From an uncultured Clostridia bacterium (GTDB lineage: Bacteria > Bacillota > Clostridia > Christensenellales > UBA1242): a stretch of 51,705 nt of DNA. Below, piece by piece: positions 1 to 51,705 of this stretch (the stretch's first letter is position 1; every line of letters starts with the position of its first letter). A program made the translations under genes and the position numbers. Below the pieces are notes generated by a model. It was not told where the DNA came from and did no database searches. It saw only the letters and a list, made by a program, of their open reading frames with translations. The stretch lies in assembly GCA_946491735.1 (NCBI GenBank), contig CAMLYK010000003.1:1-51705 (forward strand), in the 5' to 3' direction.

Positions 1-170
1 ATAGAGGTAGATTACTCACGCGTTACTCACCCGTCCGCCACTAAGGGTAAGTATTCCACTAAACACCTCATATAGAAATGCTTAGTGGAACACTTAACCT
101 CCGTTCGACTTGCATGTTTAAAGCACGCCGCCAGCGTTTGTCCTGAGCCAGGATCAAACTCTACAAAAAA
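1..170 (-). rRNA. rrs: 16S rRNA, 5' portion (continues beyond the left edge)
   Basis: Reverse complement reads AGAGTTTGATCCTGGCTCAGGAC...GCTGGCGGCGTGCTTTAAACATGCAAGTCGAACG...GTGGCGGACGGGTGAGTAACGCGTGAG, the conserved 16S 5' region. 5' boundary approximate. Confidence 0.97.
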
Positions 171-519
171 ATATTCGCTTTATTTCATTTAAAAACAAGT
201 TTTTAAATTTCAACCGATGCTCTATTTTTTTGTCACCCCACTACGTATCTTGCGACACTTGCGGGGACCCCGATTGAATTTACTCGGAGAATAAAGCATC
301 AACGAATTGCTACTAAGTAGCTTTTTTATAAAATAACCTTTGCTCATTCGCTTGGCTAATTTCGTTGTCTAAAAAACTTGGAATTGATAAGAACTTTGTT
401 CATTGAACATTGCCTATAAGTAATTGCTTACTTACTGTCTTACCATTGTACCTATTAAGATATAAATTGTCCTAACGAACCATTCGGTTCGGCACCCTGC
501 TTATGCTGAATGCAATATA

Positions 520-548
520 AAGATAACACATATAAAAAACTTTGTCAA
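520..548 (-). promoter_or_regulatory. rRNA operon sigma-A-type promoter
   Basis: Minus strand TTGACA (543-548), 17-nt spacer, TATCTT (520-525), preceded by A/T tracts. Confidence 0.8.
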
Positions 549-830
549 CAGTTTTTCAAAAAATTTTTTAACTTTTTTCAAACTTTTTTTAATTTTTTTC
601 TATAATATATGAAATTCCTTATTTTTAAGTGCAAAATGACTAGAAAATAGCCATTTTCTACACAAAATTTATGAAATAAGTACCCAATAATCACAAAAAA
701 TTGATATTACAACTTCGACTAGACCAATTTTAAATCAAACTAGGATCATATCTTTTAACAAATTATGCCTAATCACCTATGACTTTTTCATTTTGAAAAT
801 CAATAATAACTCAAATTTTTAAACACAATA

Positions 831-870
831 ACAAAAAAAGGATTACATCTTAGCAATCCCTTTTTGTTTT
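831..870 (-). terminator. Intrinsic terminator of the 872..1639 lipoprotein gene
   Basis: Inverted repeat acaaaaaaaggatt...aatccctttttgt directly after the stop codon. Confidence 0.75.
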
Positions 871-871
871 A

Positions 872-1639
872 TTAGTCAATTACTTGAACTGTCAATTCTG
901 AACATTCAATTGAATCAACTGTCATCCAACTGAACCAACCATATCTAAGTCCGGACACATCACTTTCATTGACATCTGAATCATCAGGTTTATTTAATTT
1001 AGCATCAACCACTTCAAACACAGTTTGATTGTTGCTATCGATAACACTGATTGTAACTTTCATAATATTTTCACTATTTTTGTGGAAATCAAATTTGAAA
1101 GTATACCAACCATCAGCTAATACCTTAGCGTCTTCGCTACTAGTAGCCCATTGATTAATTTCATCACTAGAGCCATTATAAATATAACCAACTTTCACGC
1201 CTTCAGCATATTTTCTAACATAAATGAATCTTTCTGAAACGTATTCACCATCATTACCATTGACTGCAACGGTATAGTTGAATCCTTCACCAATTTCATA
1301 ATCATTTGCTACTATGTTCAATCTAATACTAGCAATCATGCCGTCAGTATCCCAATCTAGATTTCTATCCGTTTCTCCGAAGTAAGTATTAGGACCTGTA
1401 GCGTATACATCATCTTTATTCAATGTGATTGTATCAGATTCTTCATTATATTGTACACTACCGTACAAATCTGAGAACACTGATAATGCAGATTCTTGTG
1501 TGCTGAAATTAGCATCGTAAACAGTTTTTAATTCTTTTTGATCATTATTGTCGTCGCCACACGCACTAAGCAAAAGCATGCATGGAATCATCACCAAAGT
1601 AACGAGAATATACTTTAATGATTTTTTCATTGTTTTCAT
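872..1639 (-). CDS. Predicted lipoprotein with lectin/glucanase-like beta-sandwich ectodomain (fold uncertain)
   Basis: ORF with lipobox LLSAC after a hydrophobic signal (MKTMKKSLKYILVTLVMIPCMLLLSACGDD); GGGGGAAA RBS supports start at 1639 rather than the ORF-track start 1678. Confidence 0.75.
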   Translation of the reverse strand: MKTMKKSLKYILVTLVMIPCMLLLSACGDDNNDQKELKTVYDANFSTQESALSVFSDLYGSVQYNEESDTITLNKDDVYATGPNTYFGETDRNLDWDTDGMIASIRLNIVANDYEIGEGFNYTVAVNGNDGEYVSERFIYVRKYAEGVKVGYIYNGSSDEINQWATSSEDAKVLADGWYTFKFDFHKNSENIMKVTISVIDSNNQTVFEVVDAKLNKPDDSDVNESDVSGLRYGWFSWMTVDSIECSELTVQVID

Positions 1640-1875
1640 ATTATTTCCCCCTTTAACTATAAAGAAACAAATTGCCAATTTTTAGTCAAATGTTATTTAA
1701 TTGTTTCATAAAGATTTTTTCTTTTACTCTATTTCATCATAATTATTATATTTCAAGTTATAAAAAATATTACATATACTGATTAAAAGTAAAATATTTA
1801 TAATAATATTTCATTAATGTATTTTAATGTATTTAATTTAACAATTAATTTCTAACTAGTTGAATAATTATCATA

Positions 1876-1908
1876 AAAAAAAAGAATGCTTGACTGCATC
1901 CTTTTTTT
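1876..1908 (-). terminator. Intrinsic terminator of the 1910..3334 gene
   Basis: Minus strand GGATGC-AGTCAA-GCATTC followed by a T tract, just after the stop. Confidence 0.6.
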
Positions 1909-1909
1909 G

Positions 1910-3334
1910 CTAAGCAGTAGGTATTTGATCTAATAGACCACCGCTGTTTTCAATCAAATCGAAGAATATGTTCATAATATCTTCTAAAAGCAAATTCTTC
2001 ACTTGTTTATAATTAGGAGTTTCTTCTGTGCCAACATTTATATATTTGTTGTTAATGCCTGTTCCGTCATCCGTTGTCCCACCAGAAGATGAGTAATAAT
2101 TGGTTGGAGCGTCAATCACTCCTGCTGAAATAAGCTCGTCAATTGTGCTCTCCTCTAATGCTGTGGATAATGCTGATGAAATATTACTTATAGTTGTATT
2201 TGGATCAATCAATGACAAGGCACCTGAACTTAGGTCTTCACTAGTGAATAGATCTGCCACAGTCAGACTATCAATTCCATCCCCCAATCCTGAAACAGTA
2301 AATCCAGCAATAGCATTCATCACTCCATCAATTTTTGTACCATCTTCATCATAATACGCGTCTTCCAAATCATTGTAAGTATAACCCAACACTTCAGCAA
2401 TTGTCATGCTGTTGATTGTGTTTTCAAGATTTTCCAATTCCCCAATAGTTGTTTTTGCAACCGTAGCCATAATTCCGGTCACTTCCTGACTAGAACTGTC
2501 ATAAACAGTATCTCCCTGAATGGTGTAATCTAGAAAATCTGCTATATACATGTTGTTAATTTCTTGTTCTAATTCTCCAATCGGAGTATTGTCATCAATG
2601 TTGTCAAAGAAGGATGGCAAAGTTATATTATAATCATCTCTCAGTTCTCCAATGGTGATGTTTGAATCGAGATCAGAGGTAAACGACGCCACTGCTTTAG
2701 TAAGTGGTATATATCTTAGAGCCACTTCTGTTTGATTGTCTGAAAGGACGAATTCATTATCTTTTATCAAAACTCGTGAATTCGCAATATCTACTGTATA
2801 ATCAAAATCTACCGCGTTTACATACTCAACTTCTTCATACAATAATCCATCTGATAAATTGTAATAATAGGTATTAGTTTTATTTAAAATGTCATCCATA
2901 TCAGACAAATCAATAACATTTTTCAATTCTTCCGCACTGATATTTGATAGTTTATTCTTCACTGCATCCATCATTTCTGGCAATGGGACATCTTTCAAAT
3001 CAACTATGTTTATACCTGCGATTTCATTACTAATACTAATACCAAAATCTGCTTCCAAATCATTAAGAGTGTAAGTATCAATATTTCTACTCAAATCTAT
3101 AGCATGAGTGACCAACGAATTCAATGTCAAATTATTAATATCTTCATATCCAGTATCAATTTCTGTATTGAATTTGTCATTGATCCAATTGACTGACACT
3201 CTAAAATACACGAAAGCCACAATTCCAACAATCGCACCTATACCTAAAAGCAAACCAATGAATGTACCAAAGAAAAACGAACCTATGCTTCCACTCTTTG
3301 TCTTGCGTGTAATTTCTCCCGCTTGCTTCGTCAT
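1910..3334 (-). CDS. Membrane-anchored extracytoplasmic TIGEL-repeat protein, 474 aa
   Basis: N-terminal TM (IGSFFFGTFIGLLLGIGAIVGIVAFVYF) then repeated units TPIGELEQEINNMYIADFLDYT.../TIGELENLENTINSMTIAEVLGYT.../TVSGLGDGIDSLTVADLF. Confidence 0.8.
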   Translation of the reverse strand: MTKQAGEITRKTKSGSIGSFFFGTFIGLLLGIGAIVGIVAFVYFRVSVNWINDKFNTEIDTGYEDINNLTLNSLVTHAIDLSRNIDTYTLNDLEADFGISISNEIAGINIVDLKDVPLPEMMDAVKNKLSNISAEELKNVIDLSDMDDILNKTNTYYYNLSDGLLYEEVEYVNAVDFDYTVDIANSRVLIKDNEFVLSDNQTEVALRYIPLTKAVASFTSDLDSNITIGELRDDYNITLPSFFDNIDDNTPIGELEQEINNMYIADFLDYTIQGDTVYDSSSQEVTGIMATVAKTTIGELENLENTINSMTIAEVLGYTYNDLEDAYYDEDGTKIDGVMNAIAGFTVSGLGDGIDSLTVADLFTSEDLSSGALSLIDPNTTISNISSALSTALEESTIDELISAGVIDAPTNYYSSSGGTTDDGTGINNKYINVGTEETPNYKQVKNLLLEDIMNIFFDLIENSGGLLDQIPTA

Positions 3335-3497
3335 ATACCCTCCAATATTTATAATTATTATGACACAAATTTAATTAAAAATAAAATAATTTATGTCATA
3401 TTTATAAAATTTTATGAGGAAATTTGTAATTTAAAAAAATTATATCTTAAAATTAGTGATATTTTTGTTCATCATTTTTTTATTAAAATATAGATAA

Positions 3498-3839
3498 TTA
3501 TAAAATTACAATTGTGCAACCTGAATTTAATAAATACAAATCTCTGTCTGCGAGTAAATCTGGACAATAATTTATAGCGATTTTTCTAACCACATTGTTT
3601 GGTGTCCACCTGTCACAACAAGTGTAGTCTTCAATTTTCCCTCTTCGTTTCAACTCCTCACATTTTTTCAAAAATTGTACTTTTATTGCTCCACCTACTC
3701 CGTGGCTACCATATCCGTGGATAACTTTCATTACCTTATATCCGCCTTTTTTATAACTCTCTAATTCCACCAAAAATTGAGCGATTGCTTCACTCACAGT
3801 TTGTCTATCAGATTTGATGTCAATTGTAATAAGTTCCAT
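3498..3839 (-). CDS. Smr-domain protein
   Basis: Smr signature VIHGYGSHGVGGAIK. Start assigned to ATG at 3837-3839; the ORF-track start at 3923 is a GTG without RBS. Confidence 0.7.
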   Translation of the reverse strand: MELITIDIKSDRQTVSEAIAQFLVELESYKKGGYKVMKVIHGYGSHGVGGAIKVQFLKKCEELKRRGKIEDYTCCDRWTPNNVVRKIAINYCPDLLADRDLYLLNSGCTIVIL

Positions 3840-3845
3840 AGAATG

Positions 3846-3874
3846 ATTATATACAAAATTTACCAATAAATCAA
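3846..3874 (-). promoter_or_regulatory. Putative promoter of the smr gene (predicted leaderless)
   Basis: TTGATT (3869-3874), 17 nt, TATAAT (3846-3851); expected TSS falls on the A of the ATG at 3839. Confidence 0.5.
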
Positions 3875-3937
3875 TTGATGCAAAATATTTTTTATTAGCA
3901 ATATCACTCGATAAATATTTCACATTTTATAAAAAAA

Positions 3938-3958
3938 CAAACAGTGTTAGGCTGTTTG
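3938..3958 (-). terminator. Hairpin terminator overlapping the clpX stop codon
   Basis: CAAACAG / CTGTTTG inverted repeat followed on the minus strand by a TTTTTTT run. Confidence 0.65.
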
Positions 3959-5221
3959 CTTTTTCTCTTTAAGTTTTGGTTTTGATTTTATAATTTTAGG
4001 TTTTGATTTTTTATTTATAAAATCTGCAGTGATAACAATTTTTTCAATATCTTCTTCGAAATGATAACTATACATCACATCAAGCATTCGCTCTTCTAAA
4101 ATTGTCCTCAGCCCTCTTGCTCCAGTCTTAAGTTCAATAGCTTTTTTAGCTACAGCTGTGATCGCTTCTTTTTCAAAGGTCAAATCAATTCCATCCATTT
4201 TGAACATTTGAATGTATTGTTTTGTGATTGCATTCTTTGGTTCCACCAAAATTCTCTCCAAAGCTTTCTCATCTAGACTGTCAAGAGTGGCTACAATTGG
4301 AAGTCTACCCACAAATTCTGGTATCATACCGTATTTTATCAAATCTTGTGGTTGAATATTTTCAAACTTATTGATAGATTCTTCCATCTCTTTTTTCTTC
4401 ACACTGGCGCCAAACCCCAATGATGACGCGCCATTGCGTTCGCTGATGATTTTATCAAGACCAACGAATGCTCCTCCGCATATGAATAAAATATTCGTTG
4501 TATCAATCTTGATATTTTCTTGTTGCGGATGTTTTCTGCCCCCCTGAGGTGGAACGGAAGCAATTGTGCCCTCCAGGATTTTCAATAATGCCTGTTGCAC
4601 TCCTTCCCCGCTCACATCACGTGTGATTGATACATTTTGAGTTTTCCTAGCAATTTTGTCTATCTCATCAATATATATGATTCCACGTTGTGCTTTTTCA
4701 ATATCATAATCTGCGTTTTGAATGAGTTTCAATAAAATATTTTCAACGTCATCCCCCACATATCCTGCTTCAGTAAGTGCAGTCGCATCACTAGATGCAA
4801 ATGGCACTTTGAGCGTTTTAGCCAAAGTTTTAGCGAGCAATGTTTTCCCGCTGCCAGTAGGACCAATTAAAAGCACATTTGACTTTTCAAGCTCTACCTC
4901 ATCCTGCGAATTATCATGTTTGACCATATTGTAATTGATACGTTTGTAATGATTGTATACAGACACTGCCAAAATCTTTTTTACTTCATCTTGACCAATT
5001 ATAAATTCATCTAATTTTTGCTTAATTTCTTGTGGTTTAATTAAATCAATAAAATCATTTTTTTCACTTTCACGAGTGCGATTATTAAAATCCATAAGAT
5101 CTTTGCAAATATTTAAACAATCTTTGCAAATGAAACAATCACCTTCAGGATTGCTGATTATGTCAGTCAATTCTCGTGCTGGACGACCACAAAATGAACA
5201 AATAGTTTCTATCTCTTTCAT
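3947..5221 (-). CDS. clpX: ATP-dependent Clp protease ATP-binding subunit ClpX
   Basis: N-terminal zinc finger [13 protein letters not shown]...CKDCLNIC, Walker [45 protein letters not shown] before the ATG at 5221. Confidence 0.97.
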
Positions 5222-5278
5222 ACTCTCCTTTACCCGCAAAATACAGACGCAAAAATTGTCTGTATCTATGCTAAAATA

Positions 5279-5860
5279 TTAATTTTTTCGTTTATCATAT
5301 ATTTTGTCGACTAAACCGTACTTTAATGCCTGTTTAGCGTCCAAGAAATTATCTCTATCTGTATCTTTTGTAATAGTGTCAATATCTTTTCCAGTATTAT
5401 CAGCTAAAATTTTATTCAAGCTCTCTCTTGTCTTTTGAATGTGACGCGCATGAATTTCAATATCGCTTGCTTGCCCTTGCGCTCCACCAAGCGGTTGATG
5501 TATCATCACTTCGCTATGTGGAAGACAAATACGTTTGCCTTTTGTGCCACTAGATAATATGACCGCTGCCATGCTAGCCGCCATGCCAATACAAATTGTA
5601 GATATATCACATTTGACATATTGCATAGTATCATAGATGGCAAGTCCCGCGGTTACACTCCCACCAGGACTGTTGATATACATAAAAATGTCTTTATCTG
5701 GATTCTTGCCTTCTAGATATAACAATTGTGCCACTACTGTATTGGCAGTCTGATCATCAATCTCTCCAGATAAGAACACTATTCTATCTTCTAAAAGACG
5801 AGAATAAATATCATAACTGCGTTCAACATTACCTACTTGATCAATAACCATTGGTATCAT
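5279..5860 (-). CDS. clpP: ATP-dependent Clp protease proteolytic subunit ClpP
   Basis: MIPMVIDQ...[29 protein letters not shown] (catalytic Ser), [24 protein letters not shown] (catalytic His). Confidence 0.97.
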
Positions 5861-5937
5861 ATTTCTCTCCTTATATTTATTTGAATTATTAATAAAATTA
5901 TTACAACAAAATCAAAATTCATCAAATAAAGTTAATA

Positions 5938-7221
5938 TTATTTAATTTCATTGTTATTTCTCAAAAACTCTACTAATTTTTTCATTAGAATATCATTTGC
6001 AATGTGATTTATCATATCATTATTGACTTGTTTTTTGAATTCTTCCAGTGTTTTACCTGTATTTTTTGCCATTTCTTCAAGTTTTTGGTCGATATCTTTT
6101 TCAATCACATCCAAATGTTCATCTCTGATCAATTTTTCTAAAACAAGTCTACCTTTTACATTACGTCTAGAATTATTCTTGACTTCTTCTTTGAACTGAT
6201 CCATTGTCTTGCCAATATAATTGACATAATCTTCAAGTTTGATGCCTTGATACTGCATTTGAGTATTAAGCCCATTCATCTGACGATTGAATTCTTCTTC
6301 AACCATCACTTCAGGAACAGTGAGTTCGGTATCATCAATAACTTTATCTAATATGTCATTATCCAATTCCAATTCATTACGTTCATCGGCATCTTTGATG
6401 AGTCTTGAACGAATGTTCTCTTTGTATTTGTCAACACTTTCAAATTCTGTAGAATTAGATACAAACTCTTCATCAAGTATTGGCATAACACGTTCACGAA
6501 TGTTCTTTATCTCCACTTTGAAAGTCGCCTTCTTGCCTGATAAATCCTTTTGATGATAATCAGATGGGAATGTCACCACCACATCTTTTTTGTCACCAAT
6601 GTTCAGCCCTATCAACTGATCTTCGAAATTGTCAATAAATGATTTGCTGCCAACTTTTAATTGATAATTCTCTGCTTTGCCGCCATCAAATTGTTTTCCA
6701 TCAATATATCCATCAAAATCCAATGTGACAAAATCATCGTTTTTGACAGGTTTGTTAGTTTCAACCAAGCGAGAAGCACGCAATAATTCTTTGTTTATTT
6801 CCTCTTCTACATCTTTGTCAGTGATTTCAGTCTTTTTCTTTTCAAAAGTAAGACCTTTGTACTTAGCAAGTGTAAACTCAGGCACACACGGAATTGTAAG
6901 TGTAATATCAAGACCAGAATTGTCTAACTTCTTTATTTCGAGTTTTGGTGCATCAATTGGTCTGATTTCTTCATGTTCGCGTAAAATCTGAGTATATGCT
7001 TTGTAATAGACTTCATCTAAAGCCTCGTTGACAAAAGCACCTTCTCCGTAATTTTTCTCAATAATATTACGTGGAGCATGCCCTTTTCTAAAGCCTGGAA
7101 TATTAAATTTACTTTTGTTTTTTTCGTATGCTGAATTGAGGCTTTCTTGCCATTCTTTACTATCAAGACTAATATTTGCCTCAAAAATTCCATTATCTTT
7201 CTTTTCTACATTTAGTACCAT
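5938..7221 (-). CDS. tig: Trigger factor
   Basis: FNIPGFRKGHAPRNIIEKNYGEG ribosome-binding signature, FKBP-like domain (DFVTLDFDGYIDGKQFDGG), upstream of clpP-clpX. AAGGAG RBS before ATG at 7221. Confidence 0.96.
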   Translation of the reverse strand: MVLNVEKKDNGIFEANISLDSKEWQESLNSAYEKNKSKFNIPGFRKGHAPRNIIEKNYGEGAFVNEALDEVYYKAYTQILREHEEIRPIDAPKLEIKKLDNSGLDITLTIPCVPEFTLAKYKGLTFEKKKTEITDKDVEEEINKELLRASRLVETNKPVKNDDFVTLDFDGYIDGKQFDGGKAENYQLKVGSKSFIDNFEDQLIGLNIGDKKDVVVTFPSDYHQKDLSGKKATFKVEIKNIRERVMPILDEEFVSNSTEFESVDKYKENIRSRLIKDADERNELELDNDILDKVIDDTELTVPEVMVEEEFNRQMNGLNTQMQYQGIKLEDYVNYIGKTMDQFKEEVKNNSRRNVKGRLVLEKLIRDEHLDVIEKDIDQKLEEMAKNTGKTLEEFKKQVNNDMINHIANDILMKKLVEFLRNNNEIK

Positions 7222-7281
7222 AGTAATCTCCTTAATATTATAGACTTTGTGTATTCTAGCACACAATTTAAATTAAATCAA

Positions 7282-7635
7282 TCAAATTAATATAAAAATT
7301 CCAACTAGAATAAAAAGAATTCCACATATGTAAAATGAAATATTGATTTTCCTCCTTTGTCTTAGTAGTCTAGCACTTTCGTCCTGTAATTCAATCATTT
7401 CTACGTCATCAAAATCGTCATTTTCCATATTTTCTTCTAATATTTTGTCGATTTCTATACGTCTTTTGTCGATTTTGTTCGTTCTTTCGACAGCCATAAA
7501 AATTATTCCAACTGCAAAGAATATGAAACCAAAAGACTGGCAATATTTATTTTGATTGCCAACTATCAATAATATCAATCCTATAAACAAACTCACCAAA
7601 GCGATGGTGAGTTTTAAATTAAACTTGATTTTCAT
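7282..7635 (-). CDS. Small membrane protein of unknown function
   Basis: ORF with TM segments at both ends; start set to ATG at 7635 (ORF track uses a TTG at 7641). Confidence 0.6.
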   Translation of the reverse strand: MKIKFNLKLTIALVSLFIGLILLIVGNQNKYCQSFGFIFFAVGIIFMAVERTNKIDKRRIEIDKILEENMENDDFDDVEMIELQDESARLLRQRRKINISFYICGILFILVGIFILI

Positions 7636-7641
7636 AATCAA

Positions 7642-7908
7642 TTAAAATGTCAAGAACAAGAAAACTACGATCAAAATAACTGCTATAACATAAGCAATCA
7701 TATAGCCAATGCTTCTTCTAGACTTGGCAAAATAAAATGCAAATACAGCAGTAATAGCATATGCAATAAATTGAGCTATAGTGTTCATTGCTGACACAAC
7801 TGTAGAGCTTACTTCAAGAGCATTTAAAATATATTGCACAATCAAAGCAACCGCCACAAGCATAATCGCAAGATATGCCAAGAAGTTCACAAAACCCTTA
7901 CCTTTCAT
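7642..7908 (-). CDS. Small three-TM membrane protein of unknown function
   Basis: GGAGG RBS precedes ATG at 7908 (MKGKGFVNFLAYLAIMLVAVALIV...). Confidence 0.65.
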   Translation of the reverse strand: MKGKGFVNFLAYLAIMLVAVALIVQYILNALEVSSTVVSAMNTIAQFIAYAITAVFAFYFAKSRRSIGYMIAYVIAVILIVVFLFLTF

Positions 7909-7927
7909 ACTATCCTCCAATGATCTT

Positions 7928-7956
7928 ATTATATCATAAGTATTCAATTTTTACAA
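7928..7956 (-). promoter_or_regulatory. Putative sigma-A promoter upstream of the 7908 gene and possibly the tig-clpP-clpX block
   Basis: TTGTAA (7951-7956), 17 nt, TATAAT (7928-7933). Confidence 0.5.
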
Positions 7957-8032
7957 ATAAATTACAAAATTTGTCAAAATATGCCATTTTTATTAATTTT
8001 GTTGATTTATCCGACCTTTAATAAGATTATCT

Positions 8033-8938
8033 CTATTTAGAAATATCCTCTATTACTTTTTTAAAATAATCTGGCAAATCAATTTGAAACTGCATTATTT
8101 GTTTGCTCGTTGGATGAACAAAACTAATTTTATAGGCAAATAATAATTGCCCTAATACATTGATATTTTTATCTTCGCCTCCATACAATCTATCTCCAAC
8201 GATTGGATGATTAATTGATTTTAGATGTGCTCTAATTTGATGCGTCCTACCAGTATACAACTTACAATTTAATAAAGTGTAATGGTCATATACTGCATCT
8301 ATTGAAAATTCTGTTTTGCTATATTTACCTATTTTTGACTGATTGAGAATCATTTGTTCTCTATTTTTAGTATTTCGTGTTAGATAGCCTTCTATCACAA
8401 AATTTTGTTTAATTCTTCCCTTGATGAGTGCTTTGTATTCTCTATTCAATGTTTTATCTTTTAATTGATTGCTCAAAATTTTATGTGCATTGTCATTCTT
8501 TGCAACAATCATTAAACCGCCAGTATCTTTATCCAATCTATGAATTATGCCCGGTCGAAGCACTCCATTAATTGTGGACAGATTTTTAATGTGATACATC
8601 AATGCATTTACGAGAGTATGGGATTTTGTTGTAGCACATGGATGAACCACAAGACCGGCTTGCTTATTGATTACTAACAGGTCATCATCTTCATAAATGA
8701 TATTCAGTGGTATATTCTCAGGCTCGGTATTGATTATTTCTATCGGCTTTTCTTCAATGCTGATTCTATCCCCCAATTTTAGTTTGTATCCAGATTTTTT
8801 CTTTTCATCATTTACCAAAATTCTTCCTTCGTCATTCAATGTTTTTAAATAACTGCGGGTGAAATCGGTATGTTCTACCAAAAATAAATCCAATCTGGTA
8901 TCCACCTGCGAATTATCATCAACTATTAGATTTATCAT
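8033..8938 (-). CDS. rluD: RluA/RluD family pseudouridine synthase
   Basis: S4-like N-terminus, IIHRLDKDTGGLMIVAKND catalytic motif, GRTHQIRAHLKSINHPIVGDRLYG. Confidence 0.9.
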   Translation of the reverse strand: MINLIVDDNSQVDTRLDLFLVEHTDFTRSYLKTLNDEGRILVNDEKKKSGYKLKLGDRISIEEKPIEIINTEPENIPLNIIYEDDDLLVINKQAGLVVHPCATTKSHTLVNALMYHIKNLSTINGVLRPGIIHRLDKDTGGLMIVAKNDNAHKILSNQLKDKTLNREYKALIKGRIKQNFVIEGYLTRNTKNREQMILNQSKIGKYSKTEFSIDAVYDHYTLLNCKLYTGRTHQIRAHLKSINHPIVGDRLYGGEDKNINVLGQLLFAYKISFVHPTSKQIMQFQIDLPDYFKKVIEDISK

Positions 8939-9389
8939 TTTTCTTCCCCATAAAAAATAGTATAAATATTGCCATCATGACCGCCCCAATACACAAGAAG
9001 GTATCTGCCAAATTGAATATTGGAAAACTAGGCCAAAAATCTAAAAAAATAAAATCTCGAACATAACCCAAACATAATCTATCAATTAAATTACCTAATG
9101 CTCCACCGACAATAAATCCAAAGGCAATGGAATAAAATATAGATTTGTTCTTCACAAAATAATTAAATATGAAAAGTGCTATTATCATTATGACGCTCAC
9201 AATTATCAATACAATGGTACTATCACTAAACATTCCAAACGCCGCTCCGGTATTGCCATTGTTTGTCGCAATGGAAATCACATTTGGAATGAGATTAAAG
9301 TATTCTACATCAAATAAAAAATGTTTGGTAACAAGATCTATTACCAAAACACCAATTAATGTACAAGCAATTGTAATCCAATTTTTCAT
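8919..9389 (-). CDS. lspA: Lipoprotein signal peptidase (signal peptidase II)
   Basis: NNGNTGAAFGMF, GGALGNLIDRL, FPIFNLADTFLCIG catalytic motifs; four TMs. Confidence 0.95.
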   Translation of the reverse strand: MKNWITIACTLIGVLVIDLVTKHFLFDVEYFNLIPNVISIATNNGNTGAAFGMFSDSTIVLIIVSVIMIIALFIFNYFVKNKSIFYSIAFGFIVGGALGNLIDRLCLGYVRDFIFLDFWPSFPIFNLADTFLCIGAVMMAIFILFFMGKKNDKSNS

Positions 9390-9416
9390 TTAATCTAGTA
9401 GCACTCCAATTAAACA

Positions 9417-9857
9417 TTATTCAGGCTTATCCGGACGCAAAATTTTGTGTCCTTCAGGTGTCAGCAAGAAAAGATCTCCATGCCAGCGATGTATACTGCC
9501 GTTCAAACCATAAATTGCACCCGACAAAAAATCGAGAATTCGCATTCTATCCTCGTCAGCAATTCCTTCAAGATTCACAGCGATGGACTGTCCTTGTTTA
9601 AGAAAATCTATTACCTGTTGAATTTCTTTGTGTGTTTTCGGTTCAACCATAATTATATTAGATTCTGGTTGCAATCCAAATGAATTAAAGTTTGTCCCTG
9701 TAGGCATAGTATCAAATGAATTAGTCTCTCCCGCAACACGTTCGTGAAGATTGAAATTAGAATACTTGTCATTTTCTTCAACAGTCTTAGTTTTCTTATC
9801 CTTTTTATCTTTGTCTTCAAAACCCAGTCCGCGCATAACCCAATCAAAAAATCCCAT
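9417..9857 (-). CDS. sepF: Cell division protein SepF
   Basis: MGFFDWVMRGLGF N-terminal amphipathic segment and C-terminal NIIMVEPKTHKEIQQVIDFLKQGQSIAVNLEGI...RILDFLSGAIYGLNG. Confidence 0.92.
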   Translation of the reverse strand: MGFFDWVMRGLGFEDKDKKDKKTKTVEENDKYSNFNLHERVAGETNSFDTMPTGTNFNSFGLQPESNIIMVEPKTHKEIQQVIDFLKQGQSIAVNLEGIADEDRMRILDFLSGAIYGLNGSIHRWHGDLFLLTPEGHKILRPDKPE

Positions 9858-9864
9858 ATTCCAC

Positions 9865-10110
9865 CTATGAACCAAAAATTTGTTTTTTCAATAAATCATA
9901 TTCAGCATCTGTTGCTATATTGAATTCTTTTACTACACGTTCATAAATCGCAATCACTTCTTTGTTTTGAGTCTTAGATTTGGCTTTTTCCAGCATCTTT
10001 TCAGCCACTTTTATTGCGCCCTTTCTGTCCAAGCGATTGTCAATACCCACAATTGTTTCTATGACGTCCATACATTTATTTTCAAATTCTTCAGTACTTA
10101 ACTCAGCCAT
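9865..10110 (-). CDS. Small soluble protein of unknown function
   Basis: ORF with AGAGGTG RBS; MAELSTEEFENKCMDVIETIVGIDNRLDRKGAIK...; immediately upstream of sepF. Confidence 0.6.
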   Translation of the reverse strand: MAELSTEEFENKCMDVIETIVGIDNRLDRKGAIKVAEKMLEKAKSKTQNKEVIAIYERVVKEFNIATDAEYDLLKKQIFGS

Positions 10111-10128
10111 ATGCACCTCTTTATATAT

Positions 10129-10157
10129 ATTTTAATGATTGCTATCAATTTTGTCAA
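10129..10157 (-). promoter_or_regulatory. Putative sigma-A promoter of the 83aa-sepF-lspA-rluD block
   Basis: TTGACA (10152-10157), 17 nt, TAAAAT (10129-10134). Confidence 0.65.
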
Positions 10158-10212
10158 CAATTTCAATAATCTTAAATAATTGTAACATTTTATTTATTTC
10201 TATTAAAAAAAC

Positions 10213-10239
10213 AAAAAGTTCGTGAATCACGAACTTTTT
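10213..10239 (-). terminator. Terminator of the giant surface protein gene
   Basis: Perfect 12-bp inverted repeat AAAAAGTTCGTG-AAT-CACGAACTTTTT just after the stop. Confidence 0.85.
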
Positions 10240-10245
10240 ATTTAA

Positions 10246-13200
10246 CTATGCATTTGGCTTGAGAACAATTATCCTAAATTGCAATGTATATTGAGTTTGC
10301 AAAGGAGTTCCTGTGGTCAAAGTATATAATATTTCTAGCTGATTTGAGTTTGGATTGTCTATAAAATATTGATTTATCATTGCACCATTCAACATTATAT
10401 TCCCTGTGTAATTTCCATCGCTTTGTTCAAATAGAGTCGTATAATTCGTTGAACTTTCCACAATTGAATTGATCAAATTCAAATTTTCTTCACTTAACTC
10501 AACATACTGACCTTCAGCATCTTGAATGTACAGTCCTACCTCACTTCCTGAACCAAGCAAACTGACAGTTAGATTTTCTGCCGTATTGCTAGCAGTTATC
10601 TCAACAAATGGATACAAAGGAAGCTGGAATTCTACATTGAATGTCAAGGTGACTCCACTATAAATAGCTGTATAACTCAAATTCAATAAAGTGACATTAG
10701 GATTTTCATTTTTGTACACTCTCAAAGTGTCTTTTGTTACCGTTATTGTTCTACTATTGATATCGATATTACTGTAATCATTTGTAGAATTTTCAGTCAA
10801 AGATGCTAGTAAACTTTCTGTTCCATTTGCTCCAAATGACGTTTCAGTAAATGCACCACTGACATCATTTTGATATGTAGAGAACTTTCCATTCAAATCA
10901 AGTACTGAATCTACATCCATATAGTTTACTTGGAAGAACCATGACTGGAAGTTTCCGCCGTAGTCCACATTTACAATTCTATCATCTTCTGAAGCTATCG
11001 CATACATTGTTGTCACTAGGTTATACAATTCATCGCCCGAGCCAATATATGTGACTTCATACAATTCGTATGTTCGCTCATTTACTGTAATTGTACCTAT
11101 TTGACTGCCCAATTCATAACTTGTAGCATTGTTTACCCAATTGATTGATGGAGTGTCACTTGATGCATATACTCCGACTACATAATAGTTCAAGTATGAA
11201 GTATTATTGCATTGATTTGCCAAGAACATATCACGCACTCTGAATTGTCCTTTTGCAGTAATTGCATTCGTAGTGGTCAATTTGAATCCATTTGTTCCAT
11301 CATATCCGTCTATATGGATTATTGCATTATTGCTTTCAGACATTACATCCAAATCTGCAATCAATTCATTATTGAACAGTTTATTGTTTGCCACATCGTA
11401 TCTATTTAGATCCGTCCAGTTAGTACTTATATATGGATTTGACAAATTGATACCAAACGTTCCATTAGCATACTGACTAGCCGTTGATGCATTTTCAATA
11501 TATTCTAATACGAAATAGATGCTAGTAACACTGCCTGTAAATCCGTTCATATTGGACAATCTTATACTTGATACTGAATCAATAAAGGTCTTAAACTCGG
11601 TAATGCTGTTATATTCAGTGCTAAATAGTGATCTATTTATCACCTCATTTTGTTGAATACCCGTGCCATAATATACGTTGTCGTACACTAAGGTTCTCGT
11701 TACTGTATAATTTGTTACTTGTGATACGCCTTGCATTATGATTATAGAATAAGCGCTATTAGCTGTTTCAATTCTGATAGTATAGCCGTTTGTTGAAGAA
11801 TAAGTTCCGTCGTCATTTCTTGAATATACTCCAGTATATGCTGACACACTCGTCTCTACATCCATAACAATGTTTCTATTACTATCCAATCTTAATGTAA
11901 ATGTGTTGTCACTTTCGTCTGTATAGACTTCAGCAAAGTAGAACATGTCAACATAATTTCCATTGATCAAATCATTATCAACATCAATAACTGTATATTG
12001 TGCATTAGGACTGATACTAGCATTATTATAGACTTTATATGTTACATAACTAGCGGCAGTTGTTTGATTCAAATATGTAAACTCTATTCTATACGTAACA
12101 TTATAATAATCATAATTTGGTGCGCTAGATTGTGGCACGCTTGGTAGAACAAGAGAAACAGTGTTAGTATTGAATATATTATTGTATGTCGCATCTACCG
12201 CATTAATTTGATCAGCATTTTCAAATACAGAATTGACATTTATAGTTTCAGTGAATGGAGTGATCACATAATTTACTTGTATTCCTTCTAATTCAAATGA
12301 ATTTGTCACATTTGGATTTAAATTTAATTCCCCATGCGTGTTAGACATTACAATACCTGTATCTGCAAAATTCGATGTGCTAGATATCACATTCACACTC
12401 GTACCAGATGTGAAGCCCTCTCCATTAGATTGAACAAGAATGTTGTTTTCTCCATTGACAGAAGGATATTCCAGTGTGATAAATCCTAATACGTTGATAT
12501 TCCAAAGGACTGAATATGTTCCATTTTCTCTGAGATCAATGTCAAGTTGCAAGATTAGCGAACCTGTGAAGTCTTTGTGAATATTGATAGCAAAATTTGT
12601 ACTATCAATTGATACATATTCTGTACCCCAATTAGAAACCTCTGTTATTCTAATGCTTTGAACATCGGTAATTTCATCCAATCCGTCAACAGTGAATAAT
12701 TGTAATTGAAGATCGTATGAATATGTAGTACCGTCATATACAATATTTTGAGTATTATTTCTAACTCGCAAATTTTCTGTGTAATTTAATCCTGTATTAC
12801 CACCAGTATTGCCTATATTATTTGTAGTCAAAATATAATTTGTGTAGAATTCATCTTCTCCAGAGGACATCGATTGACCGTTCACTCTAAAATCGAAGTT
12901 TGGACGCAAATAGAAGTTATATTGTATTGTACCGATATAATATCCATCAGCGTCTGACACTCGGAAGTAAAGCGTCACATTGGCAATTGCTCCAACCGCT
13001 TTTGTCATAATCAAATTTCTTTGGACATCGCCTGAACCAATGCTCTCATAATTAAATATTGCATTATTTGTTTGACTGATATAAACTCTTTCAAACCCTG
13101 TAATTATATAAGAACTAACATTCCCGCTAGTGCCCATAACAAGTTGAGCATTGCTCAATGACAATTCACTCAAGTCTGGCAAATTAGATCTAATAGATAT

Positions 13201-16200
13201 CTTATCAGATAAATCTACTTGCTCGCCTGCATAAATTGTATCATATGAAGTCGAATATGCACTTTCAAGAGTGTAATTATAGAAACGAATTTCTAGTGTC
13301 CTGCCCACAAATTCTGACCCTGAATACACATTAATAAGGTTACCACTATCTCCATACATGGTGAGAGTAAGTGACAATGTGCCAAATGGATCATATCCAA
13401 CCTCTCTTTGCAGACCAACATACAATTGTCTTCCTGAGCCTAATCTTATTGTTATAATTAAACTATTTCCATTGTTGTTAGTCAACACAATTGAATATAC
13501 AATATCATCTGGATAATTGCTGTTTTCTACTCTATCTAATTTTGTCACTTGATAGTTAGAAGTGTTCACACCTTCTACACGAATAGCCAAATTCGTGATA
13601 TAGAATACGCTATTATTTCCATCGAACAATGAAGCAATATGTTCACCAAGCATCACTGTTTGACCATACACGGTATCCGTGTCTCCATAAACGAATGAAC
13701 TGTTTGCAGTAGTATCTGTAATGGTCATTGCAACGTATTCATTATTGCCTATGACGCTATTAGTTTCTATTTGATAATCCAAGCCATCTTTGTACTCACT
13801 ACTGCTCATCAGTTGATATTGATATGTGATATTTGTCAATCCCGCACTGTTTGAAATATACAAGTTTGTCATTCTATTACTATCTACTGAAGTGAATGAA
13901 AGTGTCGGTTCGGTAGCGCTCATATTCATATTGTCGCCAGTAGTAAAATTGATATAATTTGGACTTGACGGATTTGTAAATCCTATATTATAAGGATCAT
14001 AATCAGTGATTTGATTTTCACTTAAATCAACCAATGCAATACGACGCGTATTCAAAATATTGGTATTGGTTGTATCTGATATGTCTGATACATTGCTATC
14101 ATCAATGGTATTAAATAATTCATTATAGATATTTGGAATTATATAACTGTTAATGACATTTTCATGATTAGCACCTTTGACATAGTAAATTGGCAAAATT
14201 GTTGAATATGTCCTAATCGCATTTACATAGAAGTTGACAATTCTATTTGACCCACCTGCTTGATACGATGTGTTAGAGTCGATATCTCGTATTGTGATAT
14301 ATAATATCAATGCCTGATTTTGAGCCGAATGAACGAAGTTGACATCTTCTTCTGCATCGACTGTCTGAATCTTGATACCATCATCATTTTCTGTCAAATT
14401 AATATAATCATCATTTGAGAAAGTAATGTCGAGAACGCTTGCTTTGCTAGTATAAATATTTAGTCCTCCGACATAATATCTAGTCACTCCAGATATATCA
14501 TTAGTGCTAGAATTTATTGTTATTCTACTTCCTGTAGAATTCAAATACAAATTATCTATACCTTCGCTAGTTGATGTCATCGCCGTATCCTGACTTTGTC
14601 CAATGCCCGATTGTGGTTGAGATACATAAAGTCCACTGAGTACGTTAGTTGTAATAGTTCTAGTATATTTAGCATCATTTTCATCTACTATATCATCAAA
14701 CTGTATTACAAATTGAACAGTATAATTTGACGTTGTTTGATCGAATTCGAGATAATGCTTGTCATTGTCAAGGTCGTAGATATATCTCATGCCCATATTG
14801 TTGTCAAATGTTATAATGTTGTCACTGCCCACATCTACTGTACCTTGAGCAAGGTCAATAGTAGCCATTATATCACTCGAATTATCATTTAATATTGACA
14901 AATCCTTATTGTAATTACCTATCAGGGTCGACAAATCTAATCTATTGTCAAAGTAACTATTGATAACCCCTTCATCGTCATTGCTTTGTATAAACTGACC
15001 AACCGTCACAGACACGGCATTTGTGTCAATTCCAATTTGTTCATAAGTATAGTGAACTATAACGACGAATACATTTGAACTATCTCCAATAGTATAGATA
15101 TACTTCACACTAAATTGCAAATCTTCATTATTGACATAACTATTGAATACAACTGTAGTATCATTCAAACTGATAATCAAGTTTCCATTAGAACTTATAG
15201 AATCAGTTGAATAAGTATAGCCATCCTCTCCTTCTACAATTTCAGCAGACCAAACACCTCCATAAGTTATGCCAGAATCTATTCTGTCATTTACATTAGT
15301 GAATGGAATTTCAAATTCTTGAACATCAGTGGTTATAGTTTTGGTATATTGTCCTGTTTCCACGTTATTTATTAATGGAAGCACGACTGCATTTCCTTCT
15401 GCATCTTGACGTACCACTTCTTCATAAATTGGCAGTACATAGACTTCAAGATTACCCAAATACAATCTCGTATTGCTAGAATTCAAAATCATACCTATTT
15501 TTAGATATGTATAATTGTCGATTGCTGGCAAACTTTCTTCATCAATCTTTGAATGTGTACTATAATCAACCAATTCAAACTCACCTTCGAGCATATCTGC
15601 TTCTAATAAATAGAAATCAACATTTGAATAATTAATATTTGCACCAAAGTTGTTTGCAAAGAAATTAGTATCAATGCTATAACCTAAGAATGTTCCATTT
15701 TCTGTATTGATATAATTTGATTCAGATTGATTGCCCACTGAATTGAATACAAAACTGTTTGTATAATCTACGTTATTATAACTTGTAAATAATTGATTGT
15801 ACAAGTATACAAAATAGTATCCTACACTACCAGATTCGGAAGTAATTTTGAAAATAAAATATCCATAATTTCCGCTGGCAAATGTGATATCTTCATTGAA
15901 TGTTATCGTATTATCTTGCTCATTGATTACTATTTTGCCACTATTATAATAATTTCTTATAATCGCATTATTTTGATATGCTATCAATTCAATATCAAAA
16001 TCTGCACCAGACAAGACATTATTATTGATTTGGTCATAAATTACAACACGTCTGATAGATTGATTTTCATCATAATCCATATCAATGGTCTGATTTATAT
16101 TCACTGGCTCAAAATAGTAAGGAACTCCATCTATTGTCTGAATAGTGATTGTATATACATTTTCTCCTTGAACCTGAACACCTAATAGATTATTAGCATC

Positions 16201-19200
16201 AGTTTGAGCATCCTCTCCAACGAACACAAAATTAGAGGTCCTGCCTGTCAATGTGCTATCCTGATATGGTGATGAGATGAGAACACTTTGTCTATTATAT
16301 ATACTTATAGTACGTGTGAATGTATATGTTATTCCATCATTATATGTGATAGTATATGTCACATTCACAGTCTCGCTATTTCCATTAAACTCGCTGGTAT
16401 ATGCGTGTGCTCCATAGTTGGTCACTCCGATGTACCCACTGCCCAAGAATGAAGTGTTTGTAAACAAACTTTCATCATCAACAGCAGTGACTATCATAGA
16501 ACTAATCAAATAACTATCAATATCTAAATCAACTAATAATGACTCTAAATCATATAGATCATTCAACAAATCAACAGAAGTTGAAGCCCCTGAATAAATT
16601 GTTGCATCAATCTCATCTGGAGCAAGCGGAGTCAAACGAATTGCAAAGGCATCAGTTTCTGATGTCGTATAGATTAATCTTCTGGTTACACCGCCATTTT
16701 CATAAGTAAATGTAAATGTCAATACAACATCATTTCGAACTCCGTTCAAGTTTGTAATCAATTTGAATGTATTGTTATCTACAGTGAATTCAAGGTCAGA
16801 ATAATTTGATTGAATGCTAGTTAAACTGTAGTCTGCATTATTCAATATTGATATGAATGACTGATAACTTATATTAGACATTATAGTATAAACATTGTCC
16901 GAATAATCAGGGAAATTGTCTCCTTGCGTTTCTCTACTGATTTCATATCTATTGTATAGGACAACATCAGTATTCAACAATTCTAGATTTCTAGTGACGC
17001 TTCCCACATCATATCTGTAATACACGGTGACGTTCTCTGTGATTTCTTCTCCTATATTTTCAAGCCATGCGACAGTGAAATTCGCATCAGCTGAATTCAT
17101 GCTGATCAAAGAATTGTCAATTAATCCTAAAGATAAATTAGAATACAACACGCTGGCATCTTCCAGATCAGTCTCTGAATAGATCGCTCCGCTACCTTGT
17201 CCATATACTTTGCCTACAGTTGTATAACTCATAAGGGTGACGAAATCACTCAAAGCATGTGTATCTCCTGCGCTAAATCTTGGAGTTATATCTTCAAAAT
17301 TCGAATTGATTCTAGCTACAACGTTAGGAACAATATTTATAGTGTAAGAATCTAATTGTCTACCACTATAATAGAATGTGAACACGTATGATCCCACTTC
17401 TTCAAAGACGAACTCTGAATTGTTGATAGTGCCCATATATTGTTCGCCATTGATTGCTAATTGTGCAGTAATTTCCGTACCGCCCATTGAATTTTTTATT
17501 TTGAATACTGGCTCATTGCTCGTATCGCCCGTTTCGCTCACTTCGTATATGAATACAGACGTACCTTGATAATAATTGCTCCAATTAGAATTCAAATTAA
17601 TTTCTATGCTTGAAGTAAACGTCAATGCAAAAGAGACAGTTTCACATGCCTTGACATCTATATCAAAACTAATAATCAATTCCGCATACATGTAACTTAT
17701 GCGATTGAATGTCCAACCCGATTCGTTACCCACTATTTCCAGCACTGTCTGATCATCGCTTGTTACAATATTAAATCCAGAACTTGTAGCCTCAACAGAC
17801 AAATCTCTATCTCCACCGAATTGAATGACTGAGACATTTTCAAGTGTTACATTCGTACTGTTGATAGCTAATTCAACGTTATTTCCATTATTATTGTATG
17901 TATAATCAATAAATGTATCTAGGCTGACAGAAGGTAGATCCGTAGTTGCCTCACCCGTACCATCGACAAAACTCAAATTGAATCTACTATCACCTAAATT
18001 CATTTCCTCAGTCTCTATAATTACAGCAAAATATCTGATGATATCATCACAACTCACTGACAATACTGCACTGCCAATTTTGTTGACAGCAATATTGACA
18101 TTGCCACTTGAGTTGATGTCAAAAATGCTAGGTGAATTTGAGGCATAAGATAGATTGTGTGAAATTCCATTTATAATCGGATTGACTAAAAATCCTCCCA
18201 ATTCATTTGTAGTAACAGTTGAAGTCAAATTGAACAATTTTGTATATATTTCATCGTCAACAAGTTCAATTTCCACATCTCTATGAACGATATAATATGT
18301 ATACGTGAAATCATTTGCATCCAAATCATATCCAATTTGTACTCTTATATAGAAATCAGGCAAAGTAGATGTTGGTAATGCGGTTTCTGGGCTGTCGTAT
18401 AGTTGTACATTATATACATTGTTATTTCCACTGTCATCTGTTCCGTTAATATAGGTAAAATAAATATCTGTTGCGGCGGTGCTTTCAATATAGATTTTAT
18501 CAGATACAATTTCTATACCATTATATAAGAATACTATCCTCAAGTAAGAATCAGGATTAGACAATGCACTTGAGCATGAATAGCTTAATTGAAGGTTGCC
18601 ATCAGTGAAAGTCAAACTATTAAAATCTATTGCATCAGAATTCGTTGACATCAATTGATCGGTTGATGAGTATAGATATACTCTCATATTGTCGCCAGTA
18701 TTGATGTCAAGCACTCCAGTATTGTACAAGTCTTGTAACATATTTGTGACATTAGAACTCAAAGTCCATGTGTGCCTATCCGTATTCTCAACTACGTGAA
18801 TATTTCCATCTATTATGTTGACGAAAGCATCTGTGCCTCCAATTTCTTCTCCGTCAATGCTGAAAGCATTATAATCATAGTTTATCTGATCAGTCAAAAT
18901 GTTGTAACTAACATTGATTGTAACACGTCTAGCATCGGATATGAAACTGTTCACCACTTCTGCCACCGGGTCCAAGGTCTGTGTTTGACTCCTATTGCCT
19001 AGACAGACATCCTGACCATCTCTAGTTAATGAAACAAATTCACACACGTAATCTAAATTGCCGTTTGCACCTTGAACTGTCACAACCAAATTATTATTTT
19101 CTATTCTAAAATCTGTGATATTTAGAGTCACATCTTCAGATGTCACGACTTGCTCGCCGTCTATCCAGCTCAAATTCACATATTTAGTTTCAAATTCTCC

Positions 19201-21339
19201 ACTGTCATTTGCCACTTGAATAGAATATCTAAAGACAATATTGTTCTGCTCATCCTCTAAGATTGATTGTATATACTCGCTAGCAGATTGCTCGTAATCG
19301 TTTTGCAGTTGAAGCATGTATATTGATGTACCGACATTGACCGCACCTTCTCTTATTCTGACAGCATTTACGAACTGATCACCCTGAATATATCCAACCA
19401 ACACATATTCGTTGTTCAACGCGTCGGTAAAAATCATACCTTCAACAACATCAATATCGTAAATTCCATCGGCTTCTCTTGGCGTGATGAATACACATGC
19501 ATCATAACTACCATTAGTAATGTTGATAATATCATCAAATTCCAATTCTGGATAAACGGTGGTGAAAATCATCTCATTATTTCTGACATAATTTACTTCA
19601 AGATCATGCGTGCGGTTTTCATCAACAAAACTGAACGTCAAATCAATTGGAGTAACGGATACTCCAGCATATGCAAAATATGCCCCACCACTGTTATTTA
19701 CGACCAAAATACCCAAGACTAAGCTTTCTGTCTCGCTAAGTTCAACAACGTTTTTAGCGACTATATTCCATGATTTAGTTTCTCCACTATTTATTGAAGT
19801 TGCGGTATAATCGAACGTATTTGCATAGTTGTATAAACCTGATTGAGTATTATAAATATAAAATTGTAGATAACTACCACTTCTCAATAACTTTATATTA
19901 TAAGTAGCATCTGCATTGCTCTGCAAGAATGCGGCACCATTGGCACATTCAAAAGTGATTGTATTGCTCTCATAGATACAACTCATCGAATCAATAAGTA
20001 CAGTACTGCTATTCACATATATATTTGATAGCGTATACATGAGTGAAAAGTCATTTAAACCATTTATATTTATAACATTTCTACTTGTGTCAACACTATA
20101 AGTATATGTGTTATTCAACTGTCCGAACCCAGATAACGTTACGCTACCCGAATTGAAAATGATATTTCTCTGCCCGTCATCTGAAACGAAATTGATATTG
20201 ACGTCTGACCAATTGTCCGGATAAGTATTTTCGTCAAGGCTGAAATCTACCTCATTGAAACGGATCGTGGTAGGAACGCCATCTCTTATCATAGACAAGC
20301 CAAGATTGTTGTCATTCGCCCCCTGCACACCTGATTGACCTGAAAGCGTGATATAGTTGTTGTCTGCATAGAGGTTCAAGTTAATACCAGTCGAATTCAT
20401 TGTGACGCTAGAGATATCTGAATTGACCACATTGATAGTAAGCGTAGTATTTACCATTCTAGATATGCGATCAAAATTTGAATCTGTCTGAACATACGAA
20501 CTGTTCAAATAATCCTCTCGTTCTTGATATGTGGCAAAAACTGCAATTTTAAACTCATATGTGCCAGCTGTATCTGCTGAAAAGCTAAACTTCTGATTTT
20601 CATTATTATAACTTAAGAAAGGATAATTCGAATATGTAGAAGTATTAATTGGAACATAATCTGCTTCATTAGGGTCATCATAATACAATTCTACGATCTT
20701 GCCATCTTCTCTACTGATTGGGTCAAGTGAATGATCTGGTGTTGCTTTATAATTGAAATCAAAACTGACATCAACACCCAGTTGCAGTTCTTGTTGACCA
20801 TTATGACTGGTTGATGAGCCATAATCGAGAGAAAGATACGTTACTTTTCTATCAACCCAAATAGTTAGATTGTTACTAGACTGCACCTGACTGCGTGCAT
20901 CTCTACCTTGCAAAACGACTTGCCCGTAAGTAGAACCAGAAAAGTTCGTTTCAGAAACATCATTGACTTTATAGTAAATGTATTCGTTGCATTGAACAAG
21001 ATAACGATTATTTTCTGCTTGCAAAGGGTTGCCATTTTGATCACACAGAGTGATCAAATCTGCTCCAACATTGTTGACAAAATAAATATAACAATCTTTT
21101 TGATTTACTTCATATTCCTCATCGTCTGAAAATCCATTCAAAACGAAAGAATACAATCTATCTTGATTCGAATCACTATAGACAATTGTCTGTTCATCTT
21201 CAATGAATTCAAGGCGATTTGGATATACATCTGGCGTTCTGAATCTTCCCATAAGTGCCATAATACCAAAAACAGCACCAACGAAAACTATGATGCTTGC
21301 CAAAACGATTGCAATAACTTTAAAAATTTTTTTTGTCAT
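10246..21339 (-). CDS. Giant membrane-anchored extracytoplasmic beta-rich protein, 3697 aa
   Basis: Single uninterrupted ORF; one N-terminal TM (IFKVIAIVLASIIVFVGAVFGIMALMG), no other TM seen, no LPxTG; N/S/T/Y/D-rich, Lys-poor; one Big_2-like segment (NLSYASNSPSIFDINSSGNVNIAVNKIGSAVLSVSC). Confidence 0.85.
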   Translation of the reverse strand: MTKKIFKVIAIVLASIIVFVGAVFGIMALMGRFRTPDVYPNRLEFIEDEQTIVYSDSNQDRLYSFVLNGFSDDEEYEVNQKDCYIYFVNNVGADLITLCDQNGNPLQAENNRYLVQCNEYIYYKVNDVSETNFSGSTYGQVVLQGRDARSQVQSSNNLTIWVDRKVTYLSLDYGSSTSHNGQQELQLGVDVSFDFNYKATPDHSLDPISREDGKIVELYYDDPNEADYVPINTSTYSNYPFLSYNNENQKFSFSADTAGTYEFKIAVFATYQEREDYLNSSYVQTDSNFDRISRMVNTTLTINVVNSDISSVTMNSTGINLNLYADNNYITLSGQSGVQGANDNNLGLSMIRDGVPTTIRFNEVDFSLDENTYPDNWSDVNINFVSDDGQRNIIFNSGSVTLSGFGQLNNTYTYSVDTSRNVININGLNDFSLMYTLSNIYVNSSTVLIDSMSCIYESNTITFECANGAAFLQSNADATYNIKLLRSGSYLQFYIYNTQSGLYNYANTFDYTATSINSGETKSWNIVAKNVVELSETESLVLGILVVNNSGGAYFAYAGVSVTPIDLTFSFVDENRTHDLEVNYVRNNEMIFTTVYPELEFDDIINITNGSYDACVFITPREADGIYDIDVVEGMIFTDALNNEYVLVGYIQGDQFVNAVRIREGAVNVGTSIYMLQLQNDYEQSASEYIQSILEDEQNNIVFRYSIQVANDSGEFETKYVNLSWIDGEQVVTSEDVTLNITDFRIENNNLVVTVQGANGNLDYVCEFVSLTRDGQDVCLGNRSQTQTLDPVAEVVNSFISDARRVTINVSYNILTDQINYDYNAFSIDGEEIGGTDAFVNIIDGNIHVVENTDRHTWTLSSNVTNMLQDLYNTGVLDINTGDNMRVYLYSSTDQLMSTNSDAIDFNSLTFTDGNLQLSYSCSSALSNPDSYLRIVFLYNGIEIVSDKIYIESTAATDIYFTYINGTDDSGNNNVYNVQLYDSPETALPTSTLPDFYIRVQIGYDLDANDFTYTYYIVHRDVEIELVDDEIYTKLFNLTSTVTTNELGGFLVNPIINGISHNLSYASNSPSIFDINSSGNVNIAVNKIGSAVLSVSCDDIIRYFAVIIETEEMNLGDSRFNLSFVDGTGEATTDLPSVSLDTFIDYTYNNNGNNVELAINSTNVTLENVSVIQFGGDRDLSVEATSSGFNIVTSDDQTVLEIVGNESGWTFNRISYMYAELIISFDIDVKACETVSFALTFTSSIEINLNSNWSNYYQGTSVFIYEVSETGDTSNEPVFKIKNSMGGTEITAQLAINGEQYMGTINNSEFVFEEVGSYVFTFYYSGRQLDSYTINIVPNVVARINSNFEDITPRFSAGDTHALSDFVTLMSYTTVGKVYGQGSGAIYSETDLEDASVLYSNLSLGLIDNSLISMNSADANFTVAWLENIGEEITENVTVYYRYDVGSVTRNLELLNTDVVLYNRYEISRETQGDNFPDYSDNVYTIMSNISYQSFISILNNADYSLTSIQSNYSDLEFTVDNNTFKLITNLNGVRNDVVLTFTFTYENGGVTRRLIYTTSETDAFAIRLTPLAPDEIDATIYSGASTSVDLLNDLYDLESLLVDLDIDSYLISSMIVTAVDDESLFTNTSFLGSGYIGVTNYGAHAYTSEFNGNSETVNVTYTITYNDGITYTFTRTISIYNRQSVLISSPYQDSTLTGRTSNFVFVGEDAQTDANNLLGVQVQGENVYTITIQTIDGVPYYFEPVNINQTIDMDYDENQSIRRVVIYDQINNNVLSGADFDIELIAYQNNAIIRNYYNSGKIVINEQDNTITFNEDITFASGNYGYFIFKITSESGSVGYYFVYLYNQLFTSYNNVDYTNSFVFNSVGNQSESNYINTENGTFLGYSIDTNFFANNFGANINYSNVDFYLLEADMLEGEFELVDYSTHSKIDEESLPAIDNYTYLKIGMILNSSNTRLYLGNLEVYVLPIYEEVVRQDAEGNAVVLPLINNVETGQYTKTITTDVQEFEIPFTNVNDRIDSGITYGGVWSAEIVEGEDGYTYSTDSISSNGNLIISLNDTTVVFNSYVNNEDLQFSVKYIYTIGDSSNVFVVIVHYTYEQIGIDTNAVSVTVGQFIQSNDDEGVINSYFDNRLDLSTLIGNYNKDLSILNDNSSDIMATIDLAQGTVDVGSDNIITFDNNMGMRYIYDLDNDKHYLEFDQTTSNYTVQFVIQFDDIVDENDAKYTRTITTNVLSGLYVSQPQSGIGQSQDTAMTSTSEGIDNLYLNSTGSRITINSSTNDISGVTRYYVGGLNIYTSKASVLDITFSNDDYINLTENDDGIKIQTVDAEEDVNFVHSAQNQALILYITIRDIDSNTSYQAGGSNRIVNFYVNAIRTYSTILPIYYVKGANHENVINSYIIPNIYNELFNTIDDSNVSDISDTTNTNILNTRRIALVDLSENQITDYDPYNIGFTNPSSPNYINFTTGDNMNMSATEPTLSFTSVDSNRMTNLYISNSAGLTNITYQYQLMSSSEYKDGLDYQIETNSVIGNNEYVAMTITDTTANSSFVYGDTDTVYGQTVMLGEHIASLFDGNNSVFYITNLAIRVEGVNTSNYQVTKLDRVENSNYPDDIVYSIVLTNNNGNSLIITIRLGSGRQLYVGLQREVGYDPFGTLSLTLTMYGDSGNLINVYSGSEFVGRTLEIRFYNYTLESAYSTSYDTIYAGEQVDLSDKISIRSNLPDLSELSLSNAQLVMGTSGNVSSYIITGFERVYISQTNNAIFNYESIGSGDVQRNLIMTKAVGAIANVTLYFRVSDADGYYIGTIQYNFYLRPNFDFRVNGQSMSSGEDEFYTNYILTTNNIGNTGGNTGLNYTENLRVRNNTQNIVYDGTTYSYDLQLQLFTVDGLDEITDVQSIRITEVSNWGTEYVSIDSTNFAINIHKDFTGSLILQLDIDLRENGTYSVLWNINVLGFITLEYPSVNGENNILVQSNGEGFTSGTSVNVISSTSNFADTGIVMSNTHGELNLNPNVTNSFELEGIQVNYVITPFTETINVNSVFENADQINAVDATYNNIFNTNTVSLVLPSVPQSSAPNYDYYNVTYRIEFTYLNQTTAASYVTYKVYNNASISPNAQYTVIDVDNDLINGNYVDMFYFAEVYTDESDNTFTLRLDSNRNIVMDVETSVSAYTGVYSRNDDGTYSSTNGYTIRIETANSAYSIIIMQGVSQVTNYTVTRTLVYDNVYYGTGIQQNEVINRSLFSTEYNSITEFKTFIDSVSSIRLSNMNGFTGSVTSIYFVLEYIENASTASQYANGTFGINLSNPYISTNWTDLNRYDVANNKLFNNELIADLDVMSESNNAIIHIDGYDGTNGFKLTTTNAITAKGQFRVRDMFLANQCNNTSYLNYYVVGVYASSDTPSINWVNNATSYELGSQIGTITVNERTYELYEVTYIGSGDELYNLVTTMYAIASEDDRIVNVDYGGNFQSWFFQVNYMDVDSVLDLNGKFSTYQNDVSGAFTETSFGANGTESLLASLTENSTNDYSNIDINSRTITVTKDTLRVYKNENPNVTLLNLSYTAIYSGVTLTFNVEFQLPLYPFVEITASNTAENLTVSLLGSGSEVGLYIQDAEGQYVELSEENLNLINSIVESSTNYTTLFEQSDGNYTGNIMLNGAMINQYFIDNPNSNQLEILYTLTTGTPLQTQYTLQFRIIVLKPNA

Positions 21340-21623
21340 TTTCCCCTACCTAAACACTTTTGAATAGACAACAATTAATGCAAATGCAGTCATTTATGAA
21401 ACTCATTAGTCTTATTATCTACAAAATATTACAAAATAATTATATATTTTTAAAACAATCATGTCAAATAAAACAAAAAGCAAAATAAATTAAAATTTAT
21501 TTAAATTTCCCCAAAATAAAATATTGTAAAAAATGTTAATAAAATAAAAAATGATTAATTTTTTTTCAAAAAAACTAATAAATTAAATAAAAAAATGATA
21601 TTTTTATAATTTTTTTTAATATT

Positions 21624-22409
21624 TTAACTATTTTTTAATGAATTATAAATATTTACAAAATTTTCTACACTAATTTGTTCTGGTCTAACAGATTCAGAAT
21701 AACTATGTTTTTTCAAAACTGATATCAATTTATCTCTTTCAAATTTTGATTTCAGGTTATTAACGAGAATTTTCCTTCTCATTGAAAATGAAAGATGAAT
21801 AAAATCCTTAAAGTCATCAAAATCATCAAATTCGTATTTGTGATGAGGCACCATCTTGCATAATGCACTGTCCACTTTAGGTTGTGGTGTAAAACATTCT
21901 TTTTTTACAATGCGCGGAATTGACACATCGAATATTGACTGCAAAATTACACTTGTGATTCCATATTCTTTTCCTCCATGCAAACTAGCAAATCTCAACG
22001 CCACTTCTTTTTGAACAAGAATAAGTATGCTGTCAAATTTTTCTATATGGTCAATCAGTTTAAAGACAATAGGCGTCGTGATATAATAAGGAATATTTGC
22101 AACAACTTTAGCTTTCCCAACAAATAAGTTTTCAATATCACACTCCATAAAATCAGAAAAATGAAATTCAATATTATTAAATTCTTCATTCAGTTTTTCA
22201 AGAGTGTCAATTAGAGATCTGTCAATTTCAAACGATATTACCTTTTTAGCCGAAAGTGCCAATTCTTTTGTTAGACTACCCGCTCCTGCTCCAATCTCAA
22301 TCACTGTATCATCTTTTTCTACATTGCCATCTGCAACTATCGCTTTTAAAAGATTTTTATCAAAAATGAAATTTTGACCTAAATTTTTCTTGAAATTAAA
22401 ATCCTCCAT
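21624..22409 (-). CDS. rsmA: 16S rRNA dimethyladenosine transferase RsmA/KsgA
   Basis: KKNLGQNFIFDKNLL, VIEIGAGAGSLTKEL SAM motif, VVANIPYYITTPIVFKLI, FTPQPKVDSAL. Confidence 0.95.
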   Translation of the reverse strand: MEDFNFKKNLGQNFIFDKNLLKAIVADGNVEKDDTVIEIGAGAGSLTKELALSAKKVISFEIDRSLIDTLEKLNEEFNNIEFHFSDFMECDIENLFVGKAKVVANIPYYITTPIVFKLIDHIEKFDSILILVQKEVALRFASLHGGKEYGITSVILQSIFDVSIPRIVKKECFTPQPKVDSALCKMVPHHKYEFDDFDDFKDFIHLSFSMRRKILVNNLKSKFERDKLISVLKKHSYSESVRPEQISVENFVNIYNSLKNS

Positions 22410-22421
22410 TTTATTCTCCTC

Positions 22422-22512
22422 TTGACAAAATATGATAATTGTGATAGATTAAATATATACAAAAGATTTATTGAAACACTCATGACAAAACGGCAGTTCG
22501 CCGTTTATTTTT
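22422..22512 (+). ncRNA. Candidate short transcript: promoter plus intrinsic terminator (hypothetical)
   Basis: TTGACA (22422-22427), 17 nt, TAGATT (22445-22450); hairpin AAACGGC-AGTTC-GCCGTTT (22488-22506) then ATTTTT. Implied RNA about 55 nt. Confidence 0.3.
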
Positions 22513-22696
22513 ATTACCATAATCAATACAAAAATCATATATAATTATATTTTTTTCAAAAAATTATTAAAATTTTATGAATTTTTATAGCAATTACATG
22601 TATTTTCATATAAATTTGAAAAATTTTAACATAAAATTAGATCTTTGTCAAATTATTATATCTTCATTTGAAAACACAACAGGATTTAAAATTTAG

Positions 22697-22725
22697 TTGA
22701 CAAATAAATGAAATTATGTTATCTT
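22697..22725 (+). promoter_or_regulatory. sigma-A promoter of T-box-valS
   Basis: TTGACA (22697-22702), 17 nt, TATCTT (22720-22725). Confidence 0.75.
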
Positions 22726-22729
22726 AAAT

Positions 22730-22974
22730 GCGAGAAACGTTATATAAGTTTGAGGAGTAACTAAAAAACGCCTTGCAGAGAAAATTGCCATAGGCTGAAA
22801 GCAATTTAGGAAAGTTTTTAGTGAAGGTAGCAAACAAGTTCGGATGAAGAAGAATAGTAGAACATCCGCGTAGCTGAAATGATACGTCAGTTCAAAAATG
22901 AGGAGCTTCCTGCTCGAAGTAAGGTGGTACCACGAATAAAATTCGTCCTTGCATTTTTGCAAGATTTTTTTATT
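22730..22974 (+). promoter_or_regulatory. T-box leader of valS (valine)
   Basis: T-box AAGGTGGTACCACG (22921-22934); AGTGAAGGTAGC specifier region with Val codon GTA at 22827-22829; CAGAGAAAATTGCC...GGCTGAAAGCAATTT stem I distal region; terminator CTTGCATTTTTGCAAG + T7. Confidence 0.92.
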
Positions 22975-22987
22975 TTAAGGAGATTTT

Positions 22988-25615
22988 ATGTTAGACAAAT
23001 CATATGAGCCACAGAACAAAGAAAATGCCATTTACAAAAAATGGGAAGAAAATTCCTGTTTTAAACCCGCTTCTGATTTGAATAAAGAATCAAATAAAGA
23101 GAATTTTACAATAATAATGCCTCCACCAAATATCACTGGGCAGCTTCATATCGGACATGCGTTGAACAATACAACGCAAGATTTTTTAATTAGATACAAA
23201 CGAATGAAGGGATACAATACCCTATGGATACCCGGCACAGATCATGCGTCAATCGCTACCGAAGTAAAGATAATAGATGCCTTGAAAAAAGAAGGACTTT
23301 CAAAAGAAAAATTAGGTAGAGAAGAATTTTTGAAACGAGCATGGCAATGGAATGAAAAATACGGTGGTCGAATCAAACTACAGTTAAAATCACTCGGATG
23401 CAGTTGTGATTGGGATAGATGTGCATTTACTATGGACGACCAAAGACAAAAGTCTGTTCTTCACGTATTCAAGCAACTTTATGACGAGGGATACATTTAT
23501 CGTGGCGAAAAATTAATAAACTGGTGCCCTACTTGTAAAACCGCACTATCAGATGCAGAAGTTGAACATGTGGACGAAAACTCTAATTTATGGTATATAA
23601 GATATCCTTATGCAGACAAAAGTGGACACTTAGTAGTCGCAACCACTCGTCCTGAAACAATTTTTGGCGATGTGTGCGTTGCTGTAAATCCAAATGACGA
23701 AAGATACAAAGATAAAATAGGAAAAGAGGTGACACTTCCTATTATAAATAAAAAAATACCAATCATTTCAGATGATTATGTTGAAAAAGATTTTGGTACA
23801 GGTGTAGTTAAAATCACTCCTGCACATGATTTTAACGACTATGAGGTAGGAAAAAGACATGGCTTTGAACCAATCAAGATCATGAACTTGGACGGTACAA
23901 TGAATGAATGTTGTGCTAAATATGCAAATCTAGATAGGTACCAATGCAGAAAAGAATTGATTGAGGATTTGAAATCACTAGATTTGATAGAAAAAATCGA
24001 GCCATACGTCCTTCCAAAAGCAACTTGCTATAGATGTCATAATGCAGTTGAACCAATGATGAGCAAACAATGGTTTATGGACATGCAAGAAATGGCAAAA
24101 TTAGGTCTAGACGCAGTTGATAACAATGAACTTGAAATCGTTCCAAATCGTGTGCAAAAAATTTATAGAAACTGGCTAGAAAACATCAAAGATTGGTGCA
24201 TCTCAAGGCAATTGTGGTGGGGTCATAGAATTCCTGCGTTCTATTGCAAAGATTGTGGCAATACAATGGTTGAATTGAAAAAACCTGAAACTTGTACTAA
24301 ATGCGGGAGTTCAAATATCGAACAAGATCCTGATGTCTTAGACACATGGTTTAGTTCTGCATTATGGCCTTTTTCAACACTAGGTTATCCTGATGATACA
24401 AAAGATTTGAAGACTTTCTTCCCTACTTCAATATTGGTCACAGCGCAAGATATAATCTTCTTCTGGGTAGCAAGAATGGTAATGTTGTCAAAAAAAATCA
24501 TGGGCAAAACACCATTTAGCAAAGTATTGATCAATGGTATAGTTCGAGACGATGAGGGAAAAAAGATGAGCAAATCATCTAATAACGGGGTTGATCCTAT
24601 TGAGATAATCGAAAAATATGGAGCGGATTCATTACGACTTTCATTGATGTTCGGAAATGGTACAGGAAATGATTTTAGATTCAGCGAAGAAAAAATATTG
24701 GAAGATAGAAAGTTTATCAATAAAGTTTTCAATTCTGGCAAATTTTTAGAACTAGTATTGAGTCAAACATATGAAACAAAACTTGATGTTACAAAATTAA
24801 ACATTTTCGATAAATGGATATATACAAAATTATCTGAAGCTATAGAAGAAATAAATAAATTCATTGACAGTTTAGACGTCTGTCAAGCAGTGAACAAAAT
24901 GTATTCATTCGTGTGGGATGAGTTTTGTAATTATTATTTGGAATTTTTAAAACCATATGTGTACAGCGACGATCAAAATACTAGAGCTAATGCATGTGCA
25001 ATCTTAAAAGATGTCTACTTAAATATTTTGAAACTATTACATCCTATTATACCATTTATTACAGAAGACATTTATTCTAATTTCACTCATCAATTTTTGA
25101 TAAATCAAAACTATGCCACATCAATCGGAACATTTGAAAAAGAATCTAAAGATGTTGAAAAGATTATATCCTTAATTCAAAAGATTCGAGAAGTAAGACT
25201 CAGTTATAATGTCGCACCTTCAAAACGTATAACACTAGTTGTTGACAAAAGTAACATATCAAAAGATAGTTTAAATATTGTCAACGAATCAAAACTGGTT
25301 TTATCAAAAATGACCAATATCGAAAAGATCGATTTATTAGACAATATTGATGATGATTCAATAAAATTTGTATCCGAACTAGGTGAATTTTATTTCTACA
25401 AAAATGAAGTGGTTGACACCGAAAAAGAACGTGAAAAAATCAATAAAGATATTGAAAAAATTATTGCAGAAATTAAAATATTAGAAAGTAGAATTTTAAA
25501 TCCAAATTTTGTATCTCGTGCACCACAACAATTGGTAGAAAAAGAAAAATCAAGATATGAATATTTATTAAATAGTAAAAATTCACTTGAAGAAAAATTA
25601 AAAAATTTAAAATAA
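22988..25615 (+). CDS. valS: Valyl-tRNA synthetase
   Basis: PPPNITGQLHIGHALN (HIGH), DDEGKKMSKSSNNGVDP (KMSKS), TDHASIATEVKI, C-terminal coiled coil; AAGGAG RBS. Confidence 0.97.
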   Translation: MLDKSYEPQNKENAIYKKWEENSCFKPASDLNKESNKENFTIIMPPPNITGQLHIGHALNNTTQDFLIRYKRMKGYNTLWIPGTDHASIATEVKIIDALKKEGLSKEKLGREEFLKRAWQWNEKYGGRIKLQLKSLGCSCDWDRCAFTMDDQRQKSVLHVFKQLYDEGYIYRGEKLINWCPTCKTALSDAEVEHVDENSNLWYIRYPYADKSGHLVVATTRPETIFGDVCVAVNPNDERYKDKIGKEVTLPIINKKIPIISDDYVEKDFGTGVVKITPAHDFNDYEVGKRHGFEPIKIMNLDGTMNECCAKYANLDRYQCRKELIEDLKSLDLIEKIEPYVLPKATCYRCHNAVEPMMSKQWFMDMQEMAKLGLDAVDNNELEIVPNRVQKIYRNWLENIKDWCISRQLWWGHRIPAFYCKDCGNTMVELKKPETCTKCGSSNIEQDPDVLDTWFSSALWPFSTLGYPDDTKDLKTFFPTSILVTAQDIIFFWVARMVMLSKKIMGKTPFSKVLINGIVRDDEGKKMSKSSNNGVDPIEIIEKYGADSLRLSLMFGNGTGNDFRFSEEKILEDRKFINKVFNSGKFLELVLSQTYETKLDVTKLNIFDKWIYTKLSEAIEEINKFIDSLDVCQAVNKMYSFVWDEFCNYYLEFLKPYVYSDDQNTRANACAILKDVYLNILKLLHPIIPFITEDIYSNFTHQFLINQNYATSIGTFEKESKDVEKIISLIQKIREVRLSYNVAPSKRITLVVDKSNISKDSLNIVNESKLVLSKMTNIEKIDLLDNIDDDSIKFVSELGEFYFYKNEVVDTEKEREKINKDIEKIIAEIKILESRILNPNFVSRAPQQLVEKEKSRYEYLLNSKNSLEEKLKNLK

Positions 25616-25619
25616 AAAA

Positions 25620-25650
25620 TAAAAATGTGTGAAATTTCACACATTTTTTT
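25620..25650 (+). terminator. valS terminator
   Basis: AAAAATGTGTGAAATTTCACACATTTTTTT. Confidence 0.8.
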
Positions 25651-25715
25651 GATTTTTTTGTTATTTTTATTTTTTTCTATTATTTTTTTGTTTATATTAA
25701 TTATTTTTTGTTTTT

Positions 25716-27604
<1,889 letters not shown>

Positions 27605-27698
27605 TTTTCCTCCTTGCTCAATTATACGCGCACATGTCAATATTTTTTCGCGTAACTGACACTTTTCATAAAATTTGATATTTAATAATAAAATAAGT

Positions 27699-28442
27699 AT
27701 GCAATCTTACAATTTTGATTATAACCAATATAGAAAAAAGATAAACACACCAAAAAAATCAAGTCTAAGCATATTGTGCTTTTTAATACTGATATGTTTG
27801 GGACTGGCAATGTTTTTATATCCAAATACAATAAAAAAAGATGAATATTATTTCGTTGAAATCAATTCGTTTCTAACCTACAATGAAGCGAGCAATCTGG
27901 CAAATAATATAAGCGCAATGAATGGTGCTGGATATGTTTACTATGATGGAAAATATCGAGTGTTTGCTGCATTCTACCCAACAAAAGAAGATGCTGAAAA
28001 GGTATGTGAAAATTTGATATCAAATTATCCAACCTGTTCAGTATATACCTTAAAGTGTGACAGATTTTACAAATTAAACACTCTTACAGATAATCAAAAT
28101 AAAAGCATTGAAGACTTACTAAAAGCCAATGTAAATCTAATGAATGAAGTATATAAATGCATTATAAATTTTGACACAAATGAAATTAATATAAATAGAT
28201 TGTTTTTAAACTTGGAAAGTATACGATCTGATTATAAAAGGTATAGTGATGCTTTTTTTAACCAATTCAACACGAACACAAAATACAACAAAGCAAAAAA
28301 GTATGTTGCAAAAATTGTAGAGTTCACTGATTATTTTGAACAGCTTAAAGAGGAAGAAAACGAGCAAACTATTTCTCAAAAATTAAAATATAAACTTGTA
28401 AAAATGGTCATAGACCATTCATCATTATTAGATTCATTTTAA
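27699..28442 (+). CDS. Single-TM protein with SPOR-like domain
   Basis: TM LSILCFLILICLGLAMFLYP then YYFVEINSFLTYNEASNLANNISAMNGAGYVYYDGKYRVFAAFYPTKEDAEKVCENL, resembling SPOR. Start moved from the track TTG (27675) to ATG 27699. Confidence 0.7.
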   Translation: MQSYNFDYNQYRKKINTPKKSSLSILCFLILICLGLAMFLYPNTIKKDEYYFVEINSFLTYNEASNLANNISAMNGAGYVYYDGKYRVFAAFYPTKEDAEKVCENLISNYPTCSVYTLKCDRFYKLNTLTDNQNKSIEDLLKANVNLMNEVYKCIINFDTNEININRLFLNLESIRSDYKRYSDAFFNQFNTNTKYNKAKKYVAKIVEFTDYFEQLKEEENEQTISQKLKYKLVKMVIDHSSLLDSF

Positions 28443-28501
28443 TCTTTGTTGTTTAAAAATTTAAAATAATGCTTTATAAATATTGCTTTAATTTCAAAAA
28501 T

Positions 28502-28945
28502 TTAATCTTTTTTTGTGAAATTTTCATTATTTTTGATATCTAAATCGGTATTTTCAATATTTTTTTGTTGATTTTTCAATTTTTTCTTTTCTTTAACCAT
28601 TTCAATGATTTGCCAGATAGCTAAACCAATTAAAAAAATTGCAAACAATTTTTTTAATACCGAATTTGACATATGATTGGCAAGCAGTGCCCCGCCCAAG
28701 CTAAATATGCAACCCACCAATGCTAGTAACCATGTTTGTTTGTATGCGACCAAATGATTTTTCATATGAATAATTAGAGCAATGATCGACATCGGCAAGA
28801 AGGCTATCAAATTCACTCCCTGTGCACTCAATTGGGCGTATGACAAAAAGATAGTGAGAATAGGTATTGTGAGTGTTCCGCCACCCATTCCCATACCTCC
28901 TATTATTCCACCTAAAATTCCTGCAACAATTTCCCAAAATATCAT
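28502..28945 (-). CDS. TauE/SafE family half-transporter (second half)
   Basis: GGIIGGMGMGGGTLTIPIL motif, about four TMs, charged C-terminal tail. Confidence 0.8.
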   Translation of the reverse strand: MIFWEIVAGILGGIIGGMGMGGGTLTIPILTIFLSYAQLSAQGVNLIAFLPMSIIALIIHMKNHLVAYKQTWLLALVGCIFSLGGALLANHMSNSVLKKLFAIFLIGLAIWQIIEMVKEKKKLKNQQKNIENTDLDIKNNENFTKKD

Positions 28946-28949
28946 AAAG

Positions 28950-29312
28950 TCACCATATCAACATTCCCACGCCACCTAAGAGCATAAAAAATATGAAAAT
29001 TCCTTTTATCACATTATTTTTAATTTTGTTCAATAAAAATGCACCTATCACGCCGCCTACGATTATGCCCACTATTACCGGCCAACCTTCAGCAAAATCA
29101 ATTGAGTGATAACAAATATAGACAATCGTGCTAACCAAACTGATTGGTAAAATCACAAACAGTGCAGTTGCCTGTGCTTTTTTTTGCTCCAAACCAAACA
29201 TTTTATTGAGCAGTGGAACGACGACCATGCCCCCTCCACCGCCAAAAAATCCATTGATTACCCCAATTAGCGCACCAAAAATGATTATGTAGACTTTCTT
29301 GACCTTTTTCAT
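28950..29312 (-). CDS. TauE/SafE family half-transporter (first half)
   Basis: GALIGVINGFFGGGGGMVVVPLL motif, about four TMs; 4 nt upstream of its partner. Confidence 0.8.
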   Translation of the reverse strand: MKKVKKVYIIIFGALIGVINGFFGGGGGMVVVPLLNKMFGLEQKKAQATALFVILPISLVSTIVYICYHSIDFAEGWPVIVGIIVGGVIGAFLLNKIKNNVIKGIFIFFMLLGGVGMLIW

Positions 29313-29344
29313 ATATTTATATTGTTCTTTTTGCTTAAATTTAT

Positions 29345-29373
29345 TTGCTAAATTTTCAAATTTATATTATAAT
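29345..29373 (+). promoter_or_regulatory. Putative promoter of the 1055-aa surface protein
   Basis: TTGCTA (29345-29350), 17 nt, TATAAT (29368-29373). Confidence 0.6.
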
Positions 29374-29410
29374 AAATTAGTTTATAGCAATAATTATTAA
29401 AGAGGTCAGA

Positions 29411-32400
29411 ATGAAAACTAGAAGAAAATTATTAAAGAATATTATTTGTTACATTACGGCATTGGCATTTATCCTTTTTGCTAATATTGGATTATTAGAA
29501 TTAATCGACTTTGAATCAATTGCTTATGCTGTAAATAATAATGTGCAAAACGAAATCAGCATCACGAATCAAAACTTCAACAGCAGTCCAGACAGTTCAT
29601 ATCCATTCGATCCTACAGGTTTTACGCCAAGCTCAGATACGGAAACTGCTGGAGTTAGCGCTGGTGTAATAAACGTAGACGATGAGGCTTATTCAAAATA
29701 TAAAACTGAGGAATCCTTCCGTGACAATTACGTACTGATGATTGATAGCACTGTCGCTAATGAGGATGAAAGTTCAGAAACTGATATTACTCACAATGCC
29801 AACTTCGGATTCACAACCAACGATGCTATCACATTGGAAGCTGGATCCAACTATTCAATATCTGTTGATGTATATACATCCAACAATAGCGGAATAGGGA
29901 CATTGTATCTATTCAACTCTGAAGACAATTCTATATATTCATCTATTTCAAATATCAATTCTTTAAATCATTATACTACCTATACATTCTTCATTACTAC
30001 TAATGATATTGCGGATGTGGAAGTCAAATTAGGAATGTATTTACGCGGATCCGGGGTCGTTTTGTTTGACAACATTTCAGCTTTTGAATTAAATTCATTG
30101 ACTTTAAATAGAAATATAGAAAATCTCAACAATTCATCATCGTTATCCAACACATATGTTTATATTGATGAGCGTGATAATCTAATTGATGAAATAGCAA
30201 TTGACAACAACACATTCACTATATCAAATTTTGAAACTGGCAAAAATTCACCTGAATACACCACCGCAGGCGTTGTACAAAACTCTAGCGATCCAGAAGC
30301 AAATGACGGAAAGACAAATACTGCATTCAAAATTACAAATAATCAAGCAACATACGTAGAGTATTCTACAGCGGACGATTTCTTAGAGTTTGAACAAAAT
30401 TCTATTTACAAAGTCAGCATATATGTCAAAACGATTGATATAGATGGCAATGCCAATTTGCAACTATTAGAAACCAATCTTGACAACGATGATTCTGACA
30501 GTGAGGACGAAGATCCAATCTTGACAATCAGTTCAGACACGGGAGAAGATGATAATATCATAAATGATTATCAAGAATATGCCTTTTATATTCGTTCTAA
30601 TCCGATTAGATCATCTACATTCAAACTTGTTGTTGGTTTGGGTGACTCTGAAAATGCAACCACTGGAAATCTATATGTAGGATCAATAATTGTTACAAAA
30701 ATAAACTATTCGATTTATGATGGTATATCAACAGGCACATATGCTGAAAAAATTGATTTAGCCGAAAATTATGCTTGGTCAAGCAATGATTTATATATTG
30801 ATAATGGGAATTTCAATGAAATAGAAATATCAGATTATTCAAATCCATATCCTGCCACCCCATCATCGTGGAGCAGAGACGAATCGGGTGAACATGATCA
30901 ATTCTATGGAGTTGTCAACACTGCTGACAGTGAATTCAGTAAACTGGACTCATCTAAATTCTCTAATTTGCGCAATCCAGGCAATCCTTATGGTGGAAAC
31001 GGCAGTAATAATGTTTTAATGATGTATAATTCAACTGCAGATATCCAAAGTTATACTAGCAGTGCAAAAACTGGTTTGACTGCAAGATCTTATTATAAAT
31101 TTATACTTCAAGTGCAAACTCAATTTACCCCTGCTGAAATTCAGTTGGTAAGCACGATCAATGAAAATGAAGTAGTCCTATCTTCAATTATCGTTGATAC
31201 AAACTTCAGTTGGGAAACCGTTACAATGTATTTATATACAGGTTATCAATCAATTGATGTATCAGTAAAGGTCATTTTAGATACCAATAGTTATGGTTAT
31301 GTCTATATTGACAATGTAACATACAATTACCCTATTCAGCCTACAGAAACTGAATATAATAATGCTACTAATTCAACCTATTTAATTAAAACAGATTTGT
31401 CAAATTTGTTTAGTTCAAATGACTCATCCTTGCCTTCATACTTTGTTGGAACAAGTGAAAATGAAAATGTCACAACACGAGTGGTTGATTTAAATAACCC
31501 TAGCAGTTATAACGATATTGTATTGGATAATACAAATTTCACAAGTCTAAATTCTGTTAATAAAAATGTTTTAGTCATTCGTTCTCCTCACACTGATTCA
31601 TATTATACATTAACTTCTGCTCTTGGATATACACTTACAAGTGGAAGTCATTATAAAATAAGCGTGTCTGTTTATACTCAAAATCTTCAAATTTTATCGG
31701 ACAGTGTGGATCATGACTTGGTTGGAGCCAGCGTAAAACTATCAAGCTTTGATGAAACATTTACACAAATTGTTTCTGACGGCAGATGGACAACCTACAC
31801 TTTCTATATTTCACCTAATACTGATACCACTGCTTATATAGAATTATCATTGGGAAGCTCCTCTGCAGCAGTGACAGGCACAGTATTCTTTGGCAATATC
31901 GATTTTGTTGAATTCGATGAAGATGATTTGACAGAATACAACAATGCAAGAGAAAATTCTTATACCAAGATTTTGACTCAAACGACAACAGAAGAAACTA
32001 CAGATAGTGAAGAAGAAACTGATGACGACGGAAACAATATTGATATAAATACAATCCTATATTATGTTTCAAGTATATTGTTTGCATTAGCAATAATCAT
32101 TGCAATTATTGGCGTAATGGTTAGAAAAATTAAATGGAAAAAGCCAGTTAAAAAATCAAAAACTGCATATGATAGAAATCGCACAGTTTCAAAACAATTG
32201 TATCAACGTAAAGCGACAACAATGCGTGAAGCTAAATTGAGAGAATTGAATAAAGAGCTTGAAGCAATGCATGCAGAACGCAGTCAATATGAAGACGAAT
32301 ACAAATCTGATCTATCAAAATTGAGAGATTTAAAGATCAAACGTGCTGATCAGTCTGAAATAAATAAATTGCAAAAAGAAATGAAGAAAAAACAGAAATT

Positions 32401-32578
32401 ATCTTCAACCATTGGTCTATCTATCAGCAAGTTAGAGTCTGAAATAGAGTTTACAAAAACTGAGCAATATTTAAACAATTTGATGAAGAAGTTAGAACGT
32501 GAACAACAAGAAGCATTAAAGAATTCGGACAACGTTGATGAAGAAGATTCTCAATCAGACAGTGATGATAAGAAATAA
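29411..32578 (+). CDS. Surface protein, 1055 aa: signal peptide, four CBM-like repeats, TM, cytoplasmic coiled coil
   Basis: N-terminal signal ending AYA; four YKISVxVYT...WTTYTFYI...GxVYIDNI units; TM ILYYVSSILFALAIIIAIIGVMV; K/E-rich coiled-coil C-terminus. Confidence 0.85.
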   Translation: MKTRRKLLKNIICYITALAFILFANIGLLELIDFESIAYAVNNNVQNEISITNQNFNSSPDSSYPFDPTGFTPSSDTETAGVSAGVINVDDEAYSKYKTEESFRDNYVLMIDSTVANEDESSETDITHNANFGFTTNDAITLEAGSNYSISVDVYTSNNSGIGTLYLFNSEDNSIYSSISNINSLNHYTTYTFFITTNDIADVEVKLGMYLRGSGVVLFDNISAFELNSLTLNRNIENLNNSSSLSNTYVYIDERDNLIDEIAIDNNTFTISNFETGKNSPEYTTAGVVQNSSDPEANDGKTNTAFKITNNQATYVEYSTADDFLEFEQNSIYKVSIYVKTIDIDGNANLQLLETNLDNDDSDSEDEDPILTISSDTGEDDNIINDYQEYAFYIRSNPIRSSTFKLVVGLGDSENATTGNLYVGSIIVTKINYSIYDGISTGTYAEKIDLAENYAWSSNDLYIDNGNFNEIEISDYSNPYPATPSSWSRDESGEHDQFYGVVNTADSEFSKLDSSKFSNLRNPGNPYGGNGSNNVLMMYNSTADIQSYTSSAKTGLTARSYYKFILQVQTQFTPAEIQLVSTINENEVVLSSIIVDTNFSWETVTMYLYTGYQSIDVSVKVILDTNSYGYVYIDNVTYNYPIQPTETEYNNATNSTYLIKTDLSNLFSSNDSSLPSYFVGTSENENVTTRVVDLNNPSSYNDIVLDNTNFTSLNSVNKNVLVIRSPHTDSYYTLTSALGYTLTSGSHYKISVSVYTQNLQILSDSVDHDLVGASVKLSSFDETFTQIVSDGRWTTYTFYISPNTDTTAYIELSLGSSSAAVTGTVFFGNIDFVEFDEDDLTEYNNARENSYTKILTQTTTEETTDSEEETDDDGNNIDINTILYYVSSILFALAIIIAIIGVMVRKIKWKKPVKKSKTAYDRNRTVSKQLYQRKATTMREAKLRELNKELEAMHAERSQYEDEYKSDLSKLRDLKIKRADQSEINKLQKEMKKKQKLSSTIGLSISKLESEIEFTKTEQYLNNLMKKLEREQQEALKNSDNVDEEDSQSDSDDKK

Positions 32579-32589
32579 ATTGAATAATA

Positions 32590-32620
32590 AAAATACGGCG
32601 CTATAAGCCGTATTTTTTTT
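32590..32620 (+). terminator. Terminator of the 1055-aa protein gene
   Basis: AAATACGGC-GCTATAA-GCCGTATTTTTTTT. Confidence 0.85.
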
Positions 32621-32677
32621 ATCAAATGAAAAATCACATACAATAAAATAGCATTAGCAATTTAATTTTTTAATACG

Positions 32678-32986
32678 TTAATTTTTATATATTTTTATCA
32701 ATTGTCCGATATATAATTTATTTTCTTGCAAATTATTGTCAGTTTTCAACTTTTCTACTGATAAATTATATTTTGAAGCAATTTTAGATAGTGTTTCCAT
32801 TGGTTTTACAAAATGTGATAGATAATCATTTACTTTAATCTTCACCCATTCACCAACATATAAAGGTATATTTTCATTATTTCTCACTATGTTATTTTTG
32901 TTTGTATTAAATTTTGTGCACAAAACGTTGATTGTCTCATTTTGTTTGATTCTATATAAAAATTCCTTTGCCAAAACAATATTCAT
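32678..32986 (-). CDS. Double LysM-domain protein without signal peptide
   Basis: Two units: YRIKQNETINVLCTKFNTNKNNIVRNN...LYVGEWVKI and HFVKPMETLSKIASKYNLSVEKLKTDNNL...LYIGQLIKI. Confidence 0.75.
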   Translation of the reverse strand: MNIVLAKEFLYRIKQNETINVLCTKFNTNKNNIVRNNENIPLYVGEWVKIKVNDYLSHFVKPMETLSKIASKYNLSVEKLKTDNNLQENKLYIGQLIKIYKN

Positions 32987-33130
32987 ATATAAATATATTC
33001 AAAAAAATTTTTTTATGTACTCTTATTTTCCTTGTAAATAATTTTATCTATAAATTTGTTCAAATATAGCATGAAATTTTAACAGGTATATATTTTCATC
33101 ATTTTTTATATATTTATATAGGAAATAAAT

Positions 33131-34642
33131 ATGAAATCAATGTTTAAAGCAGTTGCTATAGTTACAGTATTTTCAGTAATAACTCGTATGCTAGGATTCT
33201 TTTTTAGAATTTTTTTGACACGAAAGTTGGGAGCCGAAGGCATAGGATTATTCCAAATGGCAACATCTGTGTTGGGTATTTTTATGACCTTAATATCTAG
33301 TGGACTACCTCTAACCACTGCAAAATTAGTATCAAAATATGAAACCAGAGCGGAACTAAAAAATAGAAACAAAGTGGTCAGTTCCGCGCTCATTATAGCA
33401 CTCGTAATTGCTGTTGTGTCATCACTGGTTGTATATTTGTTAAAATCCGTATGGGGAATCATTTTAACTGACAGTCGTGCAGTGGAATTATTGATTATTT
33501 TGCTACCTTCAATAATTTTTAGTGCAATTTATGCCGTTTTCCGTGGAGCTATGTGGGGTCAAAATGATTATTTCAATTGCGGATTGACTGAATTAATTGA
33601 GCAAATCATCCGTTTTGCTCTTACATTTATCATGCTATTTACTGTCACTGATTATTTTGTTGCAACAAAATACTCTGCAATAGCTTTCAATCTGACATGC
33701 CTACTCTCTGCCCTAATCACAGTATTTATATATTTTAGACGTGGTAAACTTAATTTCAAAAGAGGCGAATACAAAAATGTATTAAAAAGTGCTCTGCCAA
33801 TAACCGGAGTTCGACTTGCCAATTCACTTGTACAACCCCTGACCACCCTTATCATACCAAATATGCTCATTTTGTCTGGATATTCTACCAGTGAAGCAGT
33901 ATCAAGTTTTGGTGTAATTATGGGAATGACTTTCCCTATGCTTTTTGTGCCTATGGCATTGATAGGCAGCATCAGCATGGTTTTGATACCATCCATTAGT
34001 TCAATGATGACAAAAAATCAGTATGAATCAATACAAAATAACGTCACAAAATCCTTGGACGTATCCATATTTATAAGCATGATATTTATACCATTATATC
34101 TGTCGGTTGGTGATCTTATAGGTATAATTTTATACGACAATACTCTATCTGGGATTTTATTGCAACTGTCTGCAGTATGCGTCCTCCCTATCACACTGTG
34201 TAATCTAACTGGAAGTATATTGAACGCTCTGAATATGGAATTAAAATCATTTTTGAATTACATATTTGGTTCAATTGTGCTATTTGTCAGTCTCATCATA
34301 TTTACCCCACTTGTTGGAATAAACTCAATTATAATTGCTTTCTTCCTCTCAATGTTGATGATTACAATGTTGAATATTAGAATGATCAAAAAAGTGGTTC
34401 CAAATTTAAAATTTAATTTGTTTAATTTGATCTTGAAGTATGCTCTGATCATAATCCCTACCAGTTTTTTAGGTCATTTTGTATCAAACATCTGCTTGCA
34501 TGTTTTCAATTATTTCTTGTCTGCCTGCATTGGTGGCGGAATAAGTGTTGTGGCAACATTGATTTTAAGCAAAATGTTTAATTTGTATGATATTTCAAAA
34601 TTAATCAATTTAATTAAGAAAAGACACAAAAATACAACGTAG
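33131..34642 (+). CDS. Polysaccharide biosynthesis / SpoVB-like MOP-superfamily flippase
   Basis: Polytopic; RMLGFFFRIFLTRKLGAEGIGLFQMATSVLGIFMTLISSGLPLTTAKLVSKY typical of the family. Confidence 0.88.
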   Translation: MKSMFKAVAIVTVFSVITRMLGFFFRIFLTRKLGAEGIGLFQMATSVLGIFMTLISSGLPLTTAKLVSKYETRAELKNRNKVVSSALIIALVIAVVSSLVVYLLKSVWGIILTDSRAVELLIILLPSIIFSAIYAVFRGAMWGQNDYFNCGLTELIEQIIRFALTFIMLFTVTDYFVATKYSAIAFNLTCLLSALITVFIYFRRGKLNFKRGEYKNVLKSALPITGVRLANSLVQPLTTLIIPNMLILSGYSTSEAVSSFGVIMGMTFPMLFVPMALIGSISMVLIPSISSMMTKNQYESIQNNVTKSLDVSIFISMIFIPLYLSVGDLIGIILYDNTLSGILLQLSAVCVLPITLCNLTGSILNALNMELKSFLNYIFGSIVLFVSLIIFTPLVGINSIIIAFFLSMLMITMLNIRMIKKVVPNLKFNLFNLILKYALIIIPTSFLGHFVSNICLHVFNYFLSACIGGGISVVATLILSKMFNLYDISKLINLIKKRHKNTT

Positions 34643-34741
34643 CAATTATAATAAATTTTTACTAATCAAATACTAAAAACGATAATTGTTGTTATAAATT
34701 AAATTCAGAATAAATTTGTTTTCAATGAACATACTTATAGT

Positions 34742-35458
34742 ATGTTCGTAATTTTTATAAGAGTTTTAATAATATATATAACCGTTTTAGTGTTCTTAAG
34801 ATTGATGGGAAAACGTCAAATAGGCGAAATGCAACCATATGAAGTTGTTATAACGTTGATTATTGCTGATTTGGCTACTCTACCTATGAGTGATACGAAT
34901 ATACCTTTAATCAACGGTATATTGCCACTAGCAATTTTAGTCCTAATTCACTTTTCCATTACTATTTTGACACGCAAAAATATAAAGATACGAAGATTCA
35001 TGAGCGGTCGACCCGTAATTGTAATCAGTCCAAGAGGTATTGAATACAAAGCATTAAAAGATCTAAATATGAACATTGATGACCTACTTGAATCAATTAG
35101 GCAAGCAAATTATTATAGTTTTGACCAAATATTATATGCAATAATTGAAACGAATGGAAAGATGAGTGTCATACCGACAAGCGATAATAGTCCTGCTACA
35201 GCGCAAGATGTGAACGCCAATAACCCACCTGCCAGACTTCCACATGTGATAATTTCTGATGGCAAACTAATAAAAGAGGAAATGGAACAAATCAAAATTG
35301 ATGAAGACAAGCTAAATAAAATATTAGATTATTTAAAAATTAAAACTATAAAAGAACTAATAATCCTGTCAATTGATAGCGAAGGAAAAACTTATTATCA
35401 AAAAAAGGGAGACAATTTCAAATTAATTAATAATATAAACGAGGAATTACAACAATGA
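34742..35458 (+). CDS. DUF421 / YetF-like membrane protein
   Basis: LRLMGKRQIGEMQPYEVVITLIIADLATLPM and ...DDLLESIRQANYYSFDQILYAIIETNGKMSVIP. Confidence 0.9.
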   Translation: MFVIFIRVLIIYITVLVFLRLMGKRQIGEMQPYEVVITLIIADLATLPMSDTNIPLINGILPLAILVLIHFSITILTRKNIKIRRFMSGRPVIVISPRGIEYKALKDLNMNIDDLLESIRQANYYSFDQILYAIIETNGKMSVIPTSDNSPATAQDVNANNPPARLPHVIISDGKLIKEEMEQIKIDEDKLNKILDYLKIKTIKELIILSIDSEGKTYYQKKGDNFKLINNINEELQQ

Positions 35459-35841
35459 AAGTATGGATACCAATTTTAATTTTATTTTTAGCCGTTACAG
35501 GAGTGTGTATTTGGGATGGGATAAATACACAAAAGATTTTTAACAAACTAGAAAATGACAGTGAAAGAATATATGAAACTCTATTAGTTACAGATATAAC
35601 TGATTCTGATATACAAAATGAAATACTCGAACTAAATGATTATTGGACAGAAAAAATGGATATATTGTGTATATCCATATCTCGAAAAGATTTACAGCCA
35701 GTGTCTGACTATCTACAATATTTGTGTGCATCAATAATAAATGAAAGTCAAGAAGATGCAATAACATATTCTCGCCTGTTGAACTATAATATTGTGGGTC
35801 TAAATCAGACTACTGGGATAAATATTCTTAATTTGTTATAA
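35455..35841 (+). CDS. DUF4363-like protein paired with DUF421
   Basis: Overlaps DUF421 by 4 nt; N-terminal TM plus helical ectodomain, as in known DUF421-DUF4363 pairs. Confidence 0.7.
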   Translation: MKVWIPILILFLAVTGVCIWDGINTQKIFNKLENDSERIYETLLVTDITDSDIQNEILELNDYWTEKMDILCISISRKDLQPVSDYLQYLCASIINESQEDAITYSRLLNYNIVGLNQTTGINILNLL

Positions 35842-35857
35842 AGAAAGTATGATAAAA

Positions 35858-36175
35858 TTATAATAATGTCAAAAAAGTGACAGTACAAACAATGATCATT
35901 ATGATTAAAACAAAGATAAGCGTTGCCACGTCATTGATAGATGACGAAAAATTGAAAATACTTGCCTTAGGAATGCCATTTTCTTTGATATTAGTCAATA
36001 TTTTATTTGTAGCAAGATTGACTTTTGCTATTTCGTTTTTATAAGATTTACCGCTTTTGATACTCTTTGCACGAAAAATCTTTATCATGATTTTTTGTCT
36101 TGACTTTATCTCTTCAATATTTGAATCATATTTCAAATCCATAAAATGATAATATTGTTTTAATTCTTTATCCAT
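35858..36175 (-). CDS. Tail-anchored small protein with degenerate J-like N-terminus (tentative)
   Basis: YYHFMDLKYDSNIEEIKSRQKIMIKIFRAK...KVNLATNKILTN resembles a J-domain without HPD; C-terminal TM VATLIFVLIIMIIVCTVTFLTLL. 5 nt downstream of uvrA. Confidence 0.55.
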   Translation of the reverse strand: MDKELKQYYHFMDLKYDSNIEEIKSRQKIMIKIFRAKSIKSGKSYKNEIAKVNLATNKILTNIKENGIPKASIFNFSSSINDVATLIFVLIIMIIVCTVTFLTLL

Positions 36176-36180
36176 AACCC

Positions 36181-38997
36181 CTACTTTTTCAACATCTTCT
36201 TTAAATACATGCCAGTATAACTTTCTTTCACATTTGCCACTTGTTCAGGTGTGCCAGTGGCAACGACTTTACCGCCACCTTCTCCTCCTTCCGGTCCCAT
36301 ATCGATGATATAGTCAGCAGTTTTGACAATATCAAGATTGTGTTCAATGACTACCACCGTATTGCCATTGCCTACCAATCTTTGAAGAATGTCTACCAAA
36401 CGTTTCACATCGTATGAATGCAAACCAGTTGTTGGCTCGTCTAAAATATAAACTGTATTTCCTGTATCTCGCCTTGTCAATTCGGTCGCCAACTTCAATC
36501 TTTGAGCCTCACCTCCAGAAAGTGTGGTAGCGCTCTGACCTAGTTTAATATATCCTAACCCAACATCAACCAATGTCTGCAATTTACTCTTAATTTGAGG
36601 AAGTGCGTCAAAGAAATTATACGCCTCGTCAATTGTCATTTCAAGCACATCATAAATTGATTTGCCTTTATATTTAACATCTAGAACCTCCCTAGAATAT
36701 CTTTTCCCTCCGCAAACTTCACATGGAACAAAGACATCAGGCATAAAGTACATTCTAAGCCTTTTTACACCATCACCAGAACATGCCTCACATCTGCCGC
36801 CTTCAACATTAAAGCTAAATTTGCCAAGATCAAAGCCCTTTTCTTTTGCTTGTGGAGTGGATGCAAACAACTCTCTTATCTTTGTAAACACGCCAGAATA
36901 TGTCGCTGGATTGCTTCTAGGAGTCCTTCCTATAGGAGTCTGATCGATTTGTATTACCTTATCAATGTCTTCAATGCCTAAAATATACATTAAATTGCTT
37001 TCTTTGTCCCGTCTATTGAGTTTGTTAAATATTGCACGATAAAAGATATCATTTACCAAAGTGGATTTCCCACTACCGCTGACACCTGTAATACAAGTCA
37101 AAACTCCGCGTGGAATTGCGACATCTAAGTCTTCAATATTGTGTTCTCTACACCCAAGCAAGCGTATAAACCCTTTATTTGTCTCTCTTCTAAACTTAGG
37201 TACTTCAATTTTTAATTCGCCTGATAAAAATTTTCCGGTGACAGACCTTGGATTATTCATAAGATCTTGCACACTGCCATATGCGACAACCTCTCCACCG
37301 TGTGTACCCGCATATGGACCAATATCCACAATATAATCAGCCTCTCTAATTGTGTCTTCATCATGTTCTACAACTATCAGAGTATTTCCCAAATCTCGCA
37401 AGTTCTTTAGCGTATCTATCAATCTATCGTTATCTCTTTGATGAAGTCCAATACTTGGTTCATCCAAAATATACAACACACCACTGAGCCCGCTTCCTAT
37501 CTGTGTTGCCAATCTAATGCGCTGTGATTCTCCACCTGACAACGTTCCTGCACGCCTAGAAAGAGTCAGATAAGTAAGTCCAACATTGATCAAAAATGAA
37601 AGTCTAGAACTTATTTCTTTCAAGATACTTTCGGCAATTAATTGATCTGTTTTGCTCAATTTTAATGAACTGATGAAAGTATATAATTTTGTGATTGACA
37701 TATCACACAATTCTGCAATATTTTTTTCATTAATTTTTATAGACAAGGCACTAGGATTAAGACGTTTCCCAAGACATTCAGGACAGGTATCTTCACTCAT
37801 CAGTTTATATATTTCTTCTTTGACATATTCGCTCTGTGATTCTTGAAATCTACGCAACAAATCTGGAATAATTCCCATAAATAGTGCATCTTTTTGTACA
37901 CAATATTGATGCAAATTAGGTGCAATCAATTCTTTATCTCCAGATTCACCATTGATTAAAACATTTCTTGCTTCTTTTGGGATCTTGTAATACGGCATAT
38001 CAAGCGTAAAATTATATTTTTTGCCAAGTTTTTGTAATGCTCGTTTTGTCATGCCAGTTGTATCAATATTAAAGCCCATTACTGCCAATGCGCCCTCATT
38101 GATTGATAATCTATCATTTTTCACAATAGAATTTTCTCCAATTTTGATCACATAACCCAATCCGCCGCATTTTGGACAGGCACCAGCATGATTATTGAAA
38201 CTAAATAAAGTTGGCTCAATATCCGGAATTGAAATACCACAATCAATACAACTGTATTTTACGCTGTATAATTTATCTTCCCCATTATCATTCACAATGA
38301 CCAATCCATCAGACATCTGCAAACACTTCTCTACTGACTCAGTCAATCGTGAAATAATTCCATCCTTTTTCACCAATCTATCTACAATTACATAGATATC
38401 ATGACGTTTGTTTTTATCTAAAACTATTGCATCGTCTAAAGAATATGCCACTTTGTCTACCATTACACGAACAAACCCATCCTTTCTAAGTCCATCTAAT
38501 GTCTTTTCGTGACTACCTTTTTGTGTACGAATAATCGGAGCCATTATAAGTAATTTGTTTCCATCTTCAGTTTCCATAATTTTGTCAACTATCTGGTCAA
38601 TAGTTTGCACAGTAATTGGCTTTCCGCAATTTGGACAATAAGGCTTACCAATGCGTGCAAACAACAAACGTAAATAATCATAAATTTCCGTGATCGTCCC
38701 AACAGTTGATCGCGGATTGTTATTTGTACTTTTTTGATCGATAGAAATTGCAGGGCTCAAACCATCAATGCTCTCTACATCTGGCTTGTTCATCTGACCT
38801 AAAAATTGTCTAGCATAACTAGACAGACTCTCCATATATCTCCTTTGCCCTTCTGCAAATATTGTGTCAAAAGCAAGCGTAGACTTACCACATCCACTCA
38901 CACCAGAAAAAACAACTAATTTATTCTTAGGTATGGTCACATCTACATTCTTTAAGTTATTCTCTTTCGCACCTTTAACAACAATATTTTCTAACAT
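36181..38997 (-). CDS. uvrA: Excinuclease ABC subunit A
   Basis: VFSGVSGCGKSTLAFDTIFAEGQRRYMESLSSYARQF, zinc-finger motifs, two ABC signatures (LSGGESQRIRLA, LSGGEAQRLKLA). Confidence 0.97.
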   Translation of the reverse strand: MLENIVVKGAKENNLKNVDVTIPKNKLVVFSGVSGCGKSTLAFDTIFAEGQRRYMESLSSYARQFLGQMNKPDVESIDGLSPAISIDQKSTNNNPRSTVGTITEIYDYLRLLFARIGKPYCPNCGKPITVQTIDQIVDKIMETEDGNKLLIMAPIIRTQKGSHEKTLDGLRKDGFVRVMVDKVAYSLDDAIVLDKNKRHDIYVIVDRLVKKDGIISRLTESVEKCLQMSDGLVIVNDNGEDKLYSVKYSCIDCGISIPDIEPTLFSFNNHAGACPKCGGLGYVIKIGENSIVKNDRLSINEGALAVMGFNIDTTGMTKRALQKLGKKYNFTLDMPYYKIPKEARNVLINGESGDKELIAPNLHQYCVQKDALFMGIIPDLLRRFQESQSEYVKEEIYKLMSEDTCPECLGKRLNPSALSIKINEKNIAELCDMSITKLYTFISSLKLSKTDQLIAESILKEISSRLSFLINVGLTYLTLSRRAGTLSGGESQRIRLATQIGSGLSGVLYILDEPSIGLHQRDNDRLIDTLKNLRDLGNTLIVVEHDEDTIREADYIVDIGPYAGTHGGEVVAYGSVQDLMNNPRSVTGKFLSGELKIEVPKFRRETNKGFIRLLGCREHNIEDLDVAIPRGVLTCITGVSGSGKSTLVNDIFYRAIFNKLNRRDKESNLMYILGIEDIDKVIQIDQTPIGRTPRSNPATYSGVFTKIRELFASTPQAKEKGFDLGKFSFNVEGGRCEACSGDGVKRLRMYFMPDVFVPCEVCGGKRYSREVLDVKYKGKSIYDVLEMTIDEAYNFFDALPQIKSKLQTLVDVGLGYIKLGQSATTLSGGEAQRLKLATELTRRDTGNTVYILDEPTTGLHSYDVKRLVDILQRLVGNGNTVVVIEHNLDIVKTADYIIDMGPEGGEGGGKVVATGTPEQVANVKESYTGMYLKKMLKK

Positions 38998-39140
38998 ATA
39001 ATCCTCTGTCAATTATCACATTTTATTATATCATATTATTAGTAATTTTTCAAGTATTAAACCAAGATTATGATATAGATAACTTTATCAATTTATAAAT
39101 AAAAGACAAATTGTTAAAAAAAATAAATTAGCAAGAAAAA

Positions 39141-39157
39141 AAGCGACAAAGTCGCTT
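39141..39157 (-). terminator. Terminator of the 39156..39545 gene
   Basis: AAGCGAC-TTT-GTCGCTT then T7 on the minus strand. Confidence 0.75.
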
Positions 39158-39545
39158 AATCTTTTCTAGGTATTGTAATGATCAACAATAGAGCTAAAAC
39201 TCCCACACCAACGGCAACATACATTCCCACTTGATTGAAATAACCATTGCCAATATTGTATAATGAATTGATACTGATTGAAACATTGTCATCATCGTCA
39301 AAGTTGTCATTTTCGCTTAGTAAAACATCATTGCCACTAAGTTTGTAGTAATACTTGGTAATAGTACCCGTAATATCTTCATACGTACAGGTTCCATCCC
39401 AATTAAAGTTATATTTAGTTTCGACCGTCACATTCGCAACCTCCATTGAAGAAACATATTCGCCGAAAGGAAGAATAAAACATGGATAGCCATAACACAA
39501 TACGACAAATGCTACGCACAATATCAATAATATTTTCCTTAACAT
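39156..39545 (-). CDS. Small two-TM membrane protein of unknown function
   Basis: N-terminal TM, short ectodomain, C-terminal TM (VGMYVAVGVGVLALLLIITIP). Confidence 0.6.
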   Translation of the reverse strand: MLRKILLILCVAFVVLCYGYPCFILPFGEYVSSMEVANVTVETKYNFNWDGTCTYEDITGTITKYYYKLSGNDVLLSENDNFDDDDNVSISINSLYNIGNGYFNQVGMYVAVGVGVLALLLIITIPRKD

Positions 39546-39669
39546 AATTAACCTACCTTTTTAATTATACACTTTCATTATATAATATAATCCCTAACTT
39601 GTCAAGATTTATAATAAAAATATGAATATTGTAAATATTTATATAAATCACAGTTTAAAAAGCCAATGC

Positions 39670-39697
39670 TTGACAAAAATAATTATAATTATAAAAT
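39670..39697 (+). promoter_or_regulatory. Putative promoter of the M3 peptidase gene
   Basis: TTGACA (39670-39675), 16 nt, TAAAAT (39692-39697). Confidence 0.55.
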
Positions 39698-39714
39698 ATT
39701 AATAAGGAGAAAAA

Positions 39715-41484
39715 ATGAAGAAAAGAGATCAAATAGAAAATGAATACAAGTGGGATTTATCAAGTTATATTTCAAATTCACAAGAAATCGATGAAATTTT
39801 CAAAAAAATTGAGGATTTAACGAAAATTTTACCAAAATACAAAGGGAAATTGCAAAATCCAGACATTTTATATGAAAGACTGACAAAATATAAAGATGAT
39901 TTTATATCAATAAGCAAATTGGCTCACTATATATCACACATGTTAAATGTGGATTCATCAAACACTGATATAATTGTATTAGAACAAAAATTTTCGAATC
40001 TCTATACAAAATTGAGTGAGGCAAATGCTTATTTTGTACCACAACTGTACGAATTATCGAATGAATATCTTGATTCATTATTAAAGGACAAGAGATTCCA
40101 AAATTTTGACAATCTAATAAACGAAATAATAAAATTAAAACCTCACAAAATTGACGAAAGTACCAATGAATTATTGTCTAAAATGGGCACTTTTTTAGGA
40201 AATAATGAAAATCTCCATAGTATAATTGTAGATTCAGAATTGAAATTTAATGATGTGCTTGACAGTAAAGGAAAAGTGAAAAAATTAGATAATTCAAACT
40301 ATCCAATATATCTAAGAAGCAAAGATCCGGAACTTAGAAAAAATGCTTTTGATTCAAAAATGACCGCTTTTTATCAATTCAATAAAACTTTTGCAGAATT
40401 GTATATAAAAGATATCGAATATGATAAATTTTTATCAAATTTAACTAATTATTCCAATCTTTTAGAAAGCGTTTTGTTAGAAGATGACATACCTAAATCT
40501 GTATTTGATAATATAATAAAATTTACTGAAAAATACATTCCTTTACTGCAAGATTATTGCAAAACAAGAGCAAAGATATCTAAAAATAAAAAATTTGCAT
40601 ACTATGATTTGTTTGAAGATGACAAATCAAATTCAAAAATTTCTTTAGATCAAGCAAAAGAAATAATAAAAAAAGCACTTGCACCACTTGGACAAGATTA
40701 TTTAAACAATCTAGATAGAAAATTACATGATAAATCAATTGATTATTTCCCTAACGAAAACAAAAATTCTGGAGCATATTGTTCACATTGCTACGGTGCA
40801 AATACTGTTGTTTTGACCAATTACATGTATGACTACAATTCAGTTTCTACTCTATGTCACGAATTGGGACATTGCATTAATGCAGAATATTTTTTGAATA
40901 GTCAGCCATATGAAAAAGCGGACATTACGATTTTTGCTGCTGAAATTGCCAGCACAACAAATGAAATTTTATTAAATCAATATATGTTGAAAAATTCAAA
41001 TGAAAGAGATAAAAAATATTTTCTTCGCCATTTCCTTGATAATGTGAGAAGTACAATATTTAGGCAAATTATTTTTACCGAATTTGAATTATTTGCTCAC
41101 AATAATATAGAAAAAGATATTCCAACAACTTACTTGGATTTGAATAAATGTTATTTGGATTTAAACAAAAAATTCTATGGAAAATCCCTTATCATTCCTG
41201 AAAAACTACAATATGAATGGATGTGTGTACCGCATTTTTATTCGCCATACTATGTTTTCACATATGCAACAGGTTTAGTTTGTGCTATCGCCATAGCAGA
41301 TAAAATACTTTCTGATAAAGAATTTTACAAATCATATATATATTTCTTAAAAAATGGTACAAACAAGCCCGCAGTTGAAATTTTAAAGGAAATAGGTATC
41401 GATTTAACCACAGAGCAACCATATGAAACTGCATTTAATTTTATAAAAAGGCAATTAAATAGTTATAAATCACTTTATAAATAA
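39715..41484 (+). CDS. pepF: M3 family oligoendopeptidase F-like metallopeptidase
   Basis: Zinc motif LCHELGHCIN, N-terminal RDQIENEYKWDLSSYI; AAGGAG RBS. Confidence 0.93.
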   Translation: MKKRDQIENEYKWDLSSYISNSQEIDEIFKKIEDLTKILPKYKGKLQNPDILYERLTKYKDDFISISKLAHYISHMLNVDSSNTDIIVLEQKFSNLYTKLSEANAYFVPQLYELSNEYLDSLLKDKRFQNFDNLINEIIKLKPHKIDESTNELLSKMGTFLGNNENLHSIIVDSELKFNDVLDSKGKVKKLDNSNYPIYLRSKDPELRKNAFDSKMTAFYQFNKTFAELYIKDIEYDKFLSNLTNYSNLLESVLLEDDIPKSVFDNIIKFTEKYIPLLQDYCKTRAKISKNKKFAYYDLFEDDKSNSKISLDQAKEIIKKALAPLGQDYLNNLDRKLHDKSIDYFPNENKNSGAYCSHCYGANTVVLTNYMYDYNSVSTLCHELGHCINAEYFLNSQPYEKADITIFAAEIASTTNEILLNQYMLKNSNERDKKYFLRHFLDNVRSTIFRQIIFTEFELFAHNNIEKDIPTTYLDLNKCYLDLNKKFYGKSLIIPEKLQYEWMCVPHFYSPYYVFTYATGLVCAIAIADKILSDKEFYKSYIYFLKNGTNKPAVEILKEIGIDLTTEQPYETAFNFIKRQLNSYKSLYK

Positions 41485-41534
41485 TTTATAAAAGATTGCA
41501 AAAGATAAATATAAATGTTATAATAAAGGATAAT

Positions 41535-41906
41535 ATGCTAGATAAAAAATCAATATCAGTTTTAAAAGCGATGAATAAATTGGCATTAGGTAGTGCATAC
41601 AAAGTAGTCACTACCGATGAAATAATGGCAATTTTGTCGCAAAAATCACAATATGACAATGACAGTTTGAAAGAGATAATTGGTTTTTTAGAAAAACAGG
41701 AATATATTAATATCAAATTTAGTGAAGACAATACTTACTGTTATTCTATTTTGCCAAAAGGAAGCATCTGCATAGAGCAAGCTGATTCGAATTCAAAATC
41801 TCATAAGAGTAAGAACATCAAATTCCTGCCCTATCTATATGTATCTCTAGCGTCATTTATCGGTACAATACTTGCTCTGGTGATATTCTTTGCCTTTGTA
41901 CCATAA
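41535..41906 (+). CDS. Putative winged-helix protein with C-terminal TM (tail-anchored)
   Basis: MLDKKSISVLKAMNKLALGS...TTDEIMAILSQKSQYDNDSLKEIIGFLEKQEYINIKFSEDNTYCYSILPKG then TM. AAAGGA RBS before ATG 41535. Confidence 0.6.
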   Translation: MLDKKSISVLKAMNKLALGSAYKVVTTDEIMAILSQKSQYDNDSLKEIIGFLEKQEYINIKFSEDNTYCYSILPKGSICIEQADSNSKSHKSKNIKFLPYLYVSLASFIGTILALVIFFAFVP

Positions 41907-41930
41907 AAATTTATTTTAATAGGACTATTT

Positions 41931-42290
41931 ATGTTAACGTTTAAAGAAAAATATGTAATGGAATATGTGTTTCAAAAATGTCAAGGCAAAAAGTCTTGTC
42001 TTATTTCGCCAAGAGAGATAATCTCGTTTGCCGCAGATAGATATGTGATCTATCCAGATGAATTAGAAAAAATCATGACAAATTTAAGTTATGATAATTA
42101 TATTGAATTGTTTAAATCTGATAAAAAAGGCAGTCCTGTATTCTGCGTATCATTAAAAATAAAAGGGGAAGGTTTTCATCGCGAACTAACTAATAATAAA
42201 CGAAATTTGCTATTGTTATTAGGTAGAACTTGCATTTTAGCCGTTATTAGTACATTAATCGGTGTATTAATACGATTCATTTTCTTATAG
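41931..42290 (+). CDS. Putative winged-helix protein with C-terminal TM (possible paralog of the preceding gene)
   Basis: Same layout: LTFKEKYVMEYVFQKCQGKKSCLISPREIISFAADRYVIYPDELEKIMTNLSYDNYIEL...SLKIKGEGFHREL then TM; 10 nt upstream of uvrB. Confidence 0.6.
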   Translation: MLTFKEKYVMEYVFQKCQGKKSCLISPREIISFAADRYVIYPDELEKIMTNLSYDNYIELFKSDKKGSPVFCVSLKIKGEGFHRELTNNKRNLLLLLGRTCILAVISTLIGVLIRFIFL

Positions 42291-42299
42291 GAAGCGACT

Positions 42300-44258
42300 A
42301 TGGAATATCGAAATTTTGAATTAGTATCAAAATACAAACCTACTGGAGATCAACCTGAAGCCATACAAGCATTAGTTGAAGGCGTCAAAGATGGACTATC
42401 AGCTCAAGTTCTAAAGGGAGTCACGGGTAGCGGAAAAACTTTCACAATGGCTAATGTGATAGCTCAGGTCAATCGCCCCACCCTTATTCTCGCTCATAAC
42501 AAAACTCTTGCTGCACAATTATGTAATGAATTTCGCGAATTCTTTCCAAATAATCGTGTGGAATTTTTTGTTAGCTACTATGATTATTATCAACCAGAAG
42601 CATATATTGTTTCAAGTGATACTTACATCGAAAAGGACATGAGTGTAAACGATGAAATTGATAAACTACGACACAGCGCAACCAGCAGTTTGTTAGAGCG
42701 TTCAGACACAATAGTTGTGGCATCGGTCTCCTGTATTTACGGCTTAGGAGCGCCAAAAGAGTATTACGATTTACATATTTCACTACGCGCAGGGGACAAA
42801 ATGACGAGAGAACAATTGATCAGTCGTTTGATCAGTATTCAATACACAAGGAACGACATTGATTTCACTCGTTCTACTTTTCGTGCACGCGGTGACGTTG
42901 TGGACATTTTCCCAGCTGACAGCAGCGAACGCGCCATAAGAGTAGAATTTTTTGATGATGAAATTGAACAAATCAGCGAATTTGAGGCTTTGACAGGAAA
43001 AGTGATAGACAAGCTAAAACATGCCTCTATTTTCCCAGCAAGCCATTACGCTGTGGGAAGCGAACGTCTGAATAATGCGTTGGAGCAAATCAAACACGAT
43101 GCAAAAGAGCGTGAAGAATTTTTCACAAAAGAGGGAAAATATATTGAAGCTCAACGTATCCGCGAACGCACAAATTATGACATAGAAATGATGCAAGAGA
43201 TGGGTTATTGCTCGGGAATTGAAAATTATTCAAGATATTTTGATGGAAGACAGCCAGGAGAAGCCCCTTACACACTGCTCGATTACTTCCCTAATGGATT
43301 CTTATTGTTTGTAGATGAAAGCCACATCACTTTGCCTCAAGTGAGAGGTATGTACAATGGTGATAGAGCCAGAAAAACAAGTTTGGTTGATTATGGATTT
43401 CGCTTACCTAGTGCATTTGATAATAGACCACTTAATTTTGAGGAATTTAACAGTAGAATTGGTCAAACGATTTACGTATCTGCGACACCTAATGAATATG
43501 AATTATCGCTGTCCGGTCAGGTGGTAGAACAAGTCATTCGTCCAACATATCTATTGGATCCAGAAATTGAAGTCCGCCCTAGCCTTGGACAAGTAGACGA
43601 TCTATCAGATGAAATAAAAAAGAATATTGAGAAAAAAGGAAAAGTTTTAGTCACCACACTGACAAAGAAAATGGCAGAAGATCTATCTTCTTATTTTGGC
43701 GAAAATGGAATACGTGTCAAATATTTGCATAGTGATATTGATACATTGGAGCGTGTGAAAATAATCAATGAATTGCGTGCTGATGAATTCGATGTGTTGA
43801 TTGGAATTAATTTATTGCGAGAAGGTCTAGATTTGCCGGAAGTTACATTAGTTGCGATTTTAGATGCAGACAAAGAAGGATTCTTACGTAGTGCCACTTC
43901 ATTGATACAGATTGTTGGACGAGCAGCTCGTAATAGTGAAAGCAAAGTTATCATGTATGCAGACAAAATGACAGACAGCATGAAACAAGCAATTGATGAA
44001 ACAAATAGACGTAGAGAAAAGCAAATGCAGTATAATAAAGAACATAATGTAAAACCTATGACTATCAAAAAAGATATAGTTGACACATTGAAAATCAGAA
44101 TGGACAAAGACGAAGAACAAATGTCCAAAACAGATATTTCGAAAAAGATTGAGCAATTAAAGGGCTTGATGAACACTGCAGCATCTCAACTGGATTTTGA
44201 AACAGCTATTACATTGCGTGAAGAAATAGCTAAATTAAAAAGAAAATTGAGAAAATAA
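42300..44258 (+). CDS. uvrB: Excinuclease ABC subunit B
   Basis: [64 protein letters not shown]-terminal UVR domain. Confidence 0.98.
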
Positions 44259-44340
44259 ACAACTTACTCTATTTCAATTATTATAAATAATATGAATTGT
44301 TGCTAATTCTATCTTATAAAAATTAATAATGTCAAGAAAC

Positions 44341-44372
44341 AAAAAATCTCTTAAAATTTAAGAGATTTTTTT
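44341..44372. terminator. Bidirectional terminator between convergent uvrB and the 1292-aa gene
   Basis: Symmetric AAAAAATCTCTTAAAATTTAAGAGATTTTTTT. Confidence 0.85.
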
Positions 44373-44382
44373 GTTTGTTTTG

Positions 44383-47300
44383 TTATTCAACATCACCAGA
44401 TTTTGCTTCGTCATCTGAAGATTTTTCATCTTTGACATCTTCATGGCTTTCATCTTCAATTACAACTTCATCATCTTTATCTTCGTTTTGTTGAGCATTT
44501 ACTTTATCTTCTTCTGCAACGTCAGCCTTGATTTCCTCAACTTTCTTTGAAGATTTTTCAGACTTTGTGTCCTTATCTGTCATTGTGTCTTTTCTAGATT
44601 TTTTTTGTTTTGAAGATCCACCCTTTTTACCAGTGAATGTGAAGAATAGAATTACACCTGCAAGTATTATTAATGATACAACTATTAATATTACTCCAAG
44701 ATATGAATCATTATTCTCTTCTGGTTCTGTTTCACTTACTACATTGAATTCAATGGTCTTAACACCGACATTGTCGTAAATGTCTTCAATTGTTAGAGTT
44801 AAAGTACATTTACCTGTTCCATTGATAACATACTGACCATCTTCTTCGCCTTCTGATACGATTCCGTCATCACTTGATAGTTCAACAGTCAATGAATTCC
44901 AGTTAGTCATGGTAGTTTCTGTACCATTATCATTTCTATCTCTAATTACTAAACCTGTGTCATATGAGTAAATTGTATTTCCGTTGCTAATAACTTCAAT
45001 TACTAATGTTCTGTTGCTTCTATCCAAATTGATATTATATTCAATTTGATTTGTTCCATCATAAACTATGTCTTGAGATAATTCAGTTTCATAGTTCATT
45101 GAATATGTTGGAGCAACGTTATCGCCAACTTTGATTTCAAAAGTTTCAGTAATTGTGCTATAATCTGTTTTTGCAGTATAGGTCACTCTATATGTTCCGC
45201 GAGTATTAGCATTAGTTGTGAATGACCATACCATTGCATCGCCATTTTGATATCTTACAGCATTTCCAGCTTCAGGAACCAATCCATCTGGGTCAGTAAC
45301 TGTAACTGTGACATCCGCTTTCAAGTTTCCTTGGCTAGCAGTCCAGTCAGGTAAAATTATTGTTTCACTTTGTCTTGCATATTCAGGAACAGTGATATCA
45401 TAATCCCATGTAAGTTCTGGCATTGTAATATTCACATAATATACGCGTTCAACGACCGTACCTTCTTCCCCATATTGACCAGTGAATGTGATAGTATATT
45501 GACCTTCACTGTTAAATGCAAATGACATATAGTCGCCTGTTGTTGTATAATCTAGAGCCTGACCTCCATCATCGATTGTATATCCAATAGTAGTTTGAGC
45601 ATCATTAGTAATGTCATCTCCACTTGATGAGTACAGTGTAGGGTCAAATGAGATCACCGCACCAACTTCACCGCTAATTGTATTGCCTGAAATTGATACT
45701 TCTTCTCCATCAACGTTTTGACCTTCAGCATTGACTGACAAATATGGATCAGATGAATCATTAACAACGAAAGTGAAGTAAACTGTAGTCATATTTCCAG
45801 CATCATCAGTAGCTGTATAAACTACATAATAAGTGCCAACTTTGCTAGTAGTAATCGTACCACCAGTGATAGTATTACCACTCATTTGTTTTCCTGTAGG
45901 AGATAGGAATTGCAAACCTGTACCAACGCTATCTGGAGTACCAATATAATAATTTACATTAAGAGCAAGATAATCATCATCGTCTGTAAATTGAATTGTT
46001 GGAAGAGTGACTTCTTGTATTTGATCAAATTCTAATGTTTGCAAGATATTTATATTATCTGAGCTGAAGCTTCCAGCATTGATTATAGAATATTCTGGAG
46101 CGATCTCTTCGTCCATATCTTTAATATTCAACACTCGAGTTGCAGTGGCAATATTCCCTTCATCATTCAATGCAACAGCAACCACATTCAGCACTCTACC
46201 ATTAGTACTGCCCTGATAATTAGTTAATTCAATATTGAAACTATTTAAATTATCTGCATCTACAGTTGCAATACCGAAACCAGTATAAAGTCTTTGCATT
46301 TCTGTGATGAACAATGGATCATCAAGCACATTACAAATATTCTTTGCAGTGTCAGATTCAGGATTAGAAGTAACCACTCTAATAGCGTTTTGAATATCTG
46401 TTGCTAAATCATTTTCTGAATTCTCTGTATAATAATAGAAAACAGCATTCTTCAAACGTGTGTCAATATCATCTGATGAAGTGACGTTGACATTGATAAT
46501 ATCTTCACTAGATATTGTAGCATTATTTTTTACATTATTGATTTGAATAGTAGGAGTTGAACTATCTTCACTGTCTTCTGCAACAGTTGCTCTTGATAAA
46601 ACAGTTATAGTGTATCTTGTAGTACCAGTTCTATAAACATAACTTTCTTGACGCGAAATTGTGTTAGCCAAAACATAATAACCTATCGTATATTCGCCCG
46701 CATAATCTGAAATGCTTTCATCATCCGCTGAGAATTTGAATTCTACAGCCTTATTAAATTGTCCAATATTTTCATCGCCTGAATAGTTGTAACCAGTTTC
46801 TCCCTCATTGACTGCAACAACTTGTCCGTCCTCAACTTTCAAGTTATCTACATAATAGATAGTGCTATCTCTTGTACTTTGAATATAACGGATGAAAGTA
46901 AAGTCTTTATATTCTGTAACTTTATCTGTAGCATAAATTGCAGGTAAGACTAATTCAGTGTATCCATATCTCGTCTTCAAATCAACTGCGTAATCAGTAT
47001 TGACAGCGTCTACCATTACACCATCGTCATTTTCTTCTTGTACAGGGTTGCCTGTCTCTTGATTTATTTCGTAGTCATATGCCATATAGACACTTGGACG
47101 AGTGCTGTCAGTAACGTTTCTAATGATCACGCTGATAGATTTTGTATTGCTATAGGCGTCAACAATATTGTATGTCACTCTATAGTTGCCAACCATGTCA
47201 GCATAACTTTCTGCACCAAATTCTTCTTTCGTGAAATTAAATGTGAAAGTATTATTAGATAATGTCTTTGTGATTGCTTCATTATTTGTCTTAGTAATCA

Positions 47301-48261
47301 CAATTGATGTGACATTATGTTGAACATTTGAATTGTAATTGTCACTAACCGTAAGATTAGGTAAAGTTACATCAGTATCCCCCAGTTCCACACTTGGCAT
47401 AGATGGAGTGGTAATAGTAAGGTCATCACTAGTAGGTTCAACAAAATCGTCAGACACATTGATTGTATAAGTTGTTGTAGGTGGATTGCTACCTTGCGTG
47501 TAAGTGTATTCCAAGGTATATGTTCCGCTCATACTAGGGATTAAATAATATTTACCTTCTGATTGATATATATAATCGCTGCTCTCCCAATCTTGAGGCG
47601 TATTGTTGACACTGACAGTAGGAACAACTGTTGTAACTACTTCATCGTCATCACTGTCAACCACTTTCACATTCGCAACTGGAACTTCAATAGGCTCACT
47701 GCTAGTTTTCAATGAAAGAGGAACAAGTTTGTTCAAACCTGTAGTTTCATCAACAAAATCCAATTCATATGAAATATTTTTTACTGTAACAGTATAGTTA
47801 TTTGAATAATAAGTTCTACCACCATTAGTGATAATATAAAGGATGTTATAACTACCATTATTCAAAGCTTTTAAACCTAGGTATCCACTACCCAAATTGG
47901 TTTCATCAAAATAATCGGTATCATTACTATCGCCATCAACAACATAATCATGAACTTGACCAGATGGATCAATGACACGGATTGTGTAATTAGTGGCAGT
48001 ATCAGTAAATAAACCTGTAGTTTTTTCACCTGATAATGCTGTATTCAAAAGCGGAATTTGGAATTCTTCCCCAATTGATACGTCAATAGAAGTTTTAGGC
48101 ATTTTGATTGAGTTAATAGCTGCATTATAAGTTTCAATTGTATAAGACAATTCAGCCGCATAAGTCGTCAAAACTGGACTGAAAGCGAAAACAATACTCA
48201 TTACTGCAAAAGCTAAAAAACAAAATGTAAGTTTAAAGTATTTTTTTAACTGTTTCATCAC
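44383..48261 (-). CDS. Surface protein, 1292 aa: signal peptide, about eight Ig-like repeats, TM, long charged cytoplasmic tail
   Basis: Signal ...VFAFSPVLTTYAAE; recurring GxYxVxY strand motifs; TM YLGVILIVVSLIILAGVILFFTFTG then K/E/D/S tail. Confidence 0.88.
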   Translation of the reverse strand: MMKQLKKYFKLTFCFLAFAVMSIVFAFSPVLTTYAAELSYTIETYNAAINSIKMPKTSIDVSIGEEFQIPLLNTALSGEKTTGLFTDTATNYTIRVIDPSGQVHDYVVDGDSNDTDYFDETNLGSGYLGLKALNNGSYNILYIITNGGRTYYSNNYTVTVKNISYELDFVDETTGLNKLVPLSLKTSSEPIEVPVANVKVVDSDDDEVVTTVVPTVSVNNTPQDWESSDYIYQSEGKYYLIPSMSGTYTLEYTYTQGSNPPTTTYTINVSDDFVEPTSDDLTITTPSMPSVELGDTDVTLPNLTVSDNYNSNVQHNVTSIVITKTNNEAITKTLSNNTFTFNFTKEEFGAESYADMVGNYRVTYNIVDAYSNTKSISVIIRNVTDSTRPSVYMAYDYEINQETGNPVQEENDDGVMVDAVNTDYAVDLKTRYGYTELVLPAIYATDKVTEYKDFTFIRYIQSTRDSTIYYVDNLKVEDGQVVAVNEGETGYNYSGDENIGQFNKAVEFKFSADDESISDYAGEYTIGYYVLANTISRQESYVYRTGTTRYTITVLSRATVAEDSEDSSTPTIQINNVKNNATISSEDIINVNVTSSDDIDTRLKNAVFYYYTENSENDLATDIQNAIRVVTSNPESDTAKNICNVLDDPLFITEMQRLYTGFGIATVDADNLNSFNIELTNYQGSTNGRVLNVVAVALNDEGNIATATRVLNIKDMDEEIAPEYSIINAGSFSSDNINILQTLEFDQIQEVTLPTIQFTDDDDYLALNVNYYIGTPDSVGTGLQFLSPTGKQMSGNTITGGTITTSKVGTYYVVYTATDDAGNMTTVYFTFVVNDSSDPYLSVNAEGQNVDGEEVSISGNTISGEVGAVISFDPTLYSSSGDDITNDAQTTIGYTIDDGGQALDYTTTGDYMSFAFNSEGQYTITFTGQYGEEGTVVERVYYVNITMPELTWDYDITVPEYARQSETIILPDWTASQGNLKADVTVTVTDPDGLVPEAGNAVRYQNGDAMVWSFTTNANTRGTYRVTYTAKTDYSTITETFEIKVGDNVAPTYSMNYETELSQDIVYDGTNQIEYNINLDRSNRTLVIEVISNGNTIYSYDTGLVIRDRNDNGTETTMTNWNSLTVELSSDDGIVSEGEEDGQYVINGTGKCTLTLTIEDIYDNVGVKTIEFNVVSETEPEENNDSYLGVILIVVSLIILAGVILFFTFTGKKGGSSKQKKSRKDTMTDKDTKSEKSSKKVEEIKADVAEEDKVNAQQNEDKDDEVVIEDESHEDVKDEKSSDDEAKSGDVE

Positions 48262-48286
48262 TGTCTCCTTAATTTTCGTCTAATTT

Positions 48287-48315
48287 ATTCTAATAAATAT
48301 AGAGAATTTTGTCAA
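48287..48315 (-). promoter_or_regulatory. Putative promoter of the 1292-aa surface protein
   Basis: TTGACA (48310-48315), 17 nt, TAGAAT (48287-48292). Confidence 0.7.
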
Positions 48316-48540
48316 ACAAAATAAGTAATATTTAGCAAGTTTTACATAAATAGTTTAAGATTTCAAACAAAATTTATTGCAAGAAAAAAAACTTGTTATG
48401 TCGAATAAAAAGAGAATATGAAATTTTTTCATTTTAAAAGCTTAAATTTTTAAATTTTGACACAAACGCTCTATCAAAAAACTGTTTTTATCAATAAAAA
48501 TGCAATATATTTTAATAAGTTTTTAATGCAAAAAAATAAA

Positions 48541-48560
48541 AAAGCGTAAAACTACGCTTT
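48541..48560 (-). terminator. Terminator of the 48559..49086 gene
   Basis: AAAGCGTA-AAAC-TACGCTTT followed by T-rich sequence on the minus strand. Confidence 0.75.
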
Positions 48561-49086
48561 ATAATATACTTATTTGCAAATTTGCATAATCTTTTGTGAT
48601 AAAATTGAATTCATCACTGCTAGCAAGAAAATATTGTTTTTCTCTATGTTTATTCAATTTGCTAATAAAATCACTGTTCAACAATTTATATCTATCCAAC
48701 AAGATTTTGTTTAATTCTTCAAAATTTAGATTGTTAGAATCTATTAATAGTCTTTTTGTTTCGAGTGCCCATTCGCTTGGTTCAATCCCATTAGATTTGT
48801 CAAATTCACACAAAATATTCATATCTTCTGGACTACAAACAAATCTAGCAATGATTTTGATTTTTTCTTGAATCGTGCGAGGCAATTCTTTCACCGCATT
48901 GGCATCCATGTAATAGAAAGAATATAGACGATCAGTTTCATTGAAAATAGCTTCTGCATGCCTTGGGCGCTTCAACACAACTCTATCTCCATACACACCA
49001 CGACCGCGTTTGTATTCCACAATTTCATAAAAATTATTTATCAAAAAATCTAACTGTGACCAGTTAAAACTATTAACTTTTGTCAT
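48559..49086 (-). CDS. Protein of unknown function, 175 aa, next to a HicB-like gene
   Basis: ORF with GGTGAG RBS; 11 nt downstream of the HicB-like ORF. Confidence 0.65.
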   Translation of the reverse strand: MTKVNSFNWSQLDFLINNFYEIVEYKRGRGVYGDRVVLKRPRHAEAIFNETDRLYSFYYMDANAVKELPRTIQEKIKIIARFVCSPEDMNILCEFDKSNGIEPSEWALETKRLLIDSNNLNFEELNKILLDRYKLLNSDFISKLNKHREKQYFLASSDEFNFITKDYANLQISIL

Positions 49087-49097
49087 AAGCTCACCTA

Positions 49098-49367
49098 TTA
49101 TGCTAGTGCGTCCACCAATAAAACGATATTCTTTTTGTTTGCCTTATAAACCTCTTCAAAATCACGAGGGGCCTCTAAATCGCAATTGAATTTGATTGCG
49201 CAATCCACCATAGCACATAAGTCCTCTTTGGCCTTGATATATGCATCAACTACCGTTTCTCCCTCTTTGACAATATCTAATTCTTGAATATGAATAGTAT
49301 ACCAACCAGTATTGGTACCCTTCTCATCATCTTTATATAAAACAGCAGGATAAACTAATTCTTTCAT
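49098..49367 (-). CDS. HicB-like (degenerate RNase H fold) protein
   Basis: MKELVYPAVLYKDDEKGTNTGWYTIHIQELDIVKEGETVVDAYIKAKEDLCAMVDCAIKFNCDLEAPRDFEEV matches the HicB pattern; internal start after a GGGTGG RBS. Confidence 0.7.
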   Translation of the reverse strand: MKELVYPAVLYKDDEKGTNTGWYTIHIQELDIVKEGETVVDAYIKAKEDLCAMVDCAIKFNCDLEAPRDFEEVYKANKKNIVLLVDALA

Positions 49368-49542
49368 AACCACCCTCACGTACTTGTTATTAATTATATC
49401 ACAAAAAAAATCATATGTAAAATGAATTGTTTTAAAAATTTGCACAATTTTTTATCTAGCAAATTTAAGAACATGTTTTATTTGAATGATCGTCAATTTT
49501 CATCCGACCCTCATAAGAGGATAAACAAAAATTAAAATTATA

Positions 49543-51078
49543 TTATTGAATAGGAATCATTAGATAGACTGTAAAATTATATGAATTTATTGTATCCCTA
49601 TAATAGCGATACGAATATTCTTTATAAATTTGATAATATTGATCTAAAAACTCTTTGTCCTCTTCATAATTTTCATCTCTGACTAACACAAAATCATTAC
49701 GCTTTTGCTCAATTGCTTCATAAAAAGCATTGTACATCTCAGGAAAACTATCCTCATCGTAAAGATTGTTGGCGAAATATTTTTCACTAGGAACTATTCC
49801 TGCAACATTGTAAAATCCATAATCCCACATCTTATAGCAAAACAAACTAGGATCATCTATTCCATAATTATTGATGTCCTCTGCAATTTGGAAATGAATA
49901 TAGTCTTGTTCGTCCCAAAACATTTCATTAGTGCAGTTTCCAAACGGAAAACAGAGCCCAAAGCAAACTAAAAGCATAATAATCAATGATAATTTTCTAA
50001 AAATTTGTTTGAATTTTAATTTTGAAACATAATCAATTATAAAAGCAATTCCGACTGAAGCAAAAACCAAAAGTGGCTGATAATAATACGAGAAATTGCC
50101 TGAAATGATCATTAATAGCAAATATGATAAGACAAGAATCGTATAAGTAATAGCTTTTCTATCGAATTTGTAAATATACACTATCAAACCCAAAATGACA
50201 ATTGCACTGCCAAAAAATCCGTTTAATAAGATCATCCTCAAATTTGAAAAAATAGTCAGTTCCGTTTTATACAAAAATAGATTATCATAAAAATAGACTG
50301 TGAACAAATCCCATACTGCATCATTTATTATGTAATAGATTAATGATAGGCAAAAAACAACAATAAAACTAATCAGCATATACAAAATTGATAAAAATGT
50401 TTTTTTATATTCTTTTTGTTTCAATTTAATTCCAAACCAAATCAACAATATTATCGCAGGGAACAAAAGAAGTGTAAATTTGATCAAAAGCAGTAATGCC
50501 AACAATATTCCAATAATAAAACATCTGGTATACGAAAGATCCTTTTTATCAAAGGTAAAATCAAAAAAGCAGAGCAAAAACCATGCAAATATCGGTGCAC
50601 AGTATTCTTCGACCGCACCTCCTCCGACCACAAAGAATGAACTGGTTGTATAAACGAAACACAACAAAATTACGCCGATAAGTGCCCTAAAATCAGAAGT
50701 GAATTTAATCATAATTTTATAAGAAAAGAACAAGAATAGAGTCATACATATCACTTCTAAAATAAAGGCATTAATATACGGATTTCCAAACGAACACAAG
50801 AGAGCAAACACATAATAAACAATTGGACCCTTTTGCTCGAACAAATCTTTGTAAGGCACTTTCCCAGCTAACATGCCATTGCCGATTGTAATATACCAGT
50901 TGATATCTTGGTTATCATTAAAAGCGTACAAAAAAGAATTTGCGCTACATACCATCAAGAACAAAAACGAAACAGCAAAGCAAATTAAAATCACTTTCCA
51001 TAACGCAATTTTTTTATTAGGAACTTCAACTTTGCTTTCAAAATTTATAAGATCTTCGTTTGCTTCAACTTTTTCCAT
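49543..51078 (-). CDS. Polytopic glycosyltransferase-like membrane protein (PMT/ArnT superfamily-like)
   Basis: About 10 TMs; DINWYITIGNGMLAGKVPYKDLFEQKGPIVYYVFAL motif. Confidence 0.75.
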   Translation of the reverse strand: MEKVEANEDLINFESKVEVPNKKIALWKVILICFAVSFLFLMVCSANSFLYAFNDNQDINWYITIGNGMLAGKVPYKDLFEQKGPIVYYVFALLCSFGNPYINAFILEVICMTLFLFFSYKIMIKFTSDFRALIGVILLCFVYTTSSFFVVGGGAVEEYCAPIFAWFLLCFFDFTFDKKDLSYTRCFIIGILLALLLLIKFTLLLFPAIILLIWFGIKLKQKEYKKTFLSILYMLISFIVVFCLSLIYYIINDAVWDLFTVYFYDNLFLYKTELTIFSNLRMILLNGFFGSAIVILGLIVYIYKFDRKAITYTILVLSYLLLMIISGNFSYYYQPLLVFASVGIAFIIDYVSKLKFKQIFRKLSLIIMLLVCFGLCFPFGNCTNEMFWDEQDYIHFQIAEDINNYGIDDPSLFCYKMWDYGFYNVAGIVPSEKYFANNLYDEDSFPEMYNAFYEAIEQKRNDFVLVRDENYEEDKEFLDQYYQIYKEYSYRYYRDTINSYNFTVYLMIPIQ

Positions 51079-51159
51079 AAAACCTATACTTATTAATATA
51101 CTTTAATAGCAATATTAAGTCAATCAAAAATTTATTATCTTATTTTATAAAATAAAAAA

Positions 51160-51177
51160 ACTCCTTTGAAAAGGAGT
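51160..51177 (-). terminator. Terminator of the 51187..51567 gene
   Basis: ACTCCTT/AAGGAGT inverted repeat followed by T7 on the minus strand. Confidence 0.75.
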
Positions 51178-51186
51178 AATTTTAGA

Positions 51187-51567
51187 TTAAACGCTTGCCT
51201 CATTATCTTGATTCATTTGTTCATCTGCGATAAATGAGATCAATCCTTCTTTTGGTAGATTGCTAAATAATTCTTTTATATCATTTACATTGCCATTTTT
51301 GTCAATGTAATTTTCAACCAAAGCTAATCTACTGTTTTGACTTTCTTTATAAACTTCTCTACCCGCAAGTAACGTCACAGGAGAAGTGCCATGCCCTTTG
51401 TTCACAACAAAACTGGCATCTTTTTCATTGACTAAATTAATTCTGTTTTGAATGAATGTCAGTCTACCTTTTATTAAACTTTTAAAAGGAGTCTTAGGAT
51501 TCAAATTGCTTTTTGATTTAATTGAAGATGAGGATTTTTTACTAATAATGCTTTTAGTTTTGTTCAT
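51187..51567 (-). CDS. Protein of unknown function, Ser/Lys-rich N-terminus
   Basis: ORF with strong AAGGAGGTAAT RBS and downstream terminator. Confidence 0.6.
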   Translation of the reverse strand: MNKTKSIISKKSSSSIKSKSNLNPKTPFKSLIKGRLTFIQNRINLVNEKDASFVVNKGHGTSPVTLLAGREVYKESQNSRLALVENYIDKNGNVNDIKELFSNLPKEGLISFIADEQMNQDNEASV

Positions 51568-51705
51568 ATTACCTCCTTATTTATGACTACATATTAACAC
51601 AAAAAATTAAATTTGTAAATAGTTTTATGATAATTTTTAATAATTATTTTAAATTAAATAAAATACTATTTTATAGGTAATTATAAGCTTTTTTAGTTTT
51701 TTAAA

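Follow-up and report, generated by a model that had tools for sequence, protein, structure and literature searches.

A single-copy, N-terminally anchored giant protein with predicted tandem Ig-like domains in Candidatus Onthoplasma and the family UBA1242: a candidate attachment stalk

Giant surface proteins of reduced-genome symbionts and surface proteins built as arrays of immunoglobulin-like (Ig) domains are both known kinds. Among the Ig arrays are the S-layer proteins SbsC, Sap, EA1 and that of Nitrosopumilus, the grappling hook GhpA of Aureispira (9fly_A) and PrgB (8beg), the latter two being long surface chains that catch or hold cells, and the giant RTX adhesins MpAFP and LapA (5k8g), which are held N-terminally, expose a distal C-terminus and contain Ig-like extender domains. 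PrgB is attached by sortase and contains other domains besides, while MpAFP and LapA depend on type I secretion and an outer-membrane retention plug, as found in Gram-negatives. Giant ORFs proposed as adhesins have been described in reduced-genome symbionts of the Omnitrophota, Patescibacteria and Nanohaloarchaeota; those of the Omnitrophota exceed 20 kb, many have several transmembrane (TM) helices and most are poorly conserved (PMC10066038). For the family UBA1242 a symbiotic or parasitic life has been inferred from genomes, in which standard uptake transporters are missing, and unnamed 'hypothetical membrane-bound proteins' were suggested to mediate contacts with other cells (PMC12306168). 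The literature found names no UBA1242 attachment factor, and no account of a conserved single-copy, N-anchored Ig-array giant marking a whole Clostridia family turned up in the open-access literature searched.

The giant protein described here comes from Candidatus Onthoplasma, a genus of UBA1242 (GTDB; order Christensenellales) with genomes of about 0.9 Mb (range 0.8-1.2 Mb). It resembles the giant ORFs of PMC10066038 as a single very long surface protein with few recognisable domains and a proposed role in attachment, encoded in the small genome of a presumably host-dependent microbe; unlike the Omnitrophota giants, its gene is 11 kb long, specifies one TM helix, and is conserved and syntenic across a Clostridia genus. 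With the Ig-array S-layer proteins it shares tandem Ig-like sandwiches, as judged by Foldseek, and the position of one main surface protein, but it has no SLH or CWB2 anchor, is several times longer and carries an N-terminal TM. Its Foldseek likeness to GhpA and PrgB is not matched by any sequence homology found. The layout of MpAFP/LapA, also reached by a Foldseek match, is similar, whereas the giant has a signal-anchor, belongs to a Clostridia lineage, gives no RTX match and consists of non-identical domains.

The window, that is the whole 51,705-nucleotide stretch of DNA that was analysed, is an entire contig, one of 38 in an 883-kb genome that is 95% complete. The features of the giant and its neighbours are as follows:

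21624..22409, minus strand: rsmA, conserved upstream neighbour
21439..21467, minus strand: promoter of the giant itself, TTGACA-17-TATAAT (12/12), some 128 bp ahead of the start codon
21343..21350, minus strand: ribosome-binding site GGTAGGGG, from the sequence
10246..21339, minus strand: giant CDS, ATG at 21339, stop at 10246, 3697 codons (3697 aa), backed by orthologs
21247..21318, minus strand: single TM signal-anchor, residues 8-31, predicted with the lysine-rich N-terminus inside; residues 1-50 are the most conserved block
21265..21279, minus strand: G21xxxG25 small-residue motif within the TM, accompanied by G31, from alignments
19240..21240, minus strand: membrane-proximal residues 34-700, including the near-invariant Cys83 and Cys117
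17950..21240, minus strand: predicted tandem Ig-like beta-sandwiches, residues 34-1130 (AlphaFold model, pLDDT 88, 85 strands)
18940..19239, minus strand: least conserved internal stretch, residues 701-800, gapped in about half of the orthologs
10840..14208, minus strand: predicted tandem Ig-like beta-sandwiches, residues 2378-3500 (AlphaFold model, pLDDT 85, 84 strands)
10255..10875, minus strand: weak internal duplication at the C-terminus, residues 3489-3574 and 3604-3695, from HMM-HMM comparison
10209..10243, minus strand: intrinsic terminator, 16-bp stem and T-run, directly behind the stop
9865..10116, minus strand: 83-aa protein of no family, conserved downstream neighbour
9417..9875, minus strand: sepF, conserved downstream neighbour
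8919..9389, minus strand: lspA, conserved downstream neighbour

The gene is intact, monocistronic and real, and takes up more than 1% of the genome DNA of its source bacterium. The preliminary description had reported the 11-kb ORF, giving no strand; since colinear, stop-free orthologs of similar length exist in 24 other genomes, it is neither a chance frame nor a misassembly, and there is no frameshift. The protein ends in TLQFRIIVLKPNA. Its make-up, described from the outset as rich in Asn, Ser, Thr, Tyr and Asp and poor in Lys, amounts to N 11.1, S 9.7, T 9.4, Y 7.2, D 7.2 and K 1.3%, with a net charge of -313. There is one hydrophobic segment only (residues about 8-31), with no LPxTG and no C-terminal TM, as had been claimed, and no further TM or sorting signal turned up in the protein.

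A strong ribosome-binding site precedes the gene, and AGGTAGGGG is retained in most orthologs. The pattern TTGAC[A/T]-17/18-TATAAT stands upstream of all 25 orthologs tested, the match being 12/12 in 14 and 11/12 in 11 (the window counted in), with the next-best site mostly at 8-10. The genome holds 47 perfect TTGACA-type sites, against 3 in a reversed control, so the giant's promoter is of the strong sigma-70 type yet not unique; the idea that it was the only 12/12 site of the genome was thereby ruled out. The terminator, first noted as perfect, bears this out as the one terminator on the minus strand (10243-10209), where 0.2 would be expected by chance. The downstream operon (83-aa protein, sepF, lspA, rluD) has a promoter-like site of its own, and an Rfam search of the region returned no element.

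Within the genus the locus reads rsmA-GIANT-83aa-sepF-lspA-rluD. One ortholog per genome is present in 32 of the 33 other genus genomes, 31 of them detected by BLAST and the last, G022, with a giant of 3807 aa at the same locus. No giant was found in G021; as rsmA is missing from that assembly as well, its locus is probably unassembled. Complete orthologs span 3235-4225 aa and are stop-free, and most of the colinear ones (24 other genomes) are 24-56% identical. Of the 24 loci read, 23 are on contigs that extend far enough to show the gene immediately upstream, which is rsmA in every one, and the 83-aa gene with sepF lies downstream in 22, once behind an inserted 414-aa ORF. The question raised early on, whether related genomes carry one giant at the same place, is thus answered for the rsmA-sepF locus, and the housekeeping rather than mobile setting holds throughout the genus with its rsmA/sepF/lspA synteny. 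A phage or mobile origin was rejected: viral Foldseek matches concern the Ig fold only (7-11% identity), and synteny and the vertical signal oppose it. As to the flanks, L037 (G019) and L038 (G026) have ORFs of 634 and 485 aa downstream in place of the 83-aa gene and sepF. Nearly every genus member, and G083 too, has the 83-aa protein, which belongs to no Pfam family, between giant and sepF.

Conservation along the chain is highest at residues 1-350, fairly even onward, and lowest at 701-800 and after 3600; the final 100 or so residues vary or are missing in roughly half of the orthologs. Pairwise identities of the giant follow those of the neighbour genes closely (Mantel r 0.90, 0/2000 permutations), at a mean of 31% for the giant vs 64-75% for the neighbours. 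By these comparisons the giant is vertically inherited and diverges far faster than its neighbours, as exposed surface proteins do. The orthologs at L042:4970-15400 and L043:4501-15312 have C-termini with '...LTLYAKWT...', the end motif of a Listeria-Bacteroides (Flg_new-type) repeat, so the distal domain differs between species.

Lysines precede the TM, and residues 8-31 are the sole clear TM of the giant. Positions 21, 25 and 31 are Gly or Ala in 24/24 genus proteins and in 20/20 of a family-wide alignment, more in keeping with helix packing than with a cleaved signal peptide. Sortase (PF04203) was detected in 0/36 UBA1242 genomes vs 11/24 genomes from the rest of the order. Nearly all genomes searched have FtsW/RodA, so UBA1242 cells are most likely walled, and without sortase; the lack of sortase in turn explains the N-in TM anchoring. 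That anchoring, originally set apart from the usual sortase-anchored adhesins, finds support in the conservation of the TM and juxtamembrane segment, more conserved than any other part, and the giant, with neither LPxTG nor a C-terminal TM in a family whose tested genomes lack the enzyme, is no LPxTG adhesin. Most of the chain is presumably exposed at the surface. Other surface proteins are encoded in the window as well. A 1292-aa protein (44383-48261, minus strand), with a sub-threshold match to Bact_surface_Ig-like, and a 1055-aa protein (29411-32578, plus strand), without a Pfam match, are both large and have an N-terminal signal, a C-terminal TM and then a charged cytoplasmic tail; they are thus anchored opposite to the giant in the same sortase-less genome. 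A 474-aa protein (1910-3334, minus strand), also without a Pfam match, combines an N-terminal TM with an ectodomain in which 'IGEL/TIADxL' motifs recur.

The same kind of anchor can be followed beyond the genus. A profile of 144 positions, covering the TM anchor and the first Ig-like domain, matches 77 of 118 UBA1242 genomes, spread over 30 of 42 genera, with a single match in each genome (double rows being split matches inside one ORF); since the profile was built partly from finds of a first profile, the count tallies matches within a seeded class and does not amount to an independent test. The 50 strongest matches have a median ORF of 3120 aa and a maximum of 4651, 46 of them reaching at least 1300 aa; the short ones may be cut off where a contig ends. 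When 200 genomes were drawn from the whole order, no more than six from outside the family matched, marginally (best E = 7.5e-5). The giant of the window has the G21/G25/G31 anchor, the first Ig-like domain and a large ORF, and is single in its genome; the profile results thus describe a UBA1242-wide, single-copy class of N-anchored giants that is, as far as sequence comparison goes, essentially confined to the family within the order. The giants of G076 and, more weakly, G083 are detectably homologous to the Onthoplasma type and both lie at the rsmA locus. Those of other UBA1242 genera lie at different loci, are each colinear for thousands of residues with others of their group, and share detectably with the Onthoplasma type only the first 50-150 residues. 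A contig profile scan with a single giant protein as query gave nothing, the giants being found by the alignment-based scan. In G035, of another genus of the family, a 2448-aa N-anchored protein about 8 kb downstream of rsmA (L094:11293-18639) is not homologous to the giant; by eye it shows Listeria-Bacteroides-type and BspA-like leucine-rich repeats.

Searches of Pfam, NCBIfam and PDB sequences with the whole giant and its two aligned stretches gave nothing significant, and no known adhesin family matches over the full length; Big and other Ig families of Pfam gave scattered matches, all below the curated cut-off. The Big_2-like segment proposed near 18049-18165 is plausible by eye, but Pfam reports no Big_2 there, even for the segment alone. 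The remark that the rest shows no repeat stands at profile level, except for the weak C-terminal pair. The AlphaFold models, built from 20-sequence alignments, cover two stretches of some 1100 residues each, together about 60% of the protein, and extend the Ig-like character far beyond a single such segment: both are almost wholly beta and consist of successive Ig-like sandwiches. At 7-8 strands per sandwich, about 10-12 domains fit into 1100 residues, and extrapolation from the two stretches gives an array of probably some 35-40 Ig domains; Cys83 and Cys117 may form a disulfide. Foldseek retrieves Ig arrays (Kit, Dscam, Sidekick, cadherins, Nup210, S-layer proteins, PrgB, GhpA), at low TM-scores over the query chain (0.08-0.13), presumably because domain-to-domain angles differ; the models point to likeness at the level of the fold, which is no evidence of homology. 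A lipid bridge of the AsmA/VPS13 type, likewise an N-terminal TM followed by a long beta-chain, was dismissed, as the models are Ig sandwiches and no such protein is among the Foldseek matches listed.

The anatomy of an N-anchored Ig array is very likely, and a function in attachment stands at about even. The best explanation overall, held with slightly better than even confidence, is a single-copy, wall-spanning contact or attachment stalk. The lysine-rich N-terminus would remain inside the cell and one TM helix would anchor the chain, of which about 3660 residues would cross the membrane via Sec and then the peptidoglycan, and project outside, conceivably for more than 100 nm. The giant's own consensus promoter would drive it, probably constitutively; the stalk would link a cell predicted to be host-dependent and genome-reduced to partner cells or gut surfaces, and the Gly-xxx-Gly motif may bundle several stalks. 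Retention at full length in genomes of 0.8-1.2 Mb favours such a stalk, as do the single ortholog at one locus in nearly every genus genome, the vertical yet fast divergence, the predicted Ig arrays, the promoter found before all 25 orthologs tested, the absence of sortase from cells that are probably walled, the family-wide anchor, and the earlier proposals on UBA1242 (PMC12306168) and on giant ORFs of other symbionts (PMC10066038). Conservation and colinearity of the whole chain, and not just of a tip, with the C-terminus least conserved, count against it; repeat-type adhesins usually differ in repeat number. No ligand-binding domain or tip was identified in the giant. The strongest rival, unlikely as it is, is a membrane-anchored, S-layer-like coat, in which the giant, made in bulk, would lie around the cell beyond the wall and protect it or act as a sieve, like the Ig-array S-layer proteins of archaea and bacilli. 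The S-layer proteins among the Foldseek matches (Nitrosopumilus, SbsC, Sap, EA1) accord with it, as do the single giant per genome, the consensus promoter in all, the strong acidity and the lengthwise colinearity, but these matches reflect a common fold, and with 46 other perfect promoters in the genome the promoter is no proof of bulk expression. S-layer subunits usually have 0.5-1.6 kaa; a chain of 3.7 kaa whose domains are not repeats, held by one TM, would be unusual among them. Canonical S-layer anchors are missing (CW_binding_2 in 0/60 genomes, SLH in one genus genome only, and no Pfam match to either in the giant), which leaves room for another coat; their absence neither excludes nor proves a TM-anchored one. 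The SLH domains of the single genus genome lie in an 820-aa ORF (G026:C43:1256-1813), possibly a binning contaminant.

It is quite improbable that the chain organises the wall without binding cells, as a membrane-peptidoglycan tether or a division or spore scaffold with a functional tie to sepF. The genus-wide, unvarying linkage to sepF and lspA, the fairly even conservation along the chain and the sporulation genes kept in UBA1242 (PMC12306168) would suit such a scaffold. The link to sepF, however, looks positional, because giants of other UBA1242 genera lie at different loci and a promoter and terminator of its own flank the gene; fast divergence and the lack of any peptidoglycan-binding domain detectable by Pfam also weigh against it. 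Least probable is that the hydrophobic segment is a cleaved signal peptide, the giant being secreted free or held by carbohydrate. The C-terminus has no retention motif, which would fit, but the segment together with G31, F33 and P40 is the most conserved part in the genus and positions 21, 25 and 31 stay small across genera, whereas cleaved signal peptides normally do not conserve such positions.

Beyond the contact stalk as such, it is possible, though doubtful, that in each UBA1242 species one fast-diverging, N-anchored Ig-array giant is the contact organelle of the lineage, a single-gene grappling stalk that would replace sortase-anchored adhesins and whose divergence would track the partner of these cell-dependent bacteria. 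Members of UBA1242 are common gut bacteria, uncultured and with reduced genomes, and are suspected of living off other cells. The giant adds a case from the Clostridia to the giant surface proteins known from other symbionts with reduced genomes and, kept throughout the genus and in most sampled genera of the family, it is a testable candidate for attachment and a handle, by antibody or probe, for finding the partner.
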